A DNA stretch of 64,000 bases from contig CAIIXF020000012.1 of NCBI GenBank assembly GCA_903813345.2, forward strand, positions 7,339,615 through 7,403,614, in the 5' to 3' direction. This DNA comes from Owenia fusiformis (taxonomy: Eukaryota; Annelida; Polychaeta; Sabellida; Oweniidae). A program made the position numbers and the translations under genes. Positions 1-64,000 of this stretch are shown piece by piece (within the stretch, counting starts at the first letter, position 1; each line of letters begins with the position of its first letter). The notes beneath the pieces are model-generated. The model was given only the letters and a program-made list of their open reading frames with translations, was not told where the DNA came from and ran no database searches.

Positions 1-141
1 CCATTGGGGGGTTCACATTAGACAATTTTGGCCCAAATATGGCTAAAATCACTTGAAAAGTGCTCAAAATGGTGAATAATTTTGAAATAATTTTTGGCTG
101 GGGGGGGGGGGGGAGTTCGCCCGAACCCTGGTACGGGCCTG
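1..141. mobile_element. GGCCCGTAGCC-type TIR element, right end only
   Basis: This is the truncated right end of a short non-autonomous element found again at 2632, 7854, 23151 and (degenerate) 37125. Shared internal words are a 'gttcacat.tgacaattttggcc' stretch, a 'ggctaaaatcacttgaaaag' stretch and a poly-G run. It ends in GTACGGGCCTG, the mirror of the CAGGCCCGTAGCC that starts the whole copies. The left part lies outside the window. Confidence 0.75.
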
Positions 142-230
142 CTATGTATATGTTTGTGTAATATGTATCTACATGTATTAAGAAAATATCTGGTTTAAGA
201 GGTAGAAACAATAATTTTACAGATACTTAC

Positions 231-427
231 CAATTTTTCTTTTACAATAGCAGCAGCAGCGTTTGCAAGATTTCTTGCGTTATTTTTTGTGATTTCTTTG
301 ATCAAGTCCTGAGTAATAGTCACCTTGGAACTATTTTCTGATGCCCCATCACGACTTTGAGTACACATGTAAATCTCCTTTGGTTTTTGGCCAGCAAAAT
401 CATCCGACTGTAATACTGTATGGTCAT
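231..427 (-). CDS. Internal exon of unidentified minus-strand gene (exon C)
   Basis: The open frame is bounded by a good acceptor (TTTCTTTGCTTTCAG) and a perfect donor (TTG|GTAAGT), 197 bp, entering in phase 1 and leaving in phase 0. It encodes about 65 residues with an alanine/asparagine-rich, probably helical end (NNARNLANAAAAIVKEKL). Phase and strand fit the candidate exons at 834-858 and 6796-6870. I do not recognise the family. A faint resemblance of the Ala-rich helix to the linker after FN3-III of vertebrate RIMBP2 is possible, so it could be a downstream RIM-BP exon; an independent gene is equally likely. The gene continues off the left edge. Confidence 0.6.
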
Positions 428-833
428 CTGAAAGCAAAGAAATAGTTCAGGTCTATTATAAGGTAAAAACCCTCACAAATACTGATCATTTTTGAATAGG
501 AAGAATCTTCATATTTCATAATAACAATTAATGCCATCACCAAAGTGCATAAAAGTGTGAAGTAAACATGATAAAAATTCATAAATAAATATGAAACCCT
601 TAAAGCTGAACAATGAATTTCATCAATCTTGCGAAAAATGAAATGATCTATCAGGTCAGTCAAACATTTCAAAGCAATCAAAAAAAGTTACTAAAAATCA
701 TGACAAAATATATTTTTGATTTTTTACATACATTCAATAGAAAAACAATCATAAGGAAAATTCACGGAGATTCCTTCTACATGGCTTGACTTCATGATCA
801 ACATGCAAGATATCATTAAAGGGTTAGCATTAC

Positions 834-858
834 CATTAGTGAATGCTTCATTGGTTTG
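834..858 (-). CDS. Candidate 25-bp microexon (exon B)
   Basis: It encodes QTNEAFTN plus one base. The donor is ATG|GTAATG and the acceptor GGCTGAG|CAA follows a short TTCTTTT tract. Entering in phase 0 and leaving in phase 1, it joins the exon ending at 6796 to the exon starting at 427 without a frame break. A stronger-looking acceptor 18 bp upstream (CTACAG, exon 834-876) gives an open frame only from an exon ending in phase 2, which I did not find. Microexons cannot be proved from sequence alone. Confidence 0.4.
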
Positions 859-895
859 CTCAGCCAAAAGAATCCCACTGTAGTCATGTTTTGAA

Positions 896-1262
896 ACTCA
901 AAATAGAGTGAAAAACAGTGGAATTAGCGGGAAATGATTGACATAGGCATGTAGAGAACACTCTAAATTGTAGAGAAATGCAAGAATATCAGACACTTTA
1001 TTCAAATTTTAAAGAGAAATTGAGTGAAAACAGTGGAATTAGCAGGGAATGATTGACATGGGCATGTAGGGAACACTTTGAATTGTAGAGAAATGCAAGA
1101 ATACCAGACACTTTATTCAAATTTTAAAGAGAAATTGAGTGAAAACAGTGGAATTAGCAGGGAATGATTGACACAGGCATGTAGAGAACACTCTGAATTA
1201 TAGAGAAATGCAAGAATACCAGACACTTTATTCAAATTTTAAAGAGAAATTGAGTGAAAACA
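896..1262. repeat. Three tandem copies of a ~122-bp unit (repeat family R)
   Basis: A unit containing 'gagtgaaaacagtggaatta', 'aacactctaaattgtagaga' and 'cagacactttattcaaattt' repeats about three times with few differences. Diverged single copies of the same unit occur in both orientations at about 19826, 27865, 29155, 31100, 40505, 40960, 55690 and 57190. No coding potential. Class (SINE, MITE or other) could not be settled because no terminal repeats are evident. Confidence 0.8.
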
Positions 1263-2631
1263 GCACATGCAGACAACATTTTATCCAAAGCCTCAATTGG
1301 ATTTTGGGGTCTCCTGAGTCTTTAATTGCTTTTAAGAATCAATAGCCCAAAAGGGAAATGATCTGTGCAGTATCAAAATGACCAACTACCTATTACCCTA
1401 GATGCATTTTATCTAGAAAAATTACCCTCTAATTACGAGTGAGTGATTTTAAACAATCAATAGCCCTAAAGGAATATCTGTACAGTATTAAAATGACCAG
1501 CTATCTATTACCCTGGATGCATTTCATCTAGCAACATTACCCTCTAATTAAGAGTGAATAATTTTATAATGTTGATCCTGGTATGACCTTTATGTTTTTA
1601 CATGGAGCATGTATATCATGTTTTTACATGTTTGAGAAATGCATGAGAAATTAACAGCGGCCACATATAGGCACCAATACACACAGTGATAAAATGTAGT
1701 ACTATAAGAAACATTTTGACTATTTATTCTAAATAATACACTAAATCAAATAATAAATTCGATTTTTCAAAGAGTGTTAGATCTAGACAAAGTTGACATC
1801 TTGGAAAGGGTATCTGCTCATATCTATTTCATCCTAACCCTTTAATATGAATAAAGTTGTCATGTTTCACGAAGTTTTCATTTATTTCATATAATATCTT
1901 CTATAAGGGAGGCCAATAATGTAATGTTTTACCTAAGCCTTCCTAGTATTTTAACAAGTGTAAAATCTAATTGCAAATAAATAAAACCTAACCTTAAAAA
2001 AAAAATAAAAAAAAATATCTGCTTCATACATGTATGTCTAAATGTTACAATGTTCTTATTCTAATGTCACCCTTTTCCATCCTCCTAAGCAGGTATCCAG
2101 AATCTGTTCCTCCTTCCCCCTGCTATAACCAATTTGGAAGCGCTTGATTAAACTGAATCACATGATCTAATTATTCGCAATGACTTATACATGATTTCTG
2201 TCGCAGTGTTGCGACAGCCAATTAGATTGTGAGTTCTTAATCGGGGAAATGCTAACTGCTTATCGCAGGGGATAAAAAGAAAGAATTTATTCTGGATTTT
2301 GAAGCCCTGTGATCGGAGTATGCCCTTTTCGTATTATACATGTTTTGAACCCGCTTATTATGGAGTCTTCCAAACAGGTGACTCATCAGTGAAAGATGAA
2401 AATTTCAAGCAGTCTGTTAAAATATAATAAATAATGTAAAAATGAGGGTTATCATTCATAATATCAAAATATCAAAAATGTATAGGGTTACAGTGACCCT
2501 CTAAATGTGTATCATCAATAATGTTCATTTAACCTGCAGAATCACTTTACTTCCTCGATCAAATCTTCCATTATAAAAAGAGAAAAATCAAGGGCAACAA
2601 ACTCTGATCTATGTTTAAAGATGCATAGATG
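1263..2631. other. Non-coding stretch, with a small tandem duplication
   Basis: No supported gene. Positions ~1338-1448 and ~1455-1562 are two diverged copies of one ~115-bp segment (both carry 'taccct.gatgcattt.atctag' and 'attaccctctaatta'). A short palindrome (TGTCGCAGTGTTGCGACA) lies near 2200 in a locally CpG-richer patch; a promoter role for the gene at 3345 is only a guess. Confidence 0.5.
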
Positions 2632-2796
2632 CAGGCCCGTAGCCAGGATTTGATAAGGGGAGGGGTTCAGTTTTTAAAAATTTCCAGGGGGGGGTTCACA
2701 TTTGACAATTCTGGCCCAAATATGGCTAAAATCACTTGAGAAGTGCTCAAGGGGGTGGGTTTGCCCGAACCCTGCAACCCCCTGGCTACGGGCCTG
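2632..2796. mobile_element. GGCCCGTAGCC-type TIR element (whole, ~165 bp)
   Basis: Bounded by CAGGCCCGTAGCCAGG at the left and CCTGGCTACGGGCCTG at the right, a near-perfect 16-bp inverted repeat. The inside has G-runs and the family words 'ttcacatttgacaatt' and 'aaatcacttgagaagtgctc'. No ORF. Non-autonomous DNA element; superfamily not determined, no clear target-site duplication. Confidence 0.85.
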
Positions 2797-3344
2797 GATG
2801 TATCATGTATATGATGGGTGAAACAATTATTTCATTTTAACAGTATTGACTTCTTATATTCATTTTAACAGTATTGACTTCTTATATTGCCATATTTGGC
2901 AAATTAATTGTTTCATTTTCACTCAATGCTAGTTGACATACATTTTTAATTTGCTATACAAAAAAGTAAGTAAGTTGAAAAGTTATTTTTTAGTTACATC
3001 TATGCAGTTTCTAAAAGGAAATATAAAAATAGAAATGACATCAAAATGTGAACGAATGGAAAAAATAATTTAATATTTTTTGGTAAAGAGAATTATCGAG
3101 GCAAAGCGACCGAGGCATTAAAAGTATAAATGAAAAACAAGTTTTTGTATTTGAAACTGAACTTTAATATGATTTAACCCATGTAAAACAAAGTATTTAG
3201 ATAGCACAGCATCCAGTGAATTGAAAACATGCACTGTTTCAAACATGTGACAGATTTCTGTATTTAAAAAAATTTGCACTGGGACAAGAACAAGGATGTA
3301 CACACTCAACATTAAGGAAATTGGAGAACTAATATGGTACAAAA
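2797..3344. promoter_or_regulatory. 5' flank of first PPxY gene, shared with its paralogue
   Basis: From about 3120 to 3340 this flank matches the flank of the second PPxY gene (about 8340-8595): both carry 'aactttaatatgatttaac.catgtaaaacaaa' and the 'ggaacaagaa.aaggatgta' stretch just before the ORF. The duplication therefore covered upstream DNA, which probably includes the promoter or 5' UTR. No TATA box can be assigned with confidence. Confidence 0.45.
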
Positions 3345-4241
3345 ATGTGTAAGGAGAACATTAATCAAAAAATGTGCGCCATCTTATTTGTTATTACACT
3401 ATCAACACCTGGAATAGCATTTATAATATGGGTAACTAGTGCAAACGGTGTGGATTTTATTATAAATATTTTAATCGCAGTTGTTTTTGGAATTACATTA
3501 CTGTTCATAAGCTGTGGAATTTGCATTTGGAGGGGGTGTAAATGTTGCATTGACAAACCGAGTGAAAATGCACAAGAGAATGATGCAAGGCTACCTCCAA
3601 CCGAGCACTACTATACTGATAATAACAGAATAACCATGAATTCAATACATTGTGAAAATGAAGCTGTTATAGGAAGGTCATCAAATGGAATTATACATGA
3701 CATACATGGACTAACAGCACGATATAATAGATGTAACCTGGATATTGGCGTACAGGGCCAAGGCTGTATAACTGAAGAAATGGCTGCTCATCCGACTACG
3801 CACACCCCTTCTACACAACATCCTGACATGAGATCGAATTATCAAATGTTGGAACTGCCCAAGCCTCCTGCATATGATACTTTGTTCCCTGAAAATGATG
3901 TCCGACTCTTAGCATATGATGCTCCACCCCCAACATATGATGCTCCGCCTCCAACGTATGATGCTCCGCCTCCAACGTATGATGCTCCGCCTCCAACGTA
4001 TGATGCTCCGCCTCTAACTATTAATGCTCCTCCCCAAACTTTTGATGCTCTGCCTCCAACTATTATTGCTCAACCACAAACATCTGATGCTCCACCTCCG
4101 ACTACTGCGGCTCCACCTCCAAGTTATGATGCTCCGCCTTCAAGTTACGATGCTCCGCCACCAAGTGATAATGCTCCGCCTCCAAGTTATGATGTTCCAC
4201 CTCCAAGTTATGATGCTCCACTTGGGCCATCCCACCTATAA
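3345..4241 (+). CDS. Membrane protein with tandem PPxY-motif tail (copy 1)
   Basis: Single-exon ORF of 298 residues; a second Met sits at codon 10. Two hydrophobic segments are visible, about residues 11-31 (signal peptide or first TM) and 37-61 (TM), followed directly by a Cys-rich juxtamembrane patch (RGCKCC) that could be palmitoylated. From about residue 170 to the end the protein is a Pro-rich tail of a 7-residue repeat, PPPTYDA, degenerating to PPPSYDA and PPLTINA. I count about eight PPxY motifs (one PPAY, four PPTY, three PPSY), the canonical ligand for WW domains such as those of NEDD4-family ubiquitin ligases; function as a WW-recruiting membrane adaptor is inference. The 21-bp units at about 3940-4010 are almost identical, a sign of recent slippage. 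A ~43-bp minisatellite array follows. A paralogue lies at 8595-9242. Family not recognised; the layout (TM, Cys patch, PPxY) recalls Shisa-like proteins but no homology is claimed. Confidence 0.75.
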   Translation: MCKENINQKMCAILFVITLSTPGIAFIIWVTSANGVDFIINILIAVVFGITLLFISCGICIWRGCKCCIDKPSENAQENDARLPPTEHYYTDNNRITMNSIHCENEAVIGRSSNGIIHDIHGLTARYNRCNLDIGVQGQGCITEEMAAHPTTHTPSTQHPDMRSNYQMLELPKPPAYDTLFPENDVRLLAYDAPPPTYDAPPPTYDAPPPTYDAPPPTYDAPPLTINAPPQTFDALPPTIIAQPQTSDAPPPTTAAPPPSYDAPPSSYDAPPPSDNAPPPSYDVPPPSYDAPLGPSHL

Positions 4242-4475
4242 AGTCCTATGACTCATCCGACATAAATCTGAAGCTTCCTACACACAAGGCTACACCCCAA
4301 CCACATACTATTCTACAACCTACATCCCCCAAAATATGCTGCTATCCTCCCTTTAACATGTGATGCTACAACCCAAACAAACTCCCCAACATAAGACAAA
4401 AACTTAAGATACAACCCTCTTTTTGGTATTGTACTGCCTAGGCCTCCAACAAACGATAGAACTGCCTAATGAGAT

Positions 4476-6510
4476 TAAGTGAGTTAATAAGTGAGCTCTT
4501 AACATGACTTTGCTGTAATGAGATGGTTAATATTAAGTGAGCTCTAATTATGACTTTGCTGTAATGTGATGGTTAATAAGTGAGCTCTAAATATGACTTT
4601 GCTGTAATGAGATGGTTAATAAGTGAGCTCTAACTATGACTTCACTGTGATAAGACAGTGAATGAGTGACCTATAATTATGACTTTGTTGTAATGAGATG
4701 TTTATTAAAAGAGGTCTAATTATGACTTTGTTGTAATGAGATGGTTAATAAGGGAGCTCTTACTATGACTTCGCATTATGAGATGGTTAACTAGATAATG
4801 GCAACTCCGCGGAGTAGCAAATCCCAACAAACAAAATATCAATTACCGAATTCCAATCAATTATACTCATTACTTTGGTTAAAATTGAAAAATTTAGATT
4901 TTAGAATTGCGAATTCCTGCAAAGCAGCCATTTTGAATTTTCTGAGGAACAAATCTGAAAAATAATACCATAATTGTGATCTACTCCAAACTTCCTTCAA
5001 TTTGAGTATAATATAGCCATACTTTGAAGGGATCAAAAAATAATTGCGAAATCGTACATTAGACGGCCATTTTGAATTTTACGAGGCTCGAATCAGAAAA
5101 AGATACAATATTTGCAATCTACTCTTAATTGCCTTTCATTTGAGTATAATAAAGCTATACTTCAGAAAGATCTAAAAATTAGCGAAAGTTTCTGTTTTCC
5201 TGACCCCCCATACACGGCCCCTGGGGGTCAGGATGACAAACACGGAATATATGTGAAAAAGATAGATGTTGCGAATATACTACCAAAATTTCAAACAATA
5301 ATATTAATTACTTTGGTTTAGAATGAAAAATTTATGATTTTTTGGGAAAAAGCCCCGTCATTTTTTGCGTAAAACTATGCACCAATTTACATATTTCCAC
5401 TAAATATGAAGAAAATCCGTCAACTAGTATTAGAGTTATCTTCCGGACGGACAGACAGACGGACTGACTGACGGATGGAGGGCTTCACTATATCCCTACC
5501 GAACTCCGTTCGTTGGGATAATAAGTGAGCTCTCAATATGACTTTGCTGTAATGTGGTGGTTAATAAGTGAGCTGTTACTATGAATTTACATAATGACAT
5601 GGTTAATAAGTGAGCTCTAACTATGACTTCGCATTATGAGATGGTTAATAAGTGAGCTCTAACTATGACTTTGCATAATGAGATGGTTAATAAGTGAGCT
5701 CTAACTATGACTTTGCATAATGAGATGGTTAATAAGTGAGCTCTAACTATGACTTCACTGTGATAAGACAGTGAATGAGTGAGCTCTAACTATGACTTTG
5801 CATAATGAGATGGTTAATAAGTGAGCTCTAATTATGACTTCACTGTGATAAGACAGTGAATGAGTGAGCTCTTATTATGACTTTGTTGTAATGAGATGTT
5901 TATTAAAAGAGGTCTAACTATGACTTTGCATAATGAGATGGTTAATAAGTGAGCTCTAACTATGACTTCACTGTGATAAGACAGTGAATGAGTGAGCTCT
6001 AACTATGACTTTGCATAATGAGATGGTTAATAAATGAGCTCTAATTATGACTTTGCTGTAATGAGATGGTTAATAAGTGAGCTCTAACTATGACTTCACT
6101 GTGATAAGACAGTGAATGAGTGAGCTCTAATTATGACTTTGTTGTAATGAGATGTTTATTAAAAGAGGTCTAATTATGACTTTGTTGTAATGAGATGGTT
6201 AATAAGTGAGCTCTAACTATGACTTCGCATTATGAGATGGTTAATAAGCAAGCTCTAACTATGACTTTGCATTATGAGATGGTTAATAAGTGAGCTCTTA
6301 CTATGGCTTTGCATAATGACATGGTTAATAAGTGAGCTCTAACTATGACTTTGCATAATGAGATGTTTAATGTGAGATCTAACTATGACTTTGCATAATG
6401 AGATGTTTAATGTGAGATCTAACTATGACTTTGCATAATGAGATGTTTAATGTGAGATCTAACTATGACTTCACTGTGATAAGACAGTGAATGAATGAGC
6501 TCTAAGAAAG
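4476..6510. repeat. ~43-bp minisatellite array downstream of PPxY gene 1
   Basis: The unit is TGAGCTCTAACTATGACTTT followed by G(C/T)TGTAATGAGATGGTTAATAAG. Dozens of copies run in the same direction, with a regular variant 'acttcactgtgataagacag' and shortened units near 6360-6460 (GAGATGTTTAATGTGAGATC). The array is split by an inserted element at 4791-5520. The same unit forms the array after the second PPxY gene (9400-11150). No ORF runs through it. Confidence 0.95.
4791..5520. mobile_element. Element with (GGAC)n tail inserted in the minisatellite
   Basis: This ~730-bp block interrupts the 43-bp array between GATGGTTAA and TAAGTGAGC. It begins 'ctagataatggcaactccgc' and ends 'ccgttcgttgggata' after a GGACGGACAGACAGACGG microsatellite. 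Inside are two diverged ~150-bp copies of a unit carrying 'gccattttgaattttcTGAG' style sequence. The element at 14108-14575 shares the GGAC microsatellite and the '(a)tatccct...tgggataata' end, so they form one family. No ORF of note; superfamily not determined. Confidence 0.65.
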
Positions 6511-6795
6511 TTGAGAAGCATATTGAATATTCCATATACATGTATGTACATAGAATAAAATTACCATATAACAGAGTTGAGCATTTGTTAATATTGGCAA
6601 TATATTACTGAAACTACCTAAAGAGGGTTGGTTAAATAGCTTTGACATTGTGTTAAAGTCTTGTTTTTAAAGAGATTTTATGAGATCTGTGTTTTTAACC
6701 ATTAAAAAGATCAGGTTGTCCAAAAGCACAATTAGAGTAAACCCTCTGGTATTTTCGTGTTATATTATGTAAAACAAGTATTTCTATCGACTTAC

Positions 6796-6870
6796 CAATG
6801 TTGAGGCTTCAGACAATTCGTTAACGGTATCAATTTGATGATTGTTGTCAGCCATAAATTCATCCTGCAT
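6796..6870 (-). CDS. Candidate first coding exon of unidentified gene (exon A)
   Basis: The exon reads MQDEFMADNNHQIDTVNELS then EASTL, 25 codons, ending at a perfect donor TTG|GTAAGT in phase 0. A stop codon lies in frame three codons before the first ATG, and two Met codons are possible starts (6870 or 6855). Phase fits the 25-bp candidate exon at 834-858. If it is internal instead, the acceptor would be GATGCAG|GAT, which has a poor pyrimidine tract; a first exon is preferred. The resulting N-terminus is acidic and polar without a known domain. Both PPxY genes' neighbourhoods lie antisense to it, copy 1 inside its proposed intron. Confidence 0.5.
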
Positions 6871-7060
6871 CAACTTTTATTGGACAAATGTTCGAAATAA
6901 AATTGAAATAGCCTGCATCAATGTGCTCCGATCTGTGATTGGCTGCCTGGGCTCAATATCCCGGCAACCGATTGTATTTGCAAAGACTGACGGAGGGAAG
7001 TTCGATGCCCAATAAAACATGATTATTGGGCATCGATTATTGTGTTCTAAACTAATTTGG
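6871..7060 (-). promoter_or_regulatory. Possible promoter with CCAAT motifs and a 14-bp inverted repeat
   Basis: The stretch upstream of exon A is GC-richer than its surroundings and has several CCAAT cores on the minus strand (in GGCAGCCAATCACAG and GTCCAATAAAAG). Arms TCGATGCCCAATAA (7002-7015) and TTATTGGGCATCGA (7023-7036) form a perfect inverted repeat with a 7-base loop, putting CCAAT on both strands. A bidirectional promoter is possible but I see no coding exon on the plus side. Confidence 0.3.
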
Positions 7061-7327
7061 TTGTTCTTTGGTTGTGTTGTTGTGCTCATAATATGGTTTC
7101 AAAATATATCTAAGGCATATATGATGTTGTATTACATACCTAGCGAAGCATTTGTATGGAAGTCAATGGGAAAGTTAGCGAGCTATATCCACCGATATTG
7201 CCCGATTACCCCGATATAGCCCGCTTACCTCGTTTTGATATTAGATTTCTTTAATAACCATGATAATATCATGACGTCACGTCATTGATACAAAGTAACC
7301 ATGGGAACAAAGGCATGTAATACATCA

Positions 7328-7439
7328 GTTATGTCACTATGACGTGAAATATGCCTTCGTTCTTGCCCAAATATAGAGCCTCCCAAGGTCGGCCTATATT
7401 GGGAGAACTCAGGCATATTTCACGTCATAGTGACATAAC
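7328..7439. repeat. Perfect 29-bp inverted repeat (foldback, MITE-like)
   Basis: The arm at 7328-7356 begins GTTATGTCACTATGACGTGA and is matched exactly in reverse by the arm at 7411-7439. The 54-bp centre holds a weaker internal palindrome (CCCAAATATAG...CTATATTGGG). The arms contain the CRE-like octamer core TGACGT. No target-site duplication stands out. Confidence 0.85.
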
Positions 7440-7853
7440 CTCTAAATATGAGCAGTTATATTAGGACATAACTGGTTGTCCGGTAGAAACATTCCGGACG
7501 ATCTAATCCCTTTAAAGATCAACATTTTCTTCTGTTTGCAATTGTTTGCATATTGTAATAATTTTAAAACTGTTTGTAAAATGGTAAATCTTATGAAGTT
7601 GACCTACATGTGTATGTACATGTATGTAGGTCAACTGAGACTTACATATCTCAACAAATTGAGCTGAATTAAATCTTTATAAAATACTAATAAGTTCTAA
7701 TCATTCTTGTTCTTGAAAGACATTCCCCATGAGAAAGTGGTGAACAGTGAATAAAAAACTAATTTTTCATACTAATTTCTGTGAAAATTTGTTGCACACA
7801 AAGTGATTCTGCAGGTTGTATTACCCTGGCTGTTTTGGCTTCAGGAATACATG
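7440..7853. other. Non-coding stretch, nothing recognised
   Basis: Only a short palindromic acatgt-rich patch (~7600-7630, 'gacctacatgtgtatgtaca' and its near mirror) is visible; no exon-like frame with splice signals. Confidence 0.4.
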
Positions 7854-8065
7854 CAGGCCCGTAGCCAGGGGGGGGGGGGGTGGGTTTGCAGGGTTCGGGC
7901 AACCCCCCCTGGCCAAAAATTCTTTCAAAATCATGCAGTTTTTCACCATCTTGAGCACTTCTCAAGTGATTTTAGCCATATTTGGGCCAAAATTGCCAAA
8001 TATAAACCCTCCCTGGAAATTTTTGAAAACTGAACCCCCCTTGGCAAATTCTGGCTACGGGCCTG
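7854..8065. mobile_element. GGCCCGTAGCC-type TIR element (whole, ~212 bp)
   Basis: Starts CAGGCCCGTAGCCAGG and ends CTGGCTACGGGCCTG. It shares the body words of the copy at 2632 in opposite orientation ('ttctttcaaaatcatgcagt', 'gcacttctcaagtgatttta', 'ccatatttgggcc'). Very similar to the copy at 23151, suggesting recent activity. Non-coding. Confidence 0.88.
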
Positions 8066-8594
8066 TTGCTACTTGCTAGAATCATTGAATGCTGTTGAAC
8101 ATTCTATTGAATTTAAATACTATTGAGCTATTCATTCAATAATATATATTTGTATAGCATTTAGTAATGTTAAAAATTATAGTAAGTTGAAAACATATTC
8201 TTTTTACATTTATATGAGACTAGCATACTTGTCTCAGCATTTATACAGCGTTTAAAACATAATAAAAAAGAAATGAAATCAACATGTAAATGAGCCAGTC
8301 GAATAAATTCAGTATAATGAAAAAACCTAAAAAGTGTGATTGAAAGAAACATTTTCATTTTTGTAACTAAACTTTAATATGATTTAACTCATGTAAAACA
8401 AAATATTTAGTAGCAGGGCATCCTGTGACTTAACATGCTGAGGCAATAAGTATGTGTAAAAATACAAAAATGTGTAACAATGCAATGATGTGTAACAATA
8501 CAAGGATGTGTAATGACATTTCAAACATGTAAAAAATGTGACAGATATATCTATATTAAGGAAAATTAAACCTTGAACTGGAACAAGAATAAGG
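8066..8594. promoter_or_regulatory. 5' flank of second PPxY gene
   Basis: From about 8340 this is a diverged duplicate of the flank of the first PPxY gene. A short local duplication (AATACAAGGATGTGTAA-type units, ~8450-8510) is present. A good splice acceptor (ATATTTTTCAG|TC) sits just inside the ORF at about 8608, so an upstream exon with a signal peptide is possible. Confidence 0.4.
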
Positions 8595-9242
8595 ATGTAT
8601 ATTTTTCAGTCACCTATTATAGTAGGAATTGTAGTTGTAATTCTCCTGCTCATGACTTTTGGAATTTGCATATGGAAATGGAACGGGTGTTGTGGTGAAT
8701 TTTGCGATGATGAACCGAGAGAAAATACACGAGAGAATGATGCAAGGCCGCCTCCAAGCGAGTACTTTACAGGTAGTGGAATAACCATGACGATGATAAC
8801 AGGGAGATATAACAGAAGTAACTGGGATATTGGCTCACACCTGGGCCAAGTCTGTACTATAACTGAAGAAATGGCTGCTCATCCGGCTATGCACACCCCT
8901 TATACACAACATCCTGACATGAGATCGAATTATCAAGTGTTGGAACTGCCTCCTGTGTATGATAGTTTATTTCCTGAAAATGGTGTCCGACCCTTAGCAT
9001 ATGATGCTCCGCCCCCAACTTATGATGCTCCACTTCTAACTTATGATGCTCCGCCTCCAAATATCGATGCTCCACTTCCAACTAATGATGCTCCGCCTCC
9101 AACTACTGATGCTCCACCTCCAAATATCGATGCTCCGCCCACAACTTATGACACTCCACCTCCAACTTATGATGCTCCGCCTCCAACTATTAATGCTCCA
9201 ACTCCAACCTTTGATGCTCCACCTGGGCCATCCTATCAATGA
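8595..9242 (+). CDS. Membrane protein with tandem PPxY-motif tail (copy 2)
   Basis: ORF of 215 residues, paralogue of the gene at 3345. It has one clear TM segment (about residues 8-26) followed by a Cys-containing juxtamembrane region (WNGCCGEFC). The middle matches copy 1 closely (ENDARPPPSEY, EEMAAHP, TQHPDMRSNYQ). The Pro-rich tail keeps the seven-residue repeat, but only about three PPxY motifs survive (one PPVY, two PPTY); most units have become PPPNIDA or PPPTTDA. The N-terminus lacks the first hydrophobic segment of copy 1, because of indels or because translation uses an upstream exon. Ends GPSYQ, against GPSHL in copy 1. The retained frame over the whole diverged tail argues for a working gene. 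Confidence 0.7.
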   Translation: MYIFQSPIIVGIVVVILLLMTFGICIWKWNGCCGEFCDDEPRENTRENDARPPPSEYFTGSGITMTMITGRYNRSNWDIGSHLGQVCTITEEMAAHPAMHTPYTQHPDMRSNYQVLELPPVYDSLFPENGVRPLAYDAPPPTYDAPLLTYDAPPPNIDAPLPTNDAPPPTTDAPPPNIDAPPTTYDTPPPTYDAPPPTINAPTPTFDAPPGPSYQ

Positions 9243-9399
9243 AGCTCTATCATCTGACATAAAATTGCTTCAGCTTCCTACACACAAGGCTACATCCACT
9301 CTCCACATATGATTACCCAAACATACAATGCTGCACCTCCCTCTCACATATGATACTGCACCCTCAAGCTACACAACCACATATGACAAACACTTAATA

Positions 9400-11150
9400 C
9401 ACTATGACTACGACTTTCTTGTTATGAGATGGTTAATAAGTGAGCTCTAACTATGACTTTGCTGTAATGTGATGATTAATAAATGAGCTCTAAATATGAC
9501 TTTGCTGTAATGAGATGGTTAATCAGTGAGCTCTATCTATGACTTTGTTGTAATGAGATGGTTAATAAGTGAGCTATGACTTTGCTGTAATGAGATGGTT
9601 AATCAGTGAGCTCTATCTATGACTTTGTTGTAATGAGATGGTTAATCATTGAGCTCTAACTATGACTTTGTTGTAATGAGATTGTTAATAAGTGAGCTCT
9701 AATTATGACTTTGTTGTAATGAGATGGTTAATAAGTGAGCTCTAACTATAATTTTAATGAGATTGTAAATAAGTGAGCTCTAACTATAATTTTAATGAGA
9801 TTGTAAATAAGTGAGCTCTAACTATGACTTTGTTGTAATGAGATGGTTAAACAGTGAGCTCTAACTATGACTTCGTTGTTGACTTATGATGCTCCAGCCC
9901 CAACTAATGACACTCCACCTCCAACTTATGATGCTCCGCCTCCAACTATTAATGCTCCAACTCCAACCTTTGATGTTCCAACTGGGCCATCCTATCAATG
10001 AAGCTCTATCATCTGACATAAAATTGCTTCAGCTTCCTACACACAAGGCTACATCCACTCTCCACATATGATTACCCAAACATACAATGCTGCACCTCCC
10101 TCTCACATATGATACTGCACCCTCAAGCTACACAACCACATATGACAAACACTTAATACACTATGACTACGACTTTCTTGTTATGAGATGGTTAATAAGT
10201 GAGATCTAACTATGACTTTGCTGTAATGTGATGGTTAATAAGTGAGCTCTAACTATGACTTTGCTGTAATGTGATGATTAATAAATGAGCTCTAAATATG
10301 ACTTTGCTGTAATGAGATGGTTAATCAGTGAGCTCTATCTATGACATGTTGTAATGAGATGGTTAATAAGTGAGCTCTAACTATGACTTTGCTGTAATGT
10401 GATGATTAATAAATGAGCTCTAAATATGACTTTGCTGTAATGAGATGGTTAATCAGTAAGCTCTATCTATGACTTTGTTGTAATGAGATGGTTAATAAGT
10501 GAGCTCTAACTATGACTTTGCTGTAATGTGATGATTAATAAATGAGCTCTAAATATGACTTTGCTGTAATGAGATGGTTAATCAGTGAGCTCTATCTATG
10601 ACTTTGTTGTAATGAGATGGTTAATAAGTGAGCTATGACTTTGTTGTAATGAGATGGTTAATAAGTGAGCTCTATCTATGACTTTGCTGTAATGAGATGG
10701 TTAACCAGTGAGCTCTATCTATGACTTTGTTGTAATGAGATGGTTAATAAGTGAGCTCTAACTATGACTTTGCTGTAATGTGATGATTAATAAATGAGCT
10801 CTAAATATGACTTTGCTGTAATGAGATGGTTAATCAGTGAGCTCTATCTATGACTTTGTTGTAATGAGATGGTTAATAAGTGAGCTATGACTTTGCTGTA
10901 ATGAGATGGTTAATCAGTGAGCTCTATCTATGACTTTGTTGTAATGAGATGGTTAATCATTGAGCTCTAACTATGACTTTGTTGTAATGAGATGGTTAAT
11001 AAGTGAGCTCTAATTATGACTTTGTTGTAATGAGATGGTTAATAAGTGAGCTCTAACTATAATTTTAATGAGATTGTAAATAAGTGAGCTCTAACTATAA
11101 TTTTAATGAGATTGTAAATAAGTGAGCTCTAACTATGACTTTGTTGTTGA
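9400..11150. repeat. ~43-bp minisatellite array downstream of PPxY gene 2
   Basis: Same unit as 4476-6510 and same direction. Larger blocks inside are themselves repeated: the run from the gene 3' end through TATGACTACGACTTTCTTG occurs at ~9245-9430 and again at ~10003-10190, and the 'taactataattttaatgaga' pair occurs at ~9745-9800 and ~11057-11115. So segmental duplication of at least 700 bp acted on top of unit slippage. Confidence 0.95.
9885..10001 (+). pseudogene. Broken third copy: 3' end of a PPxY gene
   Basis: Thirty-eight codons and a stop match the last codons of copy 2 (YDAPPPTINA, TPTFD, GPSYQ), followed by the same 3' flank to about 10190. The left edge joins directly to minisatellite units, so no membrane segment or start region is present. 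Read as a by-product of duplication within the array. Confidence 0.85.
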
Positions 11151-11756
11151 CTTTGTCCACATGATTTGTACATATATAGAATAAAGTAACCTCCCTAAAT
11201 CAAAGTTTACTTACACGGAACCAGAGTGCCAATAAATGACTAGATGACTGAAAAATTTTAAGACCATTTTGTTTTGCCAAGCAGGAAAATTTATTTTACC
11301 CTATATCTATGGATGTGTGATTAAAAATACAACCTTTCACAGATAGAAGCAAAACTTTGGTTTGGAAATGTCTTGTTTAAAAGATGGCGCTAATGTTCAT
11401 GGCACAAAAGTTGTACCCTCAATGATGATTCCATATATTCATCCTCTTATATGTCGCGAAACTGCTCAATTTTTGGCAATTTTGAAGAATTTTGAGTGTA
11501 TATCTCTACATGTATTTACCTAATTCCTTGCTAGTTCTGTTACTACTAGATCAACTCGTTTTCTCCAAATTATTTTTTCCTCTGGTAAGACTGATTCTCT
11601 GTCCACCTTGGTAGGTGGTGTGTTACTTTTGACATCTAATGCTCTGGTAATGCCTCAGCTATTGAACTGGAGCTTTACCATTACTGACGTACCTAATACC
11701 TTGCTAGTTCTATCACTTTCCACCACCTCCACATTTGAATTGTGTTTTTGACTTAC
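11151..11756. other. Intron 3' of last visible RIMBP exon
   Basis: No phase-compatible next exon for FN3-III was found. Two similar minus-strand strings, GAACTAGCAAGGTATTAGGTA (around 11690-11713) and GAACTAGCAAGGAATTAGGTA (around 11513-11535), suggest a small internal duplication. A strand-matched acceptor/donor pair at about 11214-11257 has a stop in the needed frame. Confidence 0.4.
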
Positions 11757-11933
11757 CTGTTGGGCTATTTATATCTTTAATTTTGGTCCCATCTGCGTAC
11801 ACTGAATACCCAGTCACTATAGCACCATTTGAGAACCCCTTGGCATTGATAGTAATGGGTAGCCATGTGACTAGAAGTGTTCCCTCCTGGGGCCCAGGTT
11901 CAACTTGTACATCTAGGGGTGGGTCTGGTATAC
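11757..11933 (-). CDS. RIMBP: RIMBP exon 15: first half of FN3-III
   Basis: Phase 1 to phase 1, donor ACAG|GTAAGT. Contains [20 protein letters not shown] followed by VTWLP and [10 protein letters not shown], the A-C strands of the third fibronectin-III domain and highly typical of RIM-BPs. The second half of the domain (the VTVRT-type strand) is not found downstream, so the next intron is long or leaves the window. Confidence 0.93.
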
Positions 11934-14900
11934 CTTCAAGTAAACAGTAGCTATTATATAGAGAATCCAATACTGAAGAAGGGGTGGGGGGGGGCTGATA
12001 AATATCATTGGGGTTTCTCAAGCAAGGATGATTGACATCTCCCTGACCAGGTTTGTGGTTGTTATATTATCTGATAATAGAGAGGTTAAGCTATATATGC
12101 AGCTAAAATGTATCCTTGTTAAATAATTTTCACTTACTTCCTGGCTCTGTTCTGAACTCTATAGTTGAAGATAACTGTTCACTTCGTTTTCTATCTTTTC
12201 CTTCATCATATGTGGCTTTGGCATTCTTAGCTTGGACCTTAACTTTATGAGCAGTGTCTGGTGTTAAACCTGGAACATCAATAGTGAAGTGTTAAACATT
12301 AATAGTTATTAGTTTAACATCAATGGTTAGGAGTTAGACGTTAATAGTTGAACATCAATAGTGAAGTGTTAAACATTAATAGTTATTAGTTTAACATCAA
12401 TAGTTACAACTTAAACATTAATAGTTATTAGTTTAACATCAATAGTTAGGAGTTAAACATTAATAGTTATTAGCTTAACATCAATAGTTAGGAGTTAAAC
12501 ATTAATTAGTTTAACATCAATAGTTAGGAGTTAAACATTAATAGTAACTAGTTTAACATCAAGGATTAGGAGTTAAACATTAATAGTTTATAGTTGAACA
12601 TCAATAGTTATTAGTTTAACATCAATAGTTCAGAATTAACATTAATAGTTAGGAGCTAAACATTAATAGTTATTAGTTTAACATAAATAGTTAGGAGTCA
12701 AACATTAATAGTCATTAGTTGAACATCAATAGTTCACAATTAACATTACATGTAATTGTATTCATATATTCATACATACATATTTTCAAATAAAACAGAA
12801 ACGGAAATCTGAATTTATTTTTCTATCTTATTCTGGATTAAAGCCTGGCCAAATTTTCAACTTCCTTAATTTGTCTCAGCGATTATTCAATCCCTAATGA
12901 CCCTTATTAGTAAATACCTGATAAAGAATGCTTGTAGATTCCAGGCTTGCATATTCTAGTTTCAGCATTGTTCACATAGATGGTGTGTACGTAGTTACTG
13001 TTGCCAGGCAACCAGGAAAGTAAGGCAGAGGTTGCGGTGACATTACGAACTCTTAGATTTGACGGTGCGAGAGAAGATTCTGAAAATTAAATGCAAAATA
13101 GAATTAAGAAAAATAGATGGTAGCACTTTACAAAATAAATTCCTTTATGGAAAATCTTTAACTTTTGGCAACTTATGGTAGTGGATACCTTTTACCAATG
13201 CTCAGGCATGGAAACTCAATACTAAAATGCATGGAATATAATACCCCTTTAACTGTTTTAAAATGAATTCACTAAATTGTTTTTTCTATTTGAAAAGAAA
13301 ATATTGTATATAATTTTGCTTTACAATAAAAACTTTATTCTCTATTTGACATCGGTGATTTTGGCCTAAAACGCAATTTTTTGAGTTTTAGATCTTACCT
13401 TTACCGATGTTAATAGTGCATTCTGGATCTTTGCTTTGCCCTCTATTGGTAACACTCCTAACACATATTTTATGTGGCTGAAACAAAATCATTTTCTCAT
13501 TCGTAATCTAGATGCAAAGTTTGAATGTTTTGTGGTTTGGCAAACAAATGTGTGGTCTCTTGTATTTTTATACAAAACTAATTAATCTGAAATATACAAA
13601 AGTGTATCTAAAACATTAATGTGGTCATTTGATTACTCAGAAAGTAAATCTGACTGTACATGATGGATCATTTTTGTTATCTTATAATGCAGATAAAGAC
13701 CTAAAAATCCCATACAATATTCAGAAATATTGCTGAGGTCAACATTCAAAATTGTTTACCTTTGTGGATGTAACACCTTCAACAAGGGCTTTTGTACGTT
13801 CTGAACTTTTCACGGAAGTTTTAAAAGTGTCATCTACATAGACGTGGTAAGCAGTAATTACATGTGGACTGGTCTCGGGATGAGTCCAGGATATGACAAT
13901 GCTGTTGTTCAACTGACGTTCTAGTTTCAGGTTACGTGGATATGGAACACCTAAAAATAAAAATACATTGGTTAGTAGACATGATATTGTTCTTAATTTT
14001 GCAACTTTTCTCTAGTCAACTTAAGTTTTTAGTGAATACTATATACCAAAAGTGTATTGAGATGAATACCTATGTATCATTGACAAGTGACCAGGCCCGT
14101 AGCCAGGGGGGCTTATAGTATTCACATACCGAATATGAACAAAATCGCTCCACTACTTTTTGAATTACAGCAAAAATCGTAAAATAACGAGTAAAGGCCA
14201 CCATTTTTCAAGATGGCTGCCATGTGCTTCTTTAATATCTACATTTCTTCTTAATTTTTTTACATTTATTATTGCTATTACAATTTTACATATTGCACCT
14301 AAATTACTATAAAATCGTCACTAAAATGGCCGCCATTTTCAAATAAGCGGCCATTTTGAAAATTGGAACTTCTACCTCCATAGGGTATATGTGTACAAAA
14401 TATGAACAAAATCGGGCAAACGGTATTTGAATTATTGCCTGGACATACGTACGGACGAATGGATGGACAGAAGGATGGACGTACGAACATACGTACGTAC
14501 GGATGGACGGACGGATGGACGGACGGAGGTGTTCCCTTTATCCCTCCAAATGTTGTTCCATGGGATAATAATCATAGTGTTACCTTGATGTTCTCACGCT
14601 CACAATTCATAAGTTCATTTATTAACAATTTCACACAGAGTAGTAAATTTTGCCAGGTTCCATCCTTATTCCCACAAAGCTAATATGACTTGATCAATGG
14701 GCTTAAAATAGGTTTTGTTCTTAAACAATACTAATCAGACACATCAATTGGTTTATAAGTTACGTAAAGAGCCTCTCTTTCATATCATTAAGTGATTAAA
14801 ATCTCATAACTTTGTGTGACATAAAAGTTTAATAATACCTCGGTAAGAAATACATATTGCAAGTTTGAAAGTTCAATTACGAGAATCATAATGATTTGCA

Positions 14901-17900
14901 CCAGGAATGAAAAATATGGGGCATCGAGATTTTTTCATCCTATTTAGAAAACATTGTTTGGAAAATATCAAATGATGTTGCAAATTTTGCAGATATGACT
15001 TCTTAATGGCTCAACAATATCTAATAAATATTGAAGAGAAAATTAATAAGGGTGTTCCCTGGACCCTTAGGTTATAATTCAGGGGGCCTTTGCCCAGGGC
15101 CTTACCAATAAGGACTATCCCAGGGCCTTACCATTAAGGCTTTTCCCCAGGGCCTAACCAATAAGGCCTTTCCCCAGGGCCTTATAAATAAGGCCTTTTC
15201 CCAGGGCCTTACCAATGAGGCCTATCCTAGGGCCTTACTAATAAGGCCTATCCCAGGGCCTTACCAATAAGGCCTTTCCCCAGGGCCTTAAAAATAAGGC
15301 CTTCCCCAGGGCCTTACCAATAAGGCCTTTCCCCAGGGCCTTAAAAATAAGGCCTTCCCCAGGGCCTTACCAATGAGGCATTTAACCAGGGCCTTACCAA
15401 TGAGGCCTTATCATGGTTCTCACCTTTATGTTTAGTTTCACTATTGGAAGTTATATCGGATCTATCTGTTGTCAAGTTGTCTTCATCCACTTCTTCAATG
15501 TCTTCAAGATCACTGTCATCTATTATGACCATGGCTGGTTTAATACCTGAATTTTAAAACAAATATTTCATTCTATGAAGTGAACAAAAAGATTTAAGAT
15601 CTATTAAACAGAGAGAACATGTTCAGCAAATGAAACATTTATTGCATGGAGTATGTTATTTTATTTGATATAACCAAACATCTGAGTTAAAAATTAATTG
15701 TAACATTTTCTTAGTATTTTTCGGAAAAATAAAGCGATCATCATATCGGACAATTCTATACCACCCCCTGTTACTGTCTTTGTTGTGATGGAATAAAAAA
15801 GAATTGAAGTGAAAATGACATAATAGTCTTGTTTTGTGATGAAATTGCTGTTGAAAAATGTGAAATCAGCAAGGAATATTGCAAAAATACTTCTTGTTTT
15901 GTGTTGTGTTGTGTCAAGATTTATACAACATATGTATGCTGAAATGTATGGCTCTTAATGAATTATATCCCATAATACTTACTGACTTCCTGTTGTTGCG
16001 CTAATCGCTCGGATTCATCGCTACTATTGAACTCTAGGTCATGTTGTAAGCTGTTGCTAAGGCTACTGTTTGAACTTGTATGTTGACCGAGAGTGGCTAA
16101 AATTGCTTCAACTTCCTCATCTGAAAAAAATCAACTTAATTTTATTTTTGTTCTTGCCTGGAAAGCCTCTAATTTCCTCTCTGTCTGCAGTCTCGTCAAC
16201 TTCCTTGCCTTCATGAATACAATTTAGAGAATACTACAGTATATACAGTAAAATCTGTCTAAGTGGAACACATTTGATACTTCTCAAAAGTGCTCCACTT
16301 GGGAGGTATTCCACTTATAGAGGTCCATTTATCATTAAGTCATTTGCTCTTGGGACTCTTAAAAATGTTCTACTAAGAGAGGCGTTCCACTTCTAGAGCT
16401 TTGAAGGTTTTCACTGTACTGTAGTAAAGAAAAGTTTCTTTTTGACAATGTATTGTTCTAATTTGGCAATTAATAAAGCAATGAAATATTTAACCAGATC
16501 CAAGTATACTTGTGAAAGTCGACGTATTAATAAATAAATGAATTAATATAGATAAATTATATTATTTTTTCACATAAGTAAAAGAGTATATAGGAAAAGG
16601 GTTGGTGATTAAAATGAACTCATTTTGTAATTTCCAGTTATTGGGGTCATCCACTCCATTTTATGCACAACTTTTGAAATGAAATAAAAATAAATGATGT
16701 AATTAATAAATCTGTTAATTGTTTATTGTAGCCATTGATAATAACTAACCGTCTCATAAGCCAATGCTGACTTTGGGCATTTTTGAATGATTTTATAAAA
16801 TGTAAATAGTCTCACTAAAATGAATAAACAAACAAGAACAAATAAACAAACAAACCTGGAACTTTGGTTACAAAATTAGAAGGCACTAATCCATGTTGTC
16901 CATCCACCAGTTCTCCTTCAAAGAATCCATCCTAAAAAACAAAAATGATGATTACCCTCTGGTCAAAATGTAATAACAATATTTTGATCAGGATTGATAA
17001 ATCTGCATTTAAACTAATCAGAAGAGTTCAAACATACTGTTCAAAAATCATAGCTGTGCAATGACCAAATCAGTATCAAAACGATAATGTGGTGACTATT
17101 TGTCTTGGATACCTGCCTTTTATAGTCACTGAGCTTCAACAAAGATATTTATTGGCTTAAAGTAATGATCACAGGTATGGAAATTACTCATCACGTTGTA
17201 ACAGAGCGTTACATTTTGATTCTAATTTCTGACATGAAAATTTTTCATTTGAACTGGATTGCGGTTACAATGTATGTCATTAAGACTATTGGACTCTGAG
17301 AATAAACAGGAAATTAATTTTTAACCAGAAACATACAAATTACTTTGACCTGTGAATGAAATCTCCAGTCTTGATTAAACCAGCAAATTGAGCTAGGAAT
17401 TGAATAAAGAAAATATTATTAAATAGCCAATGTTCGAGACAAAACAAAAATACAGAAATTTTGAAAAAGACCGTGGCATAGTATCAAAATTTGAGAGAGA
17501 AATATTGAAATAGGTGAGACTTAGGTGAGTGTGTTTACACTACTTAGTAGTAGAGCTTATTAAAATTGATCCTGTGGAGTCATTTATCAGAATATTGTTT
17601 TTAAAAAACCCTAATATGTTTTTCTTGCCTTTATCTAAAAATACTAGAGATTGCCATATTTGATGAACTGGTTCAAAATGACTGCTTTAAATATGAATGC
17701 TCCTGCTCAACTCTCATAATATATACCTCAAAGAATAATAAATGACTACAAATTTTCATTTGTCAGAAAATTGTTGATGGACAGACAGACAGACAGACAG
17801 ACTGATGTACATAATGATGAGTGGATGATTCCATACCATACTCAGTTTGGAGAATGAAGTTTATCGGCTTATTTCAACTTTATCAATGTCACAGAGATTT

Positions 17901-20900
17901 AGATTTTTTTACATTGTGTAGATTGGAATGTGAGCTTTAGAATATTTAAGATTTAATTATGATAATATTTTTATTTCTTTGATAAAACAAATATTAGCCA
18001 AACCCCACCGTCATTATTAAAGACAGAGGGCTAATGACGATGGTGGGGGGGGTACCCCCAATCTAATGTAAGCCGGCCTTGCAATGTAGCGTTATGTTAT
18101 CATTAACTGAAAATTGTGTATGAGGAAAAATATCGAACCAAAGTGGTAGTAATTTGAAAACATACCTCATCCATTTCTCCCATGATGTAAACGTAATCTC
18201 CAGCATTGAGTGAGAGTTCGGCTTCTGGATTCTCATTGGGCGAGAACTGGAATGGGTCGTAACTATATCTTGCCACGTAGAGCTGGAAAATGAAAAACTA
18301 TATTGTAATTTTCCAAACAGAATTTCATATTGTTAAGGCTCAATAGGGTAGGTTCAAGCTCTTAAATGTTTCTAGTTTTCCCCTGTAGTGGTTGCCTTAA
18401 TTATAACTCTCCCAGAAAGCAAAACTTTTTTTTTCGAAAAAAGGCATACTGAAAAAAAGAATTCTACATTTTTCATTGATGGATCATTCATTTCTTTTTA
18501 CCATTCAATCATTAAACTAAAGTGTGTGGAATATACTGTGGAATGTGGCCTCATCTCAAAGAAGCATAGAAGAGTGTGTGGGAGGGGGTATGTGAGGCAC
18601 AGGTCTCGCATTTACAGCAATATGGGTGAGACCATCATAGTAAGCCAAAGTCCTTTCTTGATCCACATCATCAAGACAAGAACTTAGAAGTTAAAATAAA
18701 TTCAAAATAAGGTGTGGTATATTTCAAACCAATAATATTCTTCTCAGACTGATAATACTCTGTCAGTTACTAAGTATACCTCCCTTCCCTTTCTCCATTG
18801 ATACACCATTGATTAAACAAAGAAAACATTTGAGGACAATTAAAAGTAAGAAACCCTATCGTGACAAGCAAGCATTAAGATATTTAGTTGAACACACAGA
18901 GTAAATGAGCTTTTTCTCAATTAAGGCCAAACAGGGCATTAAGGTACAGTTCACACGCACAAAATCATTGATTTTTTCTCAAAATTCTAGTTGGCTAAGA
19001 GAAGATCTGATAAGTTAAATATAAAGTGCGGTACAGTGAAACTTGTATATCTAAACACCTCAAATCTGAACACCTCACACTTTTTTCTCAATCCCTTCTA
19101 TTGACTCTCACATGGAAAAACCTTGAAATGTGAACACCTGCTAGACTGAACATTTTAGCCAGTCCAAGTGGTGTTTTAACAGATTTTACTGTTCAAGTAT
19201 ATTACAGATATTAAAAAAAAAATCAGATATTAATTTTTCAGACTGGTTTATAGTACTTTCCCTATAGACACCCCCAAAAATAACAGGCCGGATTTCAGTA
19301 ATACTACACCTATTGAAATCTAGTTTGATGATAACATTTTTCAGAAAGCATACCTCAAAAGGACTCTTCGGTCGTTTGTGTTGATTGGTTGACGAAGTTC
19401 CAGTTTTAGATGGCGCTGTAACCTCATCACGGATGGAATCGGCCTCACTTCCGCTATCTGCCATTTTCCGGGAATATTTTTCTTTTCGGCTGCTAGGCTC
19501 TGAAGTGACATAAATAATGAAATTTTTAAAAACATTCAAATATATTTAGTCAGAAACATTGAAAAAAATTCTTGGAGACTTTGGTAAGGCATTTGGCTAA
19601 GCTGCCCAAAGCTAGCAAAACCAATAATGTTATGCAATAGATGGTACAGGATATGAGATATATCCTAAACTAATGAGACAAAATATATCATGCTAATTAT
19701 AATTATATGATATTGCAAAACATACATCAACAGGTTACAACATAAGGGATGGAAATAGCAGCACAATACATGCATATGAATAACCACATTTTTTTGCATT
19801 TTAAATTTTCAAAATGAAAAATACAATAAAAAGAGTGAAATCAGCAAGGAATAAAGTAAACAGGCATGAAATCAAAACTCTAAATTGTATGGAAATGCAA
19901 GAAAATAAAATATTTCTTTTTGCATTTTAAAATGACACAAGATACTCTGTGGGTAACCAATCAGGCTCCGTTATGTCTGCAATAATATCCGCAATTATGA
20001 TCAGTGATAATATATAGTCTCGCTGCATAACAACTTTCGCAAATTGTCTAATAAATATATGAATTTCATTAGCAAATATTATTTAAAACTTTAGTTGATA
20101 GATCATGATTTTAAATTCTGTAAATACATCGATGGTTGCGAATTGATAATATTTAAAGACACGCCATTTTTGAATCTCATCTCACGAAGCCTGAAAGCGC
20201 AACTAACATTTTTGTCTTGCAATCAGTTCTAGACAGGGGAGTTAACGAGACCTAATGATGGCGCCAATTGAGATTTGTGAGGTGGGGGTACTCTAAATAA
20301 TTTGTAAAGGAATCATCTCTGATAAAGAAACATTATATCCAGTGTTGGCAATGCAACTATAAATTCATATGGCGATGTTTTCATAAGCAAAACAGTTTTG
20401 AAAATGGTGAATCTCATCCAATGAGAATTGAAACTTAAAATGACGAAAAAGACTAAAGTTGCTTGCAGTTCAATCTCTATTATTCTATAAACAGTCATTT
20501 CATTCAAATTTAAAAAAAAAATTGAATGCAGTTTGAAAGAATTTGTGTTTGAATTTGAACCGATGATATTTTTCTACCATTTTTATACAAGGTATTAACA
20601 ATGCAAAATGTCTCCACCTGCCATTTGTTACAGATGCCCAACACCAACTGCCGTTCACAAAAAAGTTGGAGACTATAGCAATACACCACCTCTTTTGGTG
20701 GTGACATAACAATAATAACTATAAAAAACTCTATTGTTTACTTTATTCCTTGCTATAAATCTCAATATTTTCCACCATATTTTGAGTTTGAAAATATGAC
20801 CCTTAATCGTAATGTTTTTCTACCACTGCCCATTTATTACCTTTACCCCCAAAACCTAAAGTTTCAGATTCCTCATCCGAGAGTGTCAATACATTGAGCT

Positions 20901-23900
20901 TGCGTACAATACTATGCAACTCGCTATCCTCTACTGGTGATGCGCCATCTATCAGTGACGACAAACCTGGAGCACTGTCATCATTTGAATTCAAACTACC
21001 GAGGAGATCATCTAAATTCTCATGCAAGCTTTGTGTATCATCGTCATTAAAGCCTATGATGTCATCAAGTGTGTCGTTGTGGTTGGACGAGTTTCGATTG
21101 CCGATATCTTGCTTGGTGTTGTGGATTTTGATTGGCTGTTTCTCACCTTGAATATGAAAAGCCCAACACCATGGTTACAAAATACAACATCTATGTGGTT
21201 AATAAGCACACATGTTGATGTAGGCAAGCAACACGTAGCGGGAATAGCATGCATGCTGAATATGCACAAAATATACAAAATATTCAAATCTATTTTTTCA
21301 GCGAATTATGCTTATTTTCCAATCAAAAAAATGAACATGTATTCACTGAAAAAATAATAAAATATTGATTCATTTATTAATCATTGTCCACTTTCTCACT
21401 TTTATAGCAGTGAAAAGCATCCGAAAACGTGTTAACATAAGCTCATCATGTGATTGGATCATTATCAGCCAATGAGAGAGTGAGAAAGAATTCAATGATA
21501 CAATAAACTAAAACATGCTATCATAATTAAAAAAAAAATTCATATATAATGCCAAAAAGGTGGTAGCAAGCATCATTGCCATGTGTACATACATTGTATT
21601 TAAAAGTACATTCATGTCATTTTACAGAATCTTTAAAAGGTTGATCATATTGCGATTATCCCATTTATTCCAACATGCTCTCAGGGGCACATTTTAGGCC
21701 ATTATGTTAACTATATTCTATTAACCTTTACCATGCTGCCTTATTTCAGCAAATATATCCCACGCAACTGGCTTATTTTTCAAAGAGTGCAAAAAATGAT
21801 ATGCCTGGACTAAATAATTAATATCTCAATAACTACTGAATGAATCTGGATAAAATTTTCACAAAGGGAAGACACAGTGGCCTGGCTCATGAAAAAAATG
21901 TTCTCATGAATTTTTTCGTACATTAACACGACTGGGCATAAATATACCATGAATACTCCTCCGGAATCCGCCGCTCCGCCTCTTCGTCTGGTCAGAATCC
22001 AAATCTGAATTTGCAGCGATCAAATGTTCAATTTTTCAATTCAGAAAATATTCTAGCTTCTATTTTCGATGACCGTTATCGGCTTCCAAGAGCCTAAAGA
22101 GCTCGAAATCGTAATCCATTTCCTCCACATTTTCGTTGTGATCGTATTTGTCCACCATTTTGTACGATTCGTTCACTAAAAACGACTTAAACACTGTTTA
22201 AATTGTTGAATTGAGAATTATTTTTCGAAATATCGCATTTCTAGGTCAACAGGAAGTCATGTTAGGCACTGAATAAATCGGGCAATCTAATTGGACAATA
22301 TGAATGGCGCGAAAAAGTAAAGTTTTTAAAAGTTTGAAATCGGGCGTACGGGTCCGCCGGCAGTTGTGAGAGACATTTTAGTCTCGGCGGACGAGTCCGC
22401 CGGCAGCACGCTAAAGGTTAAGATACAAATAATCCCATGAGTATATGAGTTCACAGTGCCTGGATCATTCCATGAAATGCCATTTTCTTATTTACAGTAT
22501 AACTTGTCTAATCCGAACACCACTGGGACCGGCCAAAAGTGTTCAGAATGGCAAGGGTTCACATTTCAAAGTGTTTTTATATGGTAAACAATGGCAGTTA
22601 AAAATGGGACCTTAACCTATTGAATCCCAGGCTCTAGAAAAAGTTGAAACCAGAGAATTTTTCATATTGCCATCTCTTGATATTCTACTACATACCTGTA
22701 CAACTTTAGATGCTTGACTTAGTAGAATTAAATGGCAGAGATCATTTCTAAACATTTTAAAACATTTTTTGTGTAAATTGGATAAAAATTGTTCAAATAA
22801 GAGAAATTTTAGTAAAAAATTTGTGACGGACGAGAATTCTTGTCCCTCAAGGTAGTCAAGAGGTTAATAGCATAACATTGTATTGAGAGGTTCAAATTAG
22901 AGAGGGGTTTCAATATACACGTTATAGTATAATTTTACTATCATGCCATTCTCTTGATCGACTAATTGTCATAATTTGGCACTATAGTCTGCTCTTAGAT
23001 CTTTAACATTTCAAGTAGAACAGAAAAGAGGTCTTCCACCTGGAATTTTGATGACAAGATTTATGTAGTGTCCACATGCCTACCAACCCAGATGCAGAAA
23101 AATTAAGAGAAATACATGTGCTTAATCCAATTCAAAGTATCAACAGGCCTCAGGCCCGTAGCCAGGGGAGGGGGGGGGGGGGGTTCGCAGGGTTTGGGCA
23201 AACCCCCGCCAAAAATTCTTTCAAAATCATGCAGTTTTTCACCATTTTGAGCACTTCTCAAGTGATTTTAGCCATATTTGGCCCAAATTGTCAAATGTGA
23301 ACCCCCCTGAAAATATTTGAAAACTGAACCCCCCTTGGCAAATGCTGGCTATGGGCCTGGGCCTTTACCTAATAAAATAATGAAATTATCAGAGACTGTT
23401 TCTGCCAATTAAGTAACATACGTCGCTCTGTTTTAGACAAATCAGATAATTTGTGACCTTCTCCATTCATATTCTATCAATCTAATCAAGTAATAGTACA
23501 AAATGGTCAAATTGTATATCCAATATCAATTTCATGAAACTGATGCTGTCCTTTATCCATCTACTACACCTTCTAGTTTTGGAATATCTTCCAATTTTGG
23601 TATAATCTTATTGAATGTTCCTGTTTATACAGAGTCCTAGAGCAAAGAGTGGTGTAGGTTTTGCATCAAAGAGAAACTTATGGTTTGTTTACATTACACT
23701 TATTGAAACAATGTAACATGTAAAATGTCACCACCTGCCATTTGTTAGATGCTGAACACCAACAACCAAACACCATCCAGAAAAAAAGTTAAAGTGTCTG
23801 ATGTGTTTTCTAAAACAATATAAAGGAAAGTACATATATCTATTTCAAATTATATTTTGACCATTCAAAGGAGGACCATTAAATTGACAATGTGTAAAAT

Positions 23901-26900
23901 TTTCAGAATTTTTTGATGACTGGTTTAAGAGAAAGAAATGTGTGTTCAAAATGTTCGTCACATCGATACCCATCCTTTTAGAGGAAGATTTGAATATGAA
24001 CTTACTAAAGAAGAGAAGGTTCAGGCAAGATTATTGCTTTTACTTATAAAACTAAGGTCATGAGTCACTTGATCTGATTTCCGATCTGATATCCTGACTT
24101 AATTCTATTCCTCTCAAAAAATCTGTAAAGGTTTTTAACTTTTTCTCACAATTCAATTTGGAGTTCAGTTTATACTGTTGTTTTTTACTAAATTTTTGGC
24201 CCAATTTTCAATTCACTTCATTTTTGGGTTTATTTCAAACACCTCTTCTCTATTCTACTTTGCATTTTAAAACAAGCATGCTTATTTTATTTAAAGGCTA
24301 TGCAGTCCATCAGGTCTTCTTTCTGAAAGACACTTCAAACATATCTATCATGTCCAAATTAAATTATTCCAATCCAAAAAGTCCATGTTTTTTTTAGTTT
24401 TTATTATGAATTTCTCATGAGAACTACAAAAGGAAGTTCATTATTTCCCTAAATTTTTATATAATTTCAAATTTTGGATTCAATTCTGGTTTTATTTATA
24501 TTTATCTCAAGATTTGACATCTTTTCTCTTTTATCAACTGAAAGAGAAAACTTGAGTGTAAAAACATTTCAGTCACAGAAATATATGATTGATCATAGTG
24601 AATCACATCCCGTAACTATGGCAACACAAAAGTAAGTCAGCTAGGCTGATTGAATGAAATATTAAGGACACTATTTTACTATTTTCAAGGATACAATTTT
24701 CTTTTCTCTTTTGTTCTACTAAAATAAGAAGGTGGATTTCTTAAAAACAGGATTTTCCGCTGGTTTATGTAGATTTTTGAAGAAACATATTTCCAGTTAT
24801 CTGTAAATATCAATTATTTGATTTCTTTTAAAATTGACATTTTTACATGCACTCTTAGTAATTAAATTCATTTACAAATGGTAAACCACAGTCATGTGTT
24901 ATATGAGTATGCAGACTTCTACATGTTCAGTTTTTTTTGCTTACTACGCAAAACTTAAATGTGGAATAAACCTGGCACCAACTTGAAAATTACATTCGAA
25001 ATATGAAAAATACATTTTTAACCTTGAAAATGTTTACCAATTGTGTGAAAAAGTTCCACTGAGGACAATTATACATATATATTATTTATATGTATCAGGT
25101 TCACAGTTTATAATCTTGATTTCTTCTACTTTTTCTACTACTCTTTAAAAATGGAGGAATGTTGTAACATATATGATGTCCAAATGTAATAGTAATTGTA
25201 GAAGAACAGTTTAATTATATATATTTTATTGATTCAATAACCATGTCATATAAATGACATATCAGTCACATTCTAAAACACTGATTTGCTGTTCACTTGA
25301 ACAACATTTCATATTTTCACTTGCAAAATCGGCATCTACACCCCCCCTCTTAGAATCAATTTCATTCTTTTATGATGATTGGCAAGGACACCATCACTAA
25401 ATCAAACAATAGTCAATTAAATAAATGGAAAAGTAAATAACAACCACAGCCTTGTGAAAACTCCCTGTTGAACAAGTATTAAAATCAGTAAATATTGGAG
25501 ACTTGGGGCATTTCCCAGACCATGGATTATGGAAAACATCTCCATCTGAAGAGCTCTTGTCTATCTCTTCATTTGAAGAGCTCTTTCCTGTCAGGAACAT
25601 ATACACTCCAAAATTAATATCCTCAAGATTTAATCTTTCCCAAATTGGATCCAATACCTCGATATTATCTGACATACGTATATTATACTCCAATTTTCCA
25701 TGTGGCGTCATTGAGTGTGCGGGTTCATAATAGCGAAACTGATATTGGATATGCCGTTTAGATCTCTCACATGAGGTTTCATTTAGTAGACTATTTGAGA
25801 TATTATGCAAGATAAAACCACTATAACAATGGGTTATATATTGCTGTTCATCTATGCTAATTGAGCCTACGTTTTCACTATGGATGATATTTGCCAATTT
25901 GCCGATTTTTATTACTTCCGATTGTGGGATAACGTACGAGATGTGATGCCCATAAAAGGAAGTCCCAGAGGATGAATTTTGAACATCAGTGTAAATTTCC
26001 TCGTAGTAGCTTCTACCCATTGCCTTTTTGTTGATAATATATAACTCAGTTTCATTAAAATTTGAGGCACCCACTGTTTGATAATTTGGCGGTGAAATCA
26101 ATGCGAGAATGACAATCGTTCCAATATATCCCATAATGCACAACCCATACAGACAACCATATATGGTCGCTTGTCTACGTGACTCAATATCTCGGATATC
26201 ATGTACCAAGGGTGTAAGAATTAACTTAATCGTATTCGACGCAAATTCCAGACATCTTGGTATCAAAATAAACAAATGCGCTACATAATAATCCTCCTTT
26301 CCGACACAATTAATGTACTCTAAATAAAACACCCCAATTCCAATGTCGTGAATGACGATCACTCCGAACCAGATTCCCATTGATAAATGCTGATGTTTCT
26401 GAACGGCAATAGATAGCACCACCGCAGTCATTTTTCCAAGAAACCTGATAATCGCCATGATGCTTACATAAGCCATCAATCCAGTGTTAAATCCATCATT
26501 CTGACCCCCTACAACGAGTAGGTCTTTATTATGTGTCGCTCCTTCAACTATGAAACGAAAATCTGTGACTAATGTCGCAAAATCCAAAAAGAGGCTCAGA
26601 TAAAAGAACGGTGATATTGCACGTATGATCGTCATCTTTAGAAATTCTTCAGTATACAATTATCTTATACAAACTTAAACTTAGAAAATACTGTATTTAA
26701 TCATCAAGAAAGTGTTTCTCCTTCACATTATTTCTCAGAAGATTTTAAGTTTAAATCCTAATTTCAATGTCAATAATGAACTTTATTTTTTATACTGCAA
26801 ACTGCAAAATAATGTTTCACCAAATGAGCCTCTTGCAGTAATTATCTGATGTTTGTTAACTAGCTCATTAAATACTAATTGGCACAGCCATCCTCTGCCT

Positions 26901-29900
26901 TTTGCCTTCTGTATTTAAATTCAACATAAATATTTTTCACTACAATGTACTGAACTTTGTATGGATATGAAGATATGATGAATTTATGATTTTTACTGCA
27001 TTATCTCAAAATAGTTGATGCCCAATTATAATAGACGGAGTTTTATTCATCTAATATCCTAAATGACTTCTGTTCATCGTGGAGACATGTAATAGTTATA
27101 TTGTATCATTCATCCTGTAATATGATGTGCTCTGAGTAAATTCATCCTTATATTAAGTACATTTTAACTGTCTTCCATACATGTACAGCTTTTTACATTC
27201 ATTGTTCCGCTTGAATGATCCATATATGGTATTGAATGTACCTCATCATATATTTATATTAACTCATAACTTAATACGACGAGAAACTATGCAGATATAT
27301 GAGGAAATGTGCCAAAATGGTTGTTTTTTTTAAATATCAGTTATATCTACATGTACTGTACTGTGTATGAACACGTATGAAAGCTTACAATATGCATGTA
27401 CATTTACATGAAAAGCTTCTTTACAACTTTAAACCATAAAAGAAACTATTCAAAAATTTACTATTCCTTTATTCAGATGTTTACATTTGTACTGTATTAA
27501 TCAAACTTTAAATGGGGTCAATATAAATGCAGTTTTTCAAAAAATATTTTACATTTATTCATTTGATAGTCTTTTTCTGTAGTTGGTATGTTCATTTGCA
27601 TTCTATTTGTTTGTTTGTTATTTGGTACATTTGTTTGTTTGTGTGTTTGTATGTTTGTTTGTCTTTCATTTGTTTGTTTGTTGGCAAGTTTATTAACATG
27701 ATTGGCTATGAAGTGATACAAATGGCATCAACCTTATTTGCATCATTTTAAAGTTTGTTATAATTCAAGTCGGTCACTTGTCCTTTTTTGACTTTTTCAC
27801 CCCTTTGTGATTTATTAACTGTTTGATACACAGTTTTTATTCTGTAGACCCCTGCTTTAAATTCCTTGAATTCCATGCTCATTTCCTTTGATTTCTCTCT
27901 AAAATTTGAAAGAACTGCCTGATTTTCTTGCATTTCTATACAATTTAGAGTGTTGACTACATGCCTGTTTACCCTTTTCCTTGCTAATTCCACTCTTTTC
28001 CACTCTATTTTCTATTCTAAAACATGACCACAATCACATTTTTCTCATTGAAGTTAATCCAGCTACGGATTAGCAGATTATCCCAGGGATAAGGAGGTAT
28101 CAAATGGGATTATTAAAAACACATCCCTCATCATATAATCCTTTGCGGAATATATCAATATAGAAATATGGCACAAGGTTATATTCAACTAATTCACTCT
28201 GTGAAGTCCAGTTTTTTGTACTGATAAAGAATATACCAATTTTCAGCCAAAATCATTGAAATATTTTTGAATTAGAATAAAAATTTCAAGACTTATGGGA
28301 CAACCCTCGTATATAGCAAATGTAACCACCTGTCATTTGTTGCAGATGCTGTACACTGACAACTGAATGCCAAACACCATCCACAAAAAAGTTGGAGATT
28401 ATAACAAGAAGTGGTGCCTAAAGAAAAGGCCAAAAACTAAGAAACACTTAAACTAGACTGCACAACAAGTGCTGCCGCAAACAAATAAGTGCAGGAAGAA
28501 CAATACAACAAGAACAAGGCGTCATAAAAACCCGAATAAGTAGAACAGATTTAGTATCACATGTATCGTGTTGATCAGATTAGACAAGTTTTACTGTATT
28601 ATTATCAGAAGAAGCTACAGGGTGACAGCTACATAATGCCTTGGTCACATTTGCTCTGATTTTCACGACCGCGCCCGGGTAATTGAGTATTTTGTTCAAA
28701 ATTGAATACAATAGTGAGCAAAACACTGAATCTGCCTGGCGCTGGCCGATAGATCGGAGAAAATGTGACCCAGTCATAACTGTTTCATAATTTGACCTAG
28801 TTTTCATTGTTGATTTACTTGAGGTCAAAGAAGTCTATTTTTATCTTCTCATTTTCTCATCCAAATAGCATACTTGTAATATCAATACCCAACTTTATAA
28901 TAAAATCAACTAACATTCAAAAATGCTAGTGGTTGAGATCAATAAAACAATAATAATTTTAGCTGAAGGTAATTACGAAGTATTATATCCGAAATTAACT
29001 TGCTTTATAACACAATAAAATCAAAATAAAATCACAAAAGGAATTGTTCCATAAAATTAGATCCATTCAGATAAGAAACAATATTTTCTCAATTGATATT
29101 TCATAAAAAATTATATCTTCAGATCAATATGTTTCATAAAAGACAAAATAAATGTCACCCATTCTATTTCTCTCCTTCCTCACTTATTCCACATTATTTC
29201 TCTTAAAATTCAAACAAAATGACAGATTTGCTTGCATTTCCATACATTTTAGAGTGTTCCCTACATGTCTGTTTACTTTATTCCTTGCTGATTTCACTCT
29301 ATTTCTCTCTATTCTCAATTTTAAAACACGACCAGTCTTTTTTTCTGACACGTGATCCAGTGATATTCAGATCAATGGCACACTATCAGGTACTATATAC
29401 TAATTGATTTATCTACAATTACGCCAAAAATATCGCATTTTTTAATCAAGATGCAGAATAATAGAATAACAAATAATCAAACTCATTGAGCACAATAATA
29501 TTCAACAAAAATCTGATATACTAGAATACCAGATATCTTTTACCATTTCATACAGATTTTATAGATAGCCAGTAGAGAGATATCTACATGTTCAAAATAT
29601 ATTTCTAAGGGACACCAGAAAATCAGTAAGAGCACTAAGTTCCTTTGGATTGGATCAATACAGGACTGCTACTGAACTGGCATGAACAAAACCAATAGAA
29701 TGGCAATAGAAGAAAAATGGCATTATTGGTCTTTCAAAATATCTAGCACATAACAGCTATAGTCCAGTCTGAGCTACAGGCTAAAAAATTAAGACTCAGT
29801 TTGTATGTTCAATATAAGGAAAATGGTATTTTGTGGTCTTCCGAATATCTTGCACATTGTTATAGTCTTGCTTGTCCAGTCTTAAATACTTCAGGCTTAA

Positions 29901-32900
29901 CTTAAGTCCTTAAGTACAGTCTTAGCTAGTCCAGCCTTAATTGGTCCAGTCTTAACTAGTTCAGTCTTAACGTGAATCCTTGAGTGCAGTCTTAGCTAGT
30001 CCAGCCTTAATTGGTCCAGTCTTAGCTGGTCCAGTCTTAACTAGTTCACTCTTAACTTAAGTCCTTAAGTACAGTTTTAGCTAGTCCAGCCTTAATTGGT
30101 CCAGTCTTAGCTGGTCCAGTCTTAACTAGTTCAGCCTTAACTTAAGTCCTTAAGTCCAGTCTTAGCTAGTCCAATCTTAACTGGTCCAGTCTCATCTCGT
30201 CCAGTCTTAAGTAGTTCAGCCTTAACTTAAATCCTTAAGTCCAGTCTTAGCTAGTTCAATTTTAACTGGTCCAGTCTTAGCTGGTTCAGTCTTAACTACT
30301 CAGTAGTTCAGCCTTAACTTAAGTCCTTAAGTCCATTCTTAGCTAGTCCAATCTTAACTAGTTCAGCCTTAACTTAAATCCTTAAGTCCAGTCTTAGCTA
30401 GTTCAATTTTAACTGGTCCAGTCTTAGCTGGTTCAGACTTAACTACTCAGTAGTTCAGCCTTAACTTAAGTCCTTAAGTCCATTCTTAGCTAGTCCAATC
30501 TTAACTAGTTCAGCCTTAACTGAAATCCTTAAGTCCAGTATTAGCTAATCCAGTCTAAACTGCTCAGTCTTAGCTAGTTCAGTCTATGGCACAGCCCAAA
30601 ATATGCCTTAGAGATTGAAATTCATTCATAATACTACATATTTTGTACTATGACTTTGAAGTAAATTATATACATGTATGTATAATCATATCATTAGTAA
30701 TACATGGCATTAACATGCAAAATGTAACCACCTGCCATTTGTTACAGAAGCCAATCGCCAAAGACTGTTCACAAAAAAGTGACATAAAAAATTGACTCAT
30801 GCAAATTAAGGCACAAATTGGCACAGATGAACAACGATATGCCCTTTATTGATAAAGTGGTTTTATATCTGAAATGAACATGTAATATGAAATAGAAATA
30901 TCTGAGATGTTCTTGTTCTTGGTGATGTACAAAGAATAGCTGAGTTAATGCATTTGCTATGTATCATTTATAATCCTCTCTCTCCAGGGATAATCTCATA
31001 TCTATGTTTAGATGAAAAAGCTACTACAGGGGGATTATAACAGGAAAAACTGGAAAGAGCATTCAAACAAAAGGTCACTGTGGTCATGATTTTAAAACGA
31101 AAAATATTGAATAAAAGAGTGGAATCGGCAAGGAATAAAGTATACAGACATGTAGTTGACACTCTAAATTGTATAGAAATGCAAGAAAATCAGGCAATTC
31201 TTTCAAATTTTAGAGAGAAATCTAGTGAAAAAGCATGATAATGGAGAAATGGCAATTGCAGAAGGATTACAAGAATGGTGAATAATCAATCCCTTTGTTC
31301 TGTAGGGTGCACAAATATGATTAAGAATAATGTGTCTATAGATATACTATCAATCAAGCAAGAACTGTAATATTATCTTTGTTCAAATCTTTGAAAAAAA
31401 ATCAAGTGAAAAACCATGACAAGAGAGAAAATGGCAAACTCTAGCAGACGGCAATAAAGTATAGATATACTATCAATCAAACGAGGAACTGTAATATTAT
31501 ATCATATACAGACACTCAGAACAAAGTACCTATTTTCTCTACTAATGCTCTCCATCAAAGACATTCCATTACTCGGAAAAACAGCCATTTATCAGATGTA
31601 ATGATGGCCCTTATAACACAACATGGGAGTCAGTGTTGGTTTTAAGCATTAGTTGGTAAAATATGGAAATTGGGTGACTAAAATGAAATTACAAATGATG
31701 GGTATGGAATATTCACTGTAATGAGAAAATTCCGTAGTGCGAATTATAATTATTTCTTAGCTTTAATAATTAGAGGGCAAAATGTCATATCAAATTGCAA
31801 TTACAATATGAAGCCATTTGTTACAGAACACTATATGTCTTTTTTTGCCAGTTACAAAAAAGGTGTTTGCAATAATATATCACCAGTTTTTGGGGTGATT
31901 CAAAAATTCAAGTATATAAGCATGTTTGTGGTGTTTTAGTTAAGCAACAATCTGAATAATATAGGTAAATGGCATATTTCAGAATGACCATTCCTTCTTG
32001 CCCATTTTTGGCACTTCTTTACAACTTAAAGTATAATCTGCATGCCTATTTGCTTTATTTTGTCCTCATTCTTTTCTTTTCCGCTTAATTTTGCATTTCA
32101 AAACATAACCACCATTATTTTTTCATTCCAATACATCAAGAAACAAAAGAACATATACTGTAAGTTGCTTTAATTTGACAGCCGTTTTAATTTTGCAGAT
32201 TTGGCGGATTGATGACACCCGCCAAATTAGGTCTCCCCCAGATCCACTATTGGTACAGACAAAAAATTCTGATATCAAGAGAGATAGAATAGCACTTTCG
32301 GTGTTGAGGATGACTTAAAGTACAGTTAGTCCTCCAATGTTCGCATTTTCCATATGGGTAAATCCACCAAAGTAAATAGTAGCTAAAATTTCTAAATTTG
32401 CCCAATCTGGCCCAATCTGCCAAATTAAATAGCGCCAATTTAAAGCAACTTACAGAATGACCTCATATAGGAAATCTCAACTATTGAAACAAAGCCACAT
32501 CAATCATGCCATATAAGGACAATTCATATATATGACCTAATACAGGAAATCTCAAATTGAAACAAAGCCACATCAATCATGCCATATAAGGGCCATTAAG
32601 TGGTTCTGTTTGCCAATCCATCCATTTTCAACATGGCTGCAATATCACAAATCAAACCATCAAGCAATGATCTAAAGCTTGCAATCCCATTTGAGGCTCT
32701 CTTTATTAACTTATATGAAACTGGCTTTTGTTGGCTGGCTAATGTTTACAAGGCTGTCCTTGAATTATTTCTATTCAATTTTCTATAAGTTACAAAATTT
32801 CAAATTTATATACGGTATATAAATTTATATTTATATAGCACATTGACATGATTAAACAAGGCATTAACATTCAAAATGTCACCACCTGCCATTCAATACA

Positions 32901-35900
32901 AAAAACTGACTGCCGAATGCAGACCACCAACCACTACATGTATACATGTACTACATGTAGTTTTCAGGAAAACATGGCCACACAAAATTCACCAGATTGA
33001 TCGATGAAATGGTTTTGCCCAAATATGTAGCTCACTCATAGCTTATATTACCATGTAATAAAATTGAGCTTTTGTAGTAAGAATACTCAAGTGTTACAGT
33101 TGCTAAACGCATCTAGGTCCTGTATAGAAAAACCTCCTCCCACTCTATCTCTCACTTATAGAGAACAGGGAGAATAAAGGGATGAACAATGAAGAAAGTT
33201 ACCTCCCTGGTATTTCTCCCCCTGAGGGTGCTGCCACCATTAACCCCTTGAAAACCCGAATGCATTTACATTTTTCACCAATTTTTGCTATTTTACTTTC
33301 ATACTACAGGATATTTTCTTTTCGTTTTGATGAGATAAGTGAAGAAAGATCTGTATCACACATTTATGCCTTGGTCACATAGGCTCCGATTTTCACTACG
33401 GCGCCCGGCCGATGAGTATTTTGTTCAAAATCGGCTGGTGAGCCCGGGCATCGTACAGGCGCCGGGCGATGATCGCCACTCATCGGCCGATTTTTAGACA
33501 TCGTACGGGCGCCGGCAGAGTTTTATCGCAGAGATAAAAGTTGCCGATGTCTTGGCGATTTTTTCTCAACCAAACTCATCGGTACCTACCCGGCTGTGTC
33601 CCGTCCGATCATCGTACGATTATCTTACGGCGCCCGGTGGCATCGCACGGTCATCTTGGGATTTTGCGTGCTGATTTGTTTGATAAATCTTAATAATGAT
33701 TACTTATAAAGTAATATAAAGGTTTTAAAAATAATGAGGTAAGGAATTATAATTACTACACACTGTCAGAGATTTTTTATAAAATATAAATGGAACGATT
33801 AGGCTTACTGTAAAACAATGACACACATTTGAATGACTGGGTGGATGGGTTGATCTAGTCTTTCTTATATTGACATTAATCGTGTATGTCTGTCATACAC
33901 AATGAATAGAGTGATACATTTCTATGCGTATATCCACTCATGCATAAACCATTACAAATCTATATTCTAAAAATCTTCTGAAAGTTCACTGTCTCAATTA
34001 CAGTTAATATGCCAAAGGCTAAGGATAGAGGGGATAAGGCCAATGGGCCATATATCAGGAAGGCCTTGGGAAGACAGGTGGAAAAAGACAATAACAATGC
34101 TAGTGAGCTGGTGGATGATGAAGATTTAGATGTGTCTAGGGAAGAGAGTACTCCACTTGAAATAGAAGAAAAAATCGCCAATTTCTTTGAAGATAGGCCA
34201 TATTTTTATGACCAAACAAATTCTCTTCACGAGAACAGTCAAAAGAAAGATGCAGAAATATGGAATTTTGCTTATAGCATCGGATGGACAGGTAGACATA
34301 GTATTTGTTTATATGAAAGATCTAAAAATGAATTAAGGTCAGGGTTCACTTTAATGAAAAGACCACGTGCAGTATGGCAAGTGATTTTAGACGGTCATAT
34401 CTTTCACCATGAGCACTTTCTGGGCATAAATACAGTGTTTTTATTAAAACAATATGTTTTCTTTCAATTGAAGTACCCATGATATAGTAATAAAAATATC
34501 AATCAAACAATTTGAAAAATTATGAATAGGGACCCCATGTCAGCATTTTTTCTAAATATTGAACCTATTTACTCAAAAGAGGATCTTTCTGATTTTTATT
34601 GGATGGAAACATTATTATCCTGGAAGTCCTGTCTATCGAAGTATTTCGTTTTCAAATCTTGCATTCACGCCATGTGGAACAGGCATACCGGGTCATACAA
34701 GAATTTTGTATAAATCTAGAGACCTGTAGATCGATCGACCGATGTCCTGGCGGGTGCCGTACGGCCATCGGCAGATAGCCTTGCGATACCCGTGCGATGT
34801 CTTTCAGATTCAATTGATTGCGGGCGCCGTACGATGCCTGTACTAATGCGACCATACTCACGATTAGATCAAGACATCGGTGAAAAGTCACCGGCGCCCG
34901 GTCGATTTAGAAATGACTACTCATCGGCCGGCGCCCGGCGGCTATGTGACCCAGGCATTAATTACATAGTAAGTATAAATTGGACAAGACTGTCAAAGTT
35001 AGAGCCATTTTAGTGAGACTGATACATCTGTCATCTGGATTCATAGGTTAATGCCTCCTCTCTGGCACTCTATCACTTGCGGAAATACTCGATCCAGTAC
35101 CCCTGGGTATTGTCTGGAGGGTCAAGATTCAATTATTTATGATTTTCCGGATTCTCAGGACAAACAGTAATTAAAGCCAAATATTTTACAAGCCACATTA
35201 CTCATTTAGCACATTGACATTATCTTCTGCAACATAAATTGCATTATGGATATTACAATCTGCTTTATAAATTGCATTATGGGTATTACCTTCTGCCAAA
35301 TAAATTGCATTATTGGAAACATAACTTCATTCATTTGTTACAGCAATCACTCCTAATTCCCCTATTTAGTGCCAACTCTGAATATTCTGTATATTTTCCC
35401 ATTCTTGAACTAGCACAAAATCACACTTATTCCTCATCATTTCTCTCTAAAATCACTACATATCACCTTAATTCTTGCATATCTTAACATTCAAATCTAT
35501 TGACAGTGATACTATATATTCCATTATCGTTAGTTCTACTGATTTTTCTCAATTGTTGAGTTTATAATTTGACCTTGTGATAATTTTCTCCAAAGAATAT
35601 TGACAAATATATCAATATTCACCAGTCAGACTTTTTCTTCACAGCATTTTTCCAACTCATACCCTTTTCAAGTAAGTCGTACATATAGACTCTGAGCTCC
35701 CACTTTCTACCTCCCATAAGAGGTATATAAGGAAGTTAGAACTTGAAGCAAGACTAAAATGAAGTGTTTCCTCAAATGTTGCATTATGGGTATTACCTTC
35801 TGCCAAATAAATTGCATTATGGGAAACATTCAAGTGTTTACTTAAAGGCTCTATCATTCATGTTTAAATGCAGTGCAGTAAAACCTGTTTAAGTGGAACT

Positions 35901-38900
35901 CCACTGATGCCTGAAATAGTGTTCCACTTGGGAGCAATGAACTTTAAATGAGGTTCATTTTACATTAAAAAAAATATGGAGGTGTTCCACTTACAGAGGT
36001 GTTCCACTTATCTACTTAATAGGTTTTGCTGTACATTCAAACATGACCGTGCTCTAATTGAATTTCTCAACCAATCAGATTGCAGAATACTCCATACATG
36101 CACAACTGTGCTCTATTCAATCATCAGGGTATCTATATATTGTGACGTCGCACCTATGAATGGCCAAAATAACAGCAAGTTTGGTTATTTTATAGATCCC
36201 ATTCCGAATTATCTGAACAATGTTTTCATTTTTATGTTTGAATCAGAATGAAGAAATGATAGGCCATTCAATATGGTGAAATTCTACACTCGTTAGGTAG
36301 AATGCCAGTACAAATGCACTCATCTTCGGTTAGTGCTTTCTACGACATTCTGTCCAACTCGTGCTGAATTTCACCATATTGAATGACCTATCATTATCTA
36401 TTCCTAACTATAGTACTTCTAGTATTCTTTCAACGATTATTAATCATGAAAAGTAACTTATTTATAGGTATTTTCTTCATAAAAGCTCTTTCCTAAATCA
36501 TTGTATGACTCTTTACTGGCATTCTTAGTACTATAGCACTTAGCAATAGATTTACATTATCCTTAATTCTATACATTTATTGCCCTGCATTGATTTATCT
36601 TAGGAACAATTCCTCTTTCTTTGTTCTAATTATTAAGCAAAGGTTCCAATATATAAGGGTTATGTACTGGGAGGTTTTGGATATGGGGTTTATCCAGAGG
36701 GTCCCTCAGGTAGATATGCATATTTCATGAGGGATAAACCCAATAGCCAAACCGACCGTACATAACTGCTTTATCCTATACCAAGTAGAGTTTTCAGGGG
36801 CATATGGCCATTTCAATAGTAAAAAAAATAAACAAATCATTCATATGCAAAGTCATTTTATTGCATTTCCACTACTTACCGGAAGCGGGAAGATATACAC
36901 CGAAGCGGGAAGATATGCACTGAAGCGGGAGATATGGAGGTTCTGGATATGGAAACCTCAAAATCAGGATACGGGATATATCTTACAAACTTATCTCCCT
37001 AAAACTCAATTGGCATAGGATAAATATGCCTTATACATGTACTTGATTGGATATAACTAGTTCTTGTTGTTAAGCTATTGTAATGAGTATTAACAACGAA
37101 AACCCATACCTGAGCCGAGAACCGTATATGCCTATAGCCAGCTTTCGCCAATGGGGGAGGGGGGAGGGTCAGTTAAAATTCCAGGGTGGTTCAAATTTGA
37201 CAATTTTAGCCCAAATCACTTAAAAAGCACTCAAAAATGTTGAAAAACTGCATAACATTTTGAAAGAATTTTTGGTCAAATCTGTCCTGGCTCTGTCCGG
37301 CAGCTCATGGTCTCCTCCTTCATAATAATATAGCCATACATCACACCCGTACTTGCTTAGGGTCTTTCTACATGGCCATTTAGTGTTTTTTCAATTTCGG
37401 AGAGTATGAATAACCATTAGCAAAGTAAATGAACAATTTGAGTTATTACAAACAACTTGAGTTATTAGAAAAAGAGAAAGTAAATATTGACTAACCTGTT
37501 CATCTTGCCATGGTTTATTTTCAGCATATCTCCTTGGTATTATCCCATATATGTGAACATGAAATATGATATTTATCCACTATATGTATGTTATCTTGTT
37601 TCCAATGCATCTTATCTCAAATAGATATTAGTTCACTTCTTATTTCCTCGAAGCTAAATCTTAATTTATCCTCTGAAAATGATTTCAGCATCCTACATAG
37701 CTGTATTCTTTTAAGCATGAGATATATCTCATATCCACCGAGCTCTGGTCTATAGTTGATATGCTATCATATCCAAGCATTCACTTCATGTATGCCTGCA
37801 CATATACCACGATATCTGTAAAATGATTTTTATGATTTCCAAATTGTTTTCATTCCTACTTGGACAAAAGATATAGATCGGCTAGTTGATTAACGATCCC
37901 ATTAATTATGTGTCTGGTGTATCTGGACTCAATTAATGATTAATGCCATCACTTTTATGAATAATAAATACCTTTTCAATGCTCCAATTGTACTAATCCT
38001 GAACCTTATGGCCAGACATTCTTGCTTCTTATAACTTGTCTGATAAAAATTACTCAGTGCTGTGTCCAGTTTATTATACAAGCCAAAGTCATTTTGATTT
38101 TGATTTTGTCAAGCTTGTGATTTAAAGCAGTCTTTTAATAAATAAGCTCAAATCTGAGCAGTCTTCCCACAGTTTGTATTCAGCTTTATCCTGTGTCTTG
38201 TCCTCAAATCAAATAGATGCTACTAGAGATACTGCATTTTGATTGAATCTGCTCTATATTCTATGACAATATCAGCTGAGGGGTCATGTTTAGAAATCAT
38301 ATCAAATGCCACGAGTAGAATTCAGTGGAAAGAGAGAAACACAAGCCATTTTGATTTTTATCAAACTTAGAGCCGAAGTCATTTTGATTTTGATTTTGTC
38401 AAGCTTGTGACTTAAAGTCTTGTAAATAAGCTCAAAGCAGTCTTCCCGCAGCTCTGCCCTGTTTTTGTCCTTAAACCAAATAGATGCTACTAGAGATACT
38501 GTACTTTGATTGAATCTGCTCTATATTCTATGACAATATCAGATGAGGGGTCATGTTTAGAAATCTTCAAATGCCACAAGTGGAAATCAGCGGAAAGAAA
38601 GATTAGTTATTCTTATCCTTTTTTAGTGAAATTGGACATTCACAATGAACTATCCTCATAATTTAAGCAACAAAATTAAAAAAAACAAAAAAAAACAGCA
38701 ACTTCCAGAAAATTCAAGTCTAAATGTTAAAAATAGGTATTGGGACACCTTTTTATTCCAGAAGTTATTTATTTAGTATTAGCAGGATGACCTAGCTACA
38801 AATATTGAAACAAATCTAAAATCTAATGATTTTAAGAAAATTCCAGTGCAGTGTAAATGTTTCATGCAAAGGTAAGATATAGAGATATGGATATATTTTC

Positions 38901-41900
38901 ATTCCCTGCAAACATATAGGAGTATTGGATAACACTTGGGGTCAGGCTTACATAAATATTGATCACTTTGGGCATTATAGATATAATGCACTATACAGTG
39001 TACTTCTTATGAACAAAGGGCACTTAAGATTGACCAGAAATGTGAGAAAGATTTAGATCAATATGAGAAAATGGATGATTCACAAAATAAAACAGTAATA
39101 TTCCAAAAATTGAAGAAATAGGGTGTTGTGCCCTGTATAGATTGTATACCCCTGTATAGATAGTACAGCTCTGTATATGCCACACTACTGAAAATCTGTA
39201 TTTAACACTGCCAAAGGGTTTCATAAAAATGAGCTAAAAATTTGCCAAATATCCCAGATGCGAGTAGAAATGATCTTGATTTACGTCAAACTGATGTCAT
39301 ATTTTGAATCTTCATGTAAAATTACATTTAGAAATGTGGTTTTGAAAAGAGTTTATCAACTTTGAAAATTTAATTTTCTTTGAAAGTGTGACTTCTAGGT
39401 CGGGGAGATTCCCCATAGACCCCATGTTGTAAAACCACAAAAAGTGAAATATCTTTTCTTGTGTTGGGCAAATAATGTTTTCTTTTACTGGACATATTTT
39501 AATTGGTATAACTATCATAACTATACATAATGGTAATATGAAAAGTGAACCATTAAAACTGATGCATATTCAAGTTTAAGGGGATTTTGTAATACCCTGC
39601 CATGTTAATTCCCCTGAATCAGCCACCTGGTGGCGAAAAAATTAGACCAGTTAGGCAAGGGTTTCATAAAAATGAGCTAAAAATTTGCCAAATTGGGGAA
39701 AATGAGACCAGTTGGGTAAGGATTAAATGCCTTATTCCAAGAGAATAAATCAAGCTCTCTCTCTCAGATATCTATTCCACTTTATTTCACAATTCAAAAT
39801 GCGACCCATGACATTTCTCATCTGCGCTGAATTAACTAGCTATCAATTGGATTTTTCCTGTGTGTCTCACTGCATTTTTTCTTAATTAGTATCAAAGGGC
39901 TCACAGAGTCTATTGATTTTCCCAGTTTTCCTTGTGTTTTATGGGATATAACATGGGTCAGTAAACAGGCTTATGTTTGTTAAGGTTACATGTGTGCAAA
40001 TAATAAATATATACTTAATATCATTTTTCAATTATGGTCCCATCACAAGCCCTTAAGTGACCCCCTCCTGTATACCTCAATAAAGAGGTGAAGTAGAACC
40101 ATATACCTCAATAAGGAGGTGAAGTAAAACCAGATATAATCCTTCAATTATTTCTATGAAATAACATGAAATGGCAAGAATTTAGAATACCACAACAAGG
40201 TATTTTTTCCTCACAATACTTCAAAGATATTGAAAAATCCAAATCTTCAATATTTCAGAAATCATCATCTCTACATTTTTGATTCCTCTCACAGCCGAAC
40301 TGTCTATTGATCTACTCATGCAGTATATCTAAATTAAATTATGATAAAATTGAGGCCCTCCAATATCTCCATAATATTAGACACCTACTTTTCACCATTT
40401 AATGCTTTATCTTCAACATGTGTTTTGATATGCCTTCTTTACACACTTTTCTTGCTAAAATGTGACTGAACTACGTAATTTCCCGTCATTTCTATTTTTG
40501 CATGGAAATTACACGCCTATGTATTTCTTACTTGCTGATTCCACTCTTTTCAACATTATTTACGATTTCATAATATGACCACTCACGATGATATTTCAGT
40601 ATCCAATATAATACTTATTTGACAATATGAGTACCATATCCAGAGTTTTCCTCTGAGTCAAAGGTCTTGTTATCCACAGTGTTTAGGGTCCTATAAATCA
40701 GTAATCAAAGTCACACCTGACGTAACATCGCAATCAATTTGATGTACTTTTGTCACATACGAGGACAGGCTGTGACATTTTTCTGAGGTCCCTTGTGATC
40801 GTAACTGCTTCATTTATAGAACACAGAGCCAATATGCTCCAGTAAGAATCTAATATTCCTCTTTGCACTTACAAGATTCCATGACGATCATGTTTTATTT
40901 TTGATGTTACTATGGCAACTGAAGGAAAAAACGAGAAATTGTTGATACAATCACGAAGAACAGACTCTAAATTATGTAGAAATGCAAAAACACGAAACAC
41001 TTCTTCCAATTTTTTTCGAGAAAATTGACAAAATCTAGTGATCAGGAAGTATCGTCTGCAAGGTTGAATACCCTCAGCTCTCACTCTACAGTTCTACAAC
41101 ATCAATACCAGAAGAAACAATATCCCTTCAGTCGTGTTTTGAAATAAAATACAGTAAAAATAGAAAGATTGAAGTGAAATGAAGAATATAGATCTTTAGT
41201 CTTTACTTCAAGCTGTATAGTAATAACGAAAAGTTTGACGTTTCATAAAAAATTCAGGGAGAACGTCTGGGATTAAATACGACCAGAGAGATATTTTAAG
41301 CCTGAGTAGAGGTCAATTTTGCAATATGACGAACACACTACAAGCTTATTACGATAACTTTCTCTTTTTGTATTGGATTCCTATTCCTAGCGTGGATTAT
41401 ACACTTCCCCCTGCAGTGTGCATTTTAATTGCCTGCTTTTGTTGAGAAAATTGATGACATTTACCCAATACTTTAAAATACAAAAGTTACAAAATTCCCT
41501 TAGGAAAAAAGTTTAGGGCATTACCCCTGGTTTACCCGAATGTAGCATTAACTTACCTTAATGTCGACCTTAATTCAAAATTACCCTCAATATTTGGGAA
41601 ATTAACCTAACTTTACTCATAACTAGATGTTGGGGAATTATAAGGGTCAGTTAAGGGCTAAATATGTGTGATCTTAATATACCTAAATAAACCCCAATTG
41701 ACCTTATTTTACCTTAATTAACCTCAGTTACCCTATTTTCTAGGTTACTTTATGCTATCTGTTTTTTTGTCTATAAATATCATTAATCTTAAAGAACTAT
41801 AGTCTACCAGTCAAATAATAAGTATCTATTGTATAAGATGACCTGTTAACTAACAAAACAGACACGTGGCCCCAAAAAAGCTCCTACAATGGCCACAACA

Positions 41901-44900
41901 ATATGTTAGCAATACATATGCCAAGATTGAAAATTTTAAAGATCTTACATGTAGAACCTAATTGTCATTGCAATTCCTTATTCAGTTTCCTGTTATCCTG
42001 GTTCTTGATAGCTACTACCTGTAATATAAGGCCATTGGCTTAACTGATAGAAGAGACATGTGAACCTAAAAATATCTGAAGGCCACCAAATCATTGATAT
42101 GTTATTGATAATGCCATGTTGAAATCTATTTACCCAACTATTGAAGTAGTGAACTATCCTTGTTCCATACCTGTCACCTAAAAATATTTAAAACATTTTA
42201 TTTTAAAATCTGGATAAATCAGGATATTTTGAAGATAAATCTGGATTTTTTCTAAAAAGTTGTGATATTATAAAGGAAATAGGGAAGAAAAGCAGGGTTA
42301 CAAATACTAGATCAGCAATTCTAAAAAGCCTGGAAAATCGTGATAACTATGAATAATTCAGGGTAACTAAAAATAAATTGGGATCAAATTTGGATATCAT
42401 GAAATAATTCGGGAGGAAATCAGAGTCAGAAATACTATAAATCAATAAACCTAAAATAATTTGGGATAAAAATCAGGATTGATTAGAATGATGAAGAGAA
42501 TATCAGAGGAAGAAATAGGGGTTTACAAAACAAAGTCAGGATGGTGAAGAAGAATCAGAAGAAATTCCTGGTATACAATAAATATTTGGGAGAAAATCTT
42601 GATGTGCAGAGTCTAGTTAAACTACACTCTGCCTAGTAGAGACCATATTACAGTTTAGTAGCTCCGCCCCCACGGCGGGTACCGGTGACAGTTTGTGTCA
42701 TAAATCACTTCTGATCTACGCGCTGACCTTTCTTCCACCAGTCAGCGAGATTGAAGAAACATGCCAAATGCATTCTAATTAAATATGCGCATGTCATTGG
42801 TCAATTCCGGGCTCAACGATGACATCAGAAGGAATGACCATATATAGAACGTCGGTCAAATTTGGCCGACAACCACTGATTGGCGCGGTGAGTTCACAGG
42901 TTTATTTTAGTTTGAAAGAGTGAAGACGAAGCTCGCTTTTAAGAATTGAAGTCAAACGAATGCAAAGGGTAGATGGCTTAGCATAAATCTGAAGGAAATA
43001 AACAATAATTTAGTAAGTATTAATTGGAACAAGGCTCATGCTTCCTTGTGATTTTGGTTAATGGGTCTTTAGTGTAAATTGATGGAATCATTAGGATGAA
43101 ATGTGTATCTTACAGGTACATCAATCTCTATTTATAATTCTAGATGAGAGTCCATGTTTTATTCTAAAAATTGTAGTAAGGTTGTCTCGGAAGAATCATA
43201 TAAAAATATAATGGAAATACTAGGGACAATTCATGTAGACTCAATGGTAAATTGAGGGAAAATTTTGATTAACTATAGGTCCCATATAAGGGAAATCCAA
43301 GAGACAATTCAGGTCGACTCAATGGGAAATTAAGGGAACATTGAAATAAACTAAGGTCCATGTCAAGGATAGATAAAAAGTAATTGATGTCATTAATCGA
43401 GATGTGTTTGATGAAGTTATGTACACATACTTTATATTTTAGACATCTTGCTCATAACAAATACCTGTAATATCAAAATAATAAATAGTCTATTATTATT
43501 TGAAATTTTGGTAGTATATTAGTAATTACTAGTACTTGTATTTTATTTCATTGTAAATTATGTATTTTGTTAATTTTGAGCCTGATGACTTACTCTTAAA
43601 TATGTATTCAATATATGGCTGAAATCAATGTGACCCTCATTTCTGATAATAATTTATCATGATCTACCCTTGACATGAACCTCGGTAAACATTAATTGAA
43701 CCTTAATTGTCCCTTAAGTCCACCTTAATTTGCCCTTAAGTGCACCTTAATTATCCCTTGAGTGCATGTATAATTTCCCTAAGTTTCCCTAATATTCCCA
43801 TTGATTCACACCAGCCAACCATAACTTCCCCTATCATTTGATATTACTTATAGAAAATGGGATTCACTGACTGCTTAGGTAATTTAATGTTTTCTACTTG
43901 AACCCCTTGTTAGGAATCCCTAATACCATCACACTAGATTTGTACTCCCTTGTCTGTTTTGAGGAACCTGTATTTCTTCCAATATATGTGCTAGGGGTCT
44001 AATATTTAAAGTAGTTAAAATTTGACTAGTTGGCACAATGTAAAAGAAAGCAGAAATTACAATTATTTGAAAATAATGAATTGCTTGACCTCTAAACATT
44101 CCCAATTTAAGCCCCTTGATAACTCTGGAGCCATTTCCAGAGTCGGGAATCTTTTTTCTTATTAAAGCTAGATCTCTAATATAACAAGTGAATTTTATTT
44201 GGCTTTTACCCTATCGAGAAATTAAAATATAATGACAATAAAATGATAGTTCTGTTTTTTAAGACATTTAAATATGGCCAATCTAGCAATTCACATTGAC
44301 AAGATAGTGTGATTCTCACTGGAGCTGTTTTAAGGGCCATGAATCTCTTCTGTTATTTAACCTAGATATCTAATATTACAAGTGAATTATATTTGGCTTT
44401 ATGGCTGGCAAGAAATAATCAGAGAAATGACGACTTCCTGATAGTTCTGTTTAATGAGAGGCCTTAACATGGCCAATCTATAGCCATTTGCTTTGAAAAC
44501 ATATTATAATGTGAATCTCTCAGGAGCTGTTTTGAAGGCAGTGTATCTCTTTTGTTATATAAGCTACATGTCTTACATTACAATTGAATTATATTTGGGT
44601 TTAGGGCTAGCAAGAATTGAAAATAAAAATGACAATGTCCCAAAAGTTCTGTTTTGAAAGACTTCTTAACATGGCCAATCAAGCCATTTACCTTGATATT
44701 ATAATGTCAATGTCTCAGGATCTGTTTTTAGGGCAGTTAAGCTAGATGTCTCGTATTATAACTGAATTATATTTGGCTTTCTTGGGAGAAAGAAATGAAA
44801 AAAGGACAACTACCCAATAGGTATGATTTGGTGAATCTCTAAGCATGGCTTTTTCGGTCATTTCCTCAATAAAATAATCATACTTATCTCATGGTAAATT

Positions 44901-47900
44901 ATGTATTTTGTTTATTTTAGCTAATTATTCTTAAATTTACTTCAGTCAACCATGATTTCACTTTTTTGAAACTGAATTCTGAAATTCCATCAGACTTAGG
45001 CCCCTATAGATAAAGTTTGATCTATTGTAAAAGGTAAATGATTTACCCTGAATTTACCCTCAAATTACCCTAAACTTTGAAGACCCCTTGTACCAAACTC
45101 ATAATTTAGCTATTGATTTTTCAGTAAATAATTCTAAAAATGATGGTTGTATTTTACATTTCATATTATTTATATAATAGAATTCACTGAATGCTTCATT
45201 TGCCTCAAGCAATTTAATGTTTTCTACTTGAACCGCTTTGGGGGAGTCACTGAAGTACCATTACACTAGATTTGTACTCCCTTGTGCTGATTTGAGGGAC
45301 CTATTTCTCATTCCATATATGCGGTGGGGGTTTCATATTTAAGGTTGTTAATATTCGACTAGTAGGCACAATGAAAATGAAAACATAAATTACAACTTTT
45401 TGAAAATTATGCATTGTTCGACCTCTAAACATTGCCAATCTAAGCCCCTTGATAACATACCTTGATTCTCTAAGCATGTCTTTTTGAGTCATTTTCCTTA
45501 AAAAAAGTAATTACTAGTACTTGTATTTTATTTCATTGGAAATTATGTATTTTGTTAATTTTAAGCCTGATGACTTACTCTTAGATATGTATTCAATATA
45601 TGGCTCAAATAAATGTGACCCTCATTTCTGATAATAATTTATCATGATCTACCCTTGACATGAACCTCGGTAAACATTAATTGAACCTTAATTGTCCCTT
45701 AAGTCCACCTTAATTTGCCCTTAAGTGCACCTTAATTATCCCTTGAGTGCATGTATAATTTCCCTAAGTTTCCCTAATATTCCCATTGATTCACACCAGC
45801 CAACCATAACTTCCCCTATCATTTGATATTACTTATAGAAAATGGGATTCACTGACTGCTTAGGTAATTTAATGTTTTCTACTTGAACCCCTTGTTAGGA
45901 ATCCCCAGAGGCGTAGCTAGCCCATTTTGCGAGTGTACGCCCGTATGATTTCCCGGTTTTATCAAAATTAACAAAACGATGGTTCCATAAAATAGGAAGA
46001 TCCCGGGTGTTCAGAAGATAGGGGACACACTAGTCAAACACTCTTAATTCAATGAAGGAAATATGTATTGTTTGATCATTTTGACATAGCTTTTTAAAGG
46101 GATTGAATTAACTGTATTACAGATAATATTCGGGAAACAAAATAGACAAATTCTATATAATCATGCCATCGGCGATCGAAGCCGTCTATCAAGGCGATTT
46201 TATTTTTTAGGCTACCTAAAACTGTATGTATGAGGCTCATTGTTTTAAGCTTTTGTGGTCATTCTCCATGAAATATTATTATTTTTTCTGTGTTTGTTTT
46301 TATCTAGCTCATAAGATGATTAACAATCTATAGAATAAATTCTATCTTTCTGTTTTTTGCATTTGCAAACATGTCAATAACAGTATCAATGTTTATATCC
46401 TGTTCCCTATGGATATGTATCATGGCCAAGGAAGAAGGTCTTGTCTCGTTCATTGTGGAACGCAAGTATGACTTAATGCGTTTCAAACTGCTAAAGCTTC
46501 GTTCAGCCACGCAAGTGGATACTGGCAATGTTAGCAGCTGGACCAAACACGTGTAGACATTGGGGTAAAGAGGCTGGGGGGTCTGTTGAATAGTCTCCTA
46601 TCGATTTCTATCTCTTGGTAAAATATTTATTTTTCATCACAATTAATCAGGTAAATTTTATTTTTCCTTAAAATTTGAGAGTACGCCTGGGCGTACTTGG
46701 CGTACACGTAGCTACGCCACTGATCCCTAATACCATCACACTAGATTTGTACTCCCTTGTACTGTTTTGAGGAACCTGTATTTCTTCCAATATTTGTGCT
46801 AGGGGTCTAATATTTAAAGTAGTTAAAATTTGACTAGTTGGCACAATGGAAATGAAAGCAGAAATTACAATTATTTGAAAATAATGAATTGCTTGACATC
46901 TAAACATTTCCAATTTAAGCCCCTTGATAACTCTGGAGCCATTTCCAGAGTCGGGAATCTTTTTTCTTATTAAAGCTAGATCTCTAATATAACAAGTGAA
47001 TTTTATTTGGCTTTTAGCCTATCGAGAAATTAAAATATAATGACAATAAAACGATAGTTCTGTTTTTAAGACATTTAAATATGGCCAATCTAGCAATTCA
47101 CATTGACAAGATAGTGTGATTCTCACTGGAGCTGTTCTCTTCTGTTATTTAACCTAGATATCTAATATTACAAGTGAATTATATTTGGCTTTATGGCTGG
47201 CAAGAAATAATCAGAGAAATGATAGTTCTGATAGTTCTGTTTTATGAGAGGCCTTAACATGGCCAATCTATAGCCATTTGCTTTGAAAACATATTATAAT
47301 GTGAATCTCTCAGGAGCTGTTTTGAAGGCAGTGTATCTCTTTTGTTATAAAAGCTACATATCTTATATAACAATTGAATTATATTTGGCTTTAGGGCTAG
47401 CAAGAATTGAAAATTAAAATGACAATGTCCCAAAAGTTCTGTTTTGAAAGACTTCTTAACATGGCCAATCAAGCCATTTACCTTGATATTATAATGTCAA
47501 TGTCTCAGGATCTGTTTTTAGGGCAGTTAAGCTAGATGTCTCGTATTATAAGCTACATGTCTTATATTACAATTGAATTATATTTGGCTTTAGGGCTAGC
47601 AAGAATTGAAAATAAAAATGACAATGTCCCAAAAGTTCTGTTTTGAAAGACTTCTTAACATGGCCAATCAAGCCATTTACCTTGATATTATAATGTCAAT
47701 GTCTCAGGATCTGTTTTTAGGGCAGTTAAGCTAGATGTCTCGTATTATAACTGAATTATATTTGGCTTTCTTGGGAGAAAGAAATGAAAAAAGGACAACT
47801 ACCCAATAGGTATGATTTGGTGAATCTCTAAGCATGGCTTTTTCGGTCATTTCCTTAATAAAATAATCATACTTATCTCATGGTAAATTATGTATTTTGT

Positions 47901-50900
47901 TTATTTTAGCTAATTATTCTTAAATTTACTTCAGTCAACCATGATTTCACCTTTTTGAAACTGAATTCTGAAATTCCATCAGACTTAGGCCCCTATAGAT
48001 AAAGTTTGATCTATGTAAAAGGTAAATGATTTACCCTGAATTTACCCTCAAATTACCCTAAACTTTGAAGACCCCTTGTACCAAACTCATAATGTAGCTA
48101 TTGATTTTTCAGTAAATAATTCTAAAAATGATGGTTGTATTTTACATTTCATATTATTTATATAATAGAATTCACTGAATGCTTCATTTGCCTCAAGCAA
48201 TTTAATGTTTTCTACTTGAACCGCTTTGGGGGAGTCACTGAAGTACCATTACACTAGATTTGTACTCCCTTGTGCTGATTTGAGGGACCTATTTCTCATT
48301 CCATATATGCGGTGGGGGTTTCATATTTAAGGTTGTTAATATTTGACTAGTAGGCACAATGCAAATGAAAACATAAATTACTACTTTTTGAAAATTATGC
48401 ATTTTTGACCTCTAAACATTGCTAATCTAAGCCCCTTGATAACATACCTTGATTCTCTCTGGAGCTATTTTGAGAGCCAGGAATCTATTTTTTATTAAAG
48501 CTAGATCTCTGCTATAACAAGTGAATTATATTTGGCTTTTAGGCTATAGAGAAATGAGAATAAATATGACAATTACCCGATAGTTCTGTTTTTTAAGACA
48601 TACTAATATGGCCAATCTAGGCATTGACATAGTCAAAATTGTTTGATTCTCTCTGGAGCTGTTTTGAGAGCCATGCATTTCTTCTGTTATTTAACCTAGA
48701 TATCTAATATTACAAGTGAATAATATTTGGCTTCATGGCTGGCAAGAAATAATCAGGGAAATTATGACTATGTGATAGTTCTGTTTTATAAGAGGCCTTA
48801 AAATTGCCAATCTAGCCATTTGGTTTTAAAACATAGTGTGATTCTCTCTGGGGCAATTTTGAAGCCCAGGTATCTCCTTTGTCTTTTAAGCTAGATGCCT
48901 AATATCACAGGTGAATAATATTTAGCTATAAGGTTAGCAAAAATTGAAAATAGAAATGACAACTACCTAATAGTTCTGCTTTATAAGACATCTTAACATG
49001 GCCAGTCTAGCCACTTACATTGAAATCATAATGTGAATCTCTCTTGAAGATACTATGATTCTATCTGGGGCTGTTTTGAGGGTCACATGTCTCTTATATT
49101 AGTTGAGCTGGATGTCTAATATAACAAGTGAATAATATTTGGCTTTTAGACTAACATGAAATGAAAATAAAAGTGACAACTACGTTATACTTATGATATG
49201 TAAGATGTATCAACATGGCCAATCTAGCCTTTTACATTATATAACATGCTGTAATCCTCCCTGGAGCTGTTTTGGAAGGCATATGTATAGTTTATTAGTG
49301 AAACTAGAGGTTTATTATTACAGCTCAGTTACATATGACTAGAAAACACATTGTCAACTACTAATAGGTATGATTTAGTGGACTCTAAGCATGTCTTTTT
49401 GAGTCATTTTCCTTAAAAAAGTAATTACTAGTACTTGTATTTTATTTCATTGGAAATTATGTATTTTGTTAATTTTAAGCCTGATGACTTACTCTTAAAT
49501 ATGTATTCAATATATGGCTCAAATCAATGTGACCCTCATTTCTGATAATAATTTATCATGATCTACCCTTGACATGAACCTCGGTAAACATTAATTGAAC
49601 CTTAATTGTCCCTTAAGTTCACCTTAATTTGCCCTTAAGTGCACCTTAATTATCCCTTGAGTGCATGTATAATTTCCCTAAGTTTCCCTAATATTCACAT
49701 TGATTCACACCAGGCAACCATAACTTCCCCTATCATTTAATATTACTTACAGGAAATGGGATTCACTGACTGCTTAGGTAATTTAATGTTTTCTACTTGA
49801 ACCCCTTGTTAGGAATCCCTAATACCATCACACTAGATTTGTACTCCCTTGTACTGTTTTGAGGGACCTGTATTTTGTTCAATATATGTGTAAGGGGTCT
49901 AATATTTAAGGTTGTTAATATTTGACTAGTAGGCACAATGGAAATGAAAACATAAATTACAACTTTTTGAAAATTGTGAATTGTTTGACCTCCAAACATT
50001 GCCAATCTAAGCCCCTTGATAACATACTCTGATTCTCTCTGGAGCTATTTCGAGAGCCAGTAATCTCTTTTTTTATTAAAGCTAGATCTCCAATATAACA
50101 AGTGAATTATATTTGCCTTTTAGGCTATAGAGAAATGAGAATACATATGACAATTACCCGATAGTTCTGTTTTTAAGACATTTTAATATGGCCAATCTAG
50201 ACATTGACATTGTCAAAATAGTTTGATTCTCTCTGGAGCTGTTTTGAGAGCCATGTATCTCTTCTGTTATTTAACCTAGCTATCTAATATTACAAGCGAA
50301 TTATATTTGGCTTCATGGCTGGCAAGAAAATAATCAGAAAAATTTGCCTATGTGATAGTTCTGTTTTATAAGAGGCCTTAAAATGGCCAATCTAGCCATT
50401 TTGTTTAAAAACATAGTAAGATTCTCTCTGGGGCAGTTTTGAAGCCCATGTATCTTTTAAGCTAGATGCCTAATATCACTGGTGAAATAGATTTTGCTTT
50501 AAGGTTAGCAAAATTGAAAATAGAATTGACAACTACCTAATAGTTCTGCTTTGTAAGACATCTTAACATGGCCAATCTAGCCACTTACATTGAAATCATA
50601 ATTTGAATCTCTCATGAGCGCTCCACTTTCATGAACATACTAATATTCTATCTGGATATTAGGTGAGATGGATGTCTAATATAACAAGTGAATAATATTT
50701 GGCTTTTAGACTAACATGAAATGAAAATAAAAGTGACAACTACCTGATACTTATGATATGTAAGATGTATCAACATGGCCAATCTAGCCTTTTACATTAT
50801 ATAACATGCTGTAATCCTCCCTGAAGTTGTTTTGGAAGGCATGTGTATGGTTTATTAGTGAGACTAGAGGTCTTTTATTACAGCTCAATAATATTTGACT

Positions 50901-53900
50901 AGAAGACACATTGTCAACTACTAATAGGAATGATTTGGTGGACTCTAAGCATGGCCTTTTGAGCCATTTTCATTAAAAAAGTAATTACTAGTATTTTATT
51001 TCATTGGAAATAATGTATTTTGTGAATTTTAAGCTGGATGACTTCATCTTAAATATGTATTCAAATCAGTAGCCTCCATATATCTTAAGTGTACATTCTA
51101 GAAATTAAGGGTAAACTAAGCCTGAACTAAACCTAGATACTAAACCCAAACTTGACCTAAATATTCCCCAAAATCAACATCATGGGTTATTCATGGTTTT
51201 AATTTTAAAATTTAAGGGGAAGATAAGGTAAAAAATGGGTTAAGGTTAACATTCACCTTAATGTTAAGGTTTGTGGACAAATTAATCTTAAAATAACCCC
51301 AAACTTTCCTTAACTCAAGGGAAGTGCCCTAAACTTTTTTCCTAAGGGTTGAGTAGAAACTGAAGGAAGTTGAAGTCACAGCCGGGCATCAACATGCAAA
51401 ATGTCACAGCCTGCCATTTCTTACAGTAACCAAACACCAACCACTGAAAACCAAGTGCCGAACACCGGCCAAAAAAATTGGAGACTAACATCATGTCACA
51501 ACTTCAACAAGAGTATGTCCATATTATTTCGATTTGCAAGTAAAGATATACAAATCTTAAATTGACCAGAGTTAAACATGCTTTGGCTCAACTTGTTCAA
51601 TTAAATGTATACCAAATGAAAGCTGTATACCAACGTAAATCCCATCGAAAGAGAGTGTTAATATGTGGGACGTGCAAAAGAGCAGTGTGCATCTTAGTTC
51701 CAATATATCGATTTACGATTGATAAAAACGTAAGTAATTACGTAAGAGAATATGTTCTATATATTGATACCTTTACTCATCAATATGAAGAATTAGAGAA
51801 AATAGAAGATGAAAAAGTTGAAAGTTGTTATTTTAAGCCAAAGTGTAGGTTAGCTCGACCTTCTTCAACCTCCTTTAATAAGTTATATTGATCTGATATT
51901 TTATGGACAATACAAGGCAGGATTTTTCTTTACAACAGATTTAATTAATAACCTAACAACCTACTCAATCAATAAGGATTATGCTGCTTGTCTTTATGTT
52001 TCTTGTCATTATATTGTTTGTCATTATGTTTCTTGTCATGAAACATAAAAACGATGCAGAAATGTTCAATTGTTTCTTTTTTTATTATGTCATTTGGAAT
52101 TGGTTATTTTTCTTTGAAGTTCATTATCTATAATTCTTAACAGTGGCATACACAATTGTGAATTTTGAATATCTGTACACATACGGGGTGTTCCAAAAGT
52201 AACAGGGTACAAAAATACAAGTACACCCAAAATAATTTAACAAGGGTCCTGATTGTTGCATATTTTTACCGAATGTACACAATGTTACAATGATATATGC
52301 AATGTATAATATATACTCTGCATTAGGACCTTTGCCCAGTAGTTTTAGGGAGATAGTGGTAAGATATATCCTGTATCCAGAACCTCCAAAACTCACGCTA
52401 TATCTCCCGCTTGTGGGCATATCTTCCCACTACTTCCGGTAATTGAATAATAATTTGACAAAAAATTTAGAAAAAAATTAATACATACTCTGCATTATAT
52501 AGATTTTCTTCTAATCTGAACATCTCTTAATATGTTGAATACTCTTCACTTCTATTCCATTTTTTTAATCTGCCATTGACATATGAACTCCTACCAGGAG
52601 AACACTTTTGGCCGATCCCAATGGTGTTTGGTATGACAGTTTTTAATGTACTGGGCAATGTAACAAATTATTGCATTGCCCAGTACATTGCCCAAACATG
52701 ATCACATATACATGTATAGTAAACCTATATATACAGTATAGAACATTTTTTGCTGAAAAAAAATGTTCAGCGTTGGTAGGTGTTCACTGCAGAAAGGGTA
52801 ACTTATAGTCAGAAGACAGTAGAGTATGTTTGGAGGTAGGGTGTCTACTAGAGACGGGTGTTCACTAGAGAGAGGCGTTCACTAAAACAGGTTTTACTGT
52901 AGTGTCAATGGAGACCATTTTCAAAAATACTAAATGTAACCTATTTATACTTATCATGAATCAAATTGCCATGGAAACTATATATTCAAGATATTACTTC
53001 AGATTTATCAAAATGGCCGAATAGAAGATCAAAGAGGGGCATACAAGTGTAAAATTGCTAGAGTTCTGCTGAATATTGGAATTTCTCAACAACTGAATAC
53101 TTAGTCCTCAAATAAAATTTACCATCATGGTTGGTTCATTTTACCCGATCCCAAAATATATGTAAAATAAAATAAGGATGAAAATTTGTGTATTTTGGAA
53201 TAATAATACATCAGTTATTTAACTGTATTAAACACGTCAGTTCGTTTTTGTTTTGTTGTTCTGTTAGATTTAAATACGAGTAGGTGGTATTTTATTTAAG
53301 GGGTTTGCACAGTTTGTACAATTAATTATAGAAAAGCACGATCTAATTGCACACAAATTAATGAAATGATAATTGGAAAATCAATATGAATTAGATTACA
53401 TCACTGACCAAGGGATATAGGAATATAATATGCATTATTAATTATCTGAGCTATCTGAGAAATAAATCACCAAATTAATCACCAAATCTCCAAACTAATC
53501 AACAAATCTCCAAACTAATCAACAAATCTCCAGGTATTTATTTCTCTTTAAATCACAGTTGATTGCAGTGTGGCTAAGGGGCCCAAATTAGACTCTAATT
53601 ATTATTAGAAACAAGAAAAATAAAATCTAATTGATATTTAATACTATGTACACGTACATTAACTAATTGAATTATAGAGCTTAATCAAATTAATAAATGT
53701 TTAAATACAATTAATTCTAATCATAGGTAAATGTATATAATGCATATTGATTTGGATGTACCATTAGATTCCTTCAGAAACCAAGGTAAGCCTCTTACCA
53801 GAGAGATAGGGGTTGTTCAAGTGTTATTTTGGACTTTCTTGAGAAAACTTATCTTTTCTAAAAATATGCCATAAAATAAAATGTATATAATACTGATAAG

Positions 53901-56900
53901 TGGTGAAATAAAAGTGACCATAATTTCATGTACAATGTAAATGAATTGTGTCCTTATATAAAAATTGATCATATTCACATATAAGAATTGGTCATATATG
54001 GGTTCACATATAAGAATTGGTCATATATGGGTTCACATATAAGAATTGGTAATACGGTATATGGGTTCACACATCAAAGTTGATCTGTATGGGTTCACAA
54101 GAGAGTTGATCATATATGGGTTCACAAATAAGAATTGGTCATATATGGGTTCACTTGGTTCATCATACAGTCCGAGGCCTTCACTGTTACATGCTGCTTT
54201 TCAAGAATCAGTATGAATATCAATATCACAATTTCATCAGTCAAGTTTGATGATAATATACACAAATATAATTCATAAATAATTTATGTGGTCATATTGA
54301 CAGAAGAATGCTCAAGATTTAACAAGTAGAATGTATACTCCCCGCCAAATGTTTGGCAGCGGGTGAGTTAGTTTTGCCAAACTTTTGCAGGTGGTGTACT
54401 GAAGGATTTGTGAACTTGCACTCAAACAGAATTGGTTTGTTAGTCTGCATACAATACTCAACGAGGCATAAAATGCATATCATCACCTGAATGCTGAATG
54501 CCAAACACCATTCATAAATAAATAATAAATAAAAAAAGTTGGAGACTATAACAATATGTTACCACTTGAGGTGGTGACTTAACAATATGTGGTGACTTAA
54601 CAATACTGTATGTTACCACTTGTGGTGGTGACTTAACAATGTGTTACCACTTGTGGTGGTGACTTAACAATATGTTACCACTTGTGGTGGTGACTTAACA
54701 ATATGTTACCACTTGTGGTAGTGACTTAACAAATGTTACCACTTGTGGTGGTGACTTAACGATATGTTACCACTTGTGGTGGTGACTTAACAATGTAGAA
54801 AATGATTTCAAATCAATCCGCAATGTTGTTTGTCAGACATTATCACCCTTTAGCTTTGCCCATCCACTAATCAAGAAGACGACAGTATCATACCTTTTTA
54901 TGTTCAATAAGAATTAGTCATAGATCAAGTTCTTATACTTTAGTCAAAGCTAAACCTATCCCTCGTCCCTAAGTAGTGGGATTAAACCAATAAAACCCTG
55001 AACATCTAGATTCATGGTCCTGGGTATAGAGGTCATTCTCATAATTAAAACACATGGCATGGTATTTGTTACATAGCAGGGTTCACTGGTGGATCCAAAA
55101 GCTAGCAGGGGGGGGGGGGCACATTTGAAATCAGGATAAAAAATTCCATGCTTGCATTTTGAAAATTTAAGGCCAATTTTTTGATTATTTGGCATAGAGG
55201 CCAAATAAGGCCAAGTTTTGCTAAAAAGGCCCATTTGTGAGGTCCTACAGAATTTTTTGGGCCCTATAAATTTTTTCTGAATCCACCAGTGGGGTTTAAT
55301 TGCTTTGTTACAGTTTGGCAAAAGCTTCGTACAAAGTATTTATGTTATGAAGCTTTTGTATTAAAATGCTTCGGAACATAATGAAGGAACTAAACTTGGT
55401 ATTTAACTCTGAGCAATTATGCTCTCAACTGTAAAGAAAATCTGCAAATCATGGGAATCATACAACCTTAAAAAGCCAAGAACCGCATGAAGGAGCAAGG
55501 CTAAACATCAATGTAAGTCCCTGGATAGAAGAACAATTTCATTCAGTGGTCAGATCTCCAGAGATTGAGTCGGTTGTTCTATGAAGTACACATTGGAATA
55601 TCTTGATCAATAAAAACAATTTTGACACTGCCTGTACTAAAAATATCTCCATAATTGCACTTAAATCTTACAATCCTTGTTTTGAAATATTGATATATTC
55701 CCAAATTGCTTGTATTTCTATACATTTTTGAGTGTTCACGTCATAATTGTTAGTTGAACTTTTTGATAATTTCAAGCTATTGTATTTTATTTTGTGTTTT
55801 AAAAAATGACCATTATATTTTCATTGAAGCACGTAATATTAACCTTCCTTTTACATTGGTTATTTTGCCCAGTCCAGATGAGGACGTTTTCAATTGGACT
55901 CCATTGAACCATGTGACATATGCTATTGACCAATCAGATTCATACATATGTAATGGGGGTGATGGGATTGCTGGACATCTAGTGTTATCAACTAAAAGCT
56001 AATTTAGAGATTGCCATAGAATTATAGCAAATATGAGAAAAATAACTCATCAAAAACTGACTTTCTTTGATTAAAACATTCCCCGACAGTCAGGTTTGCC
56101 GTTTCATGTCTTTTCTCTCAATAACCAAAGTGAACAGCCAAATTTTCTTACATTTTGATCGGCTGAGAGTAAAATGTTCAACCTTTAAAATATTTCCTGC
56201 TATAATTCACTGTATTTAGTATTTTGAATCATAGTTACCATGACAACTCATGTTCAGGTATCCAAATAATATCCATAATGGAAAGGATGTAGTACATAAA
56301 GTCATTATAAATTCTTCTCAAATAACCGCTTATAAGGCTACAGTGAAATAAATTACTCTCAAATCATGTCTGCTACAGGAAGTATCTATGAGGCAGGCTA
56401 GATATCACTTCAATAAAATTTTACAGAATTAGATGTTTTATCATCCAAATATATGTGAAAATGATGTCACATAGAGTATAATATCCTCTTTGACTTAAGT
56501 TTTGCCTCACCTATTTCAATTTGCCTCAGCTATTTCAATTTGCCTCAGCTATTTTTGAATTCTGGCTATGCTTTATTGAAATAAATACTATGAAGTATAG
56601 GGATGTTGAGGATAATATTCCAAAACATCTATGATTTTCCAATAAATACCTGGTACATATACATCCTTTATCTAATTCCCAAAATAATAGCCCCCTAACT
56701 AAACGATCTGTGATCTCAAATTGTGAAGTAACTGATGATTAAAAATGTAGAAATTTGTAAATTCAAAATTGTATTACTAAAATTAGCTCACTCTATAGCA
56801 GTTATTCCAAAGAAAATTAAATAAAAGGGCCAACAAAAAATCTGGGGTTTGAACCCACGATCCTTCATTTTTTCCAGTCGAAAATCAGTCACAAAACTGA

Positions 56901-59900
56901 AAAATTGTCTTTCCTTATCAGAGAATGGTAAGTAGTACTCGGTCTACAGGTCAAAAAGTTGGCGATTTCTGTATATCGTAATTTAGACGAATGGAAGCAT
57001 TATTCTTATGAAACTGATCTAATTTACAGACCATCCTGACAGACGAAGATAAGCCAGATTTCAAGTTACACAAAATGATATTGATTCCAAATGAAAAATT
57101 GTCAATTATATATCAGATGGACGCATCTTGGAGATTCAAGGTTCTTGAATCTGATCGATCTGGACTTTAAACTAGAAATGATCTGATGTTGGCCATGTTT
57201 TGAAATAAAGAGTGGAAAAGAGTGGAATTAGCAAGGAATAAAGAAAACAAGCGTGTATTCTGACCAGGCAACTAAAATCAGTGTAACAAAAAAATTGAAT
57301 GAAGGAGCCATTTTTATTTTTCATTGTACTGCACTTCCTTAATAAATAAAATGTTAACGAAGAAAACGTTCACTGCTCCCATCTATTGGATTTATATTTT
57401 TGAGATTTCCTGAGAAATAGATCGATTGCACTGTAATGCCTCAGTCAGATTTGATCTACGGCAGCCACACAGCAGTCTTAGCTTCCCAAAATGAAGAGAA
57501 ATAAGCAGCCTAAAATATAGGGATGTAAGCAGCACGATGTACATTTTTATATGTGAATCCAAAGAGCAAATCTGACTGAGGCTTAAGTCTTCTATTGTCA
57601 TGACCCTAATAAGTAGTCTCCCAACATGTTATGAATATTTTCAGAAAATAACAATTCTGTGGTCTGTCTGTATTCTTATGATTTCTCCATTATATTGCCT
57701 AGTAAACTGCGATCCCAGAATAACAGTCATCTATACTTTGATAAAAAATCTACTAACACAATTATGAAGTTTTATGAAGATAAAATAGATGTCTCCATAC
57801 TAAAGAAAAGCAACTCCAGTTGGTTTATAGACTTAATATGTCACGCTGAAGAATACATGATCATCACAATATCTTTTGACCTACACAACCTTTTATTTGC
57901 GACGACTGGCATAATTCTAGCAAGCACCTTTAATTGGCATCATACAACTGATAATAAAAAAATGAACCAAGTGTCACATTTCTTTTAAAAAAAACAAAAA
58001 GTTGATGTTCAAAACTGCAATACTATACTGGCACAATTATGTCGTGCTCCATGTCTCTGGAACCCCCCCCCCTTTATCTGTGGGGGAAGAGGGTTAAGGG
58101 CTTGAAGCAAGACTTCTGTATGTTGAAAATGCACACCTAAGCCAGGGTCACTGTAAACCTAGGCTAGAGCAATTAAATTCTATGTTTAGCATGAATTTGT
58201 TTTACATTTTCTTATAACCTCAAAAGGGTACTTTAACATTTATTTCAATCAAACTTAACCTGAAATTCTGTTTATCATTGATTATTTTCAACAATTAAGC
58301 TTGATTAGACCATATATATTATGTAGATTAAAAATGAGGGGAAGTGGACATGCTAAACATTAAATGTTCTAGCCTTAAACCCAAGGATATGATTATTTCA
58401 CTAATTCAGAGTGACCCCAAAAAATGGAATCATCTAATTTTGGAATAACTTAGCACAGCCAGGTGGAAAATGTGATTTCTCTAAATAGAATAATCTGATC
58501 GATTGATCCATTGATGTATTTTCAATACACCAATGTTCCAAACAATGAACAATCTTCACAATAAAATTCAAGAAGATTCCCTATGATTAAGAAATTATTA
58601 TTATTATTTATTCCAAAATTAGAGTTGCATTTTTTGAGTTGCCATGTTACGAAAAAATGAATGAAAAAATCAACTGGTGAATTCCCATCCATATTGTAAC
58701 ATGGTCACCCCATCATACACCCAAGGCAAAAAAGCATGTACATAAAATGCAATCTGATTTTCGACGCCGTTTCGGTGCCAAATTTCGGTGCCGTTTCGGC
58801 ACCAAATGGACTGACTGGTCCAGTAACAAATTTTGGTGTTGAAAGGTTTCGGTGCCGGAACGGTGTCGAAACGGTGCCGGAACAGTGCCAGTTTTTTCAA
58901 TGCCGAAACGGCGTCGAATTATATTGGCTGTGTATAACAATACATGAAATGAACATATTTTCCAATTAAACTCCACTTACCTGAATCAAACGAAGATATT
59001 CCATTCATCAAACGAGGTTGTTTTTTATCAGGTAGAAAGACATCATCATCAGTCTGAATCTCAATTGAAGACACCGATTTTGAATTTTTGACATTTTTAG
59101 CACGTTCTGTTTGTTGTTTTATAACAGTCATTTCAAGTGTAAGCTCTTCATGTTTTATGGCTTGTAGTTCGTACTTTCGTTCCAATTCACGTAATTTTGC
59201 CTGGAATGGAAACAAGAAGTTATCACTCTGAGTCTATGGTACAATATACAATTGTAGACCTCTGTTGAGGTCAACTGGTGATTCTTATTCCTTTAACTTT
59301 GCCTGTATTTTCATACACTGGAATACCTTTGGTACCAGGACCTCTAATGTGTTCCACTGTGGAGGTGTTCAATTTAAAGAGGTTCATCTAACATAAAGTT
59401 TATAAGTCATATGAAAAGTGTTCCCGGTGTTTTATCCAAAACATTTTTTTCAACTGGGTGCAATTTTTCAAGTCTTAATATAATCAGCACTTGCTACACT
59501 CACGCTAACTCCAGGTGGCTGCTTCGTTCATTCTTTAAATTAGAAGTTGAAGTGCAGGGTGCCAACTGGGTGGCCTTTTGTTTCAATTAGGGGGGCTCCA
59601 CGGTAAAAGTGACATGGGAGATCACTGCTTCCATTTTTTCTGTTCTTGTTTAATGATGGGATACCACTGGACAAGATTACATGTACCCTTTGAGCCAGAA
59701 GCAAATAATTTCTATACTCTAACTGAGACAAATCAAACTTTTCAAAAGGGTAGTTTACCTGTAGTGTTGAGATAACTTCCTCGTTCTCCCTCCTTGTCTC
59801 AACCTGCGTCTGAAAGAGTAAAACATATTTGGATATATGCCCACATATTTCATTCAATTTCTATCTAATATTTGAATGAAGTGATCAGTTTTCTTGGAAT

Positions 59901-61468
59901 TCAATATAATTTAGAATGTTGACTACACACGTATCAACTAAGTTTTTGCATACTTGATTTGTTATATTTCCATTTTCAAATATAAACATTGAGATATTTT
60001 TTCTTCCTGTTGTCATTTGTCATTATTTGGACATTTTTTACATAAAGATGGCATTATCTTAATCACATCTTTTCACAATAGATGGCATTCTGAGTGAGAG
60101 ATGGAGAATGGAGTGGGGGCATTTGGGAGAGGATCTAGGGGTAATTTATAAATTGTTTTTTGCCATTCCCACTAAGTCCCGAAATATTCTCACCAGTCTA
60201 TGGGAGAATAACATGGACGTGTTGTCCAATCAATGATGATCTAGATAAACACCACACAGATGCAAACAATTTATGGAATAGTCTTGGTCGTCATGGTGAT
60301 CAAAAGGGGTACATATTTACATACCTTTTGCAACATCTTTATCTCCTCCTGTTTGACCTTGAGCTGTTCTACCGCCACCTGGTGGTCTTGTTCCAAACTG
60401 CGATGCTTTTCAGCGGTTTCACGCATGTGCTAAAAATACAAAACATATAAAATTACATAATTGATAGAATGCAGATGAAGCTTTCTTTTACTTATGCAAA
60501 ATCAAACTTTACAAAGGGAAGACCTGATATTCCTATAACTAAGACTTACAATGTTATCTTTTGACAGACAGCCAATCATATCTCTTACTCTGGGTCCAAC
60601 GTAACGTTCAAATACTTCTCGAGGCATTATAACATTTACAAATTACGATTTCAAACTATATCCAATGATTTTTTAATAATCCGTCTTGTTTTACAAGTAA
60701 GAAATATTAAGTTTTGGAAATATCCAGTTTTTTAATTTTTGAAACCTAAACAACATATATCCAATGACTGCTTATTAATCCATGTAGATTGATAATTAAG
60801 AAGAAATTTTTCAGTTTCCAAAATATCCAGTTTAATTTTTTTCGAAACCTAAACAAGAACACAACCACCTAGATTGAAGGTCTAACTCCAACAGCCTAAT
60901 GTACGTCATCGTGTTTGTATTGGTATCATTGGGTGTTTTCTACCCCTGTATATAGTGTCCGTCTGCATAAACCCAATCCGTCTGCTTATCTAATCCAATC
61001 TACTTTTCTCTTAAATATTTGATTAAACTGCTTCAAATTTTTATTTTCTGTATAATTTAGTGTATGAACTACCGTACATCTAATTACTAGCCTTACACCC
61101 TGCCATGTCGTCGGCATGCCGCCCGAATTTCGTGGTCAAATCGAACGCTTTTCGTGGTCACCGCGGGCGCGTCACGAGTGCGCTTCAAGCTCATCGCGGG
61201 GTAATTTCGTATGTACCACGGAGTTGGTTCATTCGCGTAGCTTTCGCTCACCATTCGTTCCACGGACGCCACATTATAGTTTCACGTAGTTACATTGTAA
61301 GTGTATGAGATTCCATTTACTTACCCGATGGGCAAATGGTAAATCAGGTTTAAAACCATTATCTTTCAACGTACAATTACACGATCTTTCATTCCCAGTG
61401 GATATTAAGTTCTTTTCTTCATCCCGATAAACATCTGATGAATGAAGATGTATGCTTTCCATGTACAT
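11757..61468 (-). CDS. RIMBP: RIM-binding protein (RIMBP2/RBP family), 5' two-thirds, 15 exons
   Basis: Exons in order: 61468-61325, 60429-60325, 59809-59759, 59200-58981, 21146-20841, 19499-19354, 18282-18166, 16931-16856, 16120-15983, 15546-15424, 13950-13760, 13477-13399, 13079-12918, 12269-12138, 11933-11757. All use GT/AG and all phases agree, giving 722 codons plus one base. Layout: coiled coil (about 49-140), acidic linker, SH3-I (about 325-388), acidic linker, FN3-I (476-565), FN3-II (566-663), FN3-III begun at 664. RIM-BPs are presynaptic scaffolds binding RIM and voltage-gated calcium channels through SH3 domains. The coiled-coil exons align with the N-terminus of human RIMBP2 as I recall it, including the [20 protein letters not shown] region. 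Family members have SH3-II and SH3-III after the FN3s; these were not seen and should lie left of the window. One intron is 37.8 kb and carries a nested gene. Identity is near certain; exact splice choice at 20841 is not. Confidence 0.93.
12138..12269 (-). CDS. RIMBP: RIMBP exon 14: end of FN3-II
   Basis: Reads [19 protein letters not shown], the E-F strands of FN3-II, then a basic loop ([10 protein letters not shown]) and the closing strand IEFRTEPG. Acceptor GTTCCAG, donor GGAA|GTAAGT. Confidence 0.93.
12285..12755. repeat. ~42-bp minisatellite in RIMBP intron
   Basis: The unit AACATTAATAGTTATTAGTT plus TAACATCAATAGTTAGGAGTTA repeats about eleven times with indels. It lies 15 bp upstream of exon 14's acceptor on the minus strand, so it presses against the branch-point region. 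Confidence 0.93.
12918..13079 (-). CDS. RIMBP: RIMBP exon 13: first part of FN3-II
   Basis: Contains [20 protein letters not shown] and [20 protein letters not shown], matching the second FN3 domain of RIM-BPs, where the NN-E-R-CKPG-Y loop is a family signature. Phase 1 to 1. Confidence 0.95.
13399..13477 (-). CDS. RIMBP: RIMBP exon 12: end of FN3-I
   Basis: [20 protein letters not shown] carries the V-R-S/A-V-T-N-RGQS strand that closes FN3-I in the family. Acceptor TTTGTTTCAG, donor AAAG|GTAAGA; phase 0 to 1. Confidence 0.93.
13760..13950 (-). CDS. RIMBP: RIMBP exon 11: start of FN3-I
   Basis: [18 protein letters not shown] and [20 protein letters not shown] then RTKALVEGV mark the first FN3 domain; 'LERQL...I.ISW' and 'YHVYVD' are typical of RIM-BPs. 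Phase 1 to 0. Confidence 0.95.
14092..14575. mobile_element. Composite: GGCCCGTAGCC end joined to (GGAC)n-tailed element
   Basis: The first 16 bp repeat the CAGGCCCGTAGCCAGG terminus, then the sequence switches to a different body: 'ggccgccattttcaaataag' type repeats, a GGATGGACGG microsatellite (14450-14527) and a 'tatccctccaaatgttg...tgggataata' end shared with the element at 4791-5520. Probably one element inserted next to or into a remnant of another. Non-coding. Confidence 0.6.
14576..15074. other. Intron sequence, nothing recognised
   Basis: AT-rich intron of RIMBP with no repeat or exon-like frame that I can support. Confidence 0.4.
15075..15415. repeat. ~27-bp minisatellite (CCAGGGCCTTACCAATAAGG)
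   Basis: About twelve units of CCAGGGCCTTACCAATAAGG plus CCTTTCC run up to 9 bp from the donor of RIMBP exon 10. GC-rich against an AT-rich background. The unit contains GGCCTT and AAGGCC words and so can form hairpins within and between units. Confidence 0.93.
15424..15546 (-). CDS. RIMBP: RIMBP exon 10: acidic linker
   Basis: A highly acidic run ([17 protein letters not shown]) then a Ser/Thr-rich stretch, between SH3-I and FN3-I. Donor AAAG|GTGAGA, acceptor TTTTAAAATTCAG; phase 1 to 1. Disordered linker; low conservation expected. Confidence 0.88.
15547..15982. other. RIMBP intron, nothing recognised
   Basis: AT-rich, no repeat family member identified. Confidence 0.4.
15983..16120 (-). 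CDS. RIMBP: RIMBP exon 9: Ser/Gln-rich linker after SH3-I
   Basis: Encodes [20 protein letters not shown] followed by a polar Q-rich end (AQQQEVS). Acceptor TTTTTTTCAG, donor GTCA|GTAAGT, phase 1 to 1. Confidence 0.88.
16244..16418. mobile_element. 'GTGGAAC' MITE (Tc1/mariner-like)
   Basis: Begins TACAGTAAAATCTGTCTAAG and ends TTTTCACTGTA, imperfect terminal inverted repeats with TA at the ends. Inside are repeated 'gtgctccacttgggaggtat' and 'tccacttatagaggt' words in both orientations. Relatives at 35875 (closest), 19031, 22497, 52590 and a fragment at 59310. The TA ends suggest Tc1/mariner; no transposase remains. Confidence 0.6.
16419..16855. other. RIMBP intron, nothing recognised
   Basis: AT-rich; ends in a short (AAAC)n-type run beside the exon 8 donor. 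Confidence 0.4.
16856..16931 (-). CDS. RIMBP: RIMBP exon 8: second half of SH3-I
   Basis: [20 protein letters not shown] followed by VTKVP. The [16 protein letters not shown] motifs are the RT/3-10 face of the SH3 fold and match RIM-BP SH3-I almost exactly. Phase 0 to 1. Confidence 0.97.
16932..18165. other. RIMBP intron splitting SH3-I
   Basis: No gene. An (ACAG)n microsatellite lies at about 17788-17812, and a CCACCGTCATTATT / AATGACGATGGTGG inverted repeat around 18007-18049. Confidence 0.5.
18166..18282 (-). CDS. RIMBP: RIMBP exon 7: first half of SH3-I
   Basis: [20 protein letters not shown] then [19 protein letters not shown]. The ALYDYxP-like opening, NPEAEL and GDY(V/I)YI(M/Y)G(E/N)MDEDG run are diagnostic of RIM-BP SH3-I. 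Phase 0 to 0, acceptor TTTTCCAG, donor GAG|GTATG. This exon is the firmest basis for naming the gene. Confidence 0.97.
18283..19030. other. RIMBP intron, nothing recognised
   Basis: A chance open frame at 18388-18687 on the plus strand has no recognisable protein and was not accepted. Confidence 0.4.
19031..19195. mobile_element. Diverged TACAGT-ended MITE
   Basis: Starts TACAGTGAAACTTGTATATC and ends AACAGATTTTACTGT, with 'aaacacctcaaatctgaacacc' and 'gtgaacacctgctagactga' inside. Same terminal style as 16244 and 22497, but internal sequence differs. Confidence 0.55.
19354..19499 (-). CDS. RIMBP: RIMBP exon 6: linker before SH3-I
   Basis: Ser/Lys-rich linker ([20 protein letters not shown] ... 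[10 protein letters not shown]) ending in phase 0 right before the SH3 exon; donor GAG|GTATGC. Low-complexity and basic-acidic mix, expected to be disordered. Confidence 0.88.
19500..20599. other. RIMBP intron with one family-R copy
   Basis: A diverged copy of repeat family R lies at about 19826-19915 ('gagtgaaatcagcaaggaat', 'actctaaattgtatggaaat'). Otherwise nothing supported. Confidence 0.5.
20600..20710. mobile_element. GTCACCACC MITE (family M), near-complete copy
   Basis: Starts around AAATGTCTCCACCTGCCATT and ends CACCTCTTTTGGTGGTGACA, giving an imperfect GTCACCACC inverted terminal repeat. Body words 'cagatgcc.aacacca.ctgcc' and 'caaaaaagttggagactata' recur at 23718, 28323, 30725, 32870, 51390 and 54480. 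Non-coding. Confidence 0.7.
20841..21146 (-). CDS. RIMBP: RIMBP exon 5: acidic Ser/Asp/Asn-rich linker
   Basis: 306 bp, phase 1 to 1. Encodes a disordered acidic region ([46 protein letters not shown]) between coiled coil and SH3-I. Two donors give the same phase: AAAG|GTAATA at 20841 (chosen, better -3 to -1 match) and GGGG|GTAAAG six bases earlier in the transcript; they differ by two residues. The next intron upstream of it is 37.8 kb. Confidence 0.88.
21725..22417 (-). mobile_element. piggyBac deletion derivative, 693 bp
   Basis: Flanked on both sides by TTAA (21721-21724 and 22418-22421), the piggyBac target site. Ends are CCTTTACCATGCTGCC and, reversed, CCTTTAGCGTGCTGCC. The right end adds a GC-rich subterminal block with GGCGGACGAGTCCGCC palindromes. 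On the minus strand an ATG opens a short acidic ORF ([20 protein letters not shown]...) of about 32 codons, which looks like the acidic N-terminus of a piggyBac transposase; the catalytic region is absent. A plain non-autonomous DNA transposon. Confidence 0.85.
22497..22931. mobile_element. TACAGT-ended element, diverged
   Basis: Starts ACAGTATAACTTGTCTAATC with 'gaacaccactgggaccggcc' and ends near 'gaggggtttcaatatacacg'. Similar to the inner parts of 52590-52905, which carry 'gaacacttttggccgatccc'. Boundaries approximate. Confidence 0.45.
23151..23359. mobile_element. GGCCCGTAGCC-type TIR element (whole, ~209 bp)
   Basis: Starts CAGGCCCGTAGCCAGG, ends TGGCTATGGGCCTG. Closely matches the copy at 7854 along its length, with a long poly-G run after the left end. 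Confidence 0.88.
23360..25396. other. Intron sequence with one family-M copy
   Basis: A family-M copy lies at about 23718-23800 ('aaaatgtcaccacctgccat', 'gaaaaaaagttaaagt'). The rest is AT-rich and holds nothing I can name. Confidence 0.45.
25397..26635 (-). CDS. Intronless multi-pass membrane glycoprotein, family unknown
   Basis: 412 residues from the first ATG (26635); the frame stays open eight codons further upstream without an ATG. Five hydrophobic segments fill the N-terminal half: about residues 6-27, 56-77, 87-110, 117-137 and 162-182. Then comes a ~200-residue hydrophilic region with several N-glycosylation sequons (NFTE, NSSS, NISN, NETS) and a few Cys, and finally a hydrophobic C-terminus ([15 protein letters not shown]) that could be a sixth TM or a GPI-type signal. 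It lies in the 37.8-kb RIMBP intron on the same strand. No intron is visible, so a retrocopy origin is possible; I see no clear A-tail or target duplication. I do not recognise the family. Coding is supported by length, organised hydrophobicity and sequons in one unbroken frame. Confidence 0.72.
   Translation of the reverse strand: MTIIRAISPFFYLSLFLDFATLVTDFRFIVEGATHNKDLLVVGGQNDGFNTGLMAYVSIMAIIRFLGKMTAVVLSIAVQKHQHLSMGIWFGVIVIHDIGIGVFYLEYINCVGKEDYYVAHLFILIPRCLEFASNTIKLILTPLVHDIRDIESRRQATIYGCLYGLCIMGYIGTIVILALISPPNYQTVGASNFNETELYIINKKAMGRSYYEEIYTDVQNSSSGTSFYGHHISYVIPQSEVIKIGKLANIIHSENVGSISIDEQQYITHCYSGFILHNISNSLLNETSCERSKRHIQYQFRYYEPAHSMTPHGKLEYNIRMSDNIEVLDPIWERLNLEDINFGVYMFLTGKSSSNEEIDKSSSDGDVFHNPWSGKCPKSPIFTDFNTCSTGSFHKAVVVIYFSIYLIDYCLI
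26636..27860. other. Flank of nested gene; (TTTG)n microsatellite
   Basis: AT-rich. A TTTGTTTG-type microsatellite runs at about 27603-27685. No promoter element can be assigned to the gene at 26635. Confidence 0.45.
27865..28030 (-). repeat. Repeat family R, single copy
   Basis: Minus-strand words TAGAATAGAAAATAGAGTGG, 'gaattagcaaggaaaagggt', AACACTCTAAATTGTATAGA match the units at 896-1262. A diverged solitary copy. Confidence 0.65.
28323..28400 (+). mobile_element. Family-M MITE copy
   Basis: 'aaccacctgtcatttgttgc', 'cagatgctgtacactgacaa' and 'cacaaaaaagttggagatta' match the family; the GGTGGTGAC end is not preserved. Confidence 0.5.
28637..28776. mobile_element. PIF/Harbinger MITE, 140 bp
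   Basis: Flanked by TAA on both sides (28634-28636, 28777-28779). Left end TGCCTTGGTCACATTTGCTC; right end, reversed, TGACTGGGTCACATTTTCTC. Same termini as the 1.6-kb element at 33367. TWA target duplications are typical of PIF/Harbinger. Internal-deletion derivative without ORF. Confidence 0.82.
29155..29345 (-). repeat. Repeat family R copy
   Basis: Carries the family words 'catttccatacattttagag', 'gtttactttattccttgctg' and 'atttcactctatttctctct' (plus-strand view). It is one of the longer copies. Confidence 0.6.
29870..30590. repeat. Minisatellite of GTCCAGTCTTAGCTAGTCCA units
   Basis: Short units (CAGTCTTAACTAGTTCAGCC, TTAACTTAAGTCCTTAAGTC) combine into longer ~90-180-bp blocks that repeat about five times. 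CTTAAG and ACTAGT palindromes are frequent. No ORF through it. Confidence 0.93.
30725..30790 (+). mobile_element. Family-M MITE fragment
   Basis: 'aaatgtaaccacctgccatt' and 'ttcacaaaaaagtg' only; truncated. Confidence 0.5.
31100..31235 (+). repeat. Repeat family R copy
   Basis: 'gagtggaatcggcaaggaat', 'cactctaaattgtatagaaa' and 'aattctttcaaattttagag' match the 896-1262 unit in the same direction. A weaker echo follows at about 31390. Confidence 0.7.
31236..32157. other. Intron sequence, nothing recognised
   Basis: A short duplicate 'agatatactatcaatcaa' occurs at 31338 and 31458. No supported gene. Confidence 0.4.
32158..32455. mobile_element. CTGTAAGTTGCTTTAA-ended MITE, ~298 bp
   Basis: Left end CTGTAAGTTGCTTTAATTTG; right end, reversed, CTGTAAGTTGCTTTAAATTG. 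Subterminal 'ttggcggattgatgacaccc' and 'gccaaatt' words occur in both orientations. No ORF or clear target duplication. Confidence 0.75.
32456..33366. other. Intron with a local duplication and a family-M fragment
   Basis: A ~65-bp segment ('gaaacaaagccacatcaatc') is repeated at about 32467-32520 and 32540-32592. Family-M words appear at 32872-32950. A short acatgta palindrome cluster lies at about 32935-32960. Confidence 0.5.
33367..34957 (+). mobile_element. PIF/Harbinger element, 1.59 kb, with MADF-like ORF
   Basis: Target duplication TTA on both sides (33364-33366, 34958-34960). Left end TGCCTTGGTCACATAGGCTC; right end, reversed, TGCCTGGGTCACATAGCCGC. Both ~250-300-bp terminal regions are GC-rich and full of short motifs in both orientations (GGCGCCCGG, CATCGTACGG, CCGATGAGT), while the core is AT-rich. 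The core carries one ORF (34009-34482) with a MADF/SANT-like domain, the kind of DNA-binding second protein encoded by Harbinger elements. No DDE transposase is present, so the element depends on another for movement. Confidence 0.88.
34009..34482 (+). CDS. MADF/Myb-SANT-like protein of the Harbinger element, incomplete
   Basis: 157-residue ORF. After a basic then acidic N-terminus ([20 protein letters not shown] ... DDEDLDV), residues about 56-90 read [19 protein letters not shown] then [17 protein letters not shown], the opening of a MADF-type helix-turn-helix domain as found in Harbinger-associated DNA-binding proteins. After about residue 95 similarity fades ([12 protein letters not shown] may be the diverged third helix) and the C-terminal part looks eroded. 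Probably a decaying transposon gene rather than a host gene. Confidence 0.7.
   Translation: MPKAKDRGDKANGPYIRKALGRQVEKDNNNASELVDDEDLDVSREESTPLEIEEKIANFFEDRPYFYDQTNSLHENSQKKDAEIWNFAYSIGWTGRHSICLYERSKNELRSGFTLMKRPRAVWQVILDGHIFHHEHFLGINTVFLLKQYVFFQLKYP
34958..35874. other. Intron with AAATTGCATTATGG minisatellite
   Basis: Units of 'ataaattgcattatgggtat' occur three to four times at about 35232-35312 and again at 35780-35832. Nothing else supported. Confidence 0.6.
35875..36032. mobile_element. 'GTGGAAC' MITE (Tc1/mariner-like), ~158 bp
   Basis: Starts GCAGTAAAACCTGTTTAAGT and ends TTAATAGGTTTTGCTGTA, a good inverted repeat. Inside, GTTCCACTT occurs in both orientations. Closest relative at 16244. 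Confidence 0.72.
36255..36395. mobile_element. AATGATAGG-ended MITE, 141 bp
   Basis: Arms of ~38 bp: left AATGATAGGCCATTCAATAT..., right reversed AATGATAGGTCATTCAATAT..., continuing through GGTGAAATTC with few mismatches. The centre (~65 bp) is unique. Not assigned to a superfamily. Confidence 0.82.
36396..38081. other. Intron sequence with degenerate repeats
   Basis: At about 36655-36970 there are words ('gaagcgggaagatat', 'gaggttctggatatgg', 'gggatatatctta') that reappear reversed at about 52310-52440, a dispersed repeat of unclear type. A degenerate GGCCCGTAGCC-type element lies at about 37125-37300. Otherwise nothing. Confidence 0.5.
38082..38604. repeat. Tandem duplication of a ~260-bp segment
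   Basis: Copies 38082-38371 and 38372-38604 share 'attttgattttgattttgtc', 'agatgctactagagatactg' and 'tctgctctatattctatgac' in the same order, with indels. No coding signal. Confidence 0.88.
38605..41496. other. Intron sequence, few weak repeats
   Basis: 'gggtttcataaaaatgagct' followed by 'aaaaatttgccaaat' occurs at 39215 and 39658. Diverged family-R words occur near 40505-40585 and 40960-41045. No gene is supported over 2.9 kb. Confidence 0.45.
42655..42905 (+). promoter_or_regulatory. GC-rich promoter-like patch inside the 9.85-kb element
   Basis: A CpG-rich island in AT-rich surroundings. It has a GC box (GCTCCGCCCCCACGG), a CCAAT-type core in reverse (TCATTGGTCAATTCC), a TATA-like CCATATATAG at 42838-42847, and a near-perfect 20-bp palindrome GTCGGTCAAATTTGGCCGAC just downstream. 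A possible donor (AAAGG|GTAGAT) follows near 42970. No coding exon is apparent, so any transcript would be non-coding or start outside reading frames I can defend. Confidence 0.4.
45906..46722 (-). mobile_element. hAT remnant, 817 bp, 5-bp target duplication
   Basis: Left end CAGAGGCGTAGCTAG, right end reversed CAGTGGCGTAGCTACG, flanked by ATCCC on both sides (45901-45905, 46723-46727). The unoccupied site is visible in the sister modules (GGAATCCCTAATACC at 43915 and 49812), which proves insertion. It holds a hAT C-terminal fragment. Five-base target duplications are known for a hAT subgroup (hAT5); other hATs make eight. Confidence 0.9.
46328..46546 (-). pseudogene. hAT transposase C-terminal dimerisation fragment
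   Basis: About 72 residues in one frame: [20 protein letters not shown] then [20 protein letters not shown]. The ERSFS-LK-IK..LRS.M...RL.SLA.I motif is the hATC dimerisation region at the extreme C-terminus of hAT transposases (and of domesticated relatives such as ZMYM/52-kDa-repressor-like proteins). Zinc finger and catalytic residues are absent from the element, so it is a deletion remnant, not a gene. Confidence 0.88.
51390..51485 (+). mobile_element. Family-M MITE copy
   Basis: 'catgcaaaatgtcacagcct', 'ccatttcttacagtaaccaa', 'aaaaaaattggagactaaca' match the family; inverted end not preserved. Confidence 0.6.
51486..52589. other. Intron sequence, nothing firm
   Basis: A 109-codon open frame on the plus strand (51562-51891) begins without an ATG and matches nothing I know. 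The words at 52310-52440 repeat those at 36655-36970 in reverse. Confidence 0.4.
52590..52905. mobile_element. TACAGT-ended element, diverged
   Basis: Ends 'aaaacaggttttactgtagt' and holds 'gtgttcactagagagaggcg' and 'gaacacttttggccgatccc' words shared with 22497-22931. An inner 14-bp inverted repeat TACTGGGCAATGTA / TTGCCCAGTACATT lies near 52650-52690. Confidence 0.5.
52906..53971. other. Intron with a short tandem repeat
   Basis: 'aatctccaaactaatcaaca' units repeat about three times at 53466-53533. Nothing else supported. Confidence 0.5.
53972..54160. repeat. ~29-bp minisatellite GGTTCACATATAAGAATTGG
   Basis: About six units of GGTTCACATATAAGAATTGG plus TCATATATG with small indels. Confidence 0.9.
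54480..54795. repeat. Family-M MITE end expanded into a ~31-bp minisatellite
   Basis: The family-M body ('aatgccaaacaccattcata', 'aaaaaagttggagactataa') at 54485-54552 runs directly into seven units of TTACCACTTGTGGTGGTGAC plus TTAACAATATG. The unit equals the family's inverted terminal end (compare CACCTCTTTTGGTGGTGACA at 20690), so the array grew from the element's own terminus. Each unit is a hairpin (ACCACTTGTGGT). Confidence 0.85.
55084..55291. mobile_element. CACTGGTGGAT-ended MITE, 208 bp, 5-bp target duplication
   Basis: Left end CACTGGTGGATCCA, right end reversed CACTGGTGGATTCAG; GGGTT flanks both sides (55079-55083, 55292-55296). Holds a poly-G run near the left end and 'aaggccaagttttgctaaaa' inside. 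The 5-bp duplication and CA-type end fit a hAT-like origin, but no ORF remains. Confidence 0.78.
55292..57436. other. Intron with family-R copies and a tRNA-like B-box
   Basis: Family-R words at about 55690-55810 (minus) and 57190-57262 (plus: 'gagtggaattagcaaggaat'). A short 'tgcctcagctatttcaattt' tandem occurs at 56505-56560. No gene supported. Confidence 0.5.
56835..56960 (-). repeat. Possible tRNA-derived SINE fragment
   Basis: On the minus strand GGATCGTGGGTTCAAACCCC is a good pol III B-box / T-arm with its stem. A matching A-box and full cloverleaf could not be found upstream, so this is a tRNA-like SINE remnant at best, not a tRNA gene. Confidence 0.3.
57437..57583. mobile_element. 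PIF/Harbinger-type MITE, 147 bp
   Basis: TAA target duplication on both sides (57434-57436, 57584-57586). Left end TGCCTCAGTCAGATTTGATC, right end reversed AGCCTCAGTCAGATTTGCTC. Termini differ from the 33367 family, so it is a separate Harbinger-like family. Confidence 0.82.
57584..58755. other. Intron sequence, nothing recognised
   Basis: An open frame at 57659-57988 lacks an ATG start and any recognisable motif; not accepted as a gene. Confidence 0.4.
58756..58920. mobile_element. GC-rich MITE next to RIMBP exon 4, ~165 bp
   Basis: Ends share the exact inverted repeat TTCGACGCCGTTTCGG. The body is built from CGGTGCCGNAACGG-type words in both orientations, CpG-rich against AT-rich intron. 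It ends 60 bp from the donor of exon 4. Confidence 0.8.
58981..59200 (-). CDS. RIMBP: RIMBP exon 4: end of coiled coil and linker
   Basis: [20 protein letters not shown] then [16 protein letters not shown] continues a heptad pattern and matches the RELE.K...Q...EL region of vertebrate RIMBP1/2, followed by a Ser/Asp linker with [12 protein letters not shown] (human RIMBP2 has a similar LMNG). Phase 0 to 1, acceptor TTCCATTCCAG, donor TCAG|GTAAGT. The upstream intron has a diverged 'GTGGAAC' MITE fragment at about 59310-59410. Confidence 0.92.
59759..59809 (-). CDS. RIMBP: RIMBP exon 3: coiled-coil exon, 51 bp
   Basis: [17 protein letters not shown], 17 codons, phase 0 to 0, keeping the heptad register between exons 2 and 4. 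Acceptor TACTCTTTCAG, donor CAG|GTAAAC. Confidence 0.92.
60325..60429 (-). CDS. RIMBP: RIMBP exon 2: start of the conserved coiled coil
   Basis: [20 protein letters not shown] then [15 protein letters not shown], 35 codons, phase 0 both sides. The second residue Met aligns with the annotated start of human RIMBP2 (MREAAER...), so in some forms translation could begin here. Acceptor TATTTTTAG, donor AAAG|GTATGT. Confidence 0.94.
60550..60627 (-). CDS. RIMBP: Alternative first exon of RIMBP (candidate)
   Basis: ATG followed by 25 codons ([20 protein letters not shown] ...) to a perfect donor ATT|GTAAGT in phase 0, exactly the phase needed by exon 2. A TAA stop lies in frame six codons upstream of the ATG and there is no acceptor just before it, so it behaves as a first exon. 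It would replace the 48-residue N-terminus encoded at 61325-61468. No separate promoter element is obvious. Confidence 0.5.
61105..61310. other. CpG-rich patch in first intron
   Basis: About 200 bp with many CpGs (TCACCGCGGGCGCGTCACG) and a repeated 'ttcgtggtca' (about 61127 and 61150), in AT-rich intron. It is just downstream of the first coding exon, so it may be a promoter-proximal CpG patch or an unclassified GC-rich insertion. Confidence 0.4.
61325..61468 (-). CDS. RIMBP: RIMBP exon 1: first coding exon
   Basis: 48 codons from ATG at 61468 ([20 protein letters not shown] ... PFAHR) to donor CGG|GTAAGT, phase 0. A second ATG is at codon 3. The sequence is polar with three Cys/His-like residues and no known domain. 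The start is inferred from the first ATG; earlier exons cannot be excluded. Confidence 0.75.
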
Positions 61469-61559
61469 CACATTTTATTATACAATTGATAAGACTCTCT
61501 AAATAAGTCGCCCTAGACGGAAACAAATAATTTAACAAAGCGTTTTTCGAAATTCGTTT

Positions 61560-61630
61560 TAAATCATCTGTTCCCATTTAACCGCAGCACAGTATAAATG
61601 CACATTTTTATTGGATAGTGAATTTAATAA
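61560..61630 (-). promoter_or_regulatory. Possible RIMBP core promoter
   Basis: Minus strand shows CTATCCAATAAAA (CCAAT) and, about 15 bp on, GCATTTATACTG (weak TATA), roughly 100 bp before the first coding ATG. Suggestive only. Confidence 0.25.
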
Positions 61631-62036
61631 ATGCGATGAATTTACATGAAATTTACAGATGCCGTATGTGAACAATCCCAGTAATCATTGTAACTGATTT
61701 CATTGGAAATGCCTCTTATTAGCGTATCTAACGCAGCTAGCCTGGCGCATTACAGTACATAGTACAAGTGTCATTTCTGGCGAGAGGTCTCGGTCGAGGG
61801 GTCTTGGAGACAAGGTCTAGTAGCTAAGCTTCCCCCAAACCACCGTCAGTACTTATGTGACAGGTAGAGTATATTTGGTTGATCCTAGGGTTATGGCATT
61901 GATGTGTCATTGCCTATAATCATCGAGTTATTCGATGATTACTAACTTATATTTCTTCATCAGCAGCCGAAAGAATGCTGTTTGGGTTTTAGTTCTATCA
62001 TTCAGTTGTGCTAGAGATAACTTTTGGTTAAGATGA

Positions 62037-63545
62037 CGTTGTGGTTTGGTTCTGTGTTTAAGTTTCATATATAGTGGTGTATGTTTTATGTTCATGGTAT
62101 GTAAATTGGAAGAGTTGTAAATTCGTTGTCTTTAGTAGCGTTTCTGCTTTATCGGAGTTTGCGGTATTTTCGTTTATAAAAATGGTAATTGGTTTGGATG
62201 TGTGTAGTGTGAGTTTGTGGTGGGTTCCCTGTTTGTCAAAGGTTTGGGTGTTTAGTCTTGTGTTTGAGCTTAGTGTTGATTTGTGTGACAGTGTGTAGTG
62301 GTGGTAGTATATATTATTGTTAATATGTTTACTTGACAGGGGATATGTTTTCCCGTGTCGGGTTGCAGTATTTTGGTTTGTAAATTTCGTGTATGTTTGG
62401 CGGCGTTTGTGGTATGTATGTGGTAGAAAAGTTGTTTTTCCATGAATTGGGTGTATAGTGTCATGTCTGAGGTTTATTTTGGTGTGTGTGTTATGGTAGT
62501 AGCATCTCTTGTTGTTGAGATATTAACTTGATTTTGGAGGCTGTCTTCCCGTGATTTCATTATGTTTTGATTATCCCGTGTTTGTGTTTTGTCGGGATCG
62601 TGTATGCAACTATGCGTATTGATTAATTGCATCAAGTTATGGTCAGTTTGTTTGTTTGAATTTGTTTTGTTTGTTTGGTTTGTTTTTTACCCTTTATGGT
62701 TAGGTGTTTTTTATGTCAGTAGTGTGTGCGTTGGGGGAGTTGTTAGCTTGTTCGCGATTGTTTGTATTTTGGTTTTATCGGAGTTTTGTAGTGTTTTGGT
62801 TTGTAAATTTCTTGTTTTATTTGTTTTGTGTGGCGTTTTTATATAGTGGTAGATAAGTTGTTTTGCAACAGTTTGGGTGTGTAGTGTCATGTCTGAGGTT
62901 CATTTTGGTGTGTGTGTTATGGTAGTAGCATCTCTTGTTGTTGAGATATTAACTTGATTTTGGAGGCTGTCTTCCCGTGATTTCATTATGTTTTGATTAT
63001 CCCGTGTTTGTGTTTTGTCGGGATTGTGTATGCGTATTGATTAATTGCATCAAGTTGTTGTCAATTTGTTTGCTTGAATTTGTTTTGTTTGTTTGGTTTG
63101 TTGTTTACCCTTATGGTGAGGTGTTTTTTATTTTGATAGTGTGTGCGTTGGGGAAGTTGTTAGCTCGTTCGCGATTGGTTACGGTATTTTGGTTTTATCG
63201 GAGTTTTGTGGTATTTTGGTTTGTAAATTTTGTGTTTGTTTGTGGCTTTTTTTGGTATGTAAGTGGTAGGTAAGTTGTTTTTCAACGGTTTGGGTGTGTA
63301 GTGTCATGTCTAAGCTTTATTTCGATGTATATGTTGTGGTCGTAGCATCTCTTGTTATTGAGGTATTAACTTGTTTCTGGGGGCTGTCTTACCGTGTTTT
63401 CAATTTGTTGATTGTCCCGTGTTTGTGTTTTGTCGGGATGGTGTATGCGTTTTGGTGAATTGTAGATCACGATTTTGTCGGTTTGTTTGTTAAAATTTGT
63501 TTCGTTTGTTTTGTTTGTTGATATGAGTTTTATATGATGTTTCTA
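62037..63545. repeat. ~420-bp tandem repeat with strong G+T strand skew
   Basis: Clear copies start near 62453, 62877 and 63294 (each with 'gtgtagtgtcatgtctgagg', 'tagcatctcttgttgttgag' and 'cccgtgtttgtgttttgtcg'), and a diverged copy fills 62037-62452. The plus strand is dominated by T and G with little A or C throughout, which is not explained by a simple microsatellite. No ORF is conserved across copies. Confidence 0.88.
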
Positions 63546-63841
63546 AATAGGGTTCCCGGTTGAGGAAACCTGGTTTGGTTGGTTGTTTGTGAGTAAATGC
63601 GTTGTTTTTTAAAGTATGAATTGAAGTGAGTGTTTATCTCCATAGGGTTATAAAGTGTATATATTTTTGTATTGCCGGGTCGGCAGAAAAAGATTGTTGA
63701 ATATTCGGGACGCTGATAAGAAATGTTCGAAACACCAAGTGTGGTAAGATGGTACAGCCCTTCTACTACAAAATGTGTCCGATCGTTTTTGAGATGAAAT
63801 ATACTTGGTATTTGTCCATAAGCTGAGCAATGTGACATACG

Positions 63842-64000
63842 AGGGTTGATCATAAAGTTCTCATAATATCTCTCTAATTTCTTTATTTTTCAATATTTTC
63901 CTATGAAAATTTCACAGAATGTGCAGCATGGAATGGTTTATTAATCCAGCTAACAATATTTAGAATAACGGAAACATTGAATAAGAAATGGTTGCCATAG
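63842..64000. mobile_element. Possible mariner-like terminus, cut by window edge
   Basis: From 'gacaTA|CGAGGGTTGATCATAAAG' the sequence resembles the start of Tc1/mariner elements (TA then a GGGTTG.TCA.AAAGTTCT-type end). Without the other end this is only a suggestion. Confidence 0.25.

Follow-up and report, generated by a model that had tools for sequence, protein, structure and literature searches.

A non-autonomous transposon family of Owenia fusiformis carrying a two-spacer higher-order tandem array

Introduction

Animal TRC elements have been described with ends that start with CCC and with 2-bp target duplications (PMC1636069). SmTRC1 of this group also has an internal tandem-repeat region and truncated copies, and its 2-bp duplications were found for 7 of 14 copies by means of empty paralogous sites (PMC1636069). 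Repeated subterminal motifs are a feature of plant CACTA transposons, and Jozin, a CACTA-like element of Chenopodium, combines subterminal repeats with an internal satellite array (PMC8978399). Tetris of Drosophila virilis is non-coding, has a variable number of ~220-bp tandem repeats and is described with no autonomous copy found (PMC4079207). In Galileo, another Drosophila element, internal repeats carry extra transposase-binding sites (PMC3688188, PMC4079207). Satellite-like repeats are also known in the non-autonomous miDNA4 MITE of Xenopus tropicalis (PMC9659126) and in oyster Helentrons (PMC7492417). The element reported here, from the annelid Owenia fusiformis, resembles each of these systems in the respects just listed, the likeness to Galileo being that its internal spacers share the subterminal motif of its ends.

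Results

The window, a stretch of 64,000 nucleotides of contig CAIIXF020000012.1 (positions 7,339,615 to 7,403,614), contains at 41497-51348 a complete copy of a non-autonomous cut-and-paste transposon of this 498-Mb genome. All features given below are on the plus strand unless marked as minus. The copy is bounded by 24-bp terminal inverted repeats (TIRs) that match each other perfectly, the left one at 41497-41520, starting with CCCTTAGG, and the right one at 51325-51348 (minus), both flanked by TT. Perfect inverted repeats of at least 20 bp are not rare in the window, where 15 pairs were counted, so that the perfect TIR match by itself is little proof; the proof lies in the paired copies across the genome. 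A genome search with both ~300-bp ends found them as matched pairs at seven loci. These seven complete copies, 4.5-15.4 kb in size and dispersed over six large contigs, have constant TIRs, and the interiors at the six other loci are similar to that of the window copy. The 23-bp end, with up to three mismatches, occurs at 19 genomic sites (13 in the seven copies, 3 in fragments and 3 elsewhere), compared with 1 for a control pattern.

The left end module, LE (363 bp, 41497-41859), is 92-96% identical to the LE of five other complete copies, and the sixth copy, C3, retains 233 bp of it at 98% identity. The right end module, RE (284 bp, 51065-51348), is 96-99% identical to the RE of all six other copies, that of C3 being split by an insertion. 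Past the 24 bp, LE and RE show weak similarity to each other (z 2.3 and 3.2). Both modules contain subterminal CCTTAA/TTACCC motifs, at a density of 28.7 per kb on the left and 26.9 per kb on the right versus 1.33 per kb in the remaining window. The motif was picked post hoc, from inspection of the ends and spacer A; its count on either side was matched in 0 of 500 shuffles. The preliminary description had reported the exact 24-bp inverted ends and the CCTTAA-rich subterminal zones, and both are borne out, as is its view that the element has no transposase. Only one stop-to-stop frame of at least 110 aa lies inside the window copy (46668-47018), and it has no Pfam match above cut-off. No transposase was found in a Pfam scan of seven stop-to-stop frames inside the copies (at least 100 aa in six copies and at least 110 aa in the window copy, plus the hAT remnant described below). 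The long frame of copy C12b belongs to a LINE reverse transcriptase (PF00078).

An exact 2-bp target duplication is present at six of the seven copies, compared with 5 of 42 swapped pairs, and a 3-bp duplication at none of the seven. The exception is C3, whose flanks are TG/TT without a perfect duplication. The ends start with CCC. Together with the 2-bp duplications and the motif-rich subterminal regions, this would agree with the animal CACTA (TRC) type, and these three features are the basis of the assignment. The same transposon could instead have been moved by a transposase of a different superfamily with 2-bp duplications, such as ISL2EU, and we consider this fairly unlikely. In its favor, the end-like sites have no Transposase_21 match close by, and the genome search for transposases covered Transposase_21 only. 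However, CCC ends with 2-bp duplications are the reported features of animal TRC elements (PMC1636069), and the genome contains 14 Transposase_21 matches, whose open frames reach 608 aa.

A transposase partner having the ends of the element was not found in this search; among 85 end-like sites, the smallest distance to a Transposase_21 match is 124.6 kb. These sites were obtained with a looser end pattern (15 sites for the control pattern), and many of them belong to a separate family with ends CCCTTAGGAAAAATGTTATGGG, paired mostly ~0.46 or 1.0 kb apart; one such pair, L071, was examined in full and has no duplication. The single end at C2:6192998 was rejected as an autonomous relative, being followed soon by a common short repeat (2941 first-look candidates), with no right end within the 10 kb examined. 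C349 was likewise rejected, as it carries RE and ~0.75 kb of the usual interior.

The interior of the transposon is a higher-order repeat, in which two related spacers, A and B, are each followed by six ~195-bp monomer types to give a dimer of ~3.1 kb. The spacer-monomer modules noted in the preliminary description resolve in the window copy into three A spacers, two B spacers and 24 forward monomers. Spacer A copy 1 (43521-43925), with CCTTAA every 11 bp, is followed by a run of five monomers (43944-44865), spacer B copy 1 (44883-45260), with TTACCC every 11 bp, and a lone monomer of position B1 (45276-45449). Spacer A copy 2 (45506-45905) is broken by a nested non-autonomous hAT fragment of 817 bp (45906-46722, minus), which has a 5-bp duplication, ATCCC, and a hAT dimerization-domain remnant (PF05699, E 3.1e-10). 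The array continues with a six-monomer run, A1-A6 (46751-47855), spacer B copy 2 (47872-48248), the run B1-B6 (48264-49414), spacer A copy 3 (49420-49824), a further run A1-A6 (49843-50973) and the beginning of another spacer that is cut off at RE (50974-51064). These monomers are head to tail. The window copy also has two degenerate inverted monomers at its left end (41800-41884 and 41918-42076, minus; E 1.1e-9 and 5.4e-11), the first spanning the LE boundary, and five other copies keep a short weak remnant in LE; foldback elements of the Tetris/Galileo type would have long inverted arms built from the repeats. Rfam and tRNA searches gave no match in the window.

Between LE and the first spacer, the window copy has a block particular to it (41860-43520), at the position of which four of the six other copies carry two forward monomers. 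A genome-wide search with 41860-42600 returned no whole match elsewhere, only partial matches of 64-80%. The GC-rich patch in this block (42604-42971), earlier taken as promoter-like, is not part of the system. It is an independent, MITE-like dispersed repeat, nested here, that is bounded by TACCC...GGGTA, shows 9-bp duplications at its other loci and has a high copy number (1636 first-look candidates, 40 scored), which rules it out as a promoter of the element.

Spacers A and B are mutually homologous (z 14.2); A is present in all seven complete copies and B in six. Local alignments of A or B to LE or RE are weak (z at most 4.6), and the spacers were therefore rejected as true copies of the ends, with which they share motifs only; the motif count of spacer B is modest, being reached in 14 of 500 shuffles. 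Corresponding monomers, Ai versus Bi, are 80-92% identical, and different types 53-77%. In the window copy, C8, C6 and C3, same-position monomers are more alike than neighbors, a sign of in-register repetition that is weakest at A4-A6 (within-position means 79-84%). Monomers after a break of >700 bp within a copy were left out of this comparison, and position labels are shifted by one in runs missing a monomer. Copy C8 can be read as C6 plus one A-6-B-6 dimer and one nested insertion. The second dimer of C8 is 97.0 and 98.3% identical to the C6 dimer, versus 96.0 and 94.0% to the first dimer of C8. A fresh duplication inside C8 therefore does not account for the two-dimer form, and C6 could equally well have lost a dimer. 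The array-to-end junctions of the window copy are unlike those of the other copies, a difference that calls for either recombination or an older lineage.

Outside the transposon family and its fragments, monomers and A spacers turned up in just five short pieces, in searches whose counts are lower bounds. The seven copies hold at least 78 of 92 monomer matches (40 of 43 candidates scored), the rest being divided among C491 (10), a fragment (1) and short pieces (3), and at least 35 of 41 spacer-A matches. The array at C491:49000-55000 is without recognized ends and carries the same spacers and monomers, and so is probably a damaged copy of the transposon. Given this confinement, the array was probably bred within the transposon. 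The preliminary description had proposed a transposon that captured or bred a satellite; the transposon stands, and breeding is favored over capture. Its further suggestion, that the element may seed satellite arrays elsewhere, is unsupported, since mapping of monomers and A spacers over the genome, at lower-bound counts, gave no large free-standing array.

It is rather improbable that the transposon captured part of a higher-order satellite locus that already existed. The arrays of C6 and C8 begin at B5-B6-like monomers by LE and stop at A1-A2 by RE, as would a segment excised from a longer periodic array. However, a source array was not found in these searches, the monomer and A-spacer matches being concentrated in the seven copies, and the inverted monomer homology extends into LE, which argues that the element has long contained monomer sequence.

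The empty sites give a direct view of the insertion. Copy C6 interrupts a LINE reading frame, which remains open when the flanks are joined. The joined flanks are identical at 400 of 400 bases to an unoccupied LINE at C9:7628507-7628906, indicating a precise and recent insertion, and 10 further genomic places match over the full 400 bases. For C3, three other loci match across the join, at 79-89% identity. Target duplications of fixed length and empty sites are both present, the latter at lower identity for C3. Chance inverted repeats around segmental duplications or ordinary satellite blocks, to which the frequent perfect inverted repeats of the window would lend some color, are refuted for practical purposes by the C6 empty site, together with the same borders at all seven loci across six large contigs, a 2-bp duplication at six of them and an empty site for each of two copies.

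Discussion

With its fixed ends, 2-bp duplication, empty sites and non-coding interior holding a copy-dependent number of A-6-B-6 units, the element represents a family of non-autonomous DNA transposons of low copy number. It is likely cut in trans by a CACTA-type (TRC) transposase, and its array was likely bred inside, changes size in register and moves with the element. The ends and the subterminal CCTTAA/TTACCC sites would be recognized by a transposase encoded elsewhere. The array may have arisen through tandem duplication within the element, and its size would change by half or full ~3.1-kb dimers, whether inside one copy or between copies, through unequal exchange, gene conversion or gap repair, as the unit counts suggest. 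The array would then be carried along as the element moves. The occurrence of CCTTAA or TTACCC every 11 bp in the spacers, motifs common to the ends, leads us to a more speculative and on balance unlikely idea, that A and B are internal copies or mimics of a putative transposase-binding region, held in step by the six-monomer unit. Such a self-homogenizing site array could recruit or titrate transposase and compete with an autonomous partner.

The family provides a small natural series of a higher-order repeat within a sharply bordered unit, with one dimer, two dimers and partly decayed copies. The birth and homogenization of higher-order repeats, mostly studied in huge centromeric arrays, becomes readable here copy by copy. 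The system separates breeding in a transposon, which is likely, from seeding into large arrays, which was not seen, and it helps to show how mobile DNA can breed and spread satellite-like arrays.

The known systems differ from this family in several respects, as far as the accessible parts of their accounts go. The repeats of Tetris are in long inverted arms, its duplications are 8-10 bp and it also produced kb-size arrays (PMC4079207), whereas the window family has 2-bp duplications, a head-to-tail array with spacers, and no large free arrays in our searches. Jozin is a plant element with a transposase and an array near its 3' end that is called captured; the CACTA duplication is given there as 3-bp, and a spacer hierarchy is not mentioned in those parts (PMC8978399). 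Galileo belongs to the P superfamily and has long inverted ends, and its transposase binding was assayed (PMC3688188, PMC4079207); here the parallel is one of sequence motifs. The miDNA4 MITE (PMC9659126) and the Helentrons (PMC7492417) are of other superfamilies, and the parts available mention no spacer-monomer hierarchy. The end's first 13 bases were absent from the literature searched, a body without Repbase and most subscription papers. SmTRC1 differs in encoding a Transposase_21 protein and in its 54-bp end (PMC1636069), whereas the window element is non-coding with a 24-bp end, and its interior consists essentially of the two-spacer higher-order array. Tandem repeats inside transposons are already known; the two-spacer hierarchy appears to be new.

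Complete copies and precise insertion

The element at 41497–51348 (W) and its relatives are shown to form a mobile unit with fixed ends, a 2-bp duplication and a non-coding array with a variable number of units. Its 24-bp terminal inverted repeats match exactly, as first described. Perfect inverted repeats of ≥20 bp number 15 in the window, so exact inverted ends alone are weak evidence, and the case is decided by the paired copies in the genome. The assembly comprises 498 Mb in 525 contigs, and the window occupies C12:7339615-7403614. The left 304 bp and right 289 bp gave 8 and 11 genome matches, respectively, and both ends pair at seven loci as complete copies: W (9852 bp) and six others named by contig, C8 (9713 bp), C6 (4891 bp), C2 (4490 bp), C12b (15393 bp), C11 (6947 bp) and C3 (7114 bp), where lengths count nested insertions, including one in C8 and those in C12b and C3. 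Incomplete loci comprise right ends on C349 and at C11:35.8 Mb (the latter in two pieces) and a partial left end at C2:6.19 Mb. C6 and C8 are 99.4% identical in the left end module (LE) and 99.3% in the right (RE).

The flanking 2 bp, left/right, are TT/TT, AA/AA, TC/TC, TA/TA, AA/AA and TA/TA, with TG/TT in C3. The duplication is found in 6 of 7 copies versus 5 of 42 pairings of flanks from different copies; the chance of at least six of seven matching at 2 bp is about 1e-6, and none of the seven matches at 3 bp. Empty sites were examined for C6 and C3. C6 lies in a LINE, and its joined flanks, minus one TC, restore one open frame of 133 residues. They are identical to the unoccupied C9:7628507-7628906 at 400 of 400 bases, and 10 further places match over the full 400 bases at 86–100% (rounded), with partial matches besides. 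For C3, three unoccupied loci match across the join at 79–89%. Insertion is therefore precise, and in C6 recent.

A higher-order repeat between the ends

In W, a monomer profile of 182 positions identifies 26 units, of which two are inverted. With A and B as spacers and m as a monomer, C6 reads LE-2m-A-6m-B-6m-A-2m-RE, and C8 has the same layout plus one extra A-6m-B-6m and one nested insertion. C3 reads A-6m-B-6m-A-6m-A-2m and W reads A-5m-B-1m-A-6m-B-6m-A-6m; C2, C12b and C11 are more broken. The preliminary description of spacers alternating with runs of ~190-bp monomers holds in W, with a unit spacing of ~195 bp, and the interior recurs between such ends elsewhere, A in all seven copies and B in six (absent from C11).

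In W, C8, C6 and C3, six monomer types are distinguished by position: monomers at the same position after A and after B are 80–92% identical, versus 53–77% between different types. Within-position identity is 79–99%, lowest at A4–A6, where numbering is shifted in runs with a lost monomer. The LE-adjoining pair in C6 and C8 resembles B5 and B6 (94–95%), and the A and B spacers are homologous (z 14.2). The C6 dimer (3106 bp) and the first C8 dimer (3079 bp) are 96.9% identical; the second C8 dimer is nearer the C6 dimer than the first C8 dimer. The array has true higher-order structure, each repeat comprising twelve monomers and two spacers, and its units would be gained and lost by in-register exchange.

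The GC-rich patch at 42604–42971, earlier taken as promoter-like, is instead a dispersed ~370-bp high-copy MITE-like repeat with TACCC...GGGTA ends and a TATA-like box. It is 94–96% identical at 39 other scored places (1636 first-look candidates), and four of five other loci inspected by eye show TACCC ends and 9-bp duplications. A hAT fragment at 45906–46722 has ATCCC on both flanks, and its empty site is seen in the window's two sister A spacers. The insertion in C8 is another transposon, with AGGCCTTATTCAC ends and a CTG duplication both read by eye; C12b contains a LINE (PF00078, E 3.5e-35). The seven long frames that the copies contain (≥100 aa; ≥110 aa in W) were searched against Pfam and none is a transposase, in agreement with the absence first reported for W.

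Relationships among copies

Both spacer trees place W, C8, C6 and C3 in one clade (100/99). The remaining copies form one supported group in the B tree, unsupported in the A tree, and many inner forks are open. Relative to C6 and C8, W is just 95.8% identical in LE, though 98.9% in RE and 97–99% in the first spacer. Its left block has degenerate inverted monomers spanning the LE boundary, and its right junction runs from spacer to RE, where other copies have a monomer or a longer RE side. W is thus the odd copy: either an older left side was retained or arrays were swapped between copies. In standard copies, such as C8 at element position 363, LE ends inside an inverted monomer at profile position ~38, matched weakly at 8.8 bits in both C6 and C8; the forward array starts beyond the boundary at profile position ~35, as though the boundary arose from a fold-back event.

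The array outside complete copies

A two-monomer query gave at least 92 matches (40 of 43 candidates scored). Of these, 78 fall in the seven copies and 10 in C491, an array of the same unit kinds with recognised ends absent. The rest are one in the C11:35.8-Mb fragment and three short pieces on the C3 contig. Spacer A gave at least 41 matches (33 of 33 candidates scored): 35 in the seven copies, three in C491, one in C349 and two short pieces on C4. With counts that are lower bounds, these queries reveal no large satellite array seeded elsewhere, contrary to an earlier suggestion. The short monomer pieces cluster at 0.87, 1.22 and 1.45 Mb on the C3 contig (the first two being loci L074 and L073), and the spacer A pieces at 28.10 and 28.24 Mb on C4. 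Two of the C3 pieces have ~990 bp in common at 96% identity and so are embedded in another repeat.

Other features of the window

Two similar frames at 3333–4241 and 8577–9242, each with a hydrophobic stretch followed by PPPTYDA-type repeats and with 42–43-bp tandem arrays nearby, are probably a duplicated gene. A RIMBP2-type exon lies at 11713–12063 (PF25523, E 1.3e-26) and would identify the window as animal DNA. At 29874–30585, AGTCCAGTCTTAACT-like units form a nested tandem array with higher periods of 55, 85 and 147 bp. Strong strand asymmetry marks 62001–63520 over a 417-bp tandem repeat (GC skew 0.54 and AT skew -0.48 in 62001–63000).

Comparison with known transposons

W and its relatives are a new transposon family, which we judge well worth a note, and not a new class of system. 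Internal satellite repeats in transposons are already described in the portions consulted of PMC1636069, PMC9659126, PMC8978399 and PMC4079207. An ordered two-spacer, six-monomer hierarchy inside a transposon was not seen in the literature searched, which was limited in coverage.

The subterminal end motif (CCTTAA/TTACCC) recurs in the spacers with an 11-bp rhythm, at element positions 2205, 2216, 2227, 2238 and 2249 in A and 3547, 3558 and 3569 in B. Its density per kb is 12.5 in A, 7.9 in B, 2.5 in monomers and 1.3 outside; with a motif picked after the ends and spacer A had been viewed, 1 of 500 shuffles reached the observed count in A and 14 of 500 in B. Galileo repeats carry extra transposase-binding sites (excerpts of PMC3688188 and PMC4079207). 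Taken together, the motifs and this precedent suggest that the array may be a bred set of putative transposase-binding sites.

A sister family of short elements has CCCTTAGGAAAAATGTTATGGG ends, most pairs lying ~0.46 or 1.0 kb apart (e.g. L071:1060-1523).

The partner was sought in the genome as Transposase_21, the CACTA/TRC transposase domain. It has 14 matches, nine with identical score and frame length; all are more than 124 kb away from any of the 85 end-like sites, which counts against CACTA/TRC. CCC ends, 2-bp duplications, subterminal motifs and the genomic Transposase_21 matches favour this assignment, from which we infer that a CACTA/TRC-type transposase acting in trans would mobilise the element. 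In the part of PMC1636069 consulted, SmTRC1 and the Tribolium and Aedes elements share CCC ends and 2-bp duplications with the W family.
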